Source: an uncultured Prevotellaceae bacterium
GTDB taxonomy: Bacteria; Bacteroidota; Bacteroidia; Bacteroidales; Bacteroidaceae
Reading direction: 5' to 3'
NCBI GenBank assembly: GCA_900316285.1
Contig: ONCG01000021.1
Coordinates: 1-59,055, forward strand
Length of the DNA stretch: 59,055 nucleotides
Below the pieces are notes generated by a model that did no database searches, had not been told where the DNA came from, and worked only from the letters and a program-made list of their open reading frames with translations. Shown piece after piece: positions 1-59,055 of the stretch (position 1 is its first letter; the number at the start of each line of letters is the position of its first letter). Both the position numbers and the translations under genes were made by a program.

Positions 1-24
1 CCTGCGATTGACAACCTTGCGTTG

Positions 25-97
25 TCGGGATGAGGCGACTCGAACGCCCGACCCCTACGTCCCGAACGTAGTGCGCTACCAACTGCGCTACATCCCG
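25..97 (-). tRNA. tRNA-Pro (anticodon CGG)
   Basis: Read on the minus strand this folds as a normal cloverleaf. The acceptor stem CGGGATG pairs with CATCCCG with discriminator A at position 25, the anticodon stem CTACG/CGTAG encloses the loop TTCGGGA, and a TTCGAGT T-loop is present. The anticodon CGG reads the proline codon CCG. The 3' CCA is not encoded (the next bases read CAA), so it must be added by the CCA-adding enzyme. It lies downstream of murF on the same strand but has its own promoter-like element at 160-167. Confidence 0.93.
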
Positions 98-159
98 AAA
101 ACCTCCGAAGTACAGGGAAGCGGGACTTCCGCTGCGAGAGGTGATTATGAAATCGGCTG

Positions 160-167
160 CAAAGTTA
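160..167 (-). promoter_or_regulatory. Bacteroidetes -7 element for tRNA-Pro
   Basis: The minus strand reads TAACTTTG, a perfect TAnnTTTG box about 62 bp ahead of the mature tRNA 5' end. No clean TTTG lies 19-20 bp further upstream; the nearest similar string is GTTG at 190-193. The assignment rests mainly on the -7 box. Confidence 0.45.
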
Positions 168-242
168 CGCAGAATTTTTGAATTACGTGCAACTTTTCCG
201 AAGTTTTTTTGTTTCAAGGGGATAAAATGCTCAAAAGGGGTG

Positions 243-258
243 GCTTTGGAGCCAAAGC
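243..258 (-). terminator. Weak hairpin after murF
   Basis: GCTTTGG/CCAAAGC forms a 7-bp stem with a 2-base loop just past the murF stop codon. On the minus strand it is followed after a few bases by a short T run (CCCCTTTTG). It could end murF transcription before the tRNA, but the T tract is poor. Confidence 0.3.
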
Positions 259-267
259 GTTGGGGGA

Positions 268-1638
268 CTACAGCAGTTCAGGCAGCTGATAGAGTCGATT
301 GCCGTTAGAGCCCTTGATGAGGATGTAGTAGCCTTCGGGACGCTCTTCGGCAATGGCGGCCTTCACCTCCTCCACATCGTGGAACTTGCGATAGTGGCAC
401 TTGATGTCGCGGAACTCCTCGCCCACGAGCCACACCTTGTCGAAACGGTAGCGCTTCAGCACCTTCACGATGTGTCCGTGTTCCTCGCGACTGCTCTCGC
501 CCAGTTCACGCATCTCACCGATGATAGCCATCTTCGGAGCCACCTGCATTAGGTTGAAGTTGTCGAGCGCCGCCTCCATCGACGTTGGATTGGCGTTGTA
601 GGCATCCACGATGAGGTGGTTTGTGGCGGTCTCGGTGAGCTGTGAGCGATTGTTCTTCGGCACGTAGCTCTCCAACGCATGACATATCTGTTCGGGTGCT
701 ACGGCAAACTGTAGTCCAACGGTGATGGCGGCTAGCACATTGTCGAGGTTATAGCTGCCAATGAGGTGTGTCGAAACTTCGTACCATCGCTGCTCGGCAC
801 CTCGCTCTTCGAGGTCCAAACCGTTCTCACACCAACGGAGTCGCAGGAAGGGATCGCAGGCAACGAGTTGTCCTACCACGCAACCCTCGGCATTCGCAGC
901 ATTCTTGCTGTAAGGTGCCACCCATGCCTTGTCGGGCAGAATGGACACCAGATGTTCGTTGTCGGCATTGATAAAGATGACACTTTCATCGCGCGTGGCT
1001 AGGAAGTCGTAGAGCTCACCCTTCGTCTGGATGACCCCTTTCAGCGATCCGAAACCTTGCAGATGCGCCTTGCCCACGTTCGTGATGAGTCCGCAGGTAG
1101 GCTCAGCAGTCTCGGCCAATGTCTTGATGTCGCCGGGATGACTGGCACCCATCTCCACAACAGCAATATCGTGCTCGGGCGTGAGGCGCAACAGCGTCTT
1201 AGGTACGCCCACATCGTTGTTGAAGTTACCTTCAGTGGCCATGACGTTGTATTTCTCGGCAAGCACCGCGCGCACAAGTTCTTTCGTGGTGGTCTTGCCG
1301 TTGGTACCGGTGATACCGATGACGGGAATCTGGAACTGGCGGCGATGCTCGCGTGCCAGGTCCTTGAAGGCCTGCAGCGTGTCGGGCACTAGCATCAGAC
1401 GACTACGGAGGCTCTCCTTCTTTTCCTGATCGTCGAGATTCTCTACACCTTCCAAAACTGTTGGATCGTCGATGATGGCCAGCGCACAACCTTTCTCAAG
1501 TGCCTGCACGGCGAACTTATTACCGTCGAACGTGTCGCCCTTCAAGGCAACGAAGATGCTACCTTTGGGACAGTCACGGCTGTCGGTGGTCACAACGGGG
1601 TGTTGCTTGTAGAAAGCATATAGTTCTTTGATGTTCAT
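268..1638 (-). CDS. murF: UDP-N-acetylmuramoyl-tripeptide--D-alanyl-D-alanine ligase
   Basis: This cytoplasmic Mur ligase adds D-Ala-D-Ala to UDP-MurNAc-tripeptide, the last cytosolic step of peptidoglycan precursor assembly. The 456-residue product has the usual family length. It carries the ATP-binding P-loop [13 protein letters not shown] near residue 110, an N-terminal substrate domain with a TDSR segment, the central VVEMGAS motif and a C-terminal domain with VDAYNANPTS. The gene follows a DUF4919-like gene after 42 bp on the same strand and has no clear promoter of its own, so the two are probably co-transcribed. In many bacteria murF sits between murE and mraY in the dcw cluster. Here that cluster (36-53 kb) lacks it, so this copy should be the functional one. 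Confidence 0.96.
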   Translation of the reverse strand: MNIKELYAFYKQHPVVTTDSRDCPKGSIFVALKGDTFDGNKFAVQALEKGCALAIIDDPTVLEGVENLDDQEKKESLRSRLMLVPDTLQAFKDLAREHRRQFQIPVIGITGTNGKTTTKELVRAVLAEKYNVMATEGNFNNDVGVPKTLLRLTPEHDIAVVEMGASHPGDIKTLAETAEPTCGLITNVGKAHLQGFGSLKGVIQTKGELYDFLATRDESVIFINADNEHLVSILPDKAWVAPYSKNAANAEGCVVGQLVACDPFLRLRWCENGLDLEERGAEQRWYEVSTHLIGSYNLDNVLAAITVGLQFAVAPEQICHALESYVPKNNRSQLTETATNHLIVDAYNANPTSMEAALDNFNLMQVAPKMAIIGEMRELGESSREEHGHIVKVLKRYRFDKVWLVGEEFRDIKCHYRKFHDVEEVKAAIAEERPEGYYILIKGSNGNRLYQLPELL

Positions 1639-1680
1639 ATTCTTACAAATGGTTATGTGGAAAGATCGTCTTTTAGTCGA

Positions 1681-2427
1681 TTATTGTTGAAACATGATTC
1701 GTTCAAGTTCGTAGACACGTGTAATTTCGAAATAGATTTCTGGCCGATCGTAATACTTGCTGTTGCCGTCAAGCGTGATGATGTCACAACAGGAAGTGGC
1801 TGTCTGTTTCTTGTATTTCCAAAGATCCAGATAATACCTCATGAAGCAATACTCATCGCTCACTTTCGTAACATAGAAGGGATGCTCAGCCGAGCCGTCG
1901 CCAGTCACGGCAATGGTATTGAATATGCGCATGGCACGATTGATGTATGGTCTGGCATCGTCTTCCTTGACATTCTTCCATCGCGTCGAATCCTGAGACA
2001 TCTGTATGAGTACCTCACCCGTTGTGATTAGCGCATTCAAGTTCAGCGGATTGACATCAAGCATCTTCTTGGCCGTGGCCAGACACTTCTTCCACTTTTT
2101 ATCCTCAAACGACTTGTCCATATCTGTCCGATAGACATCCTCTGCATCGTTGCTGAGGAACGACTGGCCATAGAAAGCAAGAACTCTTTCAGGGAAAGTG
2201 AGTGTCCTGTCAATAGTCTCGCCCGACAGGCGGGCAACCAACTGCTTGACATGCACAGGATTCTCTTTCACTTCCTTCTTGATTGCTTGCCAGTCGACAG
2301 GCATCAGCGTTCTTTCTTCTTGCGCATTCATGCACATCGTGGCTAGCAAAAAGAAAGGCAAAAGCAACATTCTCCGCACGATGTTTTCATATTGATCCGT
2401 GAAGGATAGGTTGAAATGTGACATCAT
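1681..2427 (-). CDS. Secreted DUF4919-like protein of unknown function
   Basis: The function is not known. The frame stays open back to 2565, but a Bacteroidetes promoter at 2453-2484 places the transcript start near 2446, so I take the start at 2427 (ATG-ATG pair). ATG 2370 or GTG 2379 are alternatives that would put the hydrophobic signal segment MLLLPFFLLATMCMNAQ at the very N-terminus. The segment ends in a Sec-type cleavage site before QEER, so the product is exported. The rest is helical with a TPR-like stretch (KKWKKCLATAKKMLDVNPLN) and a conserved-looking C-terminus rich in aromatic residues, which resembles the Bacteroidetes DUF4919 family. It precedes murF by 42 bp. The family name is from memory. 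Confidence 0.7.
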   Translation of the reverse strand: MMSHFNLSFTDQYENIVRRMLLLPFFLLATMCMNAQEERTLMPVDWQAIKKEVKENPVHVKQLVARLSGETIDRTLTFPERVLAFYGQSFLSNDAEDVYRTDMDKSFEDKKWKKCLATAKKMLDVNPLNLNALITTGEVLIQMSQDSTRWKNVKEDDARPYINRAMRIFNTIAVTGDGSAEHPFYVTKVSDEYCFMRYYLDLWKYKKQTATSCCDIITLDGNSKYYDRPEIYFEITRVYELERIMFQQ

Positions 2428-2452
2428 TTGATTTGATAGTTGTTTCTGTCTG

Positions 2453-2484
2453 CAAAGGTACGAAAAGTCGAGAGTAAAACAAAA
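2453..2484 (-). promoter_or_regulatory. Promoter of the DUF4919-murF unit
   Basis: The minus strand reads TTTTG (2480-2484), 19 bp, then TACCTTTG (2453-2460). This matches the Bacteroidetes primary-sigma consensus TTTG-N19-TAnnTTTG at every fixed position. Confidence 0.75.
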
Positions 2485-2621
2485 GAAATCATCTATTTTT
2501 TTGCAGAAACAGAGAAAGTTCACCATCCCCGATGGCAAAGACCGCTTTTTATATGCACAGAGCATATCTCCTGTGCCTCTATCTCAATGCTTTCGTGTAT
2601 CCGGAGCATTGCCATCGTTCA

Positions 2622-2775
2622 GTAAATTAACTTAATTTGTGCAGTAAATTAAGTTAATTTGTAAAGTAAAATAAGTTAATTTTCTGAGTAAAATAAGTTA
2701 ATTTACCGAACAAATTAAGTTAATTTACTGAACAAAACAAGTTGATTTACTTTTCAAGCTAAGTTGATTTGCAAA
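2622..2775. repeat. Seven-copy 22-bp AT-rich tandem array
   Basis: Seven units start at 2622, 2644, 2666, 2688, 2710, 2732 and 2754, giving an exact 22-bp period. The core is AAATTAAGTTAATTT, which is a perfect palindrome except for its central base (G in most units, C in the first). The last two units are the most diverged. The array occupies the gap between two divergently transcribed genes and no coding frame runs through it. The flanking bases 2485-2621 and 2776-2902 show nothing else that I can name. Confidence 0.85.
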
Positions 2776-2902
2776 ATCAGGTCATTGCTATAGCATCACC
2801 GGAGCATGCATCTAGCTGGTCGGGAGACATACTCCCGACGATTCAAATGCGTGCTCCAGCAGTTCGTGTTTGATGCTTGTGGTCACTTTTTCGATGAAAA
2901 CA

Positions 2903-2934
2903 TTTGGCGGGCATGATGTTTTTTAGTAATTTTA
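2903..2934 (+). promoter_or_regulatory. Probable promoter of the DnaQ-like gene
   Basis: TTTG at 2903-2906 is followed after 20 bp by TAATTTTA (2927-2934), one base off TAnnTTTG. It lies 70 bp before the chosen start codon. Confidence 0.45.
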
Positions 2935-3004
2935 CGGGCTGTTAGTGGGCAATGACAGGCGACACAAACAATCACTACTACGCAGCAACAAAAACATAGC
3001 AGGC

Positions 3005-3496
3005 ATGGAGAACTTTGCAGCGATTGACTTCGAGACAGCCAACAACGAGCGGACGAGCGTCTGCTCGGTGGGTGTAGTCGTGGTGCGCGGCGGCGAAATC
3101 GTCGACACGTTCTACTCACTCATCCAGCCCGAGCCGAACTATTATTACTATTGGAACACTCGCGTGCATGGTCTGACACGCGAGGACACGGAGGAGGCTC
3201 CGGTATTTCCAAAGGTGTGGGCACAGATAGAACCTCTCATCGAAGGTCTGCCATTGGTGGCACACAACAAGGCATTTGACGAGTCGTGTCTGAAGGCGGT
3301 ATTCCGCTGTTATCAGATGGACTACCCCGACTATGAGTTCCACTGCACGTGTGTTGCCTCGCGACGCAAGCTGCCACACTTGCCCAACCATCAACTGCAC
3401 ACCGTAGCAGCTGCTTGCGGCTATCTGTTGGAACATCACCACCACGCACTTGCCGATGCTGAGGCTTGCGCTGCTATTGCGATGAAAATATTGTAA
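3005..3496 (+). CDS. DnaQ-like 3'-5' exonuclease (DEDDh)
   Basis: This is a single-domain exonuclease of the DNA polymerase III epsilon type, 163 residues, probably acting in proofreading or nucleic-acid trimming. Exo I is IDFETAN near residue 7, where D and E bind metal. Exo II is VAHNKAFDESCL, and Exo III is the C-terminal HHALADAEACAAIA, with the DEDDh histidine and last aspartate. The frame is open from 2945, but ATG 3005 gives the normal family N-terminus (MENFAAIDFETAN) and was chosen for that reason. It stands alone. A hairpin of the CCTCC...GGAGG repeat family follows the stop codon and may end transcription. Whether it is a polymerase subunit or a stand-alone nuclease cannot be told from the sequence. 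Confidence 0.88.
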   Translation: MENFAAIDFETANNERTSVCSVGVVVVRGGEIVDTFYSLIQPEPNYYYYWNTRVHGLTREDTEEAPVFPKVWAQIEPLIEGLPLVAHNKAFDESCLKAVFRCYQMDYPDYEFHCTCVASRRKLPHLPNHQLHTVAAACGYLLEHHHHALADAEACAAIAMKIL

Positions 3497-3530
3497 GCCC
3501 CACCCCTGACCCTCCCCGAAGGGAGAGGGA
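3497..3530. repeat. Dispersed CCCTCCCC-GAA-GGGAGAGGG hairpin
   Basis: This pyrimidine/purine hairpin directly follows the exonuclease stop codon and resembles the paired elements at 6698-6898, 31907-32077 and 55252-55382. Unlike those it has no inverted partner nearby. It could act as a transcription end for the upstream gene. Confidence 0.5.
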
Positions 3531-3713
3531 GAAAGAAGTTATTATGCTTGCTTAATCATAATTTTGCACTATCTTTGACACAAAATGTCGAAGATACTAC
3601 ATCTCGGCATAAAAAATAAATAGTTTTATTTACATTTCGCTCACTTTCTCGCATCTTTGACCTCCGGTCGAAGATAGGCTGCATCTTGGAAATGAAAATA
3701 AACCGAAATTTAT

Positions 3714-3744
3714 TTTGCATTTCGCTCGATTTGCACTATCTTTG
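3714..3744 (+). promoter_or_regulatory. Promoter of folP-cdaA
   Basis: TTTG (3714-3717), 19 bp, TATCTTTG (3737-3744) is a full match to the Bacteroidetes consensus. The same 15-mer TTTGCACTATCTTTG also occurs at 3563-3577 and at 12467-12481. Transcription should start near 3750, which favours ATG 3765 over ATG 3753 for folP. Confidence 0.75.
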
Positions 3745-3764
3745 CAGTCAGTATGGAATACTGC

Positions 3765-4586
3765 ATGAAAGTGAGGGTTGCTCAAATGAGTCTGGCAGAG
3801 CCGGTAGTGATGGGCATCCTGAACTGCACGCCCGACTCCTTCTATGCCGATAGCCGCAAGCAAACCGAGCAGGAGATAGCCGAGCGGGCACAGCAGATTT
3901 TGGCTGAAGGCGGTCGCATCATTGACGTGGGTGCCTACTCCACCCGACCCGGTCACGAAGTGGTGAGCGAGGAAGAAGAAATGCTGCGCCTGCAGGCGGC
4001 GCTGACGGTGATTCGCCGCGAGGTGCCCAATGCTATAGTGAGCGTCGACACGTTCCGTCCACTGGTGGCCCGCCGCTGCGTGGAGGAATGGGGTGCTGAC
4101 ATGGTGAACGACGTAAACCCTACTCCCAACTCCTCCACAGAGAGAAGCGACGATCGGAAGAAGGCCATGTTCGAGGTAGTGTCTCAGTTGGACGTGCCCT
4201 ATGTACTGATGTCGCAACAGCCAACCATTGAAACGATGCTCAGCGAGTGGGCCGACGACGTGCAGCAACTGCGGTTGATGGGAGCAAAGGACATCATCCT
4301 CGACCCGGGATTTGGCTTCGGCAAGACCCTCAACGAGAACTTCGCCGTGCTCCGTCAGATGGAACGGCTCTCTGTGCTGAGCTTGCCATTGCTCGTAGGA
4401 CTGTCGCGCAAGAGAATGGTCTGGCAGACGCTCAACGTTTCACCCGAAACAGCCCTGAACGGTACCACCGTGCTCAACACCATTGCCCTTCAACAAGGTG
4501 CCAGCATCTTGCGCGTCCATGACGTCCGTGAGGCCTGCGAATGTGTTAAGCTGCTGCGCAACGTGGAAGGTGCTTTGGGCGAGTAA
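3765..4586 (+). CDS. folP: Dihydropteroate synthase
   Basis: This enzyme condenses 4-aminobenzoate with 6-hydroxymethyl-dihydropterin diphosphate in folate synthesis and is the sulfonamide target. Family motifs are in order: MGILNCTPDSFY (pterin-diphosphate loop), GGRIIDVGAYSTRPG, the central MVNDVNP, DIILDPGFGFGKT with the pterin-binding Asp and Lys, and VGLSRKRMVW. ATG 3765 leaves about 14 bases after the expected transcript start. ATG 3753 is in frame and would be almost leaderless. Length (273 residues) is normal. The stop codon lies in GGGCGAGTAAAGCCC, a linker-plus-hairpin string that recurs in the array after the next gene. cdaA follows after 148 bp. Confidence 0.95.
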   Translation: MKVRVAQMSLAEPVVMGILNCTPDSFYADSRKQTEQEIAERAQQILAEGGRIIDVGAYSTRPGHEVVSEEEEMLRLQAALTVIRREVPNAIVSVDTFRPLVARRCVEEWGADMVNDVNPTPNSSTERSDDRKKAMFEVVSQLDVPYVLMSQQPTIETMLSEWADDVQQLRLMGAKDIILDPGFGFGKTLNENFAVLRQMERLSVLSLPLLVGLSRKRMVWQTLNVSPETALNGTTVLNTIALQQGASILRVHDVREACECVKLLRNVEGALGE

Positions 4587-4734
4587 AGCCCTTGTGGCGT
4601 TCAAGAGTTCAAAAGTTCAAGACCCCTCGGACGTTCAAAGCACTACTCGCGTGTGTAACTATTAATTATCAAATGTCCGCTCTACTTTGCCGCTTGCGCA
4701 GCATCGCGGAGCAAGAACTCACAACAAAAAGATA

Positions 4735-5502
4735 ATGCCTTTCGATTTTGGAATAAAAGATACCATCGATATCCTGCTGGTAGCCCTGATGCTCTATTAC
4801 ATCTACCGGCTGATGAAGGAGAGCCGTTCGCTGAACGTGTTCATCGGAATCATGGTGTTTGTGCTCATCTGGCTGTTTGTCAGTCAGGTGCTTGAGATGC
4901 GTCTGATGGGCTCCATCCTCGACAAATTGGTTAGCGTGGGTGTTATCGCACTCATCGTGCTGTTTCAGGAGGAGATTCGTAAATTCCTCTACACGCTCGG
5001 TGCCCACCAGCGTTTCCGCTCGTTCCTGCACTACTTCAAGAACAAGGACAAGGAGCAGGAAGAAGACAAGGAGACCATCATGCCTATCGTGATGGCATGC
5101 ATGAACATGGCTCGCCAAAAGGTGGGTGCACTCATCGTGGTGGAACGTGGCGTAGCCCTCGACGACATCGTTGAGACGGGCGACAAGATCGATGCCGCCA
5201 TCAACCAGCGACTCATCGAGAACATCTTCTTCAAGAACTCGCCGCTCCACGATGGTGCTATGGTCATCTCGAAGAAGCGTATCAAGGCTGCAGGTTGCAT
5301 CCTGCCCGTGAGCCATAACCTCGACATTCCAAAGGAATTGGGCCTGCGCCACCGTGCCGGACTAGGCATCTCGCAGGCATCGGATGCCATCGCCATCATC
5401 GTCAGTGAGGAGACGGGGCGCATCTCTGTTGCCAACAAGGGCGAGTTCCGCCTGCGCCTATCGGCCGAAGAACTTGAGGCTGTGCTGGCGAAGGAAATGT
5501 AG
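4735..5502 (+). CDS. cdaA: Diadenylate cyclase CdaA
   Basis: This membrane-bound enzyme makes c-di-AMP from two ATP; the messenger controls potassium, osmotic and cell-wall homeostasis. The 255-residue protein has three hydrophobic N-terminal helices (about residues 10-30, 34-52 and 62-80), a short charged linker (KNKDKEQEEDKE) and a DAC domain. The catalytic motifs are LHDGAMVI near residue 170 and RHRAGLG near 205. The frame is open from 4687, but ATG 4735 starts exactly where CdaA proteins begin (MPFDFGIKDTIDILLVALML). The gene is downstream of folP on the same strand. The folP-cdaA order is, as I recall, common in Bacteroidales. No CdaR-like partner gene follows directly. Confidence 0.93.
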   Translation: MPFDFGIKDTIDILLVALMLYYIYRLMKESRSLNVFIGIMVFVLIWLFVSQVLEMRLMGSILDKLVSVGVIALIVLFQEEIRKFLYTLGAHQRFRSFLHYFKNKDKEQEEDKETIMPIVMACMNMARQKVGALIVVERGVALDDIVETGDKIDAAINQRLIENIFFKNSPLHDGAMVISKKRIKAAGCILPVSHNLDIPKELGLRHRAGLGISQASDAIAIIVSEETGRISVANKGEFRLRLSAEELEAVLAKEM

Positions 5503-5612
5503 GACGCGCCTGCGGCGAGAAAAGTGCTTCGCACGGGTAAGGCCCTCCGGGCGAGTAAAGTGCCTGCTGCACGGGTAAAGCCCTTCGGGCGGGTAAAGTG
5601 CTTCGCACGTGA
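5503..5612. repeat. Array of alternating mini-hairpins, 18-bp period
   Basis: Five short hairpins follow each other: GTGC-TTC-GCAC (5524-5534), GCCC-TCC-GGGC (5542-5552), GTGC-CTGCT-GCAC (5560-5572), GCCC-TTC-GGGC (5580-5590) and GTGC-TTC-GCAC (5598-5608). Each pair is separated by exactly 7 bases reading GGGTAAA or close to it. A weaker CGCCTGCGGCG precedes them. The array fills most of the cdaA-pta gap; no coding function is apparent. Confidence 0.8.
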
Positions 5613-5688
5613 AAACGTGGAAGGCGCAGCACACGATAAATAAGGAATGATGCATTTTCAATTTTAATTTTTAATACAATACACTACT

Positions 5689-6696
5689 ATGGATCTATTA
5701 CAACAAATCGTAGCACGCGCGAAAGCCAACAAGCAGCGCATCGTGCTTCCTGAGGCAGAAGAAGAGCGCACTCTGCGCGCTGCCGACCGCGTATTGGCTG
5801 AAGACATGGCCAACATCATCCTCATTGGTAACCCCGAGAGCATCAAGGCCGATGCCGAGAAGTATGGACTTCAGAACATCGACAAGGCTACCATCATCGA
5901 CCCGCTGAACAACCCCCGTAGCGAGGAGTATGCAGAACTGCTGGCCGAGCTGCGCAAGAAGAAGGGCATGACCATCGAGCAGGCTCGCGAGCTGGTGAAG
6001 AACCCACTCTATCTGGGCTGCATGATTATCAAGACTGAAGGTGCCGACGGACAGATTTCTGGTGCTCTCTCGACAACGGGTGACACGCTGCGCCCGGCTT
6101 TGCAGATTATCAAGTGCGCTCCTGGCATTACCTGCGTCAGCGGTGCCATGCTGCTCATCACCAAACAGCCTCAGTATGGTGAGAATGGTGTAGTCGTCGT
6201 TGGCGACGTGGCCGTGACGCCCATGCCCGATGCCAACCAGCTGGCACAGATTGCCGTCTGCACCGCACAGACCGCTAAGTCAGTGGCTGGCTTCGAAGAT
6301 CCGCGCGTGGCAATGCTTAGCTTCTCCACGAAGGGTAGCGCCTCACACGAGGTGGTCGACAAGGTTGTCGAGGCAACAAAACTGGCCAAGGAGATGGCTC
6401 CCGAGCTGAAGATCGACGGTGAGCTGCAGGCCGATGCCGCCCTCGTTCCCTCGGTAGGAAAGAAGAAGGCTCCCGGCAGCGACATCGCAGGTAACGCCAA
6501 TGTGCTGGTATTCCCCAACCTCGAAGTCGGCAACATTGGCTACAAACTCGTACAGCGCCTTGGCGATGCCATCGCCATCGGCCCCATCCTGCAAGGTATC
6601 GCCCGTCCCGTGAACGACCTGTCGCGTGGCTGCTCAGTCGACGACATCTACTACATGGTCGCCATCACCGCCTGCCAAGCCATGGACGCAAAGTAG
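5689..6696 (+). CDS. pta: Phosphate acetyltransferase
   Basis: The enzyme converts acetyl-CoA and phosphate to acetyl phosphate and CoA, feeding acetate kinase for ATP in fermentation. The 335-residue product is the short, single-domain Pta. It starts MDLLQQIVARAKANKQRIVLPE and contains the PTA_PTB signatures RIVLPEAEEERTLRAA, GALSTTGDTLRPALQII and FPNLEVGNIGYKLVQRL. It is followed by ackA after 203 bp that hold a 31-bp perfect inverted repeat. No consensus promoter is visible in the AT-rich 40 bases before the start, so expression from the cdaA side or from a divergent promoter type is possible. Confidence 0.96.
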   Translation: MDLLQQIVARAKANKQRIVLPEAEEERTLRAADRVLAEDMANIILIGNPESIKADAEKYGLQNIDKATIIDPLNNPRSEEYAELLAELRKKKGMTIEQARELVKNPLYLGCMIIKTEGADGQISGALSTTGDTLRPALQIIKCAPGITCVSGAMLLITKQPQYGENGVVVVGDVAVTPMPDANQLAQIAVCTAQTAKSVAGFEDPRVAMLSFSTKGSASHEVVDKVVEATKLAKEMAPELKIDGELQADAALVPSVGKKKAPGSDIAGNANVLVFPNLEVGNIGYKLVQRLGDAIAIGPILQGIARPVNDLSRGCSVDDIYYMVAITACQAMDAK

Positions 6697-6697
6697 C

Positions 6698-6898
6698 AAC
6701 CTCCCCCAACCCCTCCGAAGGAGGGGAGGATCTACCGGAGCATCACATTTATTAAATTTAAAGTAACAACCCGAACTTCCTCTCATGTTTCGTAAGACAC
6801 ATCCTTTTGAGAATGAGTGAGAAGGTTCATTAGAAAGTCTGGCTATCCCCCTGAAACCCGCCAGGCACTCCCCTCCTTCGGAGGGGTTGGGGGAGGTT
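6698..6898. repeat. 31-bp perfect inverted repeat between pta and ackA
   Basis: The left arm 6698-6728 (AACCTCCCCCAACCCC then a TCCGAAGGA-centred hairpin) is exactly complementary to the right arm 6868-6898, across 139 bp. Each arm is also a small hairpin by itself. The right arm ends one base before the ackA start codon at 6900, so a pta-ackA transcript could sequester the ackA start region. The same arm sequence recurs in 31907-32077 and, more loosely, 55252-55382. Confidence 0.85.
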
Positions 6899-6899
6899 T

Positions 6900-8099
6900 A
6901 TGAAAATTTTAGTACTGAATTGTGGTAGTAGTTCCATCAAGTATAAACTTTACAACATGGACGATGAGTCCGTGTTGGCACAGGGTGGCGTAGAGCGCAT
7001 CGGCCTCGACAACGCCTTCCTGAAGCTCACCCTGCCTAACGGAGAGAAGAAAATCCTCATGCACGACATGCCCGACCACAAGGAAGGCGTGAACTTCGTG
7101 TTCCAGACGCTGCTCAGCGAGGAGTATGGTGCCATCAAGAGCCTCGACGAAATCGACGCCGTGGGCCATCGCATTGTGCAAGGTGGCGACCTCTTCGAGA
7201 AGAGCTGCCTCGTGAACGAAGGCGTGGAGGCAGGCATTGAGAGTCTCTGCGACCTCGCACCCGTTCACAACGCCGGTCACCTGAAGGGTATTCGCGCCGT
7301 GGATCACCTCATGCCCGAGGTGCCGCAGGTCACCGTGTTCGACAATGCCTTCCATAGCACCATGCCCGCCCACGCCTATCTCTATGCTGTTCCCTACGAG
7401 CTGTATGAGAAGTACCACGTGCGCCGCTATGGCTTCCACGGCACCTCTCACCGCTACGTTTCGCACCGCGTGGCTGAGCTGATGGGCAAGGACATCAAGG
7501 ATTTGAAGATCATCACCTGCCACATCGGCAACGGCGCCTCGGTGGCTGCCATCAAGGATGGTAAGGTCATCGACACCTCGATGGGTCTCACCCCGTTGGC
7601 AGGTGTGATGATGGGCTCGCGCTCAGGCGACATCGACGCCTCGGCCGTGACCTACATCATGGATAAGCTGAACCTGAAGCCCCAGGAGATGGCCGACTTC
7701 CTGAACAAGAAGTCGGGTGTTCTCGGCATCACCGGCATCTCCAGCGACATGCGTGACATCGAGGAAGCTGCCAACAAGGGCAACGAGCGTGCCCAGCTCG
7801 CCCTCCGCATGTACAACTACCGCATCAAGAAGTACATCGGTTCGTATGCTGCCGCTATGGGTGGCGTAGATGTCATCGTCTGGACGGCTGGTGTTGGCGA
7901 GAATCAGATCTCCACTCGCATGGAGGCCTGCTCGGGTCTGGAGTTCCTCGGCGTGAAGATGGATGCCGAAGCCAACAACTGCCGTGGCGAGGAGAAGCTC
8001 ATCTCTGCTCCCGACTCAAAGGTGCAGGTATGGGTGGTGCCCACCGACGAGGAAATCGTCATCGCCCGCGACACCATGGAACTGGTGAAGAAATCATAA
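6900..8099 (+). CDS. ackA: Acetate kinase
   Basis: The enzyme transfers phosphate from acetyl phosphate to ADP, giving acetate and ATP, the second half of the Pta-AckA pathway. The 399-residue product shows the ASKHA signatures: N-terminal LVLNCGSSSIKYKLY, the HRIVQGG segment, YGFHGTSHRYVS, CHIGNGASVAAIKDG and the C-terminal WTAGVGENQ. Length is normal. The start codon directly follows the right arm of the inverted repeat at 6868-6898, leaving no room for a Shine-Dalgarno sequence. A strong intrinsic terminator follows at 8119-8150. Confidence 0.97.
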   Translation: MKILVLNCGSSSIKYKLYNMDDESVLAQGGVERIGLDNAFLKLTLPNGEKKILMHDMPDHKEGVNFVFQTLLSEEYGAIKSLDEIDAVGHRIVQGGDLFEKSCLVNEGVEAGIESLCDLAPVHNAGHLKGIRAVDHLMPEVPQVTVFDNAFHSTMPAHAYLYAVPYELYEKYHVRRYGFHGTSHRYVSHRVAELMGKDIKDLKIITCHIGNGASVAAIKDGKVIDTSMGLTPLAGVMMGSRSGDIDASAVTYIMDKLNLKPQEMADFLNKKSGVLGITGISSDMRDIEEAANKGNERAQLALRMYNYRIKKYIGSYAAAMGGVDVIVWTAGVGENQISTRMEACSGLEFLGVKMDAEANNCRGEEKLISAPDSKVQVWVVPTDEEIVIARDTMELVKKS

Positions 8100-8118
8100 A
8101 CACCAACCACCTGCTGAG

Positions 8119-8150
8119 ACACCCCGCAACTCTCTGCGGGGTGTTTTTTT
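8119..8150 (+). terminator. Intrinsic terminator of pta-ackA
   Basis: A 10-bp perfect stem ACACCCCGCA/TGCGGGGTGT with a 6-base loop is followed by a run of T (8144-8150). Confidence 0.9.
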
Positions 8151-8194
8151 GTCCTTTCAAGGTTAAAAATCGAGAGGATTCCCGTCTTTATAGT

Positions 8195-9058
8195 ATGGAT
8201 ATGATGGAACGTGACTACAAAAGCAAGTTGGAACAACTATATAGGCAGCATCTCGAAGAAATGTGCCTGTTGGCCGATAGCATCCTGCACAACTCAGAAG
8301 AAGCAAGAGATGTTGTCGGCGAGGTATTCGCGCGCATTGCCGAGCAGAAGCCACTGGTAGAGGCAGACAAATGGCAGGGCTATCTGCTCACGGCGGTGCG
8401 CAACCGCTGTCGCGACATTGTAGCACATCGAAAAGTAGAGCAGAAGGCGATAGTAAGGTTGAGCCGTGAGCATGAAGGCACCGATGAAGAAGTCGGCGTG
8501 GAGGGACACGAAGCTGTCGACATGCTACGCTTTGCCGAGCGAGAGTTGCCGCCGCGCACGAGCCAAGTGTTTGTCATGCGATTTGAGGAGAATAAGAGCT
8601 ACCGCGAAATTTCACACGAGCTGGGTATCAGCATCCCGGCTGTCTACAAGCATGTACTGCTGGCCCGACGCAAAATCACGGCTCGCTTTGTGGTGAGCAT
8701 AGCATTGTTGCTCATGGTGGCAGCAGCTGTGGCCGTCGGCGTGAGGTTTGCTTTCCACAAGTCATCGGTCAGCCCTGCCGAAGAAAAGTCTGTGCAGACC
8801 GTTACGCAAGTGGAGGAGAAGAGCCAGCAGCCGCCAGTCACTGTCACTTTCGAGAATACTGCCCTTGCCAACATCGTGAAGCAGATTGCCGACTATCATC
8901 ATGTCGGTGTCAGCATCCGCAATGCCGAGGCCGCCAAGTTGCGACTCTATTTCCAATGGAACCAGCAGGATGCATTGTCGGAAACAGTTGACATGCTGAA
9001 CCGGTTTGAGCGCTTCAGCATCGTGCAGGCTGCCGATGGCACGCTCGTTGTGGAATAA
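8195..9058 (+). CDS. ECF-like sigma factor fused to a membrane helix and an STN/DUF4974-like domain
   Basis: The 287-residue protein starts at ATG 8195 (ATGs 8201 and 8204 are alternatives). Residues 10-80 look like sigma region 2 (LYRQHLEEMCLLADSIL, SEEARDVVGEVFARI, WQGYLLTAVRNRCRDI). Residues 106-160 look like sigma region 4 (LPPRTSQVFVMRFEENKSYREI, then the helix-turn-helix ISIPAVYKHVLLARRKI). Residues 165-184 form one transmembrane helix. After a linker, 214-287 match the FecR C-terminal DUF4974/STN fold (VTVTFENTALANIVKQIADYH, then the final strand TLVVE). FecI sigma and FecR anti-sigma are normally separate; here the anti-sigma helix and central FecR domain are absent and the signal-receiving tail is joined directly to the sigma factor. 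It stands behind a strong terminator with no TAnnTTTG box, so it may use another promoter type. The next gene starts 36 bp later. Confidence 0.85.
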   Translation: MDMMERDYKSKLEQLYRQHLEEMCLLADSILHNSEEARDVVGEVFARIAEQKPLVEADKWQGYLLTAVRNRCRDIVAHRKVEQKAIVRLSREHEGTDEEVGVEGHEAVDMLRFAERELPPRTSQVFVMRFEENKSYREISHELGISIPAVYKHVLLARRKITARFVVSIALLLMVAAAVAVGVRFAFHKSSVSPAEEKSVQTVTQVEEKSQQPPVTVTFENTALANIVKQIADYHHVGVSIRNAEAAKLRLYFQWNQQDALSETVDMLNRFERFSIVQAADGTLVVE

Positions 9059-9093
9059 CATCCTTGCTAATTGAAACAAAGAGCATCCTCCCT

Positions 9094-10494
9094 ATGAAGA
9101 AAACCCACCTCCTACTGACAATAATGTTGCTATTGCCCACGCTGGCTCGGTCACAGCACATCAGCCATACCTTCCGAAACGTATCGCTGGCAGACGCCTT
9201 GATGACCATAGACCGCATGAGCGAAGAGTGGCAAGTAAGCTTCATCTACGACGACTTGGAAGACTACCGGGTCAGCTGCATTGTGAGCGACAAGAGCGTG
9301 CCTGAGGCTGTGCATGCCCTCATCGGCTATTACCCCATGCGCATCGAGATCAGCGAGGGGCACATCTTCGTGGAATGCACGCAGCGTTTGCCCTACAAGT
9401 TCATTGGCCGCCTCGTCGATGACAAAGGACAACCGGTCACCTATGCCAACATTGCGCTCTACAGTATAACTGATTCTACACGCATTGCCAGCGGGGTGAG
9501 CAATCAGGACGGGCATTTCACAATACCTTGCACGCAGCAGCAGGCACGCGTGCGCATCAGCCACGTCGGCTTTGCTACATGGTGGAGGCAGATGAAGATG
9601 ACGAACGTGGGCACCCTGCGCCTACAGACAGCAACAGAGCACCTGCAAACCGTTGATGTAGCACAACAACAAGATGAGCTGCCAGTATATCAAAACAACT
9701 ACAAGCGCTATGCCAACGCCGTTCGCAAGCGTGTCTGGTCGATGTCCCTGCCTTCTTTTCAGCTCACTACCGCCCCCGAGGCGTTCGCCGACAGTGGGTC
9801 TGTGATATTAGCGAAGTATGCGGAATTCAACATTCTGAACCAAAACAATAGCTGGCCCTTTGCCAGTATGTTGGGACTCATTGGTGCCGTTGGCTCAGCC
9901 ATAGCTTATAAAAACAGTCCTCATAGTTCCGAATTATGCCGCGTCAGGGTGTTGCTCAACAATCAGGAAAGTGTCAGTCGGTGGTCGACGCTGGCAGGTT
10001 ATCAGCCATGCATGCATCTCTGGGACGCTGGTCGGTCGGTAGTAGGAGTCCGCATTGTCAAGCCTGACGGCAGCATATGCGAGGTGAATGTCGACGATGT
10101 TATGGAAGCCATCCTACTGAAAAAGATATGGGTGCCTCGTTCTCAGCCACTGACGATTACCGGTCTGCAGGTGGGCGACATCCTCGATGTGTTCTATTTC
10201 AATGAAGAAGTACTCGATGAACTGCGTTCTGGTTCCTACACTATAGACTTCGCCGATGGTGAACCTACACTCGACATCATCTATCGCGTAGCAACAATGT
10301 CTGCCTATCATACCGACTTCGAATCGCTGCACATGCTAAAGGTAAGACGTGGCTACGACCGACATGGTAACCGGCTCTGTGCGCTGCATGATTCTTATGC
10401 CGACGGACAGCCCGACCGCGACTTGCGGCGTCTTCATATCAACTATTGGCGTGGCAAGCATCCCAAGAAAAGAAAGGGAGTCGAAAAGCAATAA
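9094..10494 (+). CDS. Periplasmic STN plus carboxypeptidase-regulatory-like protein without a receptor barrel
   Basis: The 466-residue product has a Sec signal peptide (residues 1-20, MKKTHLLLTIMLLLPTLARS). An STN-like domain spans about 22-95 (VSLADALMTIDRMSEEWQVSFIY form) and a CarboxypepD_reg-like beta sandwich about 100-175 (GRLVDDKGQPVTYANIAL, SNQDGHFTIPC). In TonB-dependent transducers these two precede the plug and barrel, but here no barrel follows. The C-terminal half is poorly conserved; about 310-370 (VRIVKPDGSICEVNVDD, ITGLQVGDILDVFYF) recalls DUF3857 of transglutaminase-linked proteins, without any transglutaminase domain. Its position 36 bp after the sigma/STN fusion suggests it is the periplasmic partner or target. 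Function unknown. Confidence 0.72.
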   Translation: MKKTHLLLTIMLLLPTLARSQHISHTFRNVSLADALMTIDRMSEEWQVSFIYDDLEDYRVSCIVSDKSVPEAVHALIGYYPMRIEISEGHIFVECTQRLPYKFIGRLVDDKGQPVTYANIALYSITDSTRIASGVSNQDGHFTIPCTQQQARVRISHVGFATWWRQMKMTNVGTLRLQTATEHLQTVDVAQQQDELPVYQNNYKRYANAVRKRVWSMSLPSFQLTTAPEAFADSGSVILAKYAEFNILNQNNSWPFASMLGLIGAVGSAIAYKNSPHSSELCRVRVLLNNQESVSRWSTLAGYQPCMHLWDAGRSVVGVRIVKPDGSICEVNVDDVMEAILLKKIWVPRSQPLTITGLQVGDILDVFYFNEEVLDELRSGSYTIDFADGEPTLDIIYRVATMSAYHTDFESLHMLKVRRGYDRHGNRLCALHDSYADGQPDRDLRRLHINYWRGKHPKKRKGVEKQ

Positions 10495-10541
10495 ATAACC
10501 AACTGAAGAGTTCAATTATATATAATAAGGTGAGAAATAGA

Positions 10542-11501
10542 ATGAAAACTATGAAGAAAACAACGAAACATTTCATGGGTCTGATGTGCCTGACGGGTTT
10601 TATGCTGACAAGTTGCACACCAAGAATAGTAACCCACATCTACAACGAGCGCGCACCGCTGCCCGTTGACTCCGTACATATCTTCCTGCCAGGCGAGCGA
10701 GTGCCGTCAACAGCAGTCGTCGTGGGCGATGTCGCAGTGAAGGATCGCGGCACCACCACGAAGTGCAACTACGACTACGTGGTGCAACTGGGCAAGGAAA
10801 CGACGGCGAAGCATGGCGGCAACGCCCTGCAGATAGCAGAGCACCGGTTGCCGTCCTACAAGAGCACCTGCCACCAGATATTCGGCAACATGCTCTACAT
10901 GACTCCCGAAGAGATGTATTCGACGATGACCGACACATTGTCGTTCCTCGCTTCCGACGATACCTTCGGCGCACAGGTCGTCTACACGGAACGACGACCC
11001 AACCCGAAAAACGTCATAAAGTTGAGTGTAGGCCCCTCGCGCATTACATCGAAGGTGTATTCGCCTTATGGCAAGGTACACAAGAAGATGGGACTCGATG
11101 TCATGCTGAACTACGAGCACATCGGCTACCGCAACTTCGGCTTCGGCTTCACGACGGCCTTCAACCGCACCACCTACGGCGGCATGAGCGACCAGACCTT
11201 CTTCTACGTCGGCCCCGACTTCGTCATCAGCCATGTGACGACGAAGAACTGGCGCTGGGACGTAGGTATCGGCATGGGCTATACCACCTACAGCGAGACG
11301 GGTGGCGGCAGTGGCGGTGGCTTCGGCGCACTGACGCGGCTGGGTGTGGAGTACGTACTCGGCAACCATTTCGCTCTCGGTGTCGACTGGAACATGATGC
11401 GTCGCACCTTCTCGGCACCTAAGGACTTCCACCTTGAGAAAAACGAGCGATACGGCTTCGACAGCATGAGCCTAACCGCAGGCATGCGCTTCTATTTCTA
11501 A
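10542..11501 (+). CDS. Outer-membrane lipoprotein with C-terminal beta-barrel
   Basis: This 319-residue protein has a lipoprotein signal (MKTMKKTTKHFMGLMCLTGF then the lipobox LTSC, cysteine near residue 24). ATG 10551 is an equally good start. The N-terminal part (HIYNERAPLPVDSVHIFLPGERVPSTAVVVGDVAVKD, shown here only as short pieces: PLPVDSVHIF, VVVGDVAVKD) resembles small periplasmic sandwich domains. From about residue 170 the pattern alternates as in an eight-stranded outer-membrane barrel and ends in LTAGMRFYF, a typical C-terminal barrel signal with final Phe. It is 47 bp after the STN protein and 38 bp before the next barrel gene, so all four genes are probably one operon. No close named family was recognised. 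Confidence 0.72.
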   Translation: MKTMKKTTKHFMGLMCLTGFMLTSCTPRIVTHIYNERAPLPVDSVHIFLPGERVPSTAVVVGDVAVKDRGTTTKCNYDYVVQLGKETTAKHGGNALQIAEHRLPSYKSTCHQIFGNMLYMTPEEMYSTMTDTLSFLASDDTFGAQVVYTERRPNPKNVIKLSVGPSRITSKVYSPYGKVHKKMGLDVMLNYEHIGYRNFGFGFTTAFNRTTYGGMSDQTFFYVGPDFVISHVTTKNWRWDVGIGMGYTTYSETGGGSGGGFGALTRLGVEYVLGNHFALGVDWNMMRRTFSAPKDFHLEKNERYGFDSMSLTAGMRFYF

Positions 11502-11539
11502 AAAACAAGAACAGACAGAACAGACGTAACGACAATCTC

Positions 11540-11755
11540 ATGAAACAATGTAGATTATTCCTTTTGGGCATCGTCATCCTCCTATGGTGCATGCCGTCTC
11601 GAGCGCAAGACATCGTAATCGCCGACACACTTCGCACTGATACCACACGCAACGAGCGGTTAGAGCGATATCTAGAGCAGGTATTTGGAAAACGACCTGA
11701 CCAGATAGCTACGCGAGAAGATGCAAAAAACGCACAGGCGAACTGCATGTGCTAA
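11540..11755 (+). CDS. N-terminal part of a frameshifted small outer-membrane barrel protein
   Basis: This 71-codon frame encodes a Sec signal peptide (MKQCRLFLLGIVILLWCMPS then RAQD) and a short linker (RNERLERYLEQVFGKRPDQ), then ends at TAA 11753-11755. The barrel that should follow is in the -1 frame (11749-12273). Just before the end lies GCA AAA AAC, a slippery heptamer in the correct register. Read with a -1 shift there, the product continues ...KRTGELHVLKFSGGVSL without interruption into the barrel. It is either a programmed frameshift, a recent homopolymer indel or a base-calling error. Treat it with the next entry as one gene of about 244 residues. Confidence 0.7.
   Translation: MKQCRLFLLGIVILLWCMPSRAQDIVIADTLRTDTTRNERLERYLEQVFGKRPDQIATREDAKNAQANCMC
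11725..11731 (+). promoter_or_regulatory. A_AAA_AAC slippery heptamer (possible -1 frameshift site)
   Basis: The zero-frame codons are GCA AAA AAC, which is the canonical X_XXY_YYZ arrangement for tandem -1 slippage. A 5-bp stem GCACA (11732-11736)/TGTGC (11748-11752) follows at once, without the 5-8 base spacer usual for a stimulator, so the support from structure is weak. Confidence 0.5.
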
Positions 11756-12273
11756 AGTTCAGCGGCGGTGTCAGCCTAATCACTTCTGATCTGCAAGTGG
11801 GCGACGACGCCCATGAACATCTCCCAGGATTGGAGTACATGTTGGAGTTTGAAGATATATTCGACAAAGGCAGAGGCAGAGGTCGTGGTGTAGGCTTCAT
11901 CTTTAAGGGAAGCCGGTATCGGGACGGCTACCTCCGCTTCAACCTCTATCACTTCGGTTTGAACCGTGTGTGGTGCAACATGCCCTCGTCGAGTCATTGG
12001 CGCTGGGAACTGGCTCTCGGCGGCGGTGCCAGCTACCTTCATGACAAAAGCGACTTCTCAAGCTTCTACTATTATGCTGATGATTCCAAATTCGGCTTGG
12101 GTGTTCTGCTGAAGGCTGGCATCGAAAGCCGACTGAGCAAGCACGTGGGACTAGGCCTGGAGGCCAATACCATCTATCACATCTTCTTCGACAGCAATTC
12201 CAAAGTCGAAGACAAGCCCATCAACGGAATCGTCAGCACCGACTTGATGCTGGGTCTGCGCTTCTATTTCTGA
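11749..12273 (+). CDS. C-terminal barrel part of the frameshifted outer-membrane protein
   Basis: The open frame shown here begins with a GTG inside the upstream frame, but sense continues further upstream in this frame back to the slippery site at 11725. The 174 residues form a beta-barrel pattern (LKFSGGVSLITSDLQVG, DGYLRFNLYHFGLNRVW, WRWELALGGGASYLH, HVGLGLEANTIYHIFF) and end in LMLGLRFYF, closely like the end of the preceding gene (LTAGMRFYF). It contains the unusual run GRGRGRGVGF. Without the upstream signal peptide this piece could not reach the outer membrane, so its function depends on frameshifting at 11725-11731 or it is a broken gene. Confidence 0.7.
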   Translation: MLKFSGGVSLITSDLQVGDDAHEHLPGLEYMLEFEDIFDKGRGRGRGVGFIFKGSRYRDGYLRFNLYHFGLNRVWCNMPSSSHWRWELALGGGASYLHDKSDFSSFYYYADDSKFGLGVLLKAGIESRLSKHVGLGLEANTIYHIFFDSNSKVEDKPINGIVSTDLMLGLRFYF

Positions 12274-12466
12274 CAAAACAATCATAAACTTGGTTTGGCA
12301 TTGGTATAGCACATCAATCGTGTTGTATCAATGCCCTATTTGTGTTGATAGGTTCGGCAATAAGAACAAAAAAAATGCTTTTTTGTTTTATATTGTCATC
12401 GATTTAGATAAATTTCTCACGCTCAAGAATGAAAATTCATTTCAATTCTCTTCGCTTAATCGAAAT

Positions 12467-12481
12467 TTTGCACTATCTTTG
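12467..12481 (+). promoter_or_regulatory. Promoter core of the sugar kinase gene
   Basis: The 15-mer TTTGCACTATCTTTG contains TATCTTTG at 12474-12481, 22 bp before the start codon. At the -33 position the sequence is TTCG (12451-12454), one base off TTTG, with a 19-bp spacer. The rest of 12274-12450 is AT-rich and shows nothing further. Confidence 0.6.
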
Positions 12482-12503
12482 CACTGATAAACTACAAACA
12501 GAA

Positions 12504-13520
12504 ATGAAAAAGATCGTTACATTCGGAGAGATATTGCTGCGCTGGTCGAAAGGCGGTGCACAGCGGTTGAAACAAGGTAGTGACTGGACGGGCAAGTTTG
12601 GAGGCTCGGAAGCCAACGTGGCGGTGTCGCTTGCGATGCTGGGCAACAAGGTTGGCTATGTGTCGCGTGTACCACAAAACGAGGTGGGACAGGCATGTCT
12701 GAACGAGCTGCGCTACTACGGCATCGACACACGCGATGTGGTGCGCGGTGGCGACCGTCTTGGCACCTACTATTTCGAGGCTGCTGCCGGCCTGCGTCGC
12801 TCGCAGGTGGTCTACGACCGTCGCGGCTCGTCGTTCTACTCGTGTGCTCCGGGCATGTTCCCCTGGCGCGACATCTTCAGCCGTACCGACATCTTCCATT
12901 GCTCGGGCATCACCTGCGCCGTGTCGCAGTCGGCAACCGATGCCACGTTCGAGGCCGTGCGCACGGCAAAGGACATGGGACTGCGCATCACGTGCGACAT
13001 CAACTTCCGCAAGAACCTCTGGCGCTACGAAGGAGCCGATGCCCACAAGACGCTGAACGCGCTGATGCAGTATAGCGACTACATCTTTGGCGATCAGGAT
13101 GAGTGGGAGGTGGCCACAGGTGTGAAGCAGGTGCCGATGGACCACATGATGGCCGATACGGAACTCGACATGGATGCCTATCGTCGCTATTTCGACGAGA
13201 TGCACCGCCAGTTCCCAAACTGTAAGGAGATGATGCTCGGTCTGCGCAACCAGATCACGTCGACCCACCACACGCTGACGGCGCTGCTGTGGTATGAGGG
13301 CGAAATCTATCAGGCACGCATCTACGACATCTACCCCATCGTAGATCCTGTGGGCGTGGGCGATGCCTTCGTAGCCGCCTATATCCACGCGGCCGAGAAA
13401 TGGAAGGGCGAGCCCCAGCGCTGCCTCGACTTCTCGGTGGCAGCCTCGCAGCTGAAGAACTCCGTTGCCGGCGATTTCAACCTCGTTACCGAGGATGAAA
13501 TCCTGCAATTCATAAAGTAA
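12504..13520 (+). CDS. kdgK: PfkB-family sugar kinase, probably 2-dehydro-3-deoxygluconokinase
   Basis: A ribokinase-fold cytoplasmic kinase of 338 residues; the best guess is phosphorylation of 2-keto-3-deoxygluconate from uronate breakdown. Signatures: N-terminal ITVFGE-like IVTFGEILLRW, the GGSEANVAVSLAMLG substrate loop, CDINFRKNLW, the DQDEWEVATG segment and the C-terminal anion hole and catalytic base DPVGVGDAFVAAYIHA. The last motif is usually DTxGAGD; here Thr and Ala are replaced (DPVGVGD), with the catalytic Asp kept. The start at 12504 was chosen over upstream in-frame codons because it lies 22 bp after the promoter box and gives the normal N-terminus. The substrate is inferred, and fructokinase-like activity cannot be excluded. 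It ends before a bidirectional terminator. Confidence 0.75.
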   Translation: MKKIVTFGEILLRWSKGGAQRLKQGSDWTGKFGGSEANVAVSLAMLGNKVGYVSRVPQNEVGQACLNELRYYGIDTRDVVRGGDRLGTYYFEAAAGLRRSQVVYDRRGSSFYSCAPGMFPWRDIFSRTDIFHCSGITCAVSQSATDATFEAVRTAKDMGLRITCDINFRKNLWRYEGADAHKTLNALMQYSDYIFGDQDEWEVATGVKQVPMDHMMADTELDMDAYRRYFDEMHRQFPNCKEMMLGLRNQITSTHHTLTALLWYEGEIYQARIYDIYPIVDPVGVGDAFVAAYIHAAEKWKGEPQRCLDFSVAASQLKNSVAGDFNLVTEDEILQFIK

Positions 13521-13532
13521 GAGGCACAAAAG

Positions 13533-13575
13533 AAAGCCCCACCTTGGCTAGAGGAGCCAGGGTGGGGCTTTTTGT
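13533..13575. terminator. Bidirectional intrinsic terminator
   Basis: AAAGCCCCACC (13533-13543) pairs with GGTGGGGCTTT (13561-13571), with an inner TGGCT/AGCCA stem and T tracts on both strands. It serves the kinase gene on the plus strand and the patatin gene that converges from the other side. Confidence 0.9.
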
Positions 13576-13620
13576 TTTGTATAATCGCAGGAGTTACTTG
13601 TCTGCTCCCAACAACAAAGC

Positions 13621-15888
13621 TTAGAACACGAAGCCGAGGTTGATGAAGAAGTTGGCCTTCTTGGTAATGTTGCAATAGCTCAGCGTTGCACCCAGCGGAC
13701 CGAACATCGTGTTGTAGTAATAGCCGGCAGAGAAGCCGAGCATTGTGCGGTAGTCGAGCAAGTCGCTCAGTGCATCGGCATTCTGACCTGCGGCAACGCG
13801 CAAGAGCACGATGTTGTTCTGCGTGAGGTTCACCTGTCCTTGCAGTTGTGCAGCCAGGAGCTTATCCCATGCCATCTCGACGTGTCCGATACCTGCGAAG
13901 GGCACCTGTTGCTCAAAGTAGTGGCCGAACCACTCGCCACCAATCATATTGCTGATGATGAGCGGCGGGTTCTTTCCGAAGAGCATGCGTCCATAGAGCA
14001 TGGGCTGGAATGAAAGGTATTTGTTGGCGGCAAACGACATGCGCCACATGCCATAGAGCTCGCTGATGCCCGTATGGTCGTTCAGGGAGTAGAAGTTGTC
14101 GGTGTAATAGGTGAAACGTGCCATGAACTTCGCTCCTCGCGTGGGGAAGTACCACTCGTTCTCGCCATTGTAGTTGACCGTAGCGTAATAGTTGAAGAAG
14201 TGCTTGTTTTTGGGTATACTGATCTGGTGCTCCGGCAGGTCGTTGACAAGCAGGTTGCTATAAGTGTAGTAGTTCCACTCGGCACCAATGCTCACATCGA
14301 AGTTTCGCACCATGAAATTAAGAGGAGCCGCCTTGAAGGAATGATGGTTATAAGTGACGTTATAGCTCTTCGAACCATACTCATAGATGTTCACATCGTT
14401 GTGACGGAAGGCGTAGGACACCGTGGGACGCAGGAAGCTGGCGGGGTGGAAGCTCCAGTCGGCTTTTGCCATGATGCGCTTGCCGAGTCGGAGTGTGAAG
14501 TCGAGCTCCATCGGCATCTTTGCACGGAACGGCAGCGCGGCATTGGCCTGCAGCGCCACCATCTCTTCGTTATCGAAGCGTAAGCCGACACTCACCTGAT
14601 TGGTTTTCTTCTCGCCTCCCACGAAGCTGATTCTTGCTGCCGAGGTGCCATCGGGCAGCGGGATGGCATTGTTCTCGATGCGACAGTCGGCAGTCTTATA
14701 GAAGAGGTCGAGTCGCATGGCAGTGGTGATGAGGTCGGTGCGGTAGGTGTCGATGCTATCGCCTTCCTTCAGGTGGAACTTCGTACGGATGAACAACTCA
14801 TCGCCAGTATTCATGTTTTCAAATCGCAGCTGTCCGATCTTAAACGACGTGGGCGGCACGAGTGGTTGCCGATGAATGTGGATGCGAGGCATGGGCATGA
14901 TGGCTGTTGCCTCTTTCAGTTTGTTAGACAACGCCACCAGCTCGTCCCAATGCTCCATGGCCGCCTCCTCACCTCTGCGGATGAGTGTGTCGATAGCTGC
15001 ATGGTTGAAGGATGCCGAGCCATAACCGGTGGTGTTCACACGGATGGGAATATCGGTGATGGCGAGGTTATCGTCGTACTTGTTCTTACAGTTCACATCG
15101 ACAATCTGCGAGAGCACCGCTGCCGTTGAAGCGATGTCGTCGGCCGTCTTGGGCTTGGCCTGCACCGTCACACCGATGATGAAGTCGGCCCCCATCTGTT
15201 TGGCGATATCGGCAGGGAAGTTGTTACGCAAGCCACCGTCGACGAGTAATTTATCGCCCATGCGCACGGGTGAGAAGGCACCGGGAATCGACATACTGGC
15301 TCGCATGGCCGTGCTGAGCACACCGCTATGGAAGACGTACTCCGTGTTGTCGACGATGTTTGTTGCCACACAAGCGAAAGGAATGGGCAGTTTGTTGAAG
15401 TCGATGGAGTCGTTGTAGGGTGCCGTCAGCGCGTTGAACAACGTGCGGATGTTCTTTCCGATGATCACACCACCTTCCGAATCCAGCGATTTCTTCCCCA
15501 GGTTCAAGCTCGTGGAGATGACGTAAGTGTTCTTCTTCTCACGTTCCAGAAGACTCTGATGACTCAGGTCGTCCTTGTCGGAGAGCACATACGCCCAGTC
15601 CTGTACACGAACCATGGAATCGAGGCTGGCGGTGGTGTTGCCGCAGGCATAGAGTCCGCCGATGATGCTACCCATACTGGTACCCGTCACGATGTCGATG
15701 GGTATGCCAGCCCGTTCGATGACCTTCAGCGCACCAATGTGAGCCATGCCTTTCGCACCACCGCCGCTGAGCACGACAGCCACGCGCGGCCTCGGCTGAA
15801 ATGGTGCCTTTGATATCTCTTGTCCGCTGGTCTTCAACGCATGTCCCATGCAGAGACATGTCATCATGATCAATGCTGTTTTCTTCAT
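13621..15888 (-). CDS. Patatin-like phospholipase with BamA/TamA-type outer-membrane barrel
   Basis: The 755-residue product has a Sec signal (MKKTALIMMTCLCMGHAL). A patatin domain carries the oxyanion loop GGGAKG at 42-47, the nucleophile Ser71 in GTSMG, and DGG in KLLVDGGLRNNFP. A POTRA-like linker follows, then a C-terminal half of alternating strands ending in FINLGFVF, as in Omp85-type barrels. The layout matches the type V secreted PlpD/RssA-like family of Bacteroidetes, where the lipase is tethered to or passed through its own barrel. Substrate is presumably membrane phospholipid. A sulfatase gene ends 13 bp upstream on the same strand, so they are likely co-transcribed; the reason for that pairing is not clear. 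Confidence 0.9.
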   Translation of the reverse strand: MKKTALIMMTCLCMGHALKTSGQEISKAPFQPRPRVAVVLSGGGAKGMAHIGALKVIERAGIPIDIVTGTSMGSIIGGLYACGNTTASLDSMVRVQDWAYVLSDKDDLSHQSLLEREKKNTYVISTSLNLGKKSLDSEGGVIIGKNIRTLFNALTAPYNDSIDFNKLPIPFACVATNIVDNTEYVFHSGVLSTAMRASMSIPGAFSPVRMGDKLLVDGGLRNNFPADIAKQMGADFIIGVTVQAKPKTADDIASTAAVLSQIVDVNCKNKYDDNLAITDIPIRVNTTGYGSASFNHAAIDTLIRRGEEAAMEHWDELVALSNKLKEATAIMPMPRIHIHRQPLVPPTSFKIGQLRFENMNTGDELFIRTKFHLKEGDSIDTYRTDLITTAMRLDLFYKTADCRIENNAIPLPDGTSAARISFVGGEKKTNQVSVGLRFDNEEMVALQANAALPFRAKMPMELDFTLRLGKRIMAKADWSFHPASFLRPTVSYAFRHNDVNIYEYGSKSYNVTYNHHSFKAAPLNFMVRNFDVSIGAEWNYYTYSNLLVNDLPEHQISIPKNKHFFNYYATVNYNGENEWYFPTRGAKFMARFTYYTDNFYSLNDHTGISELYGMWRMSFAANKYLSFQPMLYGRMLFGKNPPLIISNMIGGEWFGHYFEQQVPFAGIGHVEMAWDKLLAAQLQGQVNLTQNNIVLLRVAAGQNADALSDLLDYRTMLGFSAGYYYNTMFGPLGATLSYCNITKKANFFINLGFVF

Positions 15889-15901
15889 ATTGTTTCCTAT
15901 T

Positions 15902-17575
15902 TTATTCTTTCACTTGTAGTTGCTTGCGATATCGGAGCAGCTCGCGCATGAGCTTGCGGGTGATGCGCTCGGTGCCGGGCTGCCCGTAGATATTGTTGAG
16001 CTCGTGGGGATCGGCCTGCAGGTCGTAGAGCTCGTAGTAGTCGATGTCGGGGTCGTTGGTGATGTACCCCGATTGTGCCATCCCCTTATAGCTGTTGTTC
16101 TCGCGCGTGCCGGCCTGCTGTTGGTACTTGTTCTCCTGCAGGGCACGTTCGCCGCCATGACCATAGAAGTGGATAAGCTTATAGCGGTCGGTGCGAACGC
16201 CGTCATGCTTGCGTGCCAGGTGCCAGGCGGGATAGTCGTAGTAGTGGTAGTAGAGCGACTTGCGCAGGCGCTTCTTTCCCTTGAACAACGCGCGCAGCGA
16301 GTGGCCCGTCATCTGCTTCGGCTGCTTCACACCGGCATAGTCGAGAAAGGTGGGCGCGTAGTCGATGTTCTGCACCATCGCCGTGCTGACGGTTCCTGCG
16401 GGAATGTCGCGTGGATAGCGCATGACGAGTGGCGTTCGCAGACTCTCCTCATACATGAACCGCTTGTCGAACCAGCCGTGCTCGCCCAAGTAAAAACCTT
16501 GGTCGGAGGCATAGACGACGATGGTGTTCTCGGCCAGGCCGTGTTCGTCGAGGTAGCGCAGCAGGCGACCTACGTTCTCGTCGATGCTATGAATGACGGA
16601 AAGGTAGTCGCGCAGGTATGTCTGGTACTTCCACTCCACCAGCGCCCGGCCGGTGAGGCTGTCGCGCTGGAAGCGGTTGTAGCGGTCGCCGAAGTATTGC
16701 TCGTAGGCCTTTCGCTCATCGGCATTCAGGCGGCCGTATTCAGCAATGGTCCGGCGGAAGCGGTCGACAGGGCGTCCCACCGAATCAACCTTCAAGTCGA
16801 GGGCCAGTTCCATGTCCTTGTCAATCGACATCTTCTGCGTGTGGGCGGCCGAGCCACGCGTGGAGTAGTCGTCCCACATGGTCTCGGGCAGGGGGAACTC
16901 GGTGTTGTCGTACATGCCCAGATACTTCACATCAGGAAACCAGCTGCGATGAGGTGCCTTATGGTGAACGAGCAGACAGAACGGCTTCGATGCGTCGCGA
17001 TGGTCGAGGAAGTCAATGGCGTGGTCGGTGATGAGATCGGTGGCATAGCCTTCCTCACGGATATACTTCCCGTCAGAGGTCGGACTCTTGAACTCCGGAT
17101 TCCAATAGGAGCCTTGGTCGTAGAGCACATGATAACTATCGAAGCCCTTCGGCTCGCACATGAGGTGCCACTTGCCAATCATGCAGGTCTGGTAGCCTGC
17201 CTGCTGGAGCAGTTCAGAGAAGAAGGTGCGCGTGGAGTCGATGCCTTCGAGCAGCATCTGCTGTCCGTTCTGATGGCTGTAGAGACCCGTGATGAGGCAG
17301 GCACGGCTGGGCGACGACAGCGAGTTTTCGACAAACGCCTGGTCGAAGCGCACGCCCTCGCGGGCAATGCGGTCGATGTTGGGCGTGGGAGCGAGGCGGC
17401 CGATGGGGTGACCATAGGCTGATACGGCCTGGTAGGCGTGGTCGTCGCTCATGATGTAGATGATGTTGGGTCTCTGCGAGCCGGCGCGTCCCTTTTGCGA
17501 CGCCGGTTGTGCAGCCACGTCGGGCAGGGTGTTCGCGGCGGCGAGCGCCAACAGCGGGAGTACTTTCTTTGCCAT
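15902..17575 (-). CDS. Exported Ser-type sulfatase
   Basis: This 557-residue arylsulfatase-superfamily enzyme has a Sec signal (MAKKVLPLLALAAANTLPDV). The metal site PNIIYIMSDDHAYQAVSAYG holds the Asp pair at 44-45 (shown: IMSDDHAYQ). The formylglycine motif is S87-S-P-S-R, so the residue oxidised to formylglycine is Ser and activation needs an anaerobic radical-SAM maturase (anSME). Further motifs are GKWHL, the DQGFYLGEHGWFDKR active-site segment and a C-terminal YELYDLQADPHELNN tail. The layout is that of glycan sulfatases such as N-acetylglucosamine-6-sulfatase or iduronate sulfatase, but the exact substrate cannot be read. No maturase or polysaccharide-utilisation genes are adjacent. It precedes the patatin gene by 13 bp. 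Confidence 0.9.
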   Translation of the reverse strand: MAKKVLPLLALAAANTLPDVAAQPASQKGRAGSQRPNIIYIMSDDHAYQAVSAYGHPIGRLAPTPNIDRIAREGVRFDQAFVENSLSSPSRACLITGLYSHQNGQQMLLEGIDSTRTFFSELLQQAGYQTCMIGKWHLMCEPKGFDSYHVLYDQGSYWNPEFKSPTSDGKYIREEGYATDLITDHAIDFLDHRDASKPFCLLVHHKAPHRSWFPDVKYLGMYDNTEFPLPETMWDDYSTRGSAAHTQKMSIDKDMELALDLKVDSVGRPVDRFRRTIAEYGRLNADERKAYEQYFGDRYNRFQRDSLTGRALVEWKYQTYLRDYLSVIHSIDENVGRLLRYLDEHGLAENTIVVYASDQGFYLGEHGWFDKRFMYEESLRTPLVMRYPRDIPAGTVSTAMVQNIDYAPTFLDYAGVKQPKQMTGHSLRALFKGKKRLRKSLYYHYYDYPAWHLARKHDGVRTDRYKLIHFYGHGGERALQENKYQQQAGTRENNSYKGMAQSGYITNDPDIDYYELYDLQADPHELNNIYGQPGTERITRKLMRELLRYRKQLQVKE

Positions 17576-17632
17576 ATGGTGGAGTGTCCAGTTTATTGAA
17601 TTGTCTCAGATAATCACGATGAGTTGACCGTT

Positions 17633-18622
17633 CTATTCGAAGCTGACATAAGGGCGCAGTCGGGCTATCACGTCAGCGGGGAACTCGGGTAGCATCTTCA
17701 GGTCGTCGAGGCTGTGAAGAGGGCCTTTCAGTCGCCGATAGTCGCAAATGGCACGAGCCTGATAGAAGTTGAGATACGGGTGCTGACGGAGCTTCGACAG
17801 CGAGAGCGTGTTGATATTCAGCTTGTGAATGTTGCCCGTAGCCACCTGGAAATAAGGCAGCGCATCTTCGGGAAAGCCCTCTATCTCGAGCAACTGTTCG
17901 GCAGAGACATAGCCGCCCAGCTGTTTGCCATAGGAGGCGATGCGGCGGGCGTAATAGCTGCCGATTCCAGGCACTTGCTTCAAGGCGGTAGTGTCGGCAA
18001 GGTTCAAGTCGACATGTTCGCCTGCCTTTAGCTTCACAGGGTAGCCGATGCGAGACGATGCCGTCGTTTCGTTCTTATCTGCTACTACTGCGTGGCCATC
18101 GATGGTCGACGCCTCATTCCGTCCTGCCGACGAAGCATAGAAGCCACTCTTGCCTCGAGGCCCTACCAGTTCGGCTGCAGGCCGATAGTCGGCAGAGATG
18201 CGGATGTAGGGCAGCAGCTCACGGTATTGCTTCTGCGTGAGTCCATAGAGGCGGGCGAAGTCGCTGGGCTCGCGGAACACCCCTCCCTTGCTCCTGTAGC
18301 GGTAGATGCTGCGCACCTGCCAGGGCTGCAGGCCCAACCGAAGCAGCTGGGTGCTATCGGCGGTGTTGGGGTCGAAGGTGAAGCGCTCGGCCTCCTGCAC
18401 AGGAACGGCATAGTAGGACTGGTCCTTCGCCTGCCGAGAGGCATGTGGGTCTTGGTCGCCGGTGGTCCTCTCTTCGCTCATGAGTTGTGAAGATGATGCC
18501 GACAAATTGTCATCGCCCCCGAAGAAGAAGACGAAGCCGAGATACAACAATAGCATCGCCAGCACTCCGATGAATGCTATGCGATCGCTCTTGTTGATGT
18601 AGAAGATTTCTCGGAACGTCAT
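17633..18622 (-). CDS. ComEA-like helix-hairpin-helix membrane protein
   Basis: The 329-residue protein has one N-terminal membrane helix (about 18-36, FIGVLAMLLLYLGFVFFF), a low-complexity linker, and at least three HhH units. The first is FDPNTADSTQLLRLGLQPW (residues about 90-110), the second VDLNLADTTALKQVPGIGS with ARRIASYG, the third INTLSLSKLRQHPYLNFYQARAI with a final LPEFPADVIARLRPYV. HhH domains bind DNA without sequence specificity; ComEA proteins do so in DNA uptake. Bacteroidetes genomes carry such long ComEA relatives, and their role in transformation is not established. It lies 57 bp upstream of the sulfatase gene. Confidence 0.8.
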   Translation of the reverse strand: MTFREIFYINKSDRIAFIGVLAMLLLYLGFVFFFGGDDNLSASSSQLMSEERTTGDQDPHASRQAKDQSYYAVPVQEAERFTFDPNTADSTQLLRLGLQPWQVRSIYRYRSKGGVFREPSDFARLYGLTQKQYRELLPYIRISADYRPAAELVGPRGKSGFYASSAGRNEASTIDGHAVVADKNETTASSRIGYPVKLKAGEHVDLNLADTTALKQVPGIGSYYARRIASYGKQLGGYVSAEQLLEIEGFPEDALPYFQVATGNIHKLNINTLSLSKLRQHPYLNFYQARAICDYRRLKGPLHSLDDLKMLPEFPADVIARLRPYVSFE

Positions 18623-18630
18623 GGGAGGGG

Positions 18631-18700
18631 TTGAGAGGTTGAGGGGTTGAGACGTTTAGAAGTTGAGAAGGGTTGAGAGAGAGGTTGAGAAGGGTTGAGA
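18631..18700. repeat. Irregular GGTTGAGAA tandem repeat
   Basis: TTGAG recurs at 18631, 18639, 18647, 18663, 18673, 18685 and 18695 with spacings of 8-16 bp, mostly as GGTTGAGA. It fills the gap between the ComEA-like gene and the protease gene; no fixed period. Confidence 0.5.
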
Positions 18701-18775
18701 AGGGTTATCTCTCCTCAGTGATACGTAAGCACCCCTATGGGTCGAGCGGAGGGGTTGAGGTTCCTCGCAAAGCGG

Positions 18776-20359
18776 CTACTGCTGATCAAGAATCTGCAGG
18801 GCTCGCTGCACGATGTGGTTTTGCTCGTTGATGATGGCGAAATACTCATTCATATCCCACAGGTCGCGGGCGATGAGTGCTTTCAGCTGCGTGCGCAACA
18901 TGGGAAGCGTCTGCTGCAACTCTTCATCGTTCTTGGGTTTCACTTTCTGCTTCTCGGCCTCAGCGACTACTTCGTCGACCATCTCTTGCGGCACGTTGAA
19001 GCCCGCACGGAAATCCTCAAACGAAGCATATTGCTTGCTGAGCTGTCGACGGTTCTTGTCGATGTACTTCAAGCTGGTGTTGATGATGACGCCCTTCGCA
19101 GCGAGCTGACGGTGGAAGAGTGTATACTGCGTCGTGTCGAGAGGTACGAAGAAATCGGGCATGATGCCACCGCCGCCATAGACGGTGCGATGAAGTCGCA
19201 ATGTCTCGTAACGCAGCGAGTCGGAGAAGTGAATGCTGTCCTGGGAATAGAGTTCGCCATGTTTGAATCGCTTCTCGATGTCTTCCTCGTAGTCGCGCTT
19301 CTCACCCTTCACGTAAGGCTTCTGAATGCAGCGGCCCGAAGGGGTGAAATAGTGGGCAACGGTGAGGCGAATCATCGAACCGTCGGGGAACTCGATGGGT
19401 CGCTGCACAAGGCCTTTGCCAAACGTGCGGCGGCCAACGACCTGTCCGCGGTCCTGATCCTGCAGCGCGCCGGTGACAATCTCGGCAGCCGATGCGGAAT
19501 ATTCATTGACGAGTACGACGATGCGACAGCCGGTACGAAGATGACCGTCGCCCGTAGCACGGAAGTCCTGGCGCGGCACGGAACGGCCTTCGGTGTAGAC
19601 GATGATATCATCTTTCTGCAGGAACTCGTTGGCAATCTGTGCTGCTGCCTGCAAGTAGCCACCGCCATTGTCCTGCAAGTCGAGGACGAGAGACTCGAGC
19701 GCTCCTTGATTCCTCAGCTTCTGCAAGGCCTCCATGAACTCTTCGTAGGTGGTGGCACCAAACGAACCGATGCGGATGTAGCCCACACCGGGCTTGATCA
19801 TATAGGCCGCGTCGAGGGTGTGAACGGGAATCTTGTCGCGTGTCACCGTAAACGACAACACGTCGCCGATACCGCGGCGCACCACGCCAAGCCTTACCTT
19901 CGAACCCTTCTTGCCACGCAGGCGCTTCATGATGTCTTCCTTCGACATCTTCACACCGGCGATGGCGGTATCGTTGACGCTAATGATGCGATCACCCGCC
20001 AAGATTCCTACCTTCTCGGACGGACCGTTCAGCGTGGGCTGGATGACAAGCAGCGTATCCTCAACCATATTGAACTGCACGCCGATACCCTCAAACGAAC
20101 CCTGCAGGGGCTCATTCATCGCCTTGGTCTCCTTGGCGGTGCTATAGGCAGAATGGGGGTCGAGCTTCTCAATCATGCCACGAATGGCATCCTCGACAAG
20201 CTTGTTTTCATCAACAGAATCAACATACAGATTCGTTATCGCCATCTCCGCCACCTGCAGCTTCCTAATCGGCGAGTCGTTGCCGAAGTTGAGGTGGAAC
20301 TGCGAACAGACGTTCATGCAACAGCACAACAAAAAGAAGACAAATATAGACTTTTTCAT
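18776..20359 (-). CDS. S41 carboxy-terminal processing protease
   Basis: A periplasmic serine protease of the CtpA/Prc family, 527 residues. It has a Sec signal with a Cys-rich core (MKKSIFVFFLLCCCMNVCSQ), an N-terminal helical part (LDPHSAYSTAKE), a PDZ domain (about 85-170, GSFEGIGVQFN, LAGDRIISVNDTAIAG) and a catalytic domain. The nucleophile is Ser in NEYSASAAEI and the general base Lys in RRTFGKGLVQ, 25 residues later. The C-terminal helical extension after VPLDTTQYT is typical of Bacteroidetes members. Likely role: processing or degradation of envelope proteins. No TAnnTTTG box is visible upstream, where a repeat cluster begins instead. Confidence 0.92.
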   Translation of the reverse strand: MKKSIFVFFLLCCCMNVCSQFHLNFGNDSPIRKLQVAEMAITNLYVDSVDENKLVEDAIRGMIEKLDPHSAYSTAKETKAMNEPLQGSFEGIGVQFNMVEDTLLVIQPTLNGPSEKVGILAGDRIISVNDTAIAGVKMSKEDIMKRLRGKKGSKVRLGVVRRGIGDVLSFTVTRDKIPVHTLDAAYMIKPGVGYIRIGSFGATTYEEFMEALQKLRNQGALESLVLDLQDNGGGYLQAAAQIANEFLQKDDIIVYTEGRSVPRQDFRATGDGHLRTGCRIVVLVNEYSASAAEIVTGALQDQDRGQVVGRRTFGKGLVQRPIEFPDGSMIRLTVAHYFTPSGRCIQKPYVKGEKRDYEEDIEKRFKHGELYSQDSIHFSDSLRYETLRLHRTVYGGGGIMPDFFVPLDTTQYTLFHRQLAAKGVIINTSLKYIDKNRRQLSKQYASFEDFRAGFNVPQEMVDEVVAEAEKQKVKPKNDEELQQTLPMLRTQLKALIARDLWDMNEYFAIINEQNHIVQRALQILDQQ

Positions 20360-20405
20360 TATTCTACTATTTATTATTTATTTGACATACAGAACCGTTT
20401 TTAGA

Positions 20406-20650
20406 GACATACGGGACTGAAGATTTTTTAGACATACAAGACATACGAACTATTATTTTTTGACATACGGGACAAACGAACATATATTTCTTAAACACAT
20501 GGGACAGACGATTTTTTAAGATATACGGGACATACGAACTATTATTTTTTGACATACGGGACAAACGAACATATATTTCTTAAACACATGGGACAGACGA
20601 TTCTTTTTAGATATACGGGACATACGAACAGAAGTTTTTGACATACAAAA
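20406..20650. repeat. GACATACGGGACAAACGAAC repeat cluster (left flank)
   Basis: About nine copies of a degenerate unit around GACATACGGGACAWACGAAC separated by AT-rich spacers. Within it, an 89-90 bp higher-order block is repeated almost exactly (20440-20528 and 20529-20618), with a partial third block from 20619. The same unit occurs in opposite orientation at 21110-21206 on the other side of the GxxExxY gene. Confidence 0.85.
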
Positions 20651-20683
20651 GAGACGAGGCAGATACGTTATAATTATATGGGG

Positions 20684-21067
20684 TTAATATTTGGGGCGGT
20701 AAATTCGGAACTTACGTTTGAATTCTATCTTTTGAGAGCCGAAGTTGATGAGGAGGCCATCGTCGATTCCTGTTGCCGTCAGGTAGTTGACGAGTTGCAC
20801 CTCATGAATCTTCTGCAGTATCTCCACCGCTTTTAATTCCAGAACCAGTCGCTTCTCGACGATGATATCAGCTTTGTAGTCACCGACGCTAATGCCATCA
20901 TAAAGAACGCTGAACGGCACTTCCGCTTCACACTCGATTCCATGCTTCCTGATTTCTATCAGTAGTGCGTTCCTATACACCTTCTCTTCATATCCTGGTA
21001 CCAACTGCTTCCTCACGTTCATGGCATAATCCATCACGTTTGTAATCAGTTCTTCTATATCTATCAT
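20684..21067 (-). CDS. GxxExxY family protein (PD-(D/E)XK nuclease-like fold)
   Basis: A 127-residue single-domain protein. The name-giving motif is G25-Y-E-E28-K-V-Y31, followed by VYRNALLIEIRKHG, the core VGDYKADIIVEKRLVLELKAVE (here in two parts: GDYKADIIVEK, LVLELKAVE), IHEVQLVNYLTATGIDDG and LLINFGSQKIEFKRK. The D...ExK spacing in ADIIVEKRLVLELK fits a PD-(D/E)XK-like site. The family is common in Bacteroidetes, but a biochemical role is, to my knowledge, not established. The gene sits alone between parE and the S41 protease and is bracketed by two clusters of the same repeat in opposite orientation. Confidence 0.88.
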   Translation of the reverse strand: MIDIEELITNVMDYAMNVRKQLVPGYEEKVYRNALLIEIRKHGIECEAEVPFSVLYDGISVGDYKADIIVEKRLVLELKAVEILQKIHEVQLVNYLTATGIDDGLLINFGSQKIEFKRKFRIYRPKY

Positions 21068-21109
21068 CTTACGTTGCTTTTATCAAAGTCCAGATTATCC
21101 TTTTATCTG

Positions 21110-21206
21110 AAACCTTATGTCCGTCTGTCCTTTATGTCTTAAATCCTATGTTCGTCTGTCCAGTATGTCTCAAAAACACTCGTTCGTCTGTCCAGTATGT
21201 CTCAAG
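21110..21206. repeat. GTTCGTCTGTCC-type repeat cluster (right flank, inverted)
   Basis: Three copies of GTTCGTCTGTCCAGTATGTC or close variants (the first reads GTCCGTCTGTCCTTTATGTC), spaced about 34 bp. They are the reverse complement of the units at 20406-20650. The last copy ends just before the parE stop codon region. Confidence 0.8.
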
Positions 21207-21213
21207 ACATCTG

Positions 21214-23187
21214 TTACATCTGTTCTTCCGGCAGGTCCTCTTCAATGACGAGGTTGTCGATGATGAAGTTTTGGCGCTCGGGGGTGTTCTTGCCCATGTA
21301 GTACTCCAGTAACTTCTGTACCTGGTCGGTCTTGTGGAGTGTCACCTGCTCGAGGCGTATGTCGGGTCCGATGAAGCCGGAGAACTCGTCGGGTGAGATC
21401 TCGCCGAGTCCTTTGAAGCGGGTGATCTCGGGATCGGGACCCAGTTCCTGGATGGCCGTCACGCGTTCTTCCTCGCTGTAGCAGTAGCGTACAACGAAGT
21501 CCGACTTCTTCAGGTTCGGGTTCTTCTCCTGCTGCTCGGCCAACTTCTGGTCTTCGGCTTCGAGCACCTCCTTGTTCTTGATCTTCGTGCGACGGTTGCG
21601 CACGCGGAACAGCGGCGTCTGCAAGACGTAGACATGTCCTTTCTTGATGAGTTCCGGGAAGAACTGCAGGAAGAATGTGATGATGAGCAACCGGATGTGC
21701 ATGCCGTCGACATCGGCATCGGTGGCCACGATGACCTTGTTATAGCGCAGCGAGTCGAGACCGTCCTCGATGTCGAGAGCTGCCTGCAGGAGGTTGAACT
21801 CCTCGTTCTCATAGACCACTTTCTTCGTCAGGCCATAGGTGTTCAGCGGTTTTCCTCTTAATGAGAACACAGCCTGCGTGTTCACGTCGCGACTCTTCGT
21901 AATCGATCCGCTGGCGGAGTCGCCCTCGGTAATGAAAATCGACGACTCTTCCTTTCGTGAGTCCTTCACGTCGCTATAGTGGATGCGGCAGTCGCGCAGC
22001 TTACGGTTGTGCAGGTTTGCCTTCTTCGCACGCTCGCGTGCCAGCTTCGTCACGCCTGCCATTGCCTTGCGCTCGCGCTCGCTCTCCTTCACCTTGTTCT
22101 CAATGGCCTCCGCCACTTCGCTATGTATGTGCAAGTAGTTGTCGACCTGCGTCTTGATGAAGTCGCCCACGTATTTGTTGATGGTCTCCCCACCCGGTGC
22201 CATCTGCGTAGAGCCCAGCTTAATCTTCGTCTGGCTCTCGAACATCGGCTCCTCCACGTTGATGGCGATGGCAGCGACGATACCATTTCGGATGTCGCCA
22301 TACTCGTATTTGCCGAAGAACTCCTTGATGGTGCGGGCAATGTGCTCCTTGAATGCACTCTGGTGGGTGCCGCCCTGGATGGTGTGCTGGCCGTTGACGA
22401 ACGAATAGTATTCCTCACCATACTGGTTGGCATGCGTCAGAGCAATCTCGATGTCCTCGCCTTGCAGGTGGATAACGGGATAGAGCGGGTCGTTGGTCAT
22501 GCGATCCTTCAGCAAATCCTCCAGACCATTGCGCGAAAGGATGCGCCGACCGTTGTACATGATGGTCAGGCCGGAATTCAGATAGGTGTAGTTGCGGAGC
22601 ATATTCTCCACGATATCGTCGTGGAAAGAGTAGTTCTTAAACAGCGTGTTGTCGGGTTCGAAGAAGATGTAGGTGCCCGTCTCGTCCTGCGTGGGCTGCG
22701 TCTTGTCACTCTTCAGAATGCCCCGTTCGAAAATAGCCGTTCTGACCTGTCCGTCACGATAGGAGCGAACCTCGAAGCGAGAGCTCAGGAAGTTCACCGC
22801 CTTGATGCCCACACCATTCATGCCCACCGACTTCTTGAACGCCTTCGAGTCGTACTTGCCACCCGTGTTCAGCTGGCTCACGGCCTCCACAAGTTTGCCT
22901 TGCGGAATGCCGCGACCGTAGTCGCGCACAGAGACGCGCAGGTGGTCGTCGATGTCGATTTCGATGCGCTTGCCGGCATTCATGCGGAACTCGTCGATGG
23001 AGTTGTCGATGGTTTCCTTCAGCAGCACATAGATGCCGTCCTCGGCATGCGAACCGTCGTCAAGGCGACCGATGTACATACCGGGGCGAGTGCGAATATG
23101 GTCTACGTCAGAGAGATGGCGAATCTCGTCATCTCCATATTTTACGTCTGTAGGGTTATCGATAATGGTTTTGTTTTCTTCTGCCAT
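21214..23187 (-). CDS. parE: DNA topoisomerase IV subunit B
   Basis: ATPase subunit of a type IIA topoisomerase, 657 residues. The GHKL ATPase domain is seen in VRDYGRGIP and [15 protein letters not shown] with the N-terminal [10 protein letters not shown]. The transducer domain carries QTKIKLGS. The TOPRIM domain has the catalytic ITEGDSASG and [12 protein letters not shown], and the C-terminus has [13 protein letters not shown]. It lacks the 160-residue insertion of proteobacterial GyrB and is shorter than Bacteroidetes GyrB, which favours ParE. No parC is adjacent. The upstream GNAT-like gene ends 16 bp before, so the two are an operon. An HTH-free Glu/Gln-rich end (EEDLPEEQM) closes the protein. 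Confidence 0.92.
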
Positions 23188-23203
23188 TTGATTACTTCAC
23201 TTT

Positions 23204-24352
23204 TTACAATGCTTTTTTATAGCAGCGGCGGCGCTTGTGGTTCTCGGTGTTGAAATAGCTCCACTGGCTCTGCACATGCTCGTTCGACTCCATTTCCACC
23301 TGGCTCTCGCCCCACTCTATTCCATACTTGTTGTACCAGGGAATGAGATGGTAGAACATCAGGGCGTTCACGCCCTTCGAACGGTATTCAGGCAGCACGC
23401 CGATCATCTCGAGGTCTACGATATTGGTCTTGTGGAACTTCAGCGCACGCAGCAGATGCCACCAGCCGAAAGGCCACAGCCTGCCGCGCCAGCACTTCTG
23501 CAACGCCTTCGACAGCGAAGGAATCGTGATGCCCACACCCACGAGTTTGTGCTCATCCGTCGACCAGTCCTCAGCCACAGGGATGAGGTTCAGGTCGGCC
23601 AGCGGCAGATACATGTCGACATACTGTTCGATCTGCCGGTCGGAGAGGCGCGAGAAGCCATACAAGTCCTTGAATGTGTCGTTGATCAGACCGAAGATCT
23701 TCTTACCCATGCCGCCTTCGAAGATTTCCTTCTTCGTCAGCGTGCGCACACGAAGATTGTAGCGCTTCATAATCATCTCCGAGATCTTCACCATCTTCTC
23801 AGGCACTTGCTCGGGCACATATATCTTGAACTCCACGTAGTCGTTGTCTTTCTCCCAGCCACCCAGGCGCTCCATGTGCTCGGGGTAGTAGGGGTAGTTG
23901 TAGATGGTGGCCATCGTGCCCAGCTGGTCGAAGCCATACGTGAGCATACCTTCTGGGTCGAAGTCGGTGAAGCCCAACGGACCAATCACCTCCGTCATGC
24001 CTTTCTCACGGCCAAAGTCCTCAACGGCTTTCAGCAGAGCACCGCTCACCTCGATATCGTCGATGAAGTCTATCCAACCGAAGCGCACGCTCTTCCGCTC
24101 CCATTTCTCGTTGGCACGGTGGTTGATGATGGCCGCCACGCGACCCGCCAGCTTTCCATCCTTGTAAGCCAGATAATACTCTGCCTCGCAGAACTCAAAA
24201 GCAGCGTTTCGGTCCTTGCTCAGCGTGTTCAAATCATCACTATAAAGGGTCGGTGCATCATAGGCATTTCCCTTGTAAAGATCATAATGAAACTCAATGA
24301 ATGTCTTCAGGTCTTTCTTCGTAGTAACCTTTTTAATCTCTATCTGTGGCAT
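23204..24352 (-). CDS. GNAT-like protein of unknown function (YghO type)
   Basis: The 382-residue product begins MPQIEIKKVTTKKDLKTFIE; this start was chosen because the promoter at 24372-24403 lies just upstream and the longer open frame runs through it. An N-terminal acetyltransferase-like region (FCEAEYYLAYKDGKLAGRVAAIIN) is followed by IGPLGFTDFDPEGMLTYGFD and YNYPYYPEHMERLGGWEKDNDYVEFKI, a pattern shared by a conserved Bacteroidetes family. A second GNAT-like segment (DLEMIGVLPEYRSKGVNALMFYHL) lies near the C-terminus. Substrate unknown. It is the first gene of an operon with parE. Confidence 0.75.
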   Translation of the reverse strand: MPQIEIKKVTTKKDLKTFIEFHYDLYKGNAYDAPTLYSDDLNTLSKDRNAAFEFCEAEYYLAYKDGKLAGRVAAIINHRANEKWERKSVRFGWIDFIDDIEVSGALLKAVEDFGREKGMTEVIGPLGFTDFDPEGMLTYGFDQLGTMATIYNYPYYPEHMERLGGWEKDNDYVEFKIYVPEQVPEKMVKISEMIMKRYNLRVRTLTKKEIFEGGMGKKIFGLINDTFKDLYGFSRLSDRQIEQYVDMYLPLADLNLIPVAEDWSTDEHKLVGVGITIPSLSKALQKCWRGRLWPFGWWHLLRALKFHKTNIVDLEMIGVLPEYRSKGVNALMFYHLIPWYNKYGIEWGESQVEMESNEHVQSQWSYFNTENHKRRRCYKKAL

Positions 24353-24371
24353 ATCTTCTGATAATTTCTTG

Positions 24372-24403
24372 CAAAGATAAGAAAAATCGAGCGCAAAACC
24401 AAA
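24372..24403 (-). promoter_or_regulatory. Promoter of the GNAT-parE operon
   Basis: On the minus strand TTTG (24400-24403), 20 bp, TATCTTTG (24372-24379), 20 bp before the start codon. Confidence 0.75.
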
Positions 24404-24501
24404 TTTATTTGAGTTTTTCATGCTTGGCGATGAAAAATCGAGCACAAAGTAAACTTTTGAAACAAAGATGCTGATATTTATTGATAAAAAACTCGAAAAT
24501 A

Positions 24502-24533
24502 TTTGTAAATTTAAATGAGAAATGTTAAATTTG
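24502..24533 (+). promoter_or_regulatory. Promoter of the OmpA-family gene
   Basis: TTTG (24502-24505), 20 bp, TAAATTTG (24526-24533). The implied leader before ATG 24576 is about 36 bases and AT-rich. Confidence 0.75.
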
Positions 24534-24575
24534 CATCGGAAATATACTCTAAACAATAAAAACCAATTGAAACGT

Positions 24576-25700
24576 ATGAAAAAACTACTGACAATCGTTG
24601 TTGTGGCAATGTTGTCATTCGCCACAGCCAATGCCCAAGAGTGCAAGGGCAAGCTGAAATCGTGGTCGTTTGTTGAGGCACAGGGTGGCCTGCAGTTCAC
24701 TTCCACCGATGCCCCCATCGACAAGTTGCTCACCCCGACCGTAGGACTGTCGTTCGGTCACTACTTCTTCCCGGCAGTGGGACTCCGCCTGCATGCCAAC
24801 GCCTGGCAGGCCAAGAGCGGTTTCGATCAGCTCGACCAGTACTACAAGTGGAACTATGTCACCACCGATGCCGACCTGCTCGTCAACCTCACCAATCTCT
24901 TCTCGAAGTCGCCAAAGCATGCACTGAACGTCATCCTCGTAGGTGGATTCGGACTGAACTACGCATGGGACAACGATGAATTCAAGGCTATGGAACTCGC
25001 TAAAACCTTGAACACAGAGCTGGCATGGGACAAGAACCGCATGTCGCACAACATCCGTGCCGGTCTGCGTCTCGAGACCGACGTCACGAAGCCCATCGGC
25101 CTGTCGCTCGAGGTTGATGCCAACAGCCTCTCCGACCGCTTCAACTCAAAGATGAACAACGCCGACGACTGGATGTTCACCGCTATGCTTGGTCTGAGCT
25201 TCCGCTTCGGCTATAAGTATAAGCATTGCGAGAAGAAGGCTGAACCCGTGGTAGTGCCCGAGCCCGTGCCCGTCGTAGAGCCGGAGCCCAAACCCGAGCC
25301 CAAGCCCGTCGTGGTGGAGAAGAAGCCCGAGCCGAAGGTTGTCACCGTGAAGGAACAGCTGCACGAGGAGATCTTCTACGTCATCTGCAAGAGCGATCCC
25401 GAGGTCGGCAAGCGCCAGATGCAGAAGGTTGCCGATTTCATGAAGCGCAACCCGAACGCAAAGGTTTCCGTTGTTGGCTATGCAGACAAGGGCACCGGCA
25501 ATGCCAAGTTGAACATCGGCTACTCGAAGCAGCGTGCCGAGAAGTGCAAGGCTGAGCTCGTTGATGCCTACGGCTGCGACGCCTCACGCATCAGCGTCGA
25601 CTACAAGGGCGACACCGTACAGCCGTTCGACGAGAACGACAAGAACCGTTGCGTCATCATCGACGGCGACGGCTCGCACGAAGAAACAAAGTACGAGTAA
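24576..25700 (+). CDS. OmpA-family outer-membrane protein
   Basis: The 374-residue protein has a Sec signal (MKKLLTIVVVAMLSFATANA then QE). Residues about 22-220 form an N-terminal beta-barrel-like domain (VEAQGGLQFTSTDAP, VGLSFGHYFFPAVGLRLHAN, MLGLSFRFGYKYKH). A Pro/Glu/Val/Lys linker (PEPVPVVEPEPKPEPKP) follows. The C-terminal OmpA peptidoglycan-binding domain shows VSVVGYADKGTGNAKLN and GYSKQRAEKCKAELV, which hold the Asp and Arg that contact diaminopimelate. It probably anchors the outer membrane to the wall and is likely abundant, given its consensus promoter and strong terminator. ATG 24576 was preferred to an in-frame ATG at 24522 because that one lies within the promoter. Confidence 0.92.
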   Translation: MKKLLTIVVVAMLSFATANAQECKGKLKSWSFVEAQGGLQFTSTDAPIDKLLTPTVGLSFGHYFFPAVGLRLHANAWQAKSGFDQLDQYYKWNYVTTDADLLVNLTNLFSKSPKHALNVILVGGFGLNYAWDNDEFKAMELAKTLNTELAWDKNRMSHNIRAGLRLETDVTKPIGLSLEVDANSLSDRFNSKMNNADDWMFTAMLGLSFRFGYKYKHCEKKAEPVVVPEPVPVVEPEPKPEPKPVVVEKKPEPKVVTVKEQLHEEIFYVICKSDPEVGKRQMQKVADFMKRNPNAKVSVVGYADKGTGNAKLNIGYSKQRAEKCKAELVDAYGCDASRISVDYKGDTVQPFDENDKNRCVIIDGDGSHEETKYE

Positions 25701-25719
25701 TCACATTCACACCAACAAC

Positions 25720-25752
25720 GAGGGGCAGACACCATGTCTGTCCCTCTTTTTT
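25720..25752 (+). terminator. Intrinsic terminator of the OmpA-family gene
   Basis: GAGGGGCAGAC (25720-25730) pairs with GTCTGTCCCTC (25736-25746) with one G-T pair, followed by six T. Confidence 0.9.
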
Positions 25753-25800
25753 AGTATATCATCGAAAAAATAACGAAAGGCCGAAGGCCTGACAAGAGCT

Positions 25801-25958
25801 CAGGCAGGCGGTGGAGTGCGTAGCACGAAACCCCTGCATACATAGCAAAGAGTATCAAAACCCCGACGGGGTGACAGAATTTCTGTCGTACCTTCGGCAC
25901 TTATATTTGTCAACGCCCATAGCAGGGGTTTCGTGCTACGCACTTCACCACCTGCCTG
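25801..25958. repeat. 37-bp imperfect inverted repeat element, class A
   Basis: The left arm 25801-25837 (starts CAGGCAGGCGGTGGAGTGCG) and right arm 25922-25958 are complementary at 35 of 37 positions. The interior has further small palindromes such as GACAGAATTTCTGTC. The outer 16 bases CAGGCAGGCGGTGGAG recur at 55431-55446, at the edge of another nested inverted repeat, so this is a dispersed element and not a simple terminator. Confidence 0.8.
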
Positions 25959-26004
25959 TATTATTGTCGTCCCTTCGGGACTTACGGGGACCCATCGGGC
26001 GTGC

Positions 26005-26226
26005 AAAAGCATTGCTCCCAGAGTCCCAAAGCATTGACTTTAGACCCTCAAAGCATTGAGTTTAGAGCCCAGAAGCATTGCTTTCAGAGTCCAAAAGCAT
26101 TGAGTTTGGAACCCCAAAGCATTGAGTTTAGAGCTCCAAAGCATTGCTCCTGAGGCCATAGAGCATAGCTCCCGTGGTCACAGAGCATTACTCTTTATGG
26201 TACGCAGCATAGCGAATGATTTTAAC
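26005..26226. repeat. Ten-copy 22-bp array with GCATTG core
   Basis: The hexamer GCATTG (GCATAG/GCATTA in the last three copies) occurs at 26009, 26031, 26053, 26075, 26097, 26119, 26141, 26163, 26185 and 26207, exactly 22 bp apart. A typical unit reads CAAAGCATTGAGTTTAGAGC. The bases between cores are less conserved. A second array of the same family is at 57318-57510. Confidence 0.9.
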
Positions 26227-26251
26227 CCAATTTGGTCCTTAAACGATTGAA

Positions 26252-26326
26252 ATGTAGGGACGCGGCGTGCCGCGTTTTGGGTGGGGAAAGCTAAATCCAG
26301 TTACGCGGCACGCCACGTCCCTACAT
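26252..26326. repeat. Inverted repeat element with ATGTAGGGACGCGGCGTGCC arms, class B, copy 1
   Basis: The arms 26252-26276 and 26303-26326 are complementary with about two mismatches around a short loop. It is the same element as the perfect copy at 36194-36270. Confidence 0.85.
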
Positions 26327-26425
26327 CAGCAAACATTTTTCTAATAACCGAAGCAGTTTTCTGCAAATTCAACCTCCCAACCTCCCGTTTTGCCCGCAAA
26401 CACCTTGCTACAAAGGGTTTCGGGG

Positions 26426-26561
26426 CGGGAGGTGTTGCGCCGACACCTCCCGTCAACCTCCCGTCAGAGCCCCGCCCCTAATTCCCTAACGATGTCGGTG
26501 TTGGCCCATTTACGGGAGGTCACACGGGAGATTCCACGGGAGGTCTGACGGGAGGTTAACA
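26426..26561. repeat. Cluster of CGGGAGGT inverted repeats
   Basis: CGGGAGGTGT (26426-26435) pairs with ACACCTCCCG (26443-26452), and AACCTCCCGTCAGA near 26453 pairs with TCTGACGGGAGGTT near 26547. Several further ACGGGAGGT copies lie between. It looks like layered palindromic repeats and has no coding capacity. The rest of the OmpA-to-26738 gap shows nothing else except the relic at 26656-26706. Confidence 0.6.
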
Positions 26562-26655
26562 TTCGTCTAAACCTCTGATACACAAACATTTACTACCAAT
26601 AAGGGAGGTGTCGACAGAAAACGTTTGACAGTCAACCAAAATCAGGAAACGTCAA

Positions 26656-26706
26656 CTACAGCGTGAACACGCCAAGCTGGTTGAGGAAGATGGCGGCAAT
26701 GGCGAC
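26656..26706 (-). pseudogene. Relic of the 3' end of an NSS transporter gene
   Basis: On the minus strand this reads ...VAIAAIFLNQLGVFTL then a TAG stop. It is the same last 16 residues and stop as the intact NSS transporter at 29230-30645, with 5 or 6 base differences over 51 bp. Similarity ends abruptly upstream. It is the remainder of a second, lost copy. Confidence 0.75.
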
Positions 26707-26737
26707 AGAGCGTGTCATATTGTTTCTGTTCTGCAGT

Positions 26738-28933
26738 CTATGGCGCCACGGTGACCTGCTTGGCATAGGTATTGATGCCGCCACTGCTAATTTCATCGAC
26801 AATCAGCAGGTAGTTGCCAGCCTTCGTAGGAGTCTCCGGATTGGCGAAAGCACTCGGCTGCCCAATGTTGGCGATGCCAAGAGGCGGCGTGTAGATAACG
26901 CCCTTGCTGCGTACAACGGTGGGTTTGAAGCGCTTTGTCGTAATCTCCAGACAGCCATTGATACATCCCTGATGGCGCGCCAGCGCCTGTGCTGGTGTCA
27001 TGAACTCTACGGTAGCTACCGACTGCATGTCAAGACCAAAAGCCTCTGTAGCGGTAAAGAGCACGCCGTCCACATAGATCCGAATCTCATCAGTGCCGCC
27101 AAGGGTTGAGATGCGAGTGGCTGGAAAGAGATGCCACTCAGGTGGCCCAGCCTTGTCTTCTGGATCCTCGGGAATCAGTCGCATATAGGGTGCAAAGTGG
27201 TACAGCATCTGCTGGAACGTCTGGTAGTTGCTCTTGTCCATCGCCTCCTCAGAGATGTACTTGTTGCCGTAGTATTCCTTGCGTTCCTGTTCATAGTCTG
27301 TCTTGACCTTAGCATGGGCAACCACCTCGGGAATCATGTTGGTACCAGTAAAGCTGAACGCTTTTCGATTCTCGCCCGCCTGACCGACAACGCCCGACTT
27401 CGTCTGCGTCAGCCAGCGGCTGTGGTTACGCAGCGAAGGTATGGTGTCGCCCAAGAACTCGTAGTCGTAGACACCAGCATTGCCTTTCTTGTCGAATGCT
27501 TCGATGAAAAAGTCGTCGCCATCAGGATAGGTTCCCACGGGTAGCACGAACGTGCCGTCACGGTGCAGGTCGGTTGAGAATGTGTCGGCGGTGCTGCGCT
27601 GGTAGGCCACAACGGTGCCTTCCTTCAGACGCCACTGCTTGCCGCCGCCCATCACCTTGCCACGAATCAGCGGGGCCGTCTCGGGCTGATAGCGTGTATG
27701 CCATCCCTCGCGCATCACCTTTGCCACATCGAGACGTGAGAAACGTGCCGAGAGAAGCCATCCCTGCACGTCGGTGACGCGATCGGCAACGCTCTCCGTG
27801 GCATAACAGGCGGGGAACGGCTCTGGCGACACCAGGTCCTGCTGGTAATTCAGCATGACCTCGGCGGTAGGGATAAAGTTCGTCTCAACGGCGTCTTGAC
27901 TATCGTCAACAGGGAGGTATCTCACCAAGCGGAACACAGTGTCAGCTGTCGTAGTGAGGGATGCCTCGTGCCAGCAGTGACTCTCGCTCAACAGACTGTC
28001 GGTGCGGTCGGTGAGCATCAGAGAGACCACGCCACTGCCCACATCTGCAAGGTCGAGGATGCCGTCTTTCTTCAGTGGCAGCAGCAGAAGCCCCGTCGTC
28101 TGATGGTAGGCATACAGCTTGCTGCCCTTAGGCAGCTGACCGCTTACGTGGTAGCCCGCCTTGTCTTTCCCTTTTGTCAGCTTCAGGGATGGACTGCCGT
28201 CATCGGTCTCGGGCAACACGAAGAGCTGGGTGCGGCCTTCGTGGGCAGTGGCGATGAAATATCTCCTTTCGGGTGTAGCGTAGAAAGAGACCACTGCCCA
28301 TCCTGACGGCGTGGTCTGACCATACTGCAACGTGTCGCTGCGGTCGTCGACCAGACTGAAACGTGTTGCCAATCCCCGACCGTCAGCCGTCCTCAGGCAC
28401 ACGGCAACTTTTTGCACGTCATCGGTGGCCAACCTCCCTCCCTCGGCATAGAGGTTGCAAGTCAGGCTGCCGCCGACCGCGTCATGTCCCTGCATCTGTG
28501 TAGGACTCTGGCTCTCGGAGATGATGCGGATGGGGAAGGCAGGGATGGTGTAGTCGCTGTAGTTGCACATGAGCCGCGTGTAGGCACGCAACGTATAGAT
28601 GCCTGTGGCTGACGTAGGGTCGATAGCGAAAGTTGTCGTGAAGGAACCATTGTCATCGGTCACCAGTCGCTGGCGTGTCAGCGTGCTGTCGCTGGCATCG
28701 AGGAGGTCAAGGTAAAGGTAGCGACTGTAGGGTTCCGTTGTCACATCGCCGTCAGCCGGGATAGTGAGGTTGTCGGTGCGGATGAGGCAGCCGGCCACGC
28801 GGATGGTATCGCCTGTAGTGTATTTCATACGGTCGCTGGCGAAGAATATTTTCTCTGTAGGAAGTATCTGAGCCGCCCCCTTACCCACTGCCAGCAGGCT
28901 AATTGTAATCAACAATAGCAGTCTTCTCTTCAT
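26738..28933 (-). CDS. Exported macroglobulin-like (MG2) and plug-like protein
   Basis: The 731-residue protein has a Sec signal (MKRRLLLLITISLLAVGKGAA). The N-terminal module (TEKIFFASDRMKYTTGDTIR, YLYLDLLDASDSTLTRQRLV, TGIYTLRAYTRLMCNYSD) resembles alpha-2-macroglobulin MG2-type domains found in Bacteroidetes surface proteins. Near the C-terminus, EIRIYVDGVLFTATEAFGLD and VATVEFMTPAQALARHQGCI resemble the plug domain of TonB-dependent receptors, but no barrel follows; the protein ends at VTVAP. Such MG2-plug proteins exist in Bacteroidetes without an assigned role that I know of. It has its own consensus promoter. The relic of a transporter end lies right behind it. Confidence 0.7.
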   Translation of the reverse strand: MKRRLLLLITISLLAVGKGAAQILPTEKIFFASDRMKYTTGDTIRVAGCLIRTDNLTIPADGDVTTEPYSRYLYLDLLDASDSTLTRQRLVTDDNGSFTTTFAIDPTSATGIYTLRAYTRLMCNYSDYTIPAFPIRIISESQSPTQMQGHDAVGGSLTCNLYAEGGRLATDDVQKVAVCLRTADGRGLATRFSLVDDRSDTLQYGQTTPSGWAVVSFYATPERRYFIATAHEGRTQLFVLPETDDGSPSLKLTKGKDKAGYHVSGQLPKGSKLYAYHQTTGLLLLPLKKDGILDLADVGSGVVSLMLTDRTDSLLSESHCWHEASLTTTADTVFRLVRYLPVDDSQDAVETNFIPTAEVMLNYQQDLVSPEPFPACYATESVADRVTDVQGWLLSARFSRLDVAKVMREGWHTRYQPETAPLIRGKVMGGGKQWRLKEGTVVAYQRSTADTFSTDLHRDGTFVLPVGTYPDGDDFFIEAFDKKGNAGVYDYEFLGDTIPSLRNHSRWLTQTKSGVVGQAGENRKAFSFTGTNMIPEVVAHAKVKTDYEQERKEYYGNKYISEEAMDKSNYQTFQQMLYHFAPYMRLIPEDPEDKAGPPEWHLFPATRISTLGGTDEIRIYVDGVLFTATEAFGLDMQSVATVEFMTPAQALARHQGCINGCLEITTKRFKPTVVRSKGVIYTPPLGIANIGQPSAFANPETPTKAGNYLLIVDEISSGGINTYAKQVTVAP

Positions 28934-28958
28934 TGATTCAAATTATTAATTGTTGTCA

Positions 28959-28990
28959 CAAAGATAGCACAAAAAAATGTCACTTGCAAA
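28959..28990 (-). promoter_or_regulatory. Promoter of the MG2/plug-like gene
   Basis: On the minus strand TTTG (28987-28990), 20 bp, TATCTTTG (28959-28966), 25 bp before the start codon. Confidence 0.75.
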
Positions 28991-29022
28991 TTATCGATGG
29001 ATTTTAACAGTAGATGTACGTT

Positions 29023-29106
29023 CTAGATATAACGATTTCTGCTGCAGGCGGCAAACAGCAAGCAAGCCGTAGCGAACAAGATAATATAATGAACAGTTTT
29101 TCGCAT
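29023..29106 (-). CDS. 27-residue putative small lipoprotein
   Basis: The minus strand encodes MRKTVHYIILFATACLLFAA then CSRNRYI and a TAG stop. This is a charged n-region, a hydrophobic core and a lipobox LFAAC with only six residues after the cysteine. A TATCTTTG box at 29127-29134 lies 20 bp before the start codon. Such a mini-lipoprotein recalls entericidin-like peptides, but no homology can be claimed. It may also be the stub of a longer lipoprotein gene. It lies between the MG2/plug gene and the NSS transporter gene on the same strand. Confidence 0.5.
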   Translation of the reverse strand: MRKTVHYIILFATACLLFAACSRNRYI

Positions 29107-29126
29107 CGTGTATTTATTTGCATCTG

Positions 29127-29134
29127 CAAAGATA
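29127..29134 (-). promoter_or_regulatory. -7 box ahead of the small lipoprotein frame
   Basis: The minus strand reads TATCTTTG. A matching TTTG 19-20 bp upstream is absent. Confidence 0.45.
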
Positions 29135-29229
29135 CGAGTATGATAGCGAAAAACCTAATTTCTTCACTCTTTTTTAGTAATTATAGGTGTTCAGGCGAGC
29201 AACTCGGAGTCTTGGGTGAGTAAGCAGAG

Positions 29230-30645
29230 CTACAACGTGAACACACCCAGCTGGTTGAGGAAGATGGCTGCGATGGCGACGGGGCAGATGAAGCGGATGA
29301 GGAAGAGGAAGATGGTGAAAAGACGGGAGCGAGTCCAGATGGTGCCACCGTTGGTGAACTCGTCGCGAATGAGCTTCTTGGGCACAAACCACCCAAGGAA
29401 CAGGCAGGTGAGGAAGCCGCCTATGGGCAGGAATATCTGACCAGTGACGAAGTCGAAGACATCGAAAAGGGGACGTCCGAAGAGGGTGATGCCATCCACA
29501 GCACCGAGCGACAGCGAGCAGAAGGCTCCGATGATGCTGCAGAACACGGTGACGACAAGGGCTGCACGGTTGCGCTTAAGGTGGAACTCCTCATGGAAGA
29601 AAGCCGTAGAGACCTCGTGGAGGGAGATGAGCGACGTCAGAGCTGCCAGCGAGAGCAAGGCATAGAAAAACAGGGCGACGACATATCCCACGATGGGCAT
29701 GGCAGAGAACGCCTGGTTGAAGACGTTCGGCAGGGTGATAAACACCAGCGATGCACCACTATCGGGACTCACACCCACGGAGAAGGCGGCGGGGAAGATC
29801 ATCAGACCAGCAAGGATAGCGATGAACGAGTCGACGAACGAGATCTGCACTGCCGAGGTGAGCAGGTTTGTCTTCTTGCTGTAGTAGCTGGCATAGGTGG
29901 CGAGGCAGCCCATGCCAATGCTAAGCGAATAGAACGACTGGCCGAGGGCTCCAAGGAACACGCCGGAATCGACCCGCGAGAAATCGGGTTTGAACAAGAA
30001 GCGAATGCCTTCGGATGCTCCTGGCAGCATACATGAGGCCACGACGATGACAAGCAGCAGGATGAAGAGCGTGGGCATGAGTAGCTTCGACGCACGCTCT
30101 ATGCCTCCACGCACACCCCGACAGATAACGAAATGGGTGATGAAGAGGATGGCAACCGTCCAAAAGATAGGACGCAGCGGCGACGTTGAGAACTCAGCAA
30201 AATAGTTGGTCACGTAGTTGGCATCGCCTTTCAGCTCCCCTGCTGCCGAGGCATAGATGTACTGCAGACACCAACCGCTGACAACAGCATAGTAGCTGGT
30301 GATGAGGAAGCCGGTGGTAATGCCAAGAAAGCCAATGAACTTCGGGAAGAGCAGGCGCCAGCGACTAGGTGCTTCGCCGTCAGCAGCCGAGGACTCGGCC
30401 ACCTTTGCATAGACACGACTGGTGTTAGCGGCACCATGACGGCCGATGATGAACTCACTCAGCATGCAGGGAATGCCAAGCAGCAGCACGCAGCCCAGAT
30501 AGATAAGGATGAAGGCGGCACCACCATTCTGGCCTGTCATATAGGGGAATCGCCATACATTGCCCAGTCCGACAGCCGATCCTGCCGTTGCAAGAATGAT
30601 GCCCAGTTTGCTTCCGAAGTTCGCTCTTTCCGTTGTATGTGACAT
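29230..30645 (-). CDS. Neurotransmitter:sodium symporter (NSS) family transporter
   Basis: A 471-residue inner-membrane Na+-coupled amino-acid transporter of the LeuT/MhsT type. TM1 has the signature GSAVGLGNVWRFPYMTGQNGGAAF, where the unwound helix binds Na+ and substrate (shown: GLGNVWRFPY). TM2 has CVLLLGIPCMLSEFIIGRHG, and TM6 FSLSIGMGCLATYASYY. About eleven or twelve helices can be counted, as expected for bacterial NSS. The substrate (aromatic or branched amino acid, tryptophan or tyrosine) cannot be assigned. A TAATTTTG box (30679-30686) lies 33 bp upstream. A relic of a second copy's 3' end is at 26656-26706. Confidence 0.93.
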   Translation of the reverse strand: MSHTTERANFGSKLGIILATAGSAVGLGNVWRFPYMTGQNGGAAFILIYLGCVLLLGIPCMLSEFIIGRHGAANTSRVYAKVAESSAADGEAPSRWRLLFPKFIGFLGITTGFLITSYYAVVSGWCLQYIYASAAGELKGDANYVTNYFAEFSTSPLRPIFWTVAILFITHFVICRGVRGGIERASKLLMPTLFILLLVIVVASCMLPGASEGIRFLFKPDFSRVDSGVFLGALGQSFYSLSIGMGCLATYASYYSKKTNLLTSAVQISFVDSFIAILAGLMIFPAAFSVGVSPDSGASLVFITLPNVFNQAFSAMPIVGYVVALFFYALLSLAALTSLISLHEVSTAFFHEEFHLKRNRAALVVTVFCSIIGAFCSLSLGAVDGITLFGRPLFDVFDFVTGQIFLPIGGFLTCLFLGWFVPKKLIRDEFTNGGTIWTRSRLFTIFLFLIRFICPVAIAAIFLNQLGVFTL

Positions 30646-30678
30646 AATAGTTTTCTAATGAAAATTGGTTTGAGACTG

Positions 30679-30686
30679 CAAAATTA
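30679..30686 (-). promoter_or_regulatory. -7 box of the NSS transporter gene
   Basis: The minus strand reads TAATTTTG. No TTTG lies at the usual distance. Confidence 0.5.
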
Positions 30687-30846
30687 TAAATAATTTGTCA
30701 GAAATAAGAAAGAAATGTAAGTAAAACCAATATTTTTCATCGCTCAGCAACGTTAGGAGACGCTTTCGTAGTGAAACGGAGAAAGAACTTTGGCATTCGT
30801 CGAAGTTTCTTTCGTTCGGAAATGAAAGAGAAAATTCGATTTTCTT

Positions 30847-30877
30847 TTTGCATTTTCTTTACTTATTCGTAATTTTG
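30847..30877 (+). promoter_or_regulatory. Promoter of the VanZ-like gene, probably leaderless
   Basis: TTTG (30847-30850), 19 bp, TAATTTTG (30870-30877) is a full consensus match. The start codon is at 30883, only 5 bases after the box, so transcription should begin at or within a base or two of the ATG. Confidence 0.75.
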
Positions 30878-30882
30878 CAGCC

Positions 30883-31287
30883 ATGAAGCAACTGACGACC
30901 TTGATTCGACAGTATCCGCTGTCGACAACGCTGATCATCCTGATATGGATATTATGCCTGACACCTTGGATTCCCGAAACCCCGCTGGACGATGTGAGCC
31001 TCATCGACAAGTGGACACATCTGGTGATGTACGGTGTGCTGACCGCTACCATTTGGTGGGAGGGCAGGCATCGAAGGAATACTAAAAATGCCAAAAGGTG
31101 GTACCTTCTGGCATTTCTGGGGCCCGTCGCCATGGGCGGACTCGTTGAGTTGGCACAAGCTTACCTAACTGCCGGCCACCGCAGCGGCGACTGGCTGGAC
31201 TTCGTGGCTAACTCGCTGGGAGTGTGTTTGGGCACGATAGTTGGCTACTCCTGCTCAATGGTGTCGCGCCACATGCAGAAGGGATAA
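30883..31287 (+). CDS. VanZ-family membrane protein
   Basis: The 134-residue protein has three or four membrane helices (LSTTLIILIWILCLTPW, LVMYGVLTATIWW, WYLLAFLGPVAMGGLVELAQAY, FVANSLGVCLGTIVGY). The VanZ-like signature is DKWTHLVMYGVL plus VELAQAYLTAGHRSGDWLDFVANSLG, in which the E...R..D..D pattern is conserved (shown: GHRSGDWLDFVANSLG). The family takes its name from teicoplanin resistance, but in Bacteroidetes its members have no proven role. The 3' end overlaps the convergent CYTH gene by 43 bp. The mRNA is predicted to be leaderless. Confidence 0.85.
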   Translation: MKQLTTLIRQYPLSTTLIILIWILCLTPWIPETPLDDVSLIDKWTHLVMYGVLTATIWWEGRHRRNTKNAKRWYLLAFLGPVAMGGLVELAQAYLTAGHRSGDWLDFVANSLGVCLGTIVGYSCSMVSRHMQKG

Positions 31288-31757
31288 CGCAACATGTGCT
31301 TGTTGTAGAAGCGGCGGTCGCCAGTGACCTCGCGACCAATGAAGTCGGGCTTTGTGAACGGTTCGTCGGCACTACCTAGCTCCACCTCCGCCATGACAAG
31401 GCCATCGTTGTCGCCGTGGAACTCGTCTACCTCGAAGGTGTGGCGGCCATCAGGACTCTTCACCAGATAGCGGTGCTTGTCGATGAGTCCACCCCGGCAG
31501 AGCTGCAGCAGGTGCTCGGCCTCGTCGATGGTGATTTCCTTTTCAAACTCATAGCGTGAAAGGCCACCGTCCTGCGACTTTCCCTTGATGGTGAGAAATG
31601 CAGTTCCAACCTCTTGTTCCTCACTCAACCGAATGCGTACCGTTACTCCATCGGCAGGAATGTATCCCTGCCGGATATGCTTACAAGAAAAGGCGGCGCT
31701 TCGATAAGCTCCGCCTTTCCTGACCAGGAACTTGCGTTCAATCTCCAGTCCACTCAT
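31245..31757 (-). CDS. CYTH-domain protein (triphosphate tunnel metalloenzyme family)
   Basis: This 170-residue protein begins with the diagnostic motif LEIERKFLV (ExExK) at residues 4-12. It continues with the tunnel strands (VTVRIRLSEEQEVGTAFLTIKGK, EFEKEITIDEAEHLLQLC, KHRYLVKSPDGRHTFEVDEFHGDNDGLVMAEVELGS; only short pieces: TIKGKSQDG, FEVDEFHG, MAEVELG). These carry the alternating acidic and basic residues that bind triphosphate and metal. Members include inorganic triphosphatases and class IV adenylate cyclases; the length fits a small bacterial triphosphatase. ATG 31757 was chosen because it precedes ExExK by three residues and follows the upstream small ORF by 2 bp. It overlaps VanZ head-on. 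Confidence 0.87.
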   Translation of the reverse strand: MSGLEIERKFLVRKGGAYRSAAFSCKHIRQGYIPADGVTVRIRLSEEQEVGTAFLTIKGKSQDGGLSRYEFEKEITIDEAEHLLQLCRGGLIDKHRYLVKSPDGRHTFEVDEFHGDNDGLVMAEVELGSADEPFTKPDFIGREVTGDRRFYNKHMLRYPFCMWRDTIEQE

Positions 31758-31759
31758 GT

Positions 31760-31900
31760 TTACATTCCAAAGATTGTCCAAATGGCATAGAGTACACCTA
31801 ACGCAATCAGGACACCGATGATCCACATGACGACCTTCTTGCCTGATTCTTCCTGCTTCTTCGCATAAGCCTGACGCTTTGCATTGTTCTTTTTGCTCAT
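31760..31900 (-). CDS. 46-residue single-pass membrane protein
   Basis: The minus strand encodes MSKKNNAKRQAYAKKQEESG, then KKVVMWIIGVLIALGVLYAI and WTIFGM with a TAA stop. A highly basic N-terminus (seven Lys/Arg in the first 16 residues) and one C-terminal membrane helix (about 24-44) are evident. The stop is 2 bp before the CYTH start, which implies coupling. Small basic tail-anchored proteins of this kind are common next to CYTH genes in Bacteroidales as far as I recall. Its function is unknown. Confidence 0.72.
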   Translation of the reverse strand: MSKKNNAKRQAYAKKQEESGKKVVMWIIGVLIALGVLYAIWTIFGM

Positions 31901-31906
31901 AGTTGT

Positions 31907-32077
31907 AACCTCCCCCGACCCCTCCGAAGGAGGGGAGGGCCTGCCGGTTTGTGGGGAGTGGCAGGCGGTTGGTTGTTATTTATGTTTCTTGTTTCAAGTT
32001 TCTAAGTCTCTATTGGTTCAAGGGTTCCATTTGAGGTCGCGTCTCCCTCTCCTTTGGAGAGGGCTGGGGTGAGGTTT
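31907..32077. repeat. Paired inverted CCTCCCCC/GGGGTGAGG element
   Basis: The left arm 31907-31939 (AACCTCCCCCGACCCCTCCG...) repeats the pta-ackA arm with one change. The right arm 32043-32077 is a looser inverted copy (CTCCCTCTCC...GGGGTGAGGTTT). Together they fill the gap between prfB and the small membrane protein gene, with the arms abutting both genes. Confidence 0.7.
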
Positions 32078-32078
32078 C

Positions 32079-33197
32079 CTATTCGTCGGTGACGGGGAAT
32101 TCCATCAGGTAGGCCTTGATGAACCCATCGATCTTGCCATTCATCACACTATCAACGTCGCGTGTCTCATAGTTGGTGCGATGGTCTTTCACTCGCTTGT
32201 CGTCGAAGACGTAAGAGCGTATCTGCGAACCCCATTCAATCTTTTTCTTTCCTGCCTCGATTTTGGCTTGTGCCTCGAGTCGCTTCTTCATGGCGCGATC
32301 GTAGAGTTGCGAGCGCAACAGCGTGAGGGCACGCTCCTTGTTCTTCGGCTGGTCGCGCGTCTCGGTATTCTCAATGAGGATTTCCTCTTCCTCGCCTGTG
32401 TCGGGATCGGTATACCAATAGCGCAGACGCACACCCGACTCCACCTTATTAACGTTCTGACCACCGGCACCCGAGGAACGGAACGTATCCCACGAGAGCT
32501 TGGCAGGGTCTACGTAGACCTCGATGGTATCGTCGACAAGTGGCGTGACGAAGACCGAGGCGAAAGAGGTCATGCGCTTGCCTTGGGCATTGAACGGCGA
32601 CACACGTACCAGACGATGCACGCCATTCTCTGACTTCAGGAAGCCATAGGCCATCTCGCCACCTTCAATCTCCATGGTAACACTCTTAATACCAGCCTCA
32701 TCGCCTTCCTGCAGGTTGGAGATGGTGACCTTATGGCCATGAGCCTCCGCCCAACGCATATACATTCGCATGAGCATCTGTGCCCAGTCCTGGCTCTCGG
32801 TACCGCCGGCACCGGAGTTGATCTTCAGCACACAGTCCATGGGGTCTTCCTTCTGGCGCAGCATGTTCTTCAGCTCGAGGTCTTCGATGAGCTTCAAGGC
32901 ATGCTGGTAGTCGGCATCGACCTCCTCTTCCGTGACCATTTCGTCGTGATAGAAATCGAAGGCCAGCTGCAGCTCGTCGGCAGCTGTGCGCACAGCCTTA
33001 TAGTCATTCAGCCATTTCTCGATGCCCTTCACCTTCTTCATCTGCTCTTGTGCCCGCTTCACATCGTCCCAGAAGTCGGGAGCCTGCGTGCGCAGCTGCT
33101 CCTCCTCGAACTCTATCTGCTTCTGCGGGATATTCAAGTAGTGGTGCAGTTTCTCGGTACGGTCGAGAATATCTTTCAGCTGTTCTTGAGTAATCAT
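32079..33197 (-). CDS. prfB: Peptide chain release factor 2
   Basis: RF2 recognises UGA and UAA and triggers peptide release. The 372-residue product has the GGQ motif (GSGAGGQNVNKVESGVRLRY region; the methylated Gln in AGGQNVNKVESG) and the RF2 codon-reading tripeptide SPF (VSPFNAQGKRMTSF). The frame is open from the start without the internal UGA and +1 frameshift that autoregulate RF2 in many bacteria; at the equivalent point the codons are TAC TTG AAT. The gene follows the acyl-CoA ligase gene by 3 bp and is therefore probably transcribed with it. Confidence 0.96.
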   Translation of the reverse strand: MITQEQLKDILDRTEKLHHYLNIPQKQIEFEEEQLRTQAPDFWDDVKRAQEQMKKVKGIEKWLNDYKAVRTAADELQLAFDFYHDEMVTEEEVDADYQHALKLIEDLELKNMLRQKEDPMDCVLKINSGAGGTESQDWAQMLMRMYMRWAEAHGHKVTISNLQEGDEAGIKSVTMEIEGGEMAYGFLKSENGVHRLVRVSPFNAQGKRMTSFASVFVTPLVDDTIEVYVDPAKLSWDTFRSSGAGGQNVNKVESGVRLRYWYTDPDTGEEEEILIENTETRDQPKNKERALTLLRSQLYDRAMKKRLEAQAKIEAGKKKIEWGSQIRSYVFDDKRVKDHRTNYETRDVDSVMNGKIDGFIKAYLMEFPVTDE

Positions 33198-33200
33198 TTC

Positions 33201-35015
33201 CTAAGCGTTTTCCTCGTACATCTTATCAATGAGTTCCTTGTAGTTCTTGTAGATGACGGGGCGTTTCATCTTGAGCGTGTTCGTGAGTTCGCCGCTCTCC
33301 ATGGAGAAGTGATGCGGGATGAGGGTGGCACGCTTAATCTTCTCGTAGCCGGCAAGACGCTGCTGCAGGGTGTCAATGCGCTCCATGATCATGTCGTGAA
33401 CCTGCTGATTCTGACACAGCTCCTCACGACTCTCGAAGACAAGACCGCGGTCGCGAGCCCATTCCTCAACGAGACGGAACTCAGGCACGACGAGTGCGGA
33501 GACGAACTTGCGCTGGTCGGCGATGACGGCCACCTGGTCGATGTATTTGTCGACAAGCAGCATGGCCTCCACCATCTGCGGAGCAATATACTTACCGTTA
33601 GAGGTCTTATAGAGATCCTTGATGCGCTCGGTGAGGAAGAGCTCGCCGTCGCGCAGATAGCCAGCATCACCCGTGTGGAAGAAGCCGTCGGCATCGAAAG
33701 CCGTTGCGTTGACGTCGTCGCGCTTGTAGTAGCCACGCGTGATGGTCGGACCCTTCAGCAGGATTTCGCCCTCGTCGCTGATCTTCACCTCAATGCTGCT
33801 GATGGGACGACCCACAGAGCCGATAGTGTAAGGTTTGTCCATATGGTCGCAAGACACGGTGGCAAGGCTCTCGGTGAGTCCGTAGCCCACCATCATCCAG
33901 ATGCCGATGGAGTGGATGAACTCCTCGACCTCGGGCGACACATAGGCGCCGGCGGTGGGGAAGAAGTGGGCATTCTCAAGACCGAGCTGCTTGCGCACGA
34001 GGCTCAGCACGGTGCTGTTCAACGCCTTATATTCCAATGCAAGGGCGAGTGGCGGGCGCTTGCCACGACTGAGATACTCTATGTTGTGCTTCTTACCAAC
34101 GGCAAGGGCATGGCGGAAGAGTTTCCGACTGGCACCCGATGCATTATCAATCTTCTCCTTCACACCCATGAAGACCTTCTCCCAGAAGCGTGGCACGCTG
34201 GACATACAAGTAGGATGCGTCTCGCGCATGGACTGCTGGATTTCTTTCGGGTAGGTGTTCAAGATGAGCTGTGCGCCCTCGGTCAGACAGAGGTAAGCCC
34301 AGCCGCGCTCGAAGATATGAGCCAACGGCAGGAAGCACATCACACGGTCTTTCTCGCCGACAGGCACACATTCGTCGTTCGCCGTCATGGCGGCATAGTA
34401 CTGACCGTATGTAAGGATGACACCCTTCGAGTCGCCTGTCGTACCACTGGTGTAGATGATGTTGCAGACATCGTCCATCGATGCTTCGCTCCACAGCTGC
34501 TCCACCTGCGACTGGCGCGGAAGATTCTCTCCCAGAGCGATGAAGTCCTCGAAGTAGAGGGCATTGGGATCATGACTGCTGATGCGCACGGAACGGTCGA
34601 AAATGATGATGCGCTCAAGCGACGGACACAATGGGAACACACGGTGTGCCTTGTCGTACTGCTCTTGCTCGCCAACAAACAGGAAGCGCACGTTGGCATC
34701 GTTCATCACATATTGGATCTGCTGTTCGCTCGAGGTGGCATAGATGGGTATCGACACCACACGAATGCCATAGGCACCGAAATCGGTGTACATGTACTGG
34801 ATGCAGTTCTGTGCAAACACGGCAATGTTCTCCTGTGGCTGAATGCCGAGATTGAGCATTGCATTCGACACTTGCTTCACGCGAAGCGAGAACTGTTTCC
34901 ACGAAACAACCTTCCATTCAAGCGAACCGAACATGCGGAAATTCAGCACCGGTTTCGACCCGTACTTCTTGGCTTGCTCATGAATGAGCACTGACAGGTG
35001 GCAATTGTTTTGCAT
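33201..35015 (-). CDS. Long-chain acyl-CoA ligase (AMP-binding)
   Basis: This 604-residue ANL-superfamily enzyme activates fatty acids to acyl-CoA via acyl-AMP. Motifs in order: P-loop YTSGTTGDSKGV, the GYGLTESLA (A5) motif, HTGDAGYLRDGELFLTERIKD (A7-A8 hinge; shown as TGDAGYLRDGELF and RIKDLYKTSNGKY) and a C-terminal domain with the conserved Lys near LKMKRPVIYKNY. The long form without an N-terminal membrane helix resembles the FadD15/ACSL type used by Bacteroidetes. It has a consensus promoter and leads an operon with prfB. Substrate chain length is not readable from sequence. Confidence 0.9.
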   Translation of the reverse strand: MQNNCHLSVLIHEQAKKYGSKPVLNFRMFGSLEWKVVSWKQFSLRVKQVSNAMLNLGIQPQENIAVFAQNCIQYMYTDFGAYGIRVVSIPIYATSSEQQIQYVMNDANVRFLFVGEQEQYDKAHRVFPLCPSLERIIIFDRSVRISSHDPNALYFEDFIALGENLPRQSQVEQLWSEASMDDVCNIIYTSGTTGDSKGVILTYGQYYAAMTANDECVPVGEKDRVMCFLPLAHIFERGWAYLCLTEGAQLILNTYPKEIQQSMRETHPTCMSSVPRFWEKVFMGVKEKIDNASGASRKLFRHALAVGKKHNIEYLSRGKRPPLALALEYKALNSTVLSLVRKQLGLENAHFFPTAGAYVSPEVEEFIHSIGIWMMVGYGLTESLATVSCDHMDKPYTIGSVGRPISSIEVKISDEGEILLKGPTITRGYYKRDDVNATAFDADGFFHTGDAGYLRDGELFLTERIKDLYKTSNGKYIAPQMVEAMLLVDKYIDQVAVIADQRKFVSALVVPEFRLVEEWARDRGLVFESREELCQNQQVHDMIMERIDTLQQRLAGYEKIKRATLIPHHFSMESGELTNTLKMKRPVIYKNYKELIDKMYEENA

Positions 35016-35048
35016 AAGAATATCCTCCTCTTGATACTATTTTAACTG

Positions 35049-35079
35049 CAAAGATACTGTAAAATATGCAAAATGCAAA
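35049..35079 (-). promoter_or_regulatory. Promoter of the acyl-CoA ligase-prfB operon
   Basis: On the minus strand TTTG (35076-35079), 19 bp, TATCTTTG (35049-35056). It is a full consensus match and lies back to back with the plus-strand box at 35100-35107. Confidence 0.8.
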
Positions 35080-35099
35080 ATTATTTCAGATTTATTTCG

Positions 35100-35107
35100 T
35101 ATCTTTG
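35100..35107 (+). promoter_or_regulatory. -7 box of the M20 deacylase gene
   Basis: TATCTTTG, 9 bp before ATG 35117, so the transcript leader would be very short. No TTTG at the usual spacing. It shares the 100-bp divergent region with the acyl-CoA ligase promoter. Confidence 0.6.
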
Positions 35108-35116
35108 CCCCTAACT

Positions 35117-36184
35117 ATGACACAAAACGACTATACGAGCGATGCTGTGAGGCTCTTAGAGGAGCTTATCAGCACTCCCAGCGTGAGCAGAGACGAGACG
35201 CGCGCTGCCGACCTTCTGGCACAACGCATGGGGGAATACGGCCTCAGCTACGAGCGTAAAGGCAACAACATCTGGAGCATCGGACTGGGGTTTGACGAAA
35301 GGCGCGAAACGGTCCTGCTGAATGCCCATATAGACACCGTTCGTCCCACTGTTTCGTGGGAACGCGACCCATATACGGCCACTCACGAGGGTGACCGCCT
35401 GTATGGGTTGGGAAGCAACGACTGCGGTGGCGGACTGGTAAGTCTGCTACAGGTGTTGCGCATCTATAACGAACAAGCCAAGCAGTCGGCTGCAGCGCAA
35501 AAGTACAACCTGGTGTATCTGGCATCGGCGGAAGAGGAGGTGTCGGGGCAGAATGGCATCTGCCAGGCGTTGCCCCTGCTACCAAGAATCGATGTCGCCA
35601 TTGTGGGTGAGCCAACGGGAATGCAACCTGCTGTGGCAGAAAAAGGACTGATGGTGGTCGACCTCACGGCGCATGGCCGCTCGGGACACGCTGCCCGCAA
35701 CGAGGGGGTGAATGCCATCTACGCATTGCTCGACGACCTGCAGTGGCTTCGCCATTATCGCTTCGAGCGTGTCAGTGAACTGTTAGGACCTACACTTATG
35801 CAGGTGACCATGATTGAAGCCGGCACACAACACAATGTTGTACCCGACGTGTGTAAGGCGGTGGTGGACATCCGCACCAACGAACTCTACACGAATGAGG
35901 AAGTGCTGCAGTTCCTCAAGGAGAATCTGCATTGCGAGGTGAAGGCACGTTCCACACGACTGTCGTCATCGTCGATAGCGAAGGAGCATCCGCTCATTAG
36001 GAAACTCGTTGCGATGGGGAAAACGCCTTTCGGCTCCCCCACCCTTTCCGATCAGGCCCTGATGCCGTTCCCGTCATTGAAGATGGGACCCGGCGATTCG
36101 TCGCGCAGCCATACGGCAGACGAATATATCTGCATCAGCGAGATCAATGATGCTATTAACACCTACTGCCAGTTGCTGCTTTGA
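35117..36184 (+). CDS. argE: M20-family metallo-hydrolase, probably N-acylornithine deacetylase
   Basis: The 355-residue zinc hydrolase removes an acyl group from an amino acid; in Bacteroidales the usual assignment is the ArgE step of arginine synthesis. Metal and catalytic motifs: LNAHIDTVRP (His and Asp), LYGLGSNDCGGGL (bridging Asp), LASAEEEVSGQNG (catalytic base and metal Glu), IVGEPTGM and the C-terminal GPGDSSRSHTADEYI (His ligand). A dimerisation domain occurs in the middle (GRSGHAARNEGVNAIYALLDD; shown: GRSGHAARNEGVNA). ATG 35117 follows the -7 box at 35100. The exact acyl group (acetyl or succinyl) and even amino acid are inferred; DapE-like use is possible. No other arg genes are near. 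Confidence 0.8.
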   Translation: MTQNDYTSDAVRLLEELISTPSVSRDETRAADLLAQRMGEYGLSYERKGNNIWSIGLGFDERRETVLLNAHIDTVRPTVSWERDPYTATHEGDRLYGLGSNDCGGGLVSLLQVLRIYNEQAKQSAAAQKYNLVYLASAEEEVSGQNGICQALPLLPRIDVAIVGEPTGMQPAVAEKGLMVVDLTAHGRSGHAARNEGVNAIYALLDDLQWLRHYRFERVSELLGPTLMQVTMIEAGTQHNVVPDVCKAVVDIRTNELYTNEEVLQFLKENLHCEVKARSTRLSSSSIAKEHPLIRKLVAMGKTPFGSPTLSDQALMPFPSLKMGPGDSSRSHTADEYICISEINDAINTYCQLLL

Positions 36185-36193
36185 ACCCCAATG

Positions 36194-36270
36194 ATGTAGG
36201 GACGCGGCGTGCCGCGTTACTGGAATCTGCTTTTCTCCCACCAGTAACGCGGCACGCCGCGTCCCTACAT
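36194..36270. repeat. 30-bp perfect inverted repeat element, class B, copy 2
   Basis: Arms 36194-36223 and 36241-36270 (ATGTAGGGACGCGGCGTGCC...) are exact complements around a 17-base loop. The inner part CGCGGCGTGCCGCG is itself a palindrome. Copy 1 is at 26252-26326, 10 kb away. It sits between two genes just before a separate terminator. Confidence 0.9.
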
Positions 36271-36299
36271 ATTTTGGGTTGAAACAACATACAACAAAT

Positions 36300-36341
36300 A
36301 GCAGGGGCATTCCAACACGAATTGGAGTGCCCCTGCTTATT
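36300..36341. terminator. Bidirectional intrinsic terminator between argE and ftsZ
   Basis: GCAGGGGCATTCCAA pairs with TTGGAGTGCCCCTGC (one G-T pair) around a 6-base loop. TTATTTTTG follows on the plus strand. It separates the convergent deacylase and dcw transcripts. Confidence 0.85.
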
Positions 36342-36364
36342 TTTGCTGAATCATTATCGAGCTA

Positions 36365-37699
36365 CTACGCGAAACTGATGAGTCCCTGCACGGGTTCTGC
36401 ATCTTCGCGCTTCTCAGCTGGCTGATTGCCGGCTGCCTGATTGCGGATCTCCTCAAGCATCTGGCGCGTACGCTTATAGGTTGGCGTGTTCTCCACAGCC
36501 AAGATGATATCCTCGTTGTCGAGATCCTCCGGACGGAACAGGAAGATATGCGGACGACGCTTGTACTGCGTGTTGTTGCCATCCTTGCCATAGTAACGGC
36601 CGCGACGCTCCTCACGTTCAGCACGCTTCTCCTCTTCCATCGCGATGCGGTTGGCTTCCTCCTCGGTGTGCTTCTTCAAATGACCGCCCATGCCGTCGAC
36701 ATCCTCGATGCCGAAGCCAGTGGCGAGCACCGTGACTTTCACCTTATCACCCAATTCGGGATCGAGGGCCAAGCCCCACTTCAGTTCAAAGTCCTCACCG
36801 AACTTCAACATGAAGTCGTTGACATCGTTCATCTCGTCCATGGTGAGTCCGGGATTCTCCTTGCGCTCGCTGGCGAAGGTGATGGAGAGAAGGATCTTCT
36901 TCGAGTTGAAGACATCGTTGTCGTTGAGCAGAGGTGAGTTGAGGGCATCGTCGATGGCCTTCTTCACACGTCCTTCGCCCTCGCCATAGCCAGTCGACAT
37001 GATGGCGACGCCACCGTCCTTGAGTACGGTCTTCACATCGTTGAAGTCGAGGTTGATGAGTCCGTGAACGGTGATAATCTCTGCAATCGACTTAGCAGCG
37101 ACAGAAAGTGTGTCGTCGGCCTTGCCAAAGGCATCGAGAACGGTCAGGTCGGGATAGATCTGGCGCAGGCGCTCGTTGTTGATGACAAGGAGTGCATCGA
37201 CGTGCTTCGACATCTCTTCAACGCCATCGAGGGCCTGGTCGATTTTCTTTGGACCTTCGAAACGGAAGGGAATGGTGACGATACCCACGGTGAGGATGCC
37301 AAGCTCCTTCGACACTTCGGCAATGACAGGTGCAGCACCCGTTCCGGTGCCACCACCCATACCAGCGGTGATGAACGCCATGCGCGTTCCGTCGCTAAGC
37401 ATGTTGCGAATGTCGTCGATGCTTTCCTGCGCTGCCATGCGTGCCTTCTCGGGTTTGTTGCCTGCACCGAGTCCCTCCTTGCCCAACTGCAGATGCACGG
37501 GCACGGGCGAGTCGTTGAGTGCTTGGTTATCGGTGTTGCAAAGCACGAAGGTGACATCGTGGATGCCTTCGCGATACATGTGGTTCACGGCATTGCCACC
37601 GCCGCCACCCACGCCGATAACTTTAATAATGCTATTTTCTTTTTCGGGCTCACCGAAATCGAGTATACTGGGTCGATTGTTGTCTATAATGTCTAACAT
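36365..37699 (-). CDS. ftsZ: Cell division protein FtsZ
   Basis: Tubulin-like GTPase that forms the division ring. The 444-residue product has the GTP-binding N-terminus (VIGVGGGGGNAVNHMY), the tubulin signature GMGGGTGTGAAPVIAEV, the T7 catalytic loop NLDFNDVKTVL and a C-terminal extension of about 120 residues. That extension has a basic/acidic stretch (EEKRAEREERRGRYYGKDG) before the terminal tail PVQGLISFA. Bacteroidetes FtsZ usually has such a long tail. It is the last gene of the dcw cluster, 54 bp after ftsA. Confidence 0.97.
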   Translation of the reverse strand: MLDIIDNNRPSILDFGEPEKENSIIKVIGVGGGGGNAVNHMYREGIHDVTFVLCNTDNQALNDSPVPVHLQLGKEGLGAGNKPEKARMAAQESIDDIRNMLSDGTRMAFITAGMGGGTGTGAAPVIAEVSKELGILTVGIVTIPFRFEGPKKIDQALDGVEEMSKHVDALLVINNERLRQIYPDLTVLDAFGKADDTLSVAAKSIAEIITVHGLINLDFNDVKTVLKDGGVAIMSTGYGEGEGRVKKAIDDALNSPLLNDNDVFNSKKILLSITFASERKENPGLTMDEMNDVNDFMLKFGEDFELKWGLALDPELGDKVKVTVLATGFGIEDVDGMGGHLKKHTEEEANRIAMEEEKRAEREERRGRYYGKDGNNTQYKRRPHIFLFRPEDLDNEDIILAVENTPTYKRTRQMLEEIRNQAAGNQPAEKREDAEPVQGLISFA

Positions 37700-37753
37700 A
37701 TGATTCTGGGCTTTGATAAATAATTAACAATCAATTTATTAAGTTATAAAGAA

Positions 37754-39211
37754 TTACTCTTCATCCTTTATCATGTCTTCACCAAACTTCTTCACACCAC
37801 GGAATAATTTGTTCCAGAAACTATTCTCACGCTTCTCACGGCGCAGGCGCTCAGCTTCCTCTTCCTCCTGGCGGCGTTGCTCTGCCTCTTCGGCATCACG
37901 CTTCCGGCGAGCTTCCTCCTCGGCTTTCTTCTTCTCTTCCTCAGTCTGCACGATGCCCTTACCGGAAATCTCGGTGATAGGACGCGGAGCGCCCTTGTGC
38001 AACGGGTCGGCAACAGCTCCAGGCTGGTCGGCGGGCGTGCCACCAAACAGATCGCCAGTGATCTCGTCACCAGCACAGTTCATGTCGCCTTTCTCCAGCA
38101 GGCCAAGCACGGTGTTCATCATGCCATTATGAGCAGTGATTTCCATCTGACTGGCATGCACAGTGGTCGTGATGAAACGGGCCACACGGATTTTGTCGAT
38201 GTGCGTATGGTTGCGGAAGGCACTCTCGATGTTGCGCATGTTGCTGCCACCACCGGTGATGACGATGCCACCCAACAGCTTGTCGATGTACTCGTTGGGC
38301 ACCTGGAACCAAACGTTCTCGATAATTTCCTGCAGTCGGCCCTCAACGATATTAATGAAGTCACGGCTCATGATGGAGCGATCCTGATCGATAGAGAGCG
38401 ACAGCGAGTTGTCGATATCGCTATTATCGGTGTAGGCACTGCCATACTTCAGCTTCATACGCTCGGCATCGGTCTCCTCCATCTGCAGGGTGGCAATGTC
38501 CTTCGTGATGTTGTTGCTTCCCAGGGGGATGACAGCCAGATGGCGAAGGATGTTTTTGTAGTAGACGCTCAACGTCGTAGTGTCAGCACCGAGGTCGACG
38601 AGCACGCAGCCAGCACGTTTCTCAGTTTCGGTCAACACGCTATCGGCCATTGCCAGCGGTGCCAGATACATCTCTGCAATGGCGATGCCAGCTTGATCGA
38701 AACACTTGTTGAGGTTGCGATAGAACGACTTCCGCCAGAGGATGTTTAGGAAATTGCCTTCAAGACGTGAACACTGAATGCCCACGGGGTCAAGCTGGTA
38801 CTGCTGGTCGACCTTGTATTCCTGTGTGGCAGCATCAAGGATTTCCTGCTCGGGATAAGACATGTTGCGATTGTTGTCCATGAGTTCGTTCACCATCTCA
38901 TGGGTGACAACAGTTTCTGTCTCCATTTCCTTGACGATGACATTCTTCATGCTACGGATGCTCTGACCACCCACGCCCACATAGACTTGAGAGATCTTGG
39001 ACTTCAGCGTCGTCTCCAACTTCTTGATGATGTTGGTCAGACACATAACGGTCTTGTCAATGTTGTAGACCACACCCTTGCGAATGCAAGACGTGGAGTC
39101 TTCCTGAACGACAGCGAGGATTGAAATGCTGCCGTCGAGATTCTTTTTTCCTGCGATACCGGTTATCTTCGAAGAACCGAGTTCTATCGCTACGATAAAC
39201 TCCTTTGGCAT
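37754..39211 (-). CDS. ftsA: Cell division protein FtsA
   Basis: Actin-like ATPase that ties FtsZ to the membrane, 485 residues. ASKHA motifs are VAIELGSSKITGIAG at the N-terminus, VLVDLGADTTTLSVY (phosphate 2) and GGIVITGGGSNMRN (adenosine). The C-terminus is extended by an acidic/basic coiled segment (EEEKKKAEEEARRKRDAEEA) and ends with WNKLFRGVKKFGEDMIKDEE-like amphipathic residues (KLFRGVKKFGEDM), the membrane-targeting helix. It lies 21 bp after ftsQ in the dcw operon. Confidence 0.96.
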   Translation of the reverse strand: MPKEFIVAIELGSSKITGIAGKKNLDGSISILAVVQEDSTSCIRKGVVYNIDKTVMCLTNIIKKLETTLKSKISQVYVGVGGQSIRSMKNVIVKEMETETVVTHEMVNELMDNNRNMSYPEQEILDAATQEYKVDQQYQLDPVGIQCSRLEGNFLNILWRKSFYRNLNKCFDQAGIAIAEMYLAPLAMADSVLTETEKRAGCVLVDLGADTTTLSVYYKNILRHLAVIPLGSNNITKDIATLQMEETDAERMKLKYGSAYTDNSDIDNSLSLSIDQDRSIMSRDFINIVEGRLQEIIENVWFQVPNEYIDKLLGGIVITGGGSNMRNIESAFRNHTHIDKIRVARFITTTVHASQMEITAHNGMMNTVLGLLEKGDMNCAGDEITGDLFGGTPADQPGAVADPLHKGAPRPITEISGKGIVQTEEEKKKAEEEARRKRDAEEAEQRRQEEEEAERLRREKRENSFWNKLFRGVKKFGEDMIKDEE

Positions 39212-39232
39212 AACTATATGATTTTTATTGTT

Positions 39233-40246
39233 TTATTCTCTTGACTTCTGGGGCTTGGCAGTAGCGGTCGTCGCATTCTGAGCGGCTGGCTTGCCTTGCG
39301 AGGCAGCAGGTTTCGGCTGAGCCTGGGTGGTTGGTGCCTGCTGCGATTGGGGTTGCTGCGATGCGGATGTTTGCGCCGGCGCGGTACCCTCGGCAGCAGG
39401 TGCTGCCTGCTCTACGGGCGGTGCCACATAGACGGGAGTTTTGGTCGGGGCCGCATTGCGGCGCTTACAGATGATTTGGTTGTCGAACTCCAGATTGATG
39501 TACGAGTATTTGTTCCATCCTGCCTGCGACAGACCGTATTTATAGAATTTCTCCAGGTGGTCGAGCTTGCGCAAGACAAACTCACGTACCTGCTCGTTGA
39601 TTTCCTGCTTCGTCTTCGCCACGGGCAGCTGACCAAGCGCCACCACATGATTACCGACACGGGGGATGAGTTCAATGGTATGGTCGGAAAGCACGTTGAT
39701 CTGCTCAATCTGATTCTTCCACAACTCGTTATCCATCAGCGTTCGGCTCAATGGCGAGATGTAGTTCATGGCGAACTGGCGGGAAATGTTGCCTGTAGCA
39801 ATGATCAGGTCGCTGGTGTATTGTGAATTTGGCATCACGCAATCATTGTCGTCGAGGTAATAGTCTTCGCCGCTCTGAGCCTTGATGCGCACCAGCGGCA
39901 GACGCTGCGTGATGGTGATGTTCACATGTCCGTCCTGCGTCTTGAAGCATTCAGCCGTTTTCACAAACGGACTTGCCTTGAGCGTCTCCTCTATCTTTCG
40001 TGCATCGACATAGCGCATGGGCTTGCCCAGCGGATAGAGCTTCGGGGCCTCGAGACGCTTCTTGATTTCCTGCGAATTGATGAAGCCATTGGTAGCCTCA
40101 TCGGCAATGTTGATGCTTACCTTGGTACACACCTTAGCCGTTTCATCCGGCTTGTTGAAGGCGGTGAAGGCAAGTACCAAGTAGGCGGCAAGCACTACAT
40201 CGAGTACTATTGTAAAGGTCTTTTTCCAGTTGATATATATCTTCAT
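39233..40246 (-). CDS. ftsQ: Cell division protein FtsQ
   Basis: Single-pass divisome protein of 337 residues. It has a short cytoplasmic N-terminus (MKIYINWKKT), one membrane helix (FTIVLDVVLAAYLVLAF), a POTRA-like segment (about 40-115, FINSQEIKKRLEA, RYVDARKIEETLKASPFVKTAE) and a beta domain (IELIPRVGNHVVALGQL). From about residue 265 the sequence is a Pro/Ala/Gln/Thr-rich tail (SASQQPQSQQAPTTQAQPKP), presumably disordered in the periplasm. It is between murC and ftsA. Sequence conservation in this family is low, so position in the cluster is part of the evidence. Confidence 0.92.
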   Translation of the reverse strand: MKIYINWKKTFTIVLDVVLAAYLVLAFTAFNKPDETAKVCTKVSINIADEATNGFINSQEIKKRLEAPKLYPLGKPMRYVDARKIEETLKASPFVKTAECFKTQDGHVNITITQRLPLVRIKAQSGEDYYLDDNDCVMPNSQYTSDLIIATGNISRQFAMNYISPLSRTLMDNELWKNQIEQINVLSDHTIELIPRVGNHVVALGQLPVAKTKQEINEQVREFVLRKLDHLEKFYKYGLSQAGWNKYSYINLEFDNQIICKRRNAAPTKTPVYVAPPVEQAAPAAEGTAPAQTSASQQPQSQQAPTTQAQPKPAASQGKPAAQNATTATAKPQKSRE

Positions 40247-40306
40247 TCTGTTTCTTGTAGCAACAGCTGTGGAACGACACGAGGCGAGACAGCTGGCAGG
40301 GAGTAG

Positions 40307-41683
40307 TTATTTGGACTTCAGCAGCTTGGCAATCTGCGGAACGAGGTTATCGAGATTGCCTGCTCCCAACACGACCAGCACGTCGAAGTCGCGGCTCTTC
40401 ACTAGCGGCAGCACCTCATCAAGCGTAATCATGCTGCGCTCCACGCCGGGCTTCAGACAGTCGTAGATGAGCTTTGACGTAACACCCGGAATGGGTTCCT
40501 CGCGGGCGGGATAGATGTCGCAAAGCACCACTTCGTCGAGCAAGCTGAGGGCATCGGCAAACTCGTGGTAGAAATCGCGGGTGCGGGTGTAGAGGTGCGG
40601 CTGGAAGATGGCCGTAATCTTGCGATCCTGATACAGCTGACGGATGCTGCGGACGCTCTCAAGGATTTCCTTTGGATGGTGAGCATAGTCGGAGAGCAGC
40701 ACGTGGCGATCGTCCTTCAGGTGGAAGTCGAAGCGGCGGTCCACTCCACGGAACGTTCGCATGCCGTAGCTCAGTTCCTCGGCCGTACAGCCGCTGAGCT
40801 GTGCCATCGCCATAGCGGCAACGCCATTTTCTATATTGATGGGAACGGGATGTCCAAGCTTTACGTTCTTCACGTTCTCGATAGGCGAGACGAAGTCGAA
40901 CATGATTTCACCATTGCCAATGCGGATGTTCTCAGCGTGGAAGTCGCCTTCGTCGAGACTATAGTCGTAGACACGCACGCCCTCTTGCACATCGGCCTTC
41001 ATGGCGAGTCCTTTGTGGATGATGAGCGCTCCGCCCGGCTGGATGAGTGTGGTGTAGTGGCGGAAGCTTTCCAGATAAGCTTCTTCTGTGCCGTAGATGT
41101 CCAAGTGGTCGGGATCGGTAGCGGTAATGACCGACATCCATGGGCGCAGCCAGTGGAAAGAGCGGTCGAACTCATCGGCCTCGATCACCACATAGTCGCT
41201 CGTTGCCGACAGCAGATAGTTGGTGCCATAGTTTTTCGCGATTCCTCCCAGGAAGGCGTTGCACTCTATATGACTCTGATGAAGGATGTGGGCACACATG
41301 CTCGACGTTGTCGTCTTGCCATGCGTTCCTGCCACACAAAGTCCTTTATGCTTTTGGGTGAGAATGCCCAGCACCTGTGCACGCTTCAGCACCTCAAAAC
41401 CCTGCTCGCGAAACCACACCAACTCTTGATGCTCGGCTGGCACGGCGGGCGTGTAGACAACCAGGCATGTTTGAGGGTTCTTGCAGGCATGAGGGATGTC
41501 GGCGACACTCTCCTCGTAGTGAATCAGCATGCCCTCTTTCTCCAACTGCCGTGTGAGGTCGGAAGGAGTCTTATCGTAGCCTGCCACTACCATGCCACAA
41601 TGCATGAAGTAGCGGGCAATAGCACTCATTCCGATGCCTCCGGCACCGATGAAATAGACGGCTTTAATATGATTGATATCCAT
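40307..41683 (-). CDS. murC: UDP-N-acetylmuramate--L-alanine ligase
   Basis: First Mur ligase: adds L-Ala to UDP-MurNAc. The 458-residue enzyme has the Rossmann N-terminus YFIGAGGIGMSAIARY, the P-loop VAGTHGKTTTSSM, VIEADEFDRSF and the C-terminal DYAHHPKEI and FQPHLYTRTRDF motifs specific to MurC. Length normal. It is 52 bp after murG and 60 bp before ftsQ. Confidence 0.97.
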   Translation of the reverse strand: MDINHIKAVYFIGAGGIGMSAIARYFMHCGMVVAGYDKTPSDLTRQLEKEGMLIHYEESVADIPHACKNPQTCLVVYTPAVPAEHQELVWFREQGFEVLKRAQVLGILTQKHKGLCVAGTHGKTTTSSMCAHILHQSHIECNAFLGGIAKNYGTNYLLSATSDYVVIEADEFDRSFHWLRPWMSVITATDPDHLDIYGTEEAYLESFRHYTTLIQPGGALIIHKGLAMKADVQEGVRVYDYSLDEGDFHAENIRIGNGEIMFDFVSPIENVKNVKLGHPVPINIENGVAAMAMAQLSGCTAEELSYGMRTFRGVDRRFDFHLKDDRHVLLSDYAHHPKEILESVRSIRQLYQDRKITAIFQPHLYTRTRDFYHEFADALSLLDEVVLCDIYPAREEPIPGVTSKLIYDCLKPGVERSMITLDEVLPLVKSRDFDVLVVLGAGNLDNLVPQIAKLLKSK

Positions 41684-41735
41684 CTTTTGTTTCTCTCCTC
41701 TTGTAATTTCTTAATATGTTATCGCTGCACACCTG

Positions 41736-42845
41736 CTATTGGCGGGCGAGTTTCACCACCTCGTCGGCAATGATACTGGCCGAATCGGGCAATGCCAGCT
41801 TCAGGATGTTCTCGTGAAGCGAAGCCAGACGGGCATCGTCGGAAGCCGTGTCGATGGCGAGTTGCAGCAGCTGGGCCGGAGCCTCGGCATCTTTCACATA
41901 CAACGCGGCATCTTTCTCGACGAGGGCCATCGCATTCTTGGTCTGATGGTCTTCAGCCACATTCGGGCTGGGCACCAAGATCACCGGCATGCCAATGAGG
42001 CAGAACTCCGAGATGCTACTGGCACCAGCGCGGCTCACCACGAGATCGGCAGCTTTATAAGCGGCACCCATGTCGCTGATGAAGTCGGTCACCTTCAGGT
42101 TATCGGGCTTTCCTTTCTGCTTCAGCTCTTCCTGAATCTGGACGCTATAGTATTTGCCGGTCTGCCAGACGAACTGCATGTCGGAAGCTGCCACCAGGTC
42201 GAGATGCTGCAAGACGCTCTCGTTGATGGTTCGTGCACCGAGGCTGCCACCTACCAGCAGAATGGTTTTCTTTGCAGGGTCCAAGCCCAGCGAGCGGACG
42301 GCATCCTCACGACTGACGGTCGTCTCGAGCAATGCCTGGCGCACGGGATTGCCCGTCTTCAAAATCCGGTCGGCGGGGAAGAAGCGCTCCATGTGGTCGT
42401 AGGCCACACAAATCTTGCTGGCTTTCTTGCCCAGCATCTTATTGGTTTTGCCCGCAAACGAATTCTGTTCCTGAATCAGACAGGGGATTCCCATATCGGC
42501 AGCAGCCTTCAACGTGGGATAGCTGGCATAGCCACCTACACCCACTGCCACCTGAGGACGGAACTCGCGGATGATACGTTTTACCATTCGATCGCTCTTC
42601 CACATCTTATAAGGCAGCGTGATGTTCTTCAACAAATTGGCACGGTTGAAACCGCAGATGGGCAAGCCCTTGATCTCATATCCGGCTGCAGGGACACGTT
42701 GCATCTCCATACGCCCTTCGGCTCCTACGAAAAGGATGGCCGCATCGGGATACTTTGCCCTAATGGCATTGGCTATCGACACAGCAGGAAAGATGTGTCC
42801 GCCTGTGCCGCCACCGCTAATGATGACCCTCAATTCATTGTTCAT
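41736..42845 (-). CDS. murG: UDP-GlcNAc--lipid I N-acetylglucosaminyltransferase
   Basis: GT28 enzyme that converts lipid I to lipid II at the inner membrane. Motifs: VIISGGGTGGHIFPAVSIAN at the N-terminus, GVGGYASYPTLKAA, VGGSLGARTINESV, SRAGASSISEF and PSPNVAEDHQTKNAMAL. The start at 42845 (MNNELRVIISGG) is preferred; an in-frame ATG at 42872 would add nine residues. Position between ftsW and murC is standard for the cluster. Confidence 0.95.
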   Translation of the reverse strand: MNNELRVIISGGGTGGHIFPAVSIANAIRAKYPDAAILFVGAEGRMEMQRVPAAGYEIKGLPICGFNRANLLKNITLPYKMWKSDRMVKRIIREFRPQVAVGVGGYASYPTLKAAADMGIPCLIQEQNSFAGKTNKMLGKKASKICVAYDHMERFFPADRILKTGNPVRQALLETTVSREDAVRSLGLDPAKKTILLVGGSLGARTINESVLQHLDLVAASDMQFVWQTGKYYSVQIQEELKQKGKPDNLKVTDFISDMGAAYKAADLVVSRAGASSISEFCLIGMPVILVPSPNVAEDHQTKNAMALVEKDAALYVKDAEAPAQLLQLAIDTASDDARLASLHENILKLALPDSASIIADEVVKLARQ

Positions 42846-42938
42846 TGTTGTATCTATATCTTTGGTTTGCAAAAATACTCTTTTTTTTTCTCAATCTCTC
42901 ATTTTTCGTCATTTTTTTCTTGACAAAAAATGTTATAT

Positions 42939-44216
42939 CTATGAAGCCAAGGCAACAGTACCCATTGCAGGACCGTCTGCCGGCATCGGTTTCCGTTTTG
43001 CCGAACGGCTGATGCTAAGGATGACACCCACGTAGATGCAATTGATCATCGTCGACGTACCACCCTTGCTGATGAGTGGCAACGGCTGACCAGTGACGGG
43101 AGCAAGACCTACGGCCACACACATATTGAAGAGGGCCTGAATGACCAGCAGCAAAGCCAGTCCCATAGCCAAGAAGGCAGGGAAATTGTTCTCGCAGCGG
43201 TTGACGATGCGACCTGTGCGTATCAGCAACACGATGTAGAGGAAGGCCACCGCCACGGCTCCCACAATACCCATCTCTTCAATGATGATGGCATAGATGA
43301 AGTCAGAGAACGCCTGCGACAGGAAGTCGCGCTCAACGGAGTTGCCAGGTCCCTTACCCACGACGTTCGAGGAGGCAATGGCGATGTTGGCATGTGCGGT
43401 CTGTCCGTCTTTGTCGAGGTCCACCTCCGCCGGTGTGAGCTGTCTTTTATCGGCAAACTTCGCAATGCGGGCCTTCCACGTGTCGAAGCGATGGAAGACC
43501 TTGGCAAACACGCCTGGCTCTTCCTTCGGTTGGTCGACGACCTCTTCCGTAAGTGTCTGGCTGGCAACGTCTTGGCTATGGTCGGTACCGACAGCCATGA
43601 TCAATACGAACATCAACACTCCAAACAACACGACGACCCCCAATAGCTTACCAAGTTGCTGCATGGGCACGCGACCGAGAACCATCATTAGGAAGATGAC
43701 GACACATAGCAGGAAGGCGGTTGAGAAGTTCTCGACCAAGATGAGTGGTATAATGAACGCACACACCACAAGGATGTACTTAAAAGCATGCTGGTCAGCG
43801 CCTTTCTCCGTCTGCATGGCACTCAGAATCTGTGCCGTCGCCAGCACTAGTGCACCCTTCGCTATCTCCGATGGCTGGAACTTCATTCCCAAGATGCCCA
43901 CCCAGCGGGCAGCACCATTCGTGCTCTGTCCGGCAAATAGCACCCATATCAGCATCAGCACCGATATGATAAGCAAGAAAGGTGTTACAATCTTGAAGTA
44001 CTTGCACTTGATGTTCAGCGTCACCACCATGCAGAAGATGCCCATGAGCAAAATGCCGATGTGCTTCAGCACGGGCGACAGGTAGCTTCCATTTTTGTAC
44101 GTCAGCTGCGACGAAGCCGAATAGACCTCGATGATGCTGATGATGCAAAGGAAGAAGAAGACCATCCAGATGACCTTATCGCCCTTGAAGATGTTGTTTA
44201 GTGTCTTATTGATCAT
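42939..44216 (-). CDS. ftsW: Lipid II polymerase / division protein FtsW
   Basis: SEDS-family glycosyltransferase of the divisome with ten expected membrane helices, 425 residues. Family signatures: LNIKCKYFKI, the catalytic-Asp-region loop and the C-terminal GLAPVTGQPLPLISKGGTSTM. It has an unusually long extracytoplasmic loop (about residues 205-290, DHSQDVASQTLTEEVVDQPK to the SSNVVGKGPGNSVERDFLSQ motif), longer than in proteobacteria. The 85 bp that separate it from murD hold a 9-bp CTAG repeat. Confidence 0.95.
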   Translation of the reverse strand: MINKTLNNIFKGDKVIWMVFFFLCIISIIEVYSASSQLTYKNGSYLSPVLKHIGILLMGIFCMVVTLNIKCKYFKIVTPFLLIISVLMLIWVLFAGQSTNGAARWVGILGMKFQPSEIAKGALVLATAQILSAMQTEKGADQHAFKYILVVCAFIIPLILVENFSTAFLLCVVIFLMMVLGRVPMQQLGKLLGVVVLFGVLMFVLIMAVGTDHSQDVASQTLTEEVVDQPKEEPGVFAKVFHRFDTWKARIAKFADKRQLTPAEVDLDKDGQTAHANIAIASSNVVGKGPGNSVERDFLSQAFSDFIYAIIIEEMGIVGAVAVAFLYIVLLIRTGRIVNRCENNFPAFLAMGLALLLVIQALFNMCVAVGLAPVTGQPLPLISKGGTSTMINCIYVGVILSISRSAKRKPMPADGPAMGTVALAS

Positions 44217-44235
44217 TGCACTTTTTGTTTTCTTT

Positions 44236-44292
44236 CTAGCTGTCTAGAAATTCTAGATATTCTAGATTATCTAGAGATTCTAGATTTTCTAG
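44236..44292. repeat. Seven CTAG sites with 9-bp period
   Basis: CTAG occurs at 44236, 44244, 44253, 44262, 44271, 44280 and 44289, mostly in the unit CTAGAWATT. It occupies the murD-ftsW gap. CTAG is generally rare in bacterial genomes, which makes the run stand out. Confidence 0.8.
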
Positions 44293-44301
44293 ACTTTTTC
44301 A

Positions 44302-45633
44302 TTACAGGTTTCTCACCAGTGTCTTGAACTGGTCGCCACGATCCTCCATGTTCTTGAACAAATCGAACGAGGCACAACAGGGTGAAAGCAGGACTGTATC
44401 GCCCGGACGAGCCATTTCGTAGCAGGCGGCCACGCAGTCTTTCATGGAATGCACGTCGCGAACGGGAATGCCCATCGAGTCGAAGTTGTCATGTAGTTTC
44501 TGGTTGTCGGCACCGAGGTAGACCAGTCCCACGCATTTCTCTTTGACGAGAGGTTTGATGGGCTCGTAGTCGTTGCCCTTGTCCTTGCCGCCAATGATGA
44601 GGATGGTAGGAGTCTTCATGCTTTCCAAGGCATACCAGCAAGCATCGACATTGGTGGCCTTCGAGTCGTTGATGTACTCCACGCCACGCACGCGGCAGAC
44701 CTTCTCCAAACGGTGTTCCACCCCGGGGAAGTCGCTCAGCGACTTGCGGATGACCTCTTTCTTGATGCCGGCTATGTTGGCAGCCAGTCCGGCAGCCAGC
44801 GAGTTATACACGTTGTGCGTGCCCGTGAGGGAGAGTTCCTCCTGTTCCATGTTGAACGGCATGGGGTATTCCAACTTGTACTGTCCTTCCTCGATGTAGC
44901 CGATGACGCCAGCCTTCTTCACCAACGAGAAGGGACACTGCACAGCCTTGATGTCATACTTCTTCAGCTCGCGGCTGATGATGGGATCGTCGGCCCAATA
45001 GATGAAGGCATCGTCCTGCGTCTGGTTCTGCAGGATTCGCATCTTCGAGTCAACGTAGTTTTGCATCTTGAAGTCGTAACGGTCCAGATGGTCGGGCGTG
45101 ATGTTGAGCAAAACGGCAATATCGGCACGGAAGTCATACATATTGTCGAGCTGGAACGACGAGAGTTCAATGATGTAGTATTCATGCGGCTCTTCGGCAA
45201 CCTGCAATGCCAGCGAGTGACCGATGTTTCCGGCCAGACCGGCATCGTAGCCGGCAGCCTTGAAGATATGGTAGATCAGGCTGGTTGTCGTGGTCTTGCC
45301 ATTTGAACCCGTGATACAAATCATCTTCGACGTGGTGTAACGCCCAGCAAACTCTATCTCACTGATGATGGGGATGCCGGCCTGGATAGCCTTGGCGACC
45401 ATCGGGGCTGTTTCCGGGATGCCCGGACTCTTCACGATTTCCGAGGCGTTGAGGATGAGCTCCTCCGTGTGCTGGCCCTCTTCCCAGCTGATGCCACGCT
45501 CGTCGAGCATCTGCTTGTATTTATCCTTGATCTTCGACATGTCAGAAACAAACACGTCGAAGCCTTCTTTCTTTGCCAATACGGCAGCACCTACGCCGCT
45601 CTCAGCGGCACCTAAGACAACAATTCTTTTCAT
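44302..45633 (-). CDS. murD: UDP-N-acetylmuramoylalanine--D-glutamate ligase
   Basis: Second Mur ligase: adds D-Glu. The 443-residue product has VVLGAAESGVGAAVLAKKEG at the N-terminus, the P-loop CITGSNGKTTTTSLIYH, IELSSFQLDNMYDFRADIAVLLNITPDHLDRY (shown: ELSSFQLDNMYDFRAD) and the C-terminal YINDSKATNVDACW, a MurD hallmark, with LLSPCCASFDLFKNMEDRGDQF at the end (shown: LSPCCASFDLFKNM). It lies 16 bp after mraY. Confidence 0.97.
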   Translation of the reverse strand: MKRIVVLGAAESGVGAAVLAKKEGFDVFVSDMSKIKDKYKQMLDERGISWEEGQHTEELILNASEIVKSPGIPETAPMVAKAIQAGIPIISEIEFAGRYTTSKMICITGSNGKTTTTSLIYHIFKAAGYDAGLAGNIGHSLALQVAEEPHEYYIIELSSFQLDNMYDFRADIAVLLNITPDHLDRYDFKMQNYVDSKMRILQNQTQDDAFIYWADDPIISRELKKYDIKAVQCPFSLVKKAGVIGYIEEGQYKLEYPMPFNMEQEELSLTGTHNVYNSLAAGLAANIAGIKKEVIRKSLSDFPGVEHRLEKVCRVRGVEYINDSKATNVDACWYALESMKTPTILIIGGKDKGNDYEPIKPLVKEKCVGLVYLGADNQKLHDNFDSMGIPVRDVHSMKDCVAACYEMARPGDTVLLSPCCASFDLFKNMEDRGDQFKTLVRNL

Positions 45634-45649
45634 GTTTCTTTACTCCTTC

Positions 45650-46921
45650 TTATCGCATTTTCAGGGTGATGATGGTGAGCGCAGCCAGGATGATGGTGGT
45701 AATCCAGAAGCGCACCGTGATTTTCGACTCGTGGAACTGGCGATGTGGCCACTGGCGGAACACATACTGACTGGTCTCGTCGAGTTGCGAGTCTAACTTT
45801 CTGAAGTTATCGTGGATGGGTGTGGCACGGAACACTCGCACCCGTCTGCCCTTTCGCTTGTAAATCTTGAACACCTGCGTCTGAATGATCACGCTCAGGC
45901 TCTCCACGAAGAAGATGCCGCACAGAATCGGCAGCAGCAGTTCTTTGTGGATGATGATGGCTCCGACACCGATGATACCGCCAATCATCAGCGACCCCGT
46001 ATCGCCCATGAACACCTGTGCCGGATAGGCATTATACCAGAGGAAACCAATCATGGCACCGATGAACGCACATAGGAATACCACCAATTCCTGCGAACCA
46101 GGAATATACATGATGTTCAAATAGGAAGCCATCTCAATATGGCTCGACACATAGGACAGTATGCCCAACGCCACACCGATGATAGCCGAGTTGCCGGCAC
46201 ACATGCCATCCATACCGTCGTTGAGGTTTGCACCATTCGACACTGCCGTCACCACCAATATGGTCATCACGACAAACAGAATCCAGCCGGCAGCGTTCTT
46301 ATGCTTGCCGCAGAACGACATGATGTCGTCGTAGCCCAGGTTGTGGTTCTTCACGAACGGAATGGTGGTCTTCAGCGACTTCACCGGTTCCGACTTATGC
46401 GTCACCACGGTCTCAATGCCTTGCTTCTCAGTGGTGATGTTCTCATGGATGACGGCATCGGGACTGAGCCAAAGCGTGAGGCCCACAATCAGGCCGATCG
46501 ACACCTGTCCTACAATCTTATACCTTCCTTTCAGACCTTCCTTGTTGCGGCGGAAGATTTTAATGTAGTCGTCGAGGAAGCCCAGGAAGCCCAGCCAAAC
46601 GGTGGTGCCAATCATGAGCAACAAGTAGATGTTGCGCATGCGTCCCAGCAGCAGCACGGGCACCAAGATGCTTACGGCAATGATGATGCCACCCATGGTG
46701 GGAACTCCTATTTTCTTCTCGCCAAACGGATCGATGCTACGGTCGCGGGCAGTCTCCGAGATCTTGTGCCGCTTCATATACTTGATGAAGCGCTCGCCAA
46801 ACCATGCCGAGATGAGTAGCGAGAGAATCAGCGTGAGCAACGAACGGAACGAGATGTACATCCACATGCGTGAGCCCGGAATGTCGTATTGCTCTAAAAA
46901 GCGAAACAGATAGTATAGCAT
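45650..46921 (-). CDS. mraY: Phospho-N-acetylmuramoyl-pentapeptide transferase
   Basis: Integral membrane enzyme that makes lipid I from UDP-MurNAc-pentapeptide and undecaprenyl phosphate. The 423-residue protein has KKIGVPTMGGIIIAVSIL, LGFLGFLDDYIKIFRRNKEGL with the Asp pair, the DGMDGMCAGNSAI segment, VFMGDTGSLMIGG and the His-rich cytosolic loop end (FRATPIHDNFRKL). It is about 60 residues longer than E. coli MraY owing to a hydrophilic insertion around residues 165-215 (ENITTEKQGIETVVTHKSEP). An 8-bp tandem repeat lies directly upstream. Confidence 0.96.
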   Translation of the reverse strand: MLYYLFRFLEQYDIPGSRMWMYISFRSLLTLILSLLISAWFGERFIKYMKRHKISETARDRSIDPFGEKKIGVPTMGGIIIAVSILVPVLLLGRMRNIYLLLMIGTTVWLGFLGFLDDYIKIFRRNKEGLKGRYKIVGQVSIGLIVGLTLWLSPDAVIHENITTEKQGIETVVTHKSEPVKSLKTTIPFVKNHNLGYDDIMSFCGKHKNAAGWILFVVMTILVVTAVSNGANLNDGMDGMCAGNSAIIGVALGILSYVSSHIEMASYLNIMYIPGSQELVVFLCAFIGAMIGFLWYNAYPAQVFMGDTGSLMIGGIIGVGAIIIHKELLLPILCGIFFVESLSVIIQTQVFKIYKRKGRRVRVFRATPIHDNFRKLDSQLDETSQYVFRQWPHRQFHESKITVRFWITTIILAALTIITLKMR

Positions 46922-46933
46922 ATCTTTGTTATT

Positions 46934-47005
46934 TTTGTTACTCTGTTACTTGGTCACCTTGTAACCTTGTCACTTTGTTACTTTGTCACTTTGTCACCTT
47001 GTTAC
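46934..47005. repeat. Nine-copy 8-bp tandem repeat TTTGTYAC
   Basis: Nine consecutive 8-bp units (TTTGTTAC, TTTGTCAC, CTTGTCAC and close variants) run from 46934 to 47005. They cover the murE-mraY gap and the murE stop codon at 47002-47004. There is no other feature in the gap. Confidence 0.85.
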
Positions 47006-48450
47006 TTTGCAAAAATTTCGCGCAGCACTTCCTTGTCGTCGAAGTGGTGCTTCACGCCTTGTATTTCCTGATAGTCCTCATGACCCTTACCGGCAACAAG
47101 GACGACGTCGCCCTTTTTGGCCAGCATGCAAGCCGTACGGATGGCCTCGCGACGGTCGACGATGCTCAGCACCTTCTTCATCTGTTTCGAATCGAGACCG
47201 GCCAGCATATCGTCGATGATGGCCTGCGGCTCCTCGAAGCGGGGATTGTCGCTGGTAATGATGACACGATCACTTTGACGAACGGCTTCCTGAGCCATGA
47301 GTGGACGCTTGCCTTTGTCGCGATTGCCACCGGCACCGCAGACGGTGATGACGCTACCCTTTCCGTTGAGCACCTCATGAATGGCATTGAGCACATTCTC
47401 AAGGGCATCGGGGGTGTGGGCATAGTCGACGATGGCAGTAAAGCCTTCCGGTGAGTAGAGGGGTTCCAGACGTCCGCTGACGCTATGCAGTGTGCTCAGC
47501 GCCACGAGGATGTCTTCCGGCTGCTTGCCTAACATCACGGCGGCGCCATAGACGGCCAGCAGGTTGGAGACATTGAATTTTCCGATGAACTGCACGCCGA
47601 CTTCACGTCCGTCTACCTCGAGATACATTCCCTCAAAATGACATTCCAGGATGCGAGCCCTGTAGTCGGCCATCTGGCGTGTGGAATAGGTCTTTACGGT
47701 TGCACGTGTGTTCTGCACCATGAACAAGCCGTTCTTGTCGTCGAGGTTCGTGATGGCGAAGGCCGTCTTCGGCAGCATGTCGAAAAACGCCTTCTTCGCA
47801 TCGCGGTAGTTCTCGAACGTCTTGTGGTAGTCCAGATGGTCGCGCGTGAGATTGGTGAACAATCCACCGGCAAACTGCAGACCGCCAATGCGCTTCTGGG
47901 CAATGGCATGGCTGGAGCACTCCATGAAGGCGTAGTCGCAACCGGCATCGACCATTCGGGCCAACAGGCGGTTCAGTTCGATGGCATCAGGCGTGGTGTG
48001 AGAAGCGGCGACGGCCTCGCCTTCGATGTAGTTGCACACCGTCGACAACAGGCCACACCGATGCCCCATCTTGCGGAACATATTATATAATAAGGTGGCG
48101 ATGGTGGTCTTGCCATTGGTTCCCGTGACACCCACCAGCTTGAGTTTCCGTGAAGGATCGCCATAGAAAAGGGTGGCAACAGGGCCTACGGCATCTTCCG
48201 TCGACGGCACCTGCACAAACACGGCACCGGTCGTATCTTCAGGCAAGTCTTCACAAAGCACGGCGGCGGCACCTTGCTCAATGGCTTTCGGGATGAAGCG
48301 ATGGCCATCGACCTGCGTGCCCTTCATCGCCACGAACAGACAACCCGTCTCAACCTTACGGGAGTCGATCTCCACTCCCGTGATCTCAGTCTCACAATCG
48401 CCGACAATGGCAGTCGGCTTGATGTTCTTAAGCAGTTCGCTAAGTTTCAT
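47002..48450 (-). CDS. murE: UDP-N-acetylmuramoyl-tripeptide synthetase, meso-DAP type
   Basis: Third Mur ligase, 482 residues: adds the third residue of the stem peptide. It has the N-terminal [20 protein letters not shown] (shown: [14 protein letters not shown]), the P-loop [36 protein letters not shown] and the specificity motif SDNPRFEEP. The DNPR sequence indicates meso-diaminopimelate as substrate. Its stop codon lies within the 8-bp repeat at 46934-47005. It follows ftsI by 19 bp. Confidence 0.96.
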
Positions 48451-48469
48451 ATCTATTCAATTTCTTATT

Positions 48470-50695
48470 CTACACTTCCAACAGCAACTCGCAGATTTCG
48501 CCCTTCTTGATGAGATGGCCAGGCTCCAGGCTCTGCTTCGTCACATGACCACGGCCTTTCAGCACCACACGCACGCCGCGACGTTCAATCTGGTATACCG
48601 CATCGCGGGCACCCATGCCTCTGACGTCGGGAATCACCGTCTTCGATGTTTCCTCCTCACGGTTCAGGGCAATCTGCTTGTTCTGCTTGTTTTCGGCCTT
48701 TCCCCAGATGGGATTGCCCTCGGAATAGCTGCCCGTCCAATCGGTGTTGGCGCTGAATCCCAGCCGCGACAGCACATAGTCGGCCGAGCCGAGGTTGCCG
48801 TTCTTCACATCGGGAATGAGCACCGATGCCGAGTCGCGCGAGTCTTTCACGTCGAGCTTCAGGTTCTGGGCAAGGATGCCTTCCGAGATGTGATGGAACA
48901 CCACGCCCGACATACCGCCACCCGAGGCGGGAAGTCCCGATTTCTGAATACAGACGATGCACGAATAGCGCGGGGCATCGGCAGGGAAGAAGCCGGCAAA
49001 GGACAGCAGATACTGCATCGTGCCGGAATGATAGCCGCCAGTGCCATGCGAGATCTGTGCCGTACCGGTCTTGCCAGCCACCTTGAACGACTTCGAACCA
49101 GCCTTCTTGCCCAGTCCGATGCTCACCACCTGCTCCAGCATGGTCTGCATCTTCTTGATGGTCTCGGGCTTGGCAATATGCTCGCGCATCACCACGGGCG
49201 GATACTCGGCAATGATCTGGCCGTTCTTCATCACCTGCTTCACGAAGCGAGGCTTCATCATGCGGCCGTTGTTGGCAATGGCATTATAGAAGGTGAGCGT
49301 CGAGATGGGCGGCACCTGCGTCTCATAGCCTATCGACATCCAAGGCAGGGCGGTGTTGCTCCAGTTCGCCCAGTGGCGACCGGTCTTGTCTTTCTTCGGC
49401 ATGCGGATGCGGGCAGGCGACGAACCCATGAGAGGAATCTCGAGGTCGTCGGCGATGCCGATGCGGTAGAGGGCTTCCACAAACTTCTCGGGCTGGTTAT
49501 GATAGTATTCGTCGACAATGCGGCTGACGCCGATGTTCGAGCTGACCTGCAGTGTCTGCGGCAGTGTGAGTGTGCCATAGCCGCCCTTGCGCCAGTTGTG
49601 GTCCTTCATCTGTCGGCCGTACATCGGCCATACGCCGCCACCGGTCTCCACGCGCTTCGTCGTGTCGCACTTGCCCTCGTCGAGGCAAACCATGATGCTC
49701 GCCGTCTTGAACACCGAGCCGGGCTCCAACAGGTCGCTCACGGCATGGTTCTTGATTTCGCGATACTCGCCATCGCTACACTTCTCCATGTTCACGATAG
49801 CCTTGATGTCGCCCGTCTGAACCTCCATCACAATCGCCACGCCCACGTTGCCATTGATAAGTTTCAACTCGTCGATGACGGCACGCTCGGCCAAATCCTG
49901 AATGCCCACGTCGATGGTGGTCACGATATCGGCACCGTCCACGGGCGGGGTGTCCATGATGTCGAGGAACTTGTTGAGCACCTTCCTTCGGTGGATGATG
50001 CCATTCTCACCACGAAGGATGCTATCGTAGCTCAGCTCCAGGCCGAAGCGCGCAGAGTCCTTGCTACCGAACATCGTGCCGATGGTACGACCGGCTGCCG
50101 ACCCAAACGGGCGCTGGCGGGCGTTGTATTCCTCAATATTAAAGCCGCTGCGGAACGACGACCTCACAATGTAATCGCCATCCGAGCTCTCGGTGTTGAA
50201 CGGGAAGTTGAAAATCGGGAGCGCCTTCACCTCCGAGAAGGTGTTGAAGTCGACGCGCTGATTCCAGATGGGCCAGTGGCGCGAGCCTTCCGACCCGTTC
50301 TTCTGTATCTTGTGGCGTCCTTCCTCCAGGTGCTGCTTAAACGCCTCGGCCGACCGCTCCGGGAAGATCTGGCTCAGGCAGAGGCAGATGGTGTCGAGCT
50401 TCGCATCCCACAGCGAGTCGTTGCCGGCAGCGCGCAAGGCCTGGAAGTCGATGTACATCTTGAATTCAGGCAGCGACGATGCCATGAGCTGGCCGTCGCA
50501 CGAGAGGATGTTTCCGCGATTGGGCTTCACGCTCACGCTGTCTTTCTTCACACGGTCGGCCACTTCCATCCAGTAGTCGCGCTTCGCCGTCATGATATAG
50601 AGGGTCTTACCCACCACAGCAGTGGCCAGCAGCGTCATCACGATGACGATGAAACTGTAGCGGGGCATGATTTTCTTATGGTCGAACTTGCTCAT
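48470..50695 (-). CDS. ftsI: Septal penicillin-binding protein FtsI with PASTA domain
   Basis: Class B PBP transpeptidase of 741 residues. One N-terminal membrane helix (YSFIVIVMTLLATAVVGKTLY) is followed by the pedestal (RGNILSCDGQLMASSLPEF; RTIGTMFGSKDSARFGLELSYD as short pieces). The transpeptidase domain has the nucleophile SVFK in LEPGSVFKTAS, SSN in QVSSNIGVSR and KTG in VAGKTGTAQIS. The C-terminal PASTA-like units include VIPDVRGMGARDAVYQIERR. PASTA domains on a septal PBP are usual in Bacteroidetes and Gram-positives. Length exceeds E. coli FtsI by about 150 residues for that reason. It lies between ftsL and murE. Confidence 0.95.
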   Translation of the reverse strand: MSKFDHKKIMPRYSFIVIVMTLLATAVVGKTLYIMTAKRDYWMEVADRVKKDSVSVKPNRGNILSCDGQLMASSLPEFKMYIDFQALRAAGNDSLWDAKLDTICLCLSQIFPERSAEAFKQHLEEGRHKIQKNGSEGSRHWPIWNQRVDFNTFSEVKALPIFNFPFNTESSDGDYIVRSSFRSGFNIEEYNARQRPFGSAAGRTIGTMFGSKDSARFGLELSYDSILRGENGIIHRRKVLNKFLDIMDTPPVDGADIVTTIDVGIQDLAERAVIDELKLINGNVGVAIVMEVQTGDIKAIVNMEKCSDGEYREIKNHAVSDLLEPGSVFKTASIMVCLDEGKCDTTKRVETGGGVWPMYGRQMKDHNWRKGGYGTLTLPQTLQVSSNIGVSRIVDEYYHNQPEKFVEALYRIGIADDLEIPLMGSSPARIRMPKKDKTGRHWANWSNTALPWMSIGYETQVPPISTLTFYNAIANNGRMMKPRFVKQVMKNGQIIAEYPPVVMREHIAKPETIKKMQTMLEQVVSIGLGKKAGSKSFKVAGKTGTAQISHGTGGYHSGTMQYLLSFAGFFPADAPRYSCIVCIQKSGLPASGGGMSGVVFHHISEGILAQNLKLDVKDSRDSASVLIPDVKNGNLGSADYVLSRLGFSANTDWTGSYSEGNPIWGKAENKQNKQIALNREEETSKTVIPDVRGMGARDAVYQIERRGVRVVLKGRGHVTKQSLEPGHLIKKGEICELLLEV

Positions 50696-50752
50696 ACGTT
50701 GTCAATTCTTCTTTGTGTGTCTAACAATCTGTTTCTTCGTTCTCGTGTGTCT

Positions 50753-51364
50753 CTACTCTTCAGGAATCTGTATGATGTAAGCCGGCTGGCTGGGAATTTT
50801 CAAGAGGCTGTCGTTGTTGGCCTGCAGCAGTTCCAGCACACGGCTCTCGCGGCTCTTCTCCGTCAGCTGGCTGCTCGTCGACAGGGCCTTGTATTTGGCA
50901 TCCTGCAGTTCCTTCTGCAGCTTGTCGATTTCAATGAGGTCCTGCTGGCAGCTATAGCGGTTCGAGATGTAGAGCACCACGAAGAACGTGATGAGGAGGA
51001 ACAGCCAGATCTGTCGGCGCATGGTCTGGGTGGTTAGGATGTCGCCACCGAGAATCTTGCCCAGGGTGAAGTTCTTCGACATCGGAGCCTCGTCCTCAAT
51101 GGCTTGCTCGCGAATAACGTCCTTCAGCGTGGGGCCTTCACCGCCACTCTTCACCTCTTGCGCGGGTTCCTCTTTCGCATCCTTCGCCTCCTTCGCATCT
51201 TTTGCGTCAGCATCCACAACAGCCTTGGCAGCCGACTTTCTGCCAGCGGCCTTCACCGTCTCCTTTGCTTCCAGTGGTGTCTCGGCCACCTCGGCTTTCT
51301 CCGGGGCAGCGGTCTCTTCAACTGTCAGCTTCGGGCTGTTCTTCATCTCTTTCGTCTCGTCCAT
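50753..51364 (-). CDS. ftsL: FtsL-like division protein
   Basis: The 203-residue protein has a long acidic/Ala-Lys-rich cytoplasmic part (residues 1-95, with DAKDAKEAKDAKEEPAQ), one membrane helix (RRQIWLFLLITFFVVLYISN) and a short periplasmic coiled coil (DLIEIDKLQKELQDAKYKAL) ending in PAYIIQIPEE. The topology and its place between rsmH and ftsI identify FtsL; sequence similarity in this family is always low. The extended N-terminus is Bacteroidetes-like. Confidence 0.82.
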   Translation of the reverse strand: MDETKEMKNSPKLTVEETAAPEKAEVAETPLEAKETVKAAGRKSAAKAVVDADAKDAKEAKDAKEEPAQEVKSGGEGPTLKDVIREQAIEDEAPMSKNFTLGKILGGDILTTQTMRRQIWLFLLITFFVVLYISNRYSCQQDLIEIDKLQKELQDAKYKALSTSSQLTEKSRESRVLELLQANNDSLLKIPSQPAYIIQIPEE

Positions 51365-51399
51365 CTTCTTTTTTTTGATTTCCTTTTGTCGTTGTCACG

Positions 51400-52332
51400 T
51401 CAGCATTTCTCGGCAATGCGAAGCTTCGCACTACGGCTGCGGGGGTTGCGCTCTTGCTCTTCGGCATCGGGGGCAATCACCTTGCCGTTCACCTGTACGA
51501 ACGGACTCGTGATGCGACCGAAGAAGTCTTGTTCCACACGGCCTTCCACATTTCCCGACTTCATCACGTTCTTCACAATTCGGTCTTCCAGCGAGTGATA
51601 GGTGATGACCGACAGGCGACCGCCCTCTGCGAGCAATTCGGTGGCGGCCAGCAGCATCTCACGCAGGGCATCCATCTCGTGGTTCACCTCGATGCGCAGC
51701 GCCTGGAAGAGTTTCGCCATGTCTTTCTTCACGCCACGGTCGTCGCCCTTGCCGCCGCGTCCCAGCAGAGGCTCGGCCAGTTGCATGAGCTGACCGGTGG
51801 TCTCCAGCGGTTGCTGCTCGCGGGCTTTCACCACAGCGGCGGCAATGCGGCGGGCCGTCTTCAGCTCCCCATAGAGGTAGAAGATGTCGGCCAGCTGCTG
51901 CTCCCCATAGGTGTTCAGCACCGTGGCGGCAGTCGTGCCCGCCCGCTTGTTCATTCGCATGTCGAGGGGAGCCTCGAAACGGAACGAGAAGCCACGGGTG
52001 GCATCGTCGAAGTGATGACTCGACACGCCAAGGTCGGCCAGCAGGCCGTCGATGTGGTCAACGCCGTAGAAGCGCATCCAGTTCTTCAGATACCTGAAGT
52101 TTGAGCGCACAAACGTGAATCGGCTGTCGTCGACGATGTTCCGCTCGGCATCGGCATCCTGGTCGAAGCTGTAGAGGTGTCCCTCTGCGCCCAGCCGGCT
52201 CAGGATTTCGCGCGAATGGCCCCCACCGCCGAACGTCACGTCCACATACGTGCCGTCAGGTCTGATGTTCAGACCGTCGATGCTCTCCTTCAGGAGCACT
52301 GGCACGTGATATGTCTCAGCAGTAATAATCAT
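51400..52332 (-). CDS. rsmH: 16S rRNA (cytosine-1402-N4)-methyltransferase
   Basis: The SAM-dependent enzyme (MraW) methylates C1402 in the ribosomal P site. The 310-residue product starts YHVPVLLKESIDGLNI and has the SAM loop VDVTFGGGGHSREIL, SFDQDADAERN, LLADLGVSSHHFDD, RGFSFRFEAPLDMRMN and the C-terminal ITYHSLEDRIVKNVM and RNPRSRSAKLRIAEK. It lies second in the cluster, 57 bp after mraZ. Confidence 0.97.
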   Translation of the reverse strand: MIITAETYHVPVLLKESIDGLNIRPDGTYVDVTFGGGGHSREILSRLGAEGHLYSFDQDADAERNIVDDSRFTFVRSNFRYLKNWMRFYGVDHIDGLLADLGVSSHHFDDATRGFSFRFEAPLDMRMNKRAGTTAATVLNTYGEQQLADIFYLYGELKTARRIAAAVVKAREQQPLETTGQLMQLAEPLLGRGGKGDDRGVKKDMAKLFQALRIEVNHEMDALREMLLAATELLAEGGRLSVITYHSLEDRIVKNVMKSGNVEGRVEQDFFGRITSPFVQVNGKVIAPDAEEQERNPRSRSAKLRIAEKC

Positions 52333-52389
52333 TGTCGGTGTGGCATTCGTAAAAGCCAGCGGGGCATGAGCTCCGGCCGGCCACGTTGA

Positions 52390-52848
52390 TTAGAGCGGCG
52401 GCAGCTCCCCGTCCATCACGCTCTGCATGGCTGCTCCAAAGTCGGCAGCAGACATCATCGAGGCTTCCACCTTCTCGGCGGCCCAAATCTCGATGGTGTC
52501 GCCATTGCCGGTGAACTTGATGGACTGCTGAATGTCAGCCAGCTGCAGGTAGCGCTTCGGAATCAGGAAACGACCATTGCCGTCGAGCGTGAGCAGCTCA
52601 ACTTGCGAAACAAACTGACGGAAAATCTGCTGGTGCTGCTGGTTGTAGCGATTCAGCCGCGAGCGCACCAGGTCCATCTGCTCGTTCCAGACGCTTTCAG
52701 GATAGAGTACCAGACAGTCCTCGAACACGTCCTTGCGCAGCACAAGGTTTTCCTCGCCCGATGTCTGTAGCACCTTGCGGAAAACGGCCGGCAGGAACGC
52801 GCGTCCCTTTGCGTCGATTTTTGCTTCTATGTTTCCTAAAAAACGCAT
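52390..52848 (-). CDS. mraZ: Transcriptional regulator MraZ
   Basis: A ring-forming AbrB-like DNA-binding protein that represses the dcw promoter in other bacteria. The 152-residue sequence has two swapped-hairpin domains, each with a DxxxGR motif: IDAKGRAFLPAVFRK near residue 11 and LDGNGRFLIPKRYL near 90. It is the first gene of the dcw cluster. Three direct TGGRG boxes at 52896-52920, overlapping the promoter region, fit its known binding mode. Confidence 0.96.
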   Translation of the reverse strand: MRFLGNIEAKIDAKGRAFLPAVFRKVLQTSGEENLVLRKDVFEDCLVLYPESVWNEQMDLVRSRLNRYNQQHQQIFRQFVSQVELLTLDGNGRFLIPKRYLQLADIQQSIKFTGNGDTIEIWAAEKVEASMMSAADFGAAMQSVMDGELPPL

Positions 52849-52878
52849 ACGTACTTCTTTATAAGTAGAAAACGACTA

Positions 52879-52886
52879 CAAAAGTA
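52879..52886 (-). promoter_or_regulatory. -7 box of the dcw operon
   Basis: The minus strand reads TACTTTTG 31 bp before the mraZ start. There is no TTTG at the -33 position, which is occupied by the MraZ-like boxes; activity may therefore depend on context. Confidence 0.55.
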
Positions 52887-52895
52887 ATCATTTTT

Positions 52896-52920
52896 CCCCA
52901 CTTTCCTCCACTTTTCTCCA
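52896..52920 (-). promoter_or_regulatory. Putative MraZ operator
   Basis: On the minus strand TGGAG (52916-52920), TGGAG (52906-52910) and TGGGG (52896-52900) are spaced exactly 10 bp apart, with A-rich 5-base spacers. MraZ is known to bind direct TGGGN repeats separated by 5 bases. The boxes overlap the expected -33 region, as a repressor site would. Confidence 0.7.
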
Positions 52921-52998
52921 CATTTTTTCAAATTTAACTAAAATTCACTTTGCTTTTTGCTCATTTCAGCGATTTCGTGCAAGAATTCCGGCCCGTCT

Positions 52999-53029
52999 CC
53001 TGTGCCATGCTGGTGGCACAGGGCTTTTT
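52999..53029 (+). terminator. Terminator-like hairpin in the mraZ-glsA divergent region
   Basis: CCTGTGCCA (52999-53007) pairs with TGGCACAGG (53014-53022) around TGCTGG, and CTTTTTC follows. It faces the plus strand but no annotated gene ends before it. The remaining bases of 52921-53153 hold nothing else that I recognise. Confidence 0.6.
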
Positions 53030-53153
53030 CATGGTCGCAATTCTTGGCGCCGTGCACCTGCTTTCAACATGACAAAATGAGGAAAAAACGCCGAAAATGA
53101 TGCATGGAAGTAACTTTTTTCGTGAAAAAATGCTCACTTTGTATTTTTTTTGC

Positions 53154-53161
53154 TATTTTTG
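53154..53161 (+). promoter_or_regulatory. -7 box of glsA-glsB
   Basis: TATTTTTG, 68 bp before the chosen glsA start. A TTTG at 53138-53141 is too close for a standard -33 element. Confidence 0.5.
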
Positions 53162-53229
53162 CAATTTGTAAGGGGCAATCTCTACATCAAAACCTATTAT
53201 TCTCACATGAACGAGGACCACCCGGAATC

Positions 53230-54060
53230 ATGAGCGAAACGATACAAAAAACGATTGACATCGACAAAGTGCTACGCGACAAGATGGGCGACAAAGCGAA
53301 ATGGATGCCCAAACCTGCCGTGTCGTGGCTAAAGAAAACCATTCACCAAGACCGTGTGAACGCCTTCCTCTGGGAAAGCCGCGAGCTGAAGGGAACACCT
53401 TGGCTGAAGGCATGTGTGGACTATCTGGAGATGACCCTGCAGCTCGAAGGCCTAGAGAACCTGCCCGACAAGAACGACGGCAAGCTCTACACCTTCGTCT
53501 CCAACCATCCCCTCGGCGGCATCGACGGCGTTGCCTTGGGCAGCATCATCGGCGAACACTACGACGGCAACTTCCGCTATCTGGTCAACGACTTGCTCAT
53601 GAACCTCCCCGGTCTCGCCCCGGTTTGCATTCCCATCAACAAGACTGGCAAGCAGAGCCGCGACTTCCCGGCAATGGTGGAGGCGGGCTTCAAGTCCGAT
53701 CATCACATGCTGATGTTCCCTGCCGGCCTGTGCTCGCGCAAGCAGCCCGACGGACAGATTCGCGACCTCGACTGGAAGAAGACCTTCGTCGCCAAGAGCG
53801 TCGAGACGCATCGCGACGTGGTGCCCATCCACTTCGGCGGGCAGAACTCCGAGCGCTTCTATAACATCGCCAACTGGTGCAAGCGCCTGAACCTGAAGTT
53901 CAATGTCGCCATGCTGTTCCTCGTCGACGAGATGTATAAGAACGTCGGAAAGACCTTCCGCGTGGCCTTTGGCAAGCCCATCCCCTGGCAGACCTTCGAC
54001 AAGTCGAAGACGCCCGCCCAATGGGCCGCATGGGTGAAGGAACAGGCCTACCAGCTATAG
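53230..54060 (+). CDS. glsA: PlsC-like O-acyltransferase of glycine-lipid synthesis
   Basis: The 276-residue acyltransferase probably adds the second, ester-linked fatty acid to N-acyl-3-hydroxy-acyl glycine. The catalytic block is VSNHPLGGIDG, with His and Asp separated by five residues instead of the usual four. The substrate loop FPAGLCSRKQPDG resembles the PEGTR/FPAG block, and APVCIPINK follows the pattern of PlsC-type enzymes. Start ATG 53230 (MSETIQKTIDIDKVLRDKMG) gives the normal N-terminus; the frame is open from 53104. It pairs with the GNAT-type gene 69 bp downstream. The glsA/glsB assignment comes from the known Bacteroides pair and is by similarity of layout. Confidence 0.82.
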   Translation: MSETIQKTIDIDKVLRDKMGDKAKWMPKPAVSWLKKTIHQDRVNAFLWESRELKGTPWLKACVDYLEMTLQLEGLENLPDKNDGKLYTFVSNHPLGGIDGVALGSIIGEHYDGNFRYLVNDLLMNLPGLAPVCIPINKTGKQSRDFPAMVEAGFKSDHHMLMFPAGLCSRKQPDGQIRDLDWKKTFVAKSVETHRDVVPIHFGGQNSERFYNIANWCKRLNLKFNVAMLFLVDEMYKNVGKTFRVAFGKPIPWQTFDKSKTPAQWAAWVKEQAYQL

Positions 54061-54129
54061 GCTCTCCCCTAGCCCGACACCCCGCGAAAACCTGGTGAAA
54101 AAGAAGAAACGAAAAACTTGATACCCTTC

Positions 54130-55131
54130 ATGGAACAACCCATCATCCAACCGATTGACAAACAGTTGCTCAAGAGCGAACTCACTCGCGATCGTCAGCT
54201 ACGCATGACGAACAAGAGCAACAACGAGATTTACGTCGTCACAGCACACAACGCACCCAACGTGATGCGCGAGATAGGCCGACTGCGCGAGATAGCATTC
54301 CGCGAGGCCGGCGGTGGCACCGGCATGGAGGTCGACATCGATGAGTTCGACACCTGCGAGAACTGCTACAAGCAGCTCATCGTGTGGAATCCCGAAGCCG
54401 AGGAGATCATTGGCGGCTACCGTTACATCTTCGGCACCGACTGGGAACTCAACGCCGACGGACAGCCCATCCTCGCCACAAGCCACATGTTCCATTTCTC
54501 CGAAAAATTCCTGCGCGACTATATGCCCTACACCGTTGAGCTGGGACGCTCGTTCGTGTCGCCCGACTACCAGAACGTGCGCCGCAACACCAAGAGCATC
54601 TTCGCACTCGACAACCTCTGGGACGGACTCGGCGCGCTCACCGTACTGAATCCCCACGTGAAATACTTCTTCGGAAAGGTCACCATGTATCCGTCCTACG
54701 TGCGCCGCGGACGCGACATGATTCTCTACTTCCTCAACAAGCACTTCGGCGACAAGGAAGGGCTGATAACTCCGATGAAACCGCTGAAAATTGAAGCCGA
54801 CCCTGCCGAGATGGAAGCACTGTTCTGTGAAGACAGCTTCAAGAAAGACTATCGCATCCTCAACTCCGAGGTGCGACGCCTGGGCTACGACATCCCGCCG
54901 CTCGTCAACGCCTATATGAGCCTCTCGCCAACGATGAAACTCTTCGGCACCGCCATCAACTACGGCTTTGGCGACGTCGAGGAAACGGGCATCCTCATCG
55001 CCGTCGACGAGATACTCGAAGACAAGCGCATCCGACACGTCGACTCATTCATCCGCGAGCATCCCGAGGCGTTACGCATCGCCACCGATGCTCAGCGGTT
55101 AATCGCAGCGCATACCCCCAAGAGGCCATAA
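54130..55131 (+). CDS. glsB: GNAT-type N-acyltransferase of glycine-lipid synthesis
   Basis: The 333-residue protein belongs to the OlsB-like (often mis-named hemolysin) acyltransferases. In Bacteroides GlsB makes the amide-linked N-acyl glycine. Features are YVVTAHNAPNVMREIGRLREIAFR, the GGGTGMEVDIDEFD loop, LIVWNPEAEEIIGGYRYIFG, TVELGRSFVSPDYQ and a C-terminal NYGFGDVEETGILI (each quoted in part). Start ATG 54130 is preferred to a TTG at 54118. It is co-directional with glsA. The intrinsic terminator at 55121 overlaps its last codons. Confidence 0.85.
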   Translation: MEQPIIQPIDKQLLKSELTRDRQLRMTNKSNNEIYVVTAHNAPNVMREIGRLREIAFREAGGGTGMEVDIDEFDTCENCYKQLIVWNPEAEEIIGGYRYIFGTDWELNADGQPILATSHMFHFSEKFLRDYMPYTVELGRSFVSPDYQNVRRNTKSIFALDNLWDGLGALTVLNPHVKYFFGKVTMYPSYVRRGRDMILYFLNKHFGDKEGLITPMKPLKIEADPAEMEALFCEDSFKKDYRILNSEVRRLGYDIPPLVNAYMSLSPTMKLFGTAINYGFGDVEETGILIAVDEILEDKRIRHVDSFIREHPEALRIATDAQRLIAAHTPKRP

Positions 55132-55148
55132 CACATGGCCTCTTTTTT
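55121..55148 (+). terminator. Intrinsic terminator overlapping the glsB stop
   Basis: AGAGGCCAT/ATGGCCTCT with a 5-base loop and seven T. The stop codon (55129-55131) lies at the top of the stem. Confidence 0.85.
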
Positions 55149-55251
55149 GTTGCCATCCAGCACCGCATAGCAACCCCAAACCGAACAAACGCAACGCAAA
55201 AAAAAACGCCGATTTCATCGGGGCTGGCGCGCAAACTACCCCTCGCTGCCT

Positions 55252-55382
55252 GTAGTCCCCTCCTTCTGGAAGGAGGGGTTGGGGGTGGTAGAGAAAAATA
55301 CGGTCTTTTCCAATTTTTATAGGTCTAGCATTGTTTGTCTCGCTACCACCCCGCACCCCTCCTCCCCGGAGGAGGGGACTAC
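55252..55382. repeat. Paired inverted CCCCTCCTTC/GGAGGAGGGG element
   Basis: Arms 55252-55291 and 55343-55382 (GTAGTCCCCTCCTTC... and ...GGAGGAGGGGACTAC) are complementary over about 40 bp with a few mismatches, around 51 bp. Each arm is also a hairpin. It is related to the elements at 6698-6898 and 31907-32077. Confidence 0.8.
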
Positions 55383-55430
55383 AAATTGACTCCTATCCCT
55401 ACATTGCCATAAAGAAGGAGCGGCATAACA

Positions 55431-55636
55431 CAGGCAGGCGGTGGAGCACGGCCTGAAAGGCCAATAGCTGCCAGCCCAGGGCGATGCCCTGGGTTTTTAT
55501 GTATGGCATCTATAATCGCCCTGAAAGGGCAAAAGCATTGATAACCAAAGCTTTTGCCCTTCCAGGGCGACATTATTATTCTGCTTGACACCCAGGGCGA
55601 TGCCCTGGGCTGGTAGCTTTTGGCCTTTCAGGCCGT
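55431..55636. repeat. Large nested inverted repeat sharing its edge with class A
   Basis: It starts with CAGGCAGGCGGTGGAG, as at 25801. The outer arms are ACGGCCTGAAAGGCC (55448) and GGCCTTTCAGGCCGT (to 55636). The next layer is CCCAGGGCGATGCCCTGGG on both sides, and the inner layer is TCGCCCTGAAAGGGCAAAAGC against GCTTTTGCCCTTCCAGGGCGA (each about 21 bases; quoted cores CCCTGAAAGGGC and GCCCTTCCAGGGC). The element ends 9 bp before the GH30 stop codon and may act as its transcription end. Confidence 0.8.
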
Positions 55637-55644
55637 CTTAATGA

Positions 55645-57180
55645 TCAATCATCGACGTACACTTTTCGGGACGATCCATCAGCACTGCGCTCGATGCAGA
55701 GGCCGCGTGGCGACTGCAGACGGCGGCCAGACAGGTCGTAGTAGGTCTTCTTGCCGGCATCGGCTGCTGACCGATGTTCCTCAATGGCCAGTGAGCCCTG
55801 GTCGATCATGAAGATATACGTGTTCAGGCTGCGTGCCGGCAGGGGCACCGTCAGCTCGTTGGTAGGTTCGCTGATGTCGATGGGCTGCTCCTGGCAGAGC
55901 GACTCGTTGCTTGTCGAGAGCAGATGTGTGCCACTCTTCACCTTATAGGGCAGGTTGAGTTTCAGGTCAAGGGCATTCTTCGTGGTGTCGATGGCCATGA
56001 CGATGAGCGAGTCGCCCTTGATGTATGCCGATGTCTCGAATGCCGAGTTGGTGCCCGTGGAGACGGAGGCCTTGGTGCCGAGGCGTGTAGAACCCGTGAC
56101 ATGCTTCGAGAAGTGCGACATCACATAGGCACGCGGCAGCAGCTTGTTCTTCGTGTTACCGGGGTTATACTTTGCCTCGCCCGTGCCGACGAATGCCCAG
56201 TGAGCACGCATATACCAATAGATGTAGCCCGTGCATCCGGCAAGCATGCACTCGTTGAGTTCCTCGGCGAAGATGAGCTGCTCGTGCCAGTTGGGCAGGC
56301 GGTCGATGTTGTCGGTCACCGAGTGCTCCGTCATCCACACCTCCTTGCCATACTTCGAGGCGAGCACGGCGGCCTTCTTCATGTTGCCAAGAGGCGGATG
56401 TCCGTAGAGGTGTCCGGCGATGATATCAATCTGGTTGCGTGCCGTCGCGTCGTTCATCAGCGGGTCGGAGTATTTCGGGTCGAAGCCCAACGGCTCAGCA
56501 CTGATGAGTCGCACGCCTTTGTAGGTATCGCGGTCGAGCATGTGGGCATAGTTCTTCACAAGGTCGAGCTGCTGCTGCGGTGTATAGAGGCACCCCGAGT
56601 AGCTCACCCACCAGTCGGGCTCGTTCTGAATCGACACCGCATCCACGGCGACGCCCTTCTTCTTCATCCATTCCAGGAATGTGTTCAGCCACGGGAAGAA
56701 CTTCTCGTAGCAGTCCTTGCGCAGCTCGCCGCGCTGGTTCCCCTGGTCGTCGGCATTACCACCCTGAGCAGTGCCGTTGGTCTTATAGTCGCCCGGTGGC
56801 GACCAGGGCGTACCGAAGACGATGCCGCCGCGCTGCTTCACAATCTTTGCCGACGGCAGCGAGCCATTCCAGTCGTAGGGCGAATCCCAGTTTCCCCACT
56901 CCGGCACGATGACATCACCGATGAAGTTCGGCGAGATCTCCATGCGCATGATGTTCAGTCCAATCTTCGACTCCTTGCCATAGAGCAGTCGCACGGGCTG
57001 TGTGTCGTTGCCAAACGGACACATGGCGCCATCGCAGCACGCAGCGCCAAAGCCTGTCACCGTCTGGTAGCGCGTGTCGCTCACGGTGACGGTGATCACT
57101 CCTGCGCGAGCAGCCGTAGCTGCCACCAGCGCAACAATCGTAATGATAATCTGCTTCATTGAGGTTTTCATTGTTTTCAT
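55645..57180 (-). CDS. Exported GH30-family glycoside hydrolase
   Basis: The 511-residue enzyme has a Sec signal (core IIITIVALVAATAARAG; ATG 57171 or 57159 may be the true start) and a TIM barrel with a beta-sandwich side domain. It follows the GH30 pattern: FGAACCDGAM at the N-terminus, MRMEISPN, FGTPWSPPG, acid/base Glu187 in SIQNEPDWW and nucleophile Glu285 in VWMTEHSVTD. GH30 includes glucuronoxylanases and beta-glucosidases; the WSPP and QNEPDW pattern fits the xylanase-like branch, but specificity is uncertain. The C-terminal tail YYDLSGRRL...GLCIER...KVYVDD resembles sorting tails of Prevotella secreted enzymes. Promoter at 57189-57220. Confidence 0.88.
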   Translation of the reverse strand: MKTMKTSMKQIIITIVALVAATAARAGVITVTVSDTRYQTVTGFGAACCDGAMCPFGNDTQPVRLLYGKESKIGLNIMRMEISPNFIGDVIVPEWGNWDSPYDWNGSLPSAKIVKQRGGIVFGTPWSPPGDYKTNGTAQGGNADDQGNQRGELRKDCYEKFFPWLNTFLEWMKKKGVAVDAVSIQNEPDWWVSYSGCLYTPQQQLDLVKNYAHMLDRDTYKGVRLISAEPLGFDPKYSDPLMNDATARNQIDIIAGHLYGHPPLGNMKKAAVLASKYGKEVWMTEHSVTDNIDRLPNWHEQLIFAEELNECMLAGCTGYIYWYMRAHWAFVGTGEAKYNPGNTKNKLLPRAYVMSHFSKHVTGSTRLGTKASVSTGTNSAFETSAYIKGDSLIVMAIDTTKNALDLKLNLPYKVKSGTHLLSTSNESLCQEQPIDISEPTNELTVPLPARSLNTYIFMIDQGSLAIEEHRSAADAGKKTYYDLSGRRLQSPRGLCIERSADGSSRKVYVDD

Positions 57181-57188
57181 TCAAGTTG

Positions 57189-57220
57189 CAAAAATACTAA
57201 AAATATTCGACATATCCAAA
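57189..57220 (-). promoter_or_regulatory. Promoter of the GH30 gene
   Basis: On the minus strand TTTG (57217-57220), 20 bp, TATTTTTG (57189-57196). The box ends 8 bp before ATG 57180, so the leader is minimal unless ATG 57171 or 57159 is used. Confidence 0.7.
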
Positions 57221-57317
57221 CAATTCATCAACAATTAATCAATTAATTTTCACAAAAAGGGAAAAAAATACGACGGGAACAAAAGAGACAAAAGGAACAA
57301 AACGGGACAAAAGAGAC

Positions 57318-57510
57318 AAAAGCGATGCTCCCACTGCCAAAAGCAATGCTTCCCAGCACCCAAAAGCAATGCTTCCAGCACCCAACTGCATTGCTTTCAG
57401 CGCCCAAAAGCAATGCTCCCAGCGCCCAAAAGCAATGCTTTTAGCGGCTAAAAGCATTGCTCCCAGCAGCTAAAGGCAATGAGATAGCGATGCGAAAGCA
57501 TTGCTTTTGC
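57318..57510. repeat. Nine-copy 22-bp array with GCAATG/GCATTG core
   Basis: Cores lie at 57322, 57343, 57366, 57388, 57410, 57432, 57454, 57476 and 57498. Spacing is 22 bp apart from one 21 and one 23. A typical unit reads AAAAGCAATGCTCCCAGC. It is the same repeat family as 26005-26226, more than 31 kb away. Confidence 0.88.
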
Positions 57511-57602
57511 TTTCCGAGACCTATACTTTTGAGAGGAAGGATGCTGCCTCCCATGAGATAGAGCCTCATCCACTCTTTTTCCTATTTCAAAAAAAATATC
57601 CT

Positions 57603-57660
57603 CCTCATCCTCCTCCTCATTTCCGTTAGCGGCATCGCTAACGGTAGAGGAAGAGGAGGA
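57603..57660. repeat. Hairpin with purine/pyrimidine flanks
   Basis: A 9-bp stem CCGTTAGCG/CGCTAACGG with loop GCAT (57623-57644) is flanked by CTCCTCCTCAT and GAGGAAGAGGAGGA, which extend the pairing. Its role is unclear. Confidence 0.6.
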
Positions 57661-57689
57661 AGAATTTATTCTTCCGAATCTTCCAGGTT

Positions 57690-57811
57690 GTTATTGTTGT
57701 TGTTATTGCTATTGTTGTTGTTATTGTTGTTGTTATTGTTGTTGTTATTGTTGTTGTTATTGTTGTTGTTATTGTTGTTGTTATTGTTGTTGTTATTGTT
57801 GTTGTTATTGT
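57690..57811. repeat. 12-bp microsatellite (TTGTTGTTATTG)n
   Basis: About ten units of TTGTTGTTATTG run without indels; one early unit has TTGCTATTG. It is translatable in several frames but no start signal or gene neighbourhood supports a product. Confidence 0.85.
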
Positions 57812-58076
57812 TTTGCATCCCACGGCATGCCGTGGCATCATTTGCATGTTTTTTCTATCATTTTTAGGACGTTTTGTTGATTATTTTCACAAAACATTTC
57901 ACACTTCCATGCCGAATTACTTCTGCATCATCATTGTCTTAAAACAGCCCATTCGGTTCGTGGCATCATTGCCTTCTTATGATGCTAATCTTTCGTTAAC
58001 CAGGTTTGATCCATGACTTGTGCGTTCCGTCTGTGCTATAGAAGAGCAAGCATTAACTTTATTTATCCCCAAAGAC
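57812..58076. other. Gap without recognised features
   Basis: The stretch between the microsatellite and the promoter of the acetyltransferase pseudogene is AT-rich. Short frames exist on both strands, but none has a signal, promoter or family motif. I see nothing to annotate. Confidence 0.5.
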
Positions 58077-58099
58077 TTGTATGAGTCGAGTTTTTTATC

Positions 58100-58107
58100 T
58101 ACTTTTG
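58100..58107 (+). promoter_or_regulatory. -7 box of the acetyltransferase pseudogene
   Basis: TACTTTTG, 62 bp before ATG 58169. Only CTTG appears near the -33 position (58076-58079). Confidence 0.45.
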
Positions 58108-58168
58108 CAGAAATAAACAGACAGATAAAACGGTAATCGACATAAGTCGCTTGCCAAAGCAAGAATTT

Positions 58169-58769
58169 ATGGAGATAAAAAACAGACCCAATCCAAATGA
58201 GGCTTTCCCGAATCCGAAGATTCCAAGCCTTTGCTTCATCAAGAACGTGGTGAAGAACCCGCGTATCATCATCGGCGACTACACCTACAACGATGATGTG
58301 GATGGAGCTGACCAGTTCGAGAAGCATGTCACTCATTTCTACGACTTCATCGGCGACCGGCTGATGATTGGCAAGTTCTGCGCAATTGCCAAGGGTGTGG
58401 AGTTTGTGATGAATGGAGCGAACCATAGGATGGACGGCGTGACAACCTATCCGTTTTATGTCATTGGTGGCGACTGGGGAAGTGCCATTGCTCCAGTGAA
58501 AGACGAATTGCCTCTGAAGGGCGATACCGTTGTGGGCAATGATGTCTGGATTGGCCAGCATGTTACCATCATGCCAGGCGTTCACATAGGTGACGGAGCA
58601 ATTATCGGAGCCAACTCTGTTCCGAGTGGTCAGGATGCGTTTTGACGACGAATTCATCGCCTTTCTGCTGCAACTGAAATGGTGGGATTGGGACATTGAG
58701 AAGATAGAACGCAATTTCAAAGCCTTGTCAAGTGGTGATTTATCATTGATCAGAAAGGTTAAAGAATAG
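58169..58769 (+). pseudogene. Xenobiotic O-acetyltransferase (Vat/CatB type), internally deleted
   Basis: The N-terminal 158 codons (58169-58645) encode a left-handed beta-helix acetyltransferase of the Vat/CatB family, which inactivates streptogramin A or chloramphenicol. They include the characteristic HFYDFIGDRLMIGKFCAIA, MNGANHRMDGVTTYPF with the catalytic His, and GNDVWIGQHVTIMPGVHIGDGAIIGANSV. After NSV the frame breaks and stops at TGA 58643. The C-terminal part resumes in another frame: MRFDDEFIAFLLQLKWWDWD from 58635 to TAG 58769. The usual segment with VGGNPAK is missing, so about 55-60 bp were deleted near 58620-58633. The protein is probably inactive. A kinase fragment follows after 10 bp. 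Confidence 0.8.
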
Positions 58770-58779
58770 TTTTACATAT

Positions 58780-58872
58780 ATGGTTATACTGATAACAGGT
58801 GCTTCACATACGGGTAAGACGCTTCTTGCACAGCGGATGCTTGAAATGTACAAGTATCCATATCTGTCTATA
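58780..58872 (+). pseudogene. 5' stub of a P-loop kinase gene
   Basis: The 31 codons MVILITGASHTGKTLLAQRM then LEMYKYPYLSI contain a Walker A motif (GASHTGKT) and read like the start of a small nucleotide kinase. After SI the expected D-containing continuation is replaced by unrelated sequence (YILIRVSNPVV...). The open frame runs on to 59019 but overlaps the tet(Q) start and has no family character there. I place the break near 58872, the junction with DNA that belongs to tet(Q). Confidence 0.65.
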
Positions 58873-58910
58873 TACATATTAATACGAGTTAGTAATCCTG
58901 TAGTTCTCAC

Positions 58911-58961
58911 ATGCTACGAGGAGGTATTAAAAGGTGCGTTTCGACAATGCATCTATTGTAG
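58911..58961 (+). CDS. Possible 16-residue leader peptide of tet(Q)
   Basis: ATG 58911 opens [16 protein letters not shown], ending at TAG 58959-58961, 20 bp before the tet(Q) start. GAGGAGG overlaps its second to fourth codons, and ACAAT/ATTGT (58944-58959) can form a small stem. In CTnDOT, tet(Q) is known to be controlled by translational attenuation through its leader; whether this frame is the translated leader is inference. Confidence 0.35.
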
Positions 58962-58981
58962 TATATTATTGCTTAATCCAA

Positions 58982-59055
58982 ATGAATATTATAAATTTAG
59001 GAATTCTTGCTCACATTGATGCAGGAAAAACTTCCGTAACCGAGAATCTGCTGTT
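58982..59055 (+). CDS. tetQ: Tetracycline resistance ribosomal protection protein Tet(Q), 5' end
   Basis: The frame starts [20 protein letters not shown] then ENLL and runs off the window. This is the N-terminal GTPase P-loop ([12 protein letters not shown]) of the EF-G-like ribosomal protection proteins, and the exact start sequence is that of Tet(Q) as I remember it. These proteins remove tetracycline from the ribosome. In Bacteroidetes tet(Q) is carried mainly by CTnDOT-type conjugative transposons followed by rteA-rteB. Only 24 complete codons are visible, so integrity and context downstream cannot be judged. Confidence 0.9.

Follow-up and report, generated by a model that had tools for sequence, protein, structure and literature searches.

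In the genome of an uncultured Prevotellaceae bacterium, one open reading frame without breaks encodes regions 2 and 4 of an extracytoplasmic function (ECF) sigma factor, a single transmembrane (TM) helix and an STN-like tail. This architecture is genuine and recurs within the genus. We propose, at a probability of about 0.6, that it acts as a self-contained switch in cell-surface signalling, a tethered sigma factor that would sense a partner protein, be freed by proteolysis and activate its own operon. The gene, encoding 287 aa, was found in contig ONCG01000021.1 of assembly GCA_900316285.1 (3.89 Mb); the whole stretch analysed, 59,055 nt, is referred to as the window and its features are listed in Table 1. 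The start codon of the fusion is ambiguous (candidates at 8195, 8201 and 8204), because a promoter-like motif ends near 8195.

Table 1. Features of the window at and around the fusion gene
Feature	Position	Strand	Basis or remark
Terminator-like hairpin CCCCGC/GCGGGG with T run, after acetate-kinase-like gene	8122..8150	+	Read by eye
ECF-type promoter-like motif GGTTAAAA-N14-CGTCTTT	8161..8189	+	Genome-wide pattern search
Fusion protein: ECF sigma, TM helix, STN-like domain	8195..9058	+	Pfam, TIGR, hydropathy, AlphaFold2, Foldseek
ECF sigma regions 2 and 4 (residues ~10-163)	8222..8683	+	Pfam, TIGR02985
Membrane helix (residues ~165-187)	8687..8755	+	Hydropathy, AlphaFold2
STN-like FecR_C/DUF4974 domain (residues 216-286)	8840..9052	+	Pfam, AlphaFold2, Foldseek
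Partner: signal peptide, STN-like (22-95), carboxypeptidase-regulatory-like (101-176), beta-rich C-terminal region	9094..10494	+	Pfam, profiles, structure
Lipoprotein-like protein, C-terminus resembling 8-stranded barrel; downstream, same direction	10542..11501	+	OMP_b-brl E 3.6e-4, below cut-off
Second barrel-like protein, fourth operon gene	11540..12273	+	Frame shifts near 11750 in window copy

Pfam and TIGR profiles, hydropathy and Foldseek agree on the combination described by an earlier, sequence-only reading of the window: sigma regions 2 and 4, one TM segment and a FecR-type tail in one polypeptide. Pfam recognizes Sigma70_r4_2 (E 9.6e-13, residues 116-161) and FecR_C/DUF4974 (PF16344; E 7.7e-6, residues 218-276, 26.3 bits against a cut-off of 24.4), and Sigma70_r2 is matched at E 3.4e-4 (residues 15-77) with 20.8 bits where the cut-off is 24. 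The best family is TIGR02985 (Sig70_bacteroi1; E 4e-28, residues 13-162), its 98.7 bits also falling below the cut-off, 126.4. Among 19 aligned fusions, regions 4 and 2 are found in all and FecR_C in 14 (Pfam, E ≤ 0.01), and every one has a single TM segment by hydropathy. The N-terminus and the central domain of FecR are absent, as the same reading had it. A profile of the cytosolic anti-sigma domain has no match at E ≤ 0.1 in any of the 19 fusion loci (positions 3001-16000 of the window were scanned), and no separate anti-sigma gene was seen beside the fusions. The 21 families that these 19 proteins match at E ≤ 0.01 include neither the juxta-membrane/central FecR domain PF04773 nor any zinc-finger family. 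A linker of ~28 residues is the sole segment between the TM helix and the STN-like domain.

The AlphaFold2 model has an overall pLDDT of 76 and a pTM of only 0.34. The tail (residues 221-287) has a mean pLDDT above 90 and a confident STN-like fold, the linker (190-211) is disordered, and residues 147-189 are modelled as a single helix in which the final region-4 helix is continuous with the TM segment (block means 66-79). Foldseek matches the front half of this model to ECF sigmas and the tail to the PupR CCSSD (6ovk_R; 1.8 Å, 71 columns, E 3.5e-3), with further matches to BDI_1681 (4m0n), an anti-sigma of Parabacteroides, and to the signalling domain of FecA (1zzv). As modelled, the tail would equal the STN subdomain of PupR in fold. 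Searched against PDB sequences, the tail alone gave no credible match (best E 0.22), and a profile of the whole fusion found ECF sigmas and helix-turn-helix proteins with no match for the tail. The TM helix is flanked N-terminally by the basic residues RRKITAR. Under the positive-inside rule, a basic TM flank marks the cytoplasmic side, which makes the sigma part cytoplasmic and the tail periplasmic.

Full-length fusions occur in 19 of the 398 genomes sampled from the window's genus, the window's own included (E 2.5e-183 to 3.3e-41). The matches that follow, the strongest at 2.8e-37, are confined to the sigma part, and 114 of the 398 genomes match at E ≤ 1e-25; these counts refer to the best six candidates at most per genome, many of the genomes being incomplete drafts. 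Searches with the 19-row profile in samples of the order (393 genomes), the family (301) and the phylum (296), at E cut-offs of 1e-25, 1e-38 and 1e-30, respectively, gave no further full-length fusion; at these cut-offs fusions of other sigma groups may be missed. Viral contigs contained no relative. Three long frames outside the genus were rejected: in G113 and G081 (270 aa) the sigma is separate, its frame reads through upstream and the second gene is a different one, and the 415-aa frame of G075 (C6:345113) is a split module.

Split homologues of the fusion are common. The window's own genome has 13 places with FecR_C, among them five split modules (on contigs C7, C11, C15, C22 and C34), and on C33 a sigma of the classical kind accompanied by a FecR of 372 residues. 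The order in a split module is a sigma gene, a short anti-sigma protein and an outer-membrane protein with STN and CpD domains, and in the short anti-sigma an ‘EHPE.YSDEQL’-type cytosolic domain is followed by a TM segment and DUF4974, again with no FecR domain. L127, from a different family of the order, is a module of the same kind. Such Bacteroidales modules (e.g. L127, L001 and L124) share with the fusion a homologous sigma, the TM segment, DUF4974 and the gene order, but they are two genes and carry the cytosolic anti-sigma domain that the fusion lacks. The profile of this domain matches all ten split loci, among them L127, which unlike the other nine was outside its training set. By sequence comparison, the fusion is a split module minus the cytosolic anti-sigma domain. 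When the fusions L140 and L142 are aligned as DNA with L066 and L018, their split sisters, an in-frame deletion is seen that removes the stop of the sigma gene, the start of the anti-sigma gene and the entire cytosolic domain, and both flanks of the deletion align.

Trees were built from the sigma domain (51 rows, 19 fused and 32 split) and from sigma plus tail (47 rows); the four rows dropped between them, L002, L075, L077 and L037, are three of classical FecR length or distant and one odd long branch. Both trees require three changes between fused and split by parsimony. That all 19 fusions form one clade is rejected by the AU test (p 2.2e-7); joining subclades A (with L047) and B is rejected less strongly (p-AU 0.024), these groups having been named after the tree was seen. 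The fusion thus seems, from the trees, to have arisen more than once. Three changes alone do not distinguish gain from loss, and we infer that regain of a cytosolic domain between fused halves is less likely than its loss. Subclade A comprises the window and L041-L044, with L047 joining on weak support, and in its five core members the fusion lies downstream of acetate kinase. Subclade B has 11 loci, most of them downstream of a pepD-like gene, and subclade C (L057 and L058) is placed among split sisters. Subclades B and C have their nearest split relatives in L018, L061, L063, L066 and L092, and the anti-sigmas of these five loci have unusually short cytosolic domains, possibly a step toward fusion.

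In the mechanism that we favour, the fusion's own membrane helix would hold the sigma at the inner membrane, where the helix of region 4 would lie against the anchor, and tethering away from RNA polymerase would replace a separate anti-sigma. The periplasmic STN-like domain would pair with the STN-like domain of the adjacent partner. A signal at the partner would lead periplasmic and intramembrane proteases of the Prc/RseP type to trim the fusion, and the freed sigma would transcribe, from the promoter-like motif, its own operon, which includes the two barrel-like outer-membrane proteins. Pairing, inhibition by tethering, proteolysis and autoregulation are all steps that we infer. The sequence-only reading had offered both release by proteolysis and action while tethered, and the precedent of IutY of Pseudomonas putida (PMC5411451, PMC8999054) makes proteolysis the better supported of the two. 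According to the portions of these papers available, IutY belongs to group ECF243, acts in aerobactin cell-surface signalling, is an experimentally studied sigma-TM-FecR fusion and is released by Prc and then by RseP. In the genome of the window, RseP is matched once and Prc three times above cut-off, which says little, since most control genomes also contain homologues of these general enzymes. A gene for a Prc-family protease also lies in the window itself (19277-20227, minus strand; 285 bits, above cut-off), ~10 kb from the fusion.

The terminator-like hairpin upstream suggests that the fusion may have its own promoter. The 15-base motif GGTTAAAA-N14-CGTCTTT has one exact match in the 3.89 Mb genome and two others with two mismatches. 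A shorter form, GGTTAAAA-N14-CGTCT, precedes all five subclade A fusions, its first base lying 34 to 66 bases before the ATG, and in each of the five genomes the site at the fusion is the one exact match. Matches elsewhere with one mismatch number 0 to 3 per genome, not above the reversed control; at one to two mismatches the reversed patterns give equal or more matches than the motifs. In subclade B, the motif T[TA][AG][GA]CATTT-N12-TGTA[CT]TAT is present in 8/11 loci, and TTRGCATTT-N12-TGTACTAT with up to two mismatches recovers the fusion site in 10/11 genomes, being exact in six of them and there the sole exact match. In G349 no B site was found at the fusion within two mismatches, and a one-mismatch site stands directly before another sigma gene; G213 has a second site with one mismatch. 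The B motif also stands upstream of the split sister sigmas L061 and L063 and therefore follows the sigma lineage, fused or split. First-order random sequence (4.18 million bases) gave no match to either pattern. The motifs were derived from the sequences on which they are scored, and the independent part of this evidence is their rarity elsewhere in the genomes.

Action while tethered is retained as a rival, though an unlikely one. The sigma would then work uncleaved, STN pairing altering its shape or oligomeric state so that RNA polymerase is recruited to the one promoter of this sigma at the membrane. ToxR and CadC are membrane-bound transcription activators to which such a protein may be likened. 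One exact motif site per subclade A genome, at its own operon, would spare an anchored sigma any search of the chromosome, and the linker and TM helix have been retained. Against this, a region-4 helix that runs into the TM segment, as modelled, would crowd the DNA-contacting helix at the membrane, and IutY is activated by cleavage, its truncated forms being constitutively active in the available text of PMC8999054 and PMC9249621. A specific single-target form, in which STN pairing would reposition the continuous helix formed by region 4 and the anchor, with the own operon alone transcribed at the membrane, we regard as quite unlikely. If true, recurrent loss of the anti-sigma domain in separate lineages would be an evolutionary path that reduces two-gene surface signalling to a one-component transmembrane sigma.

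The sequence-only reading had a tethered sigma sensing a periplasmic partner directly; an adjacent STN-like partner is present, as such sensing would predict. An STN-like protein comes directly after the fusion in 18/19 loci and second next in L130, where a 331-residue protein intervenes; fusion stop and next start overlap by 4 bases in 14/19. All 16 partners of subclades A and B have a signal peptide, an STN-like domain and CarboxypepD_reg, and the Pfam STN, barrel and plug families are absent from the 11 families listed for them. Elsewhere, the partner in L143 has an OMP_b-brl_3 barrel (E 2.1e-48) and that in L140 (850 aa) matches no barrel family at E ≤ 0.01. Profile alignment of the fusion tail with the partner's STN-like domain gave probabilities of 80 (global) and 92 (local), E ~1e-6, against 0.1 and 1.4 for a control with the partner's CpD domain. 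At the level of profiles the two domains are related, and the STN-like domains of regulator and transducer are likewise related in PupR/PupB, as described in the accessible part of PMC7186176.

It is improbable that the tethered and released sigma takes its cue elsewhere, the periplasmic domain dimerizing or reading another signal, such as the state of barrel proteins or of the envelope. Neither the STN nor the juxta-membrane subdomain of PupR alone bound the receptor domain in vitro, in the text available of PMC7186176. By analogy, this would count against partner pairing here, the fusion and the split modules being without a juxta-membrane part. The partner in the window's subclade also has no recognizable barrel or plug, unlike an ordinary transducer, and the same genome encodes an orphan DUF4974 protein (L007 1339-1713, on C22) with a signal peptide and with neither sigma nor TM anchor, located before an STN receptor, which by its sequence would be a secreted receiver domain alone. 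Against such a cue stands the gene order, with an STN-like protein beside the fusion at every one of the 19 loci and the frequent 4-base overlap.

The sigma half might also be inactive as a sigma, the protein serving as a membrane-bound decoy or anti-sigma for its paralogues. The subthreshold region 2 of the window's copy and the five split paralogues in the genome would suit this very unlikely reading, but regions 2 and 4 match in all 19 fusions and the core is kept: at 25 positions conserved to at least 80% in 28 split sigmas, the 19 fusions retain the same residue in 87% of cells. The dN/dS ratio between the window and L009 is 0.09 for sigma, 0.075 for the TM segment, 0.40 for the linker and 0.098 for DUF4974 (against L010, synonymous sites are nearly saturated), values that point to purifying selection on sigma, TM helix and tail. 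A conserved ECF-type promoter-like motif that tracks the sigma lineage is a further argument against a decoy. That two genes were merged by an assembly or sequencing error near residue 165 has a negligible probability, since besides this dN/dS profile the fusion is present in 19 genomes down to 27% identity to the window copy, two of them named, separately assembled public MAGs (uncultured Prevotellaceae bacterium, 89%; Prevotella sp., 64%) in which it is full length and the surrounding gene order is kept.

The sequence-only reading knew of no described example of this exact architecture, a view that IutY corrects; the accessible text of PMC8999054 presents IutY as the sole experimentally characterized protein for the tethered-sigma mechanism. 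As far as these sources go, both proteins have a cytosolic ECF sigma, one TM segment and a periplasmic part ending in an STN-like domain in one polypeptide; IutY is encoded beside its receptor, and the fusion beside an STN-like protein. The periplasmic part of IutY resembles the whole periplasmic domain of FecR, in the available portion of PMC9249621, whereas the fusion has the STN-like part only; the IutY receptor, IutA, is a TonB-dependent barrel whereas the window's partner has no recognizable barrel; and the phyla differ. What differs from IutY is thus the absence of the juxta-membrane FecR subdomain, the barrel-less partner in the window's subclade, the other phylum and more than one origin. 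Going by the descriptions of IutY, the fusion would be a smaller variant that originated separately in Bacteroidota. A literature search, largely confined to papers outside subscription, found no report of such a fusion in this phylum.

Other relatives are more distant in design. FecI/FecR and PupI/PupR likewise combine an ECF sigma, an STN-like periplasmic receiver and an STN-like transducer domain, but they are separate proteins with a cytosolic anti-sigma domain and a juxta-membrane subdomain, in the part of PMC7186176 available. The actinobacterial groups ECF48, ECF52 and ECF53 (SCO4117) share an ECF sigma with a membrane-crossing C-terminal extension, as given in the accessible text of PMC8999054, but have zinc-finger and other extracytoplasmic domains in place of an STN-like one. 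A second, smaller and repeatedly arisen design in Bacteroidota would show that both the cytosolic anti-sigma and the juxta-membrane FecR subdomains are dispensable. In what could be consulted of PMC7406223, a class I anti-sigma neighbour is given for 6% of Bacteroidetes ECFs against an average of 32%. The short DUF4974 anti-sigmas and the fusions are candidates for the missing regulators of Bacteroidetes ECFs. The layout of one promoter and one gene makes the fusion a compact test case and possibly an orthogonal switch for gut Prevotella.

Several minor features of these operons deserve mention. The order of genes through the homologue of the lipoprotein-like protein is the same in L009 and L010. 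The fourth gene, whose frame changes near 11750 in the window, has intact counterparts in L009 (9329-10072) and L010 (9332-10084); the change may be an assembly error or a real loss. The beta-rich region of the partners weakly resembles DUF3857 (3/16 partners at E ≤ 0.1), and the second-ranked Foldseek match of the window's partner is 3kd4 (BDI_1141; TM-score 0.31), which we take to be a DUF3857 structure; these matches are too weak for the name to be used. Subclade B partners are longer in L135 (5043-6956, 637 aa) and L138 (1724-3526, 600 aa), where an added C-terminal region resembles, by eye, a transglutaminase-like remnant. In G349, a second partner-like gene with STN and CpD domains (L137 6955-8403 in reverse-complement coordinates, 482 aa) lies 3' of the fusion operon. 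Finally, a small protein, presumably a four-helix bundle of the 23S-intervening-sequence type, is encoded before the acetate kinase gene in L009 (4202-4633), L010 (4219-4611) and L128 (1423-1794, reverse-complement coordinates) but not in the window.
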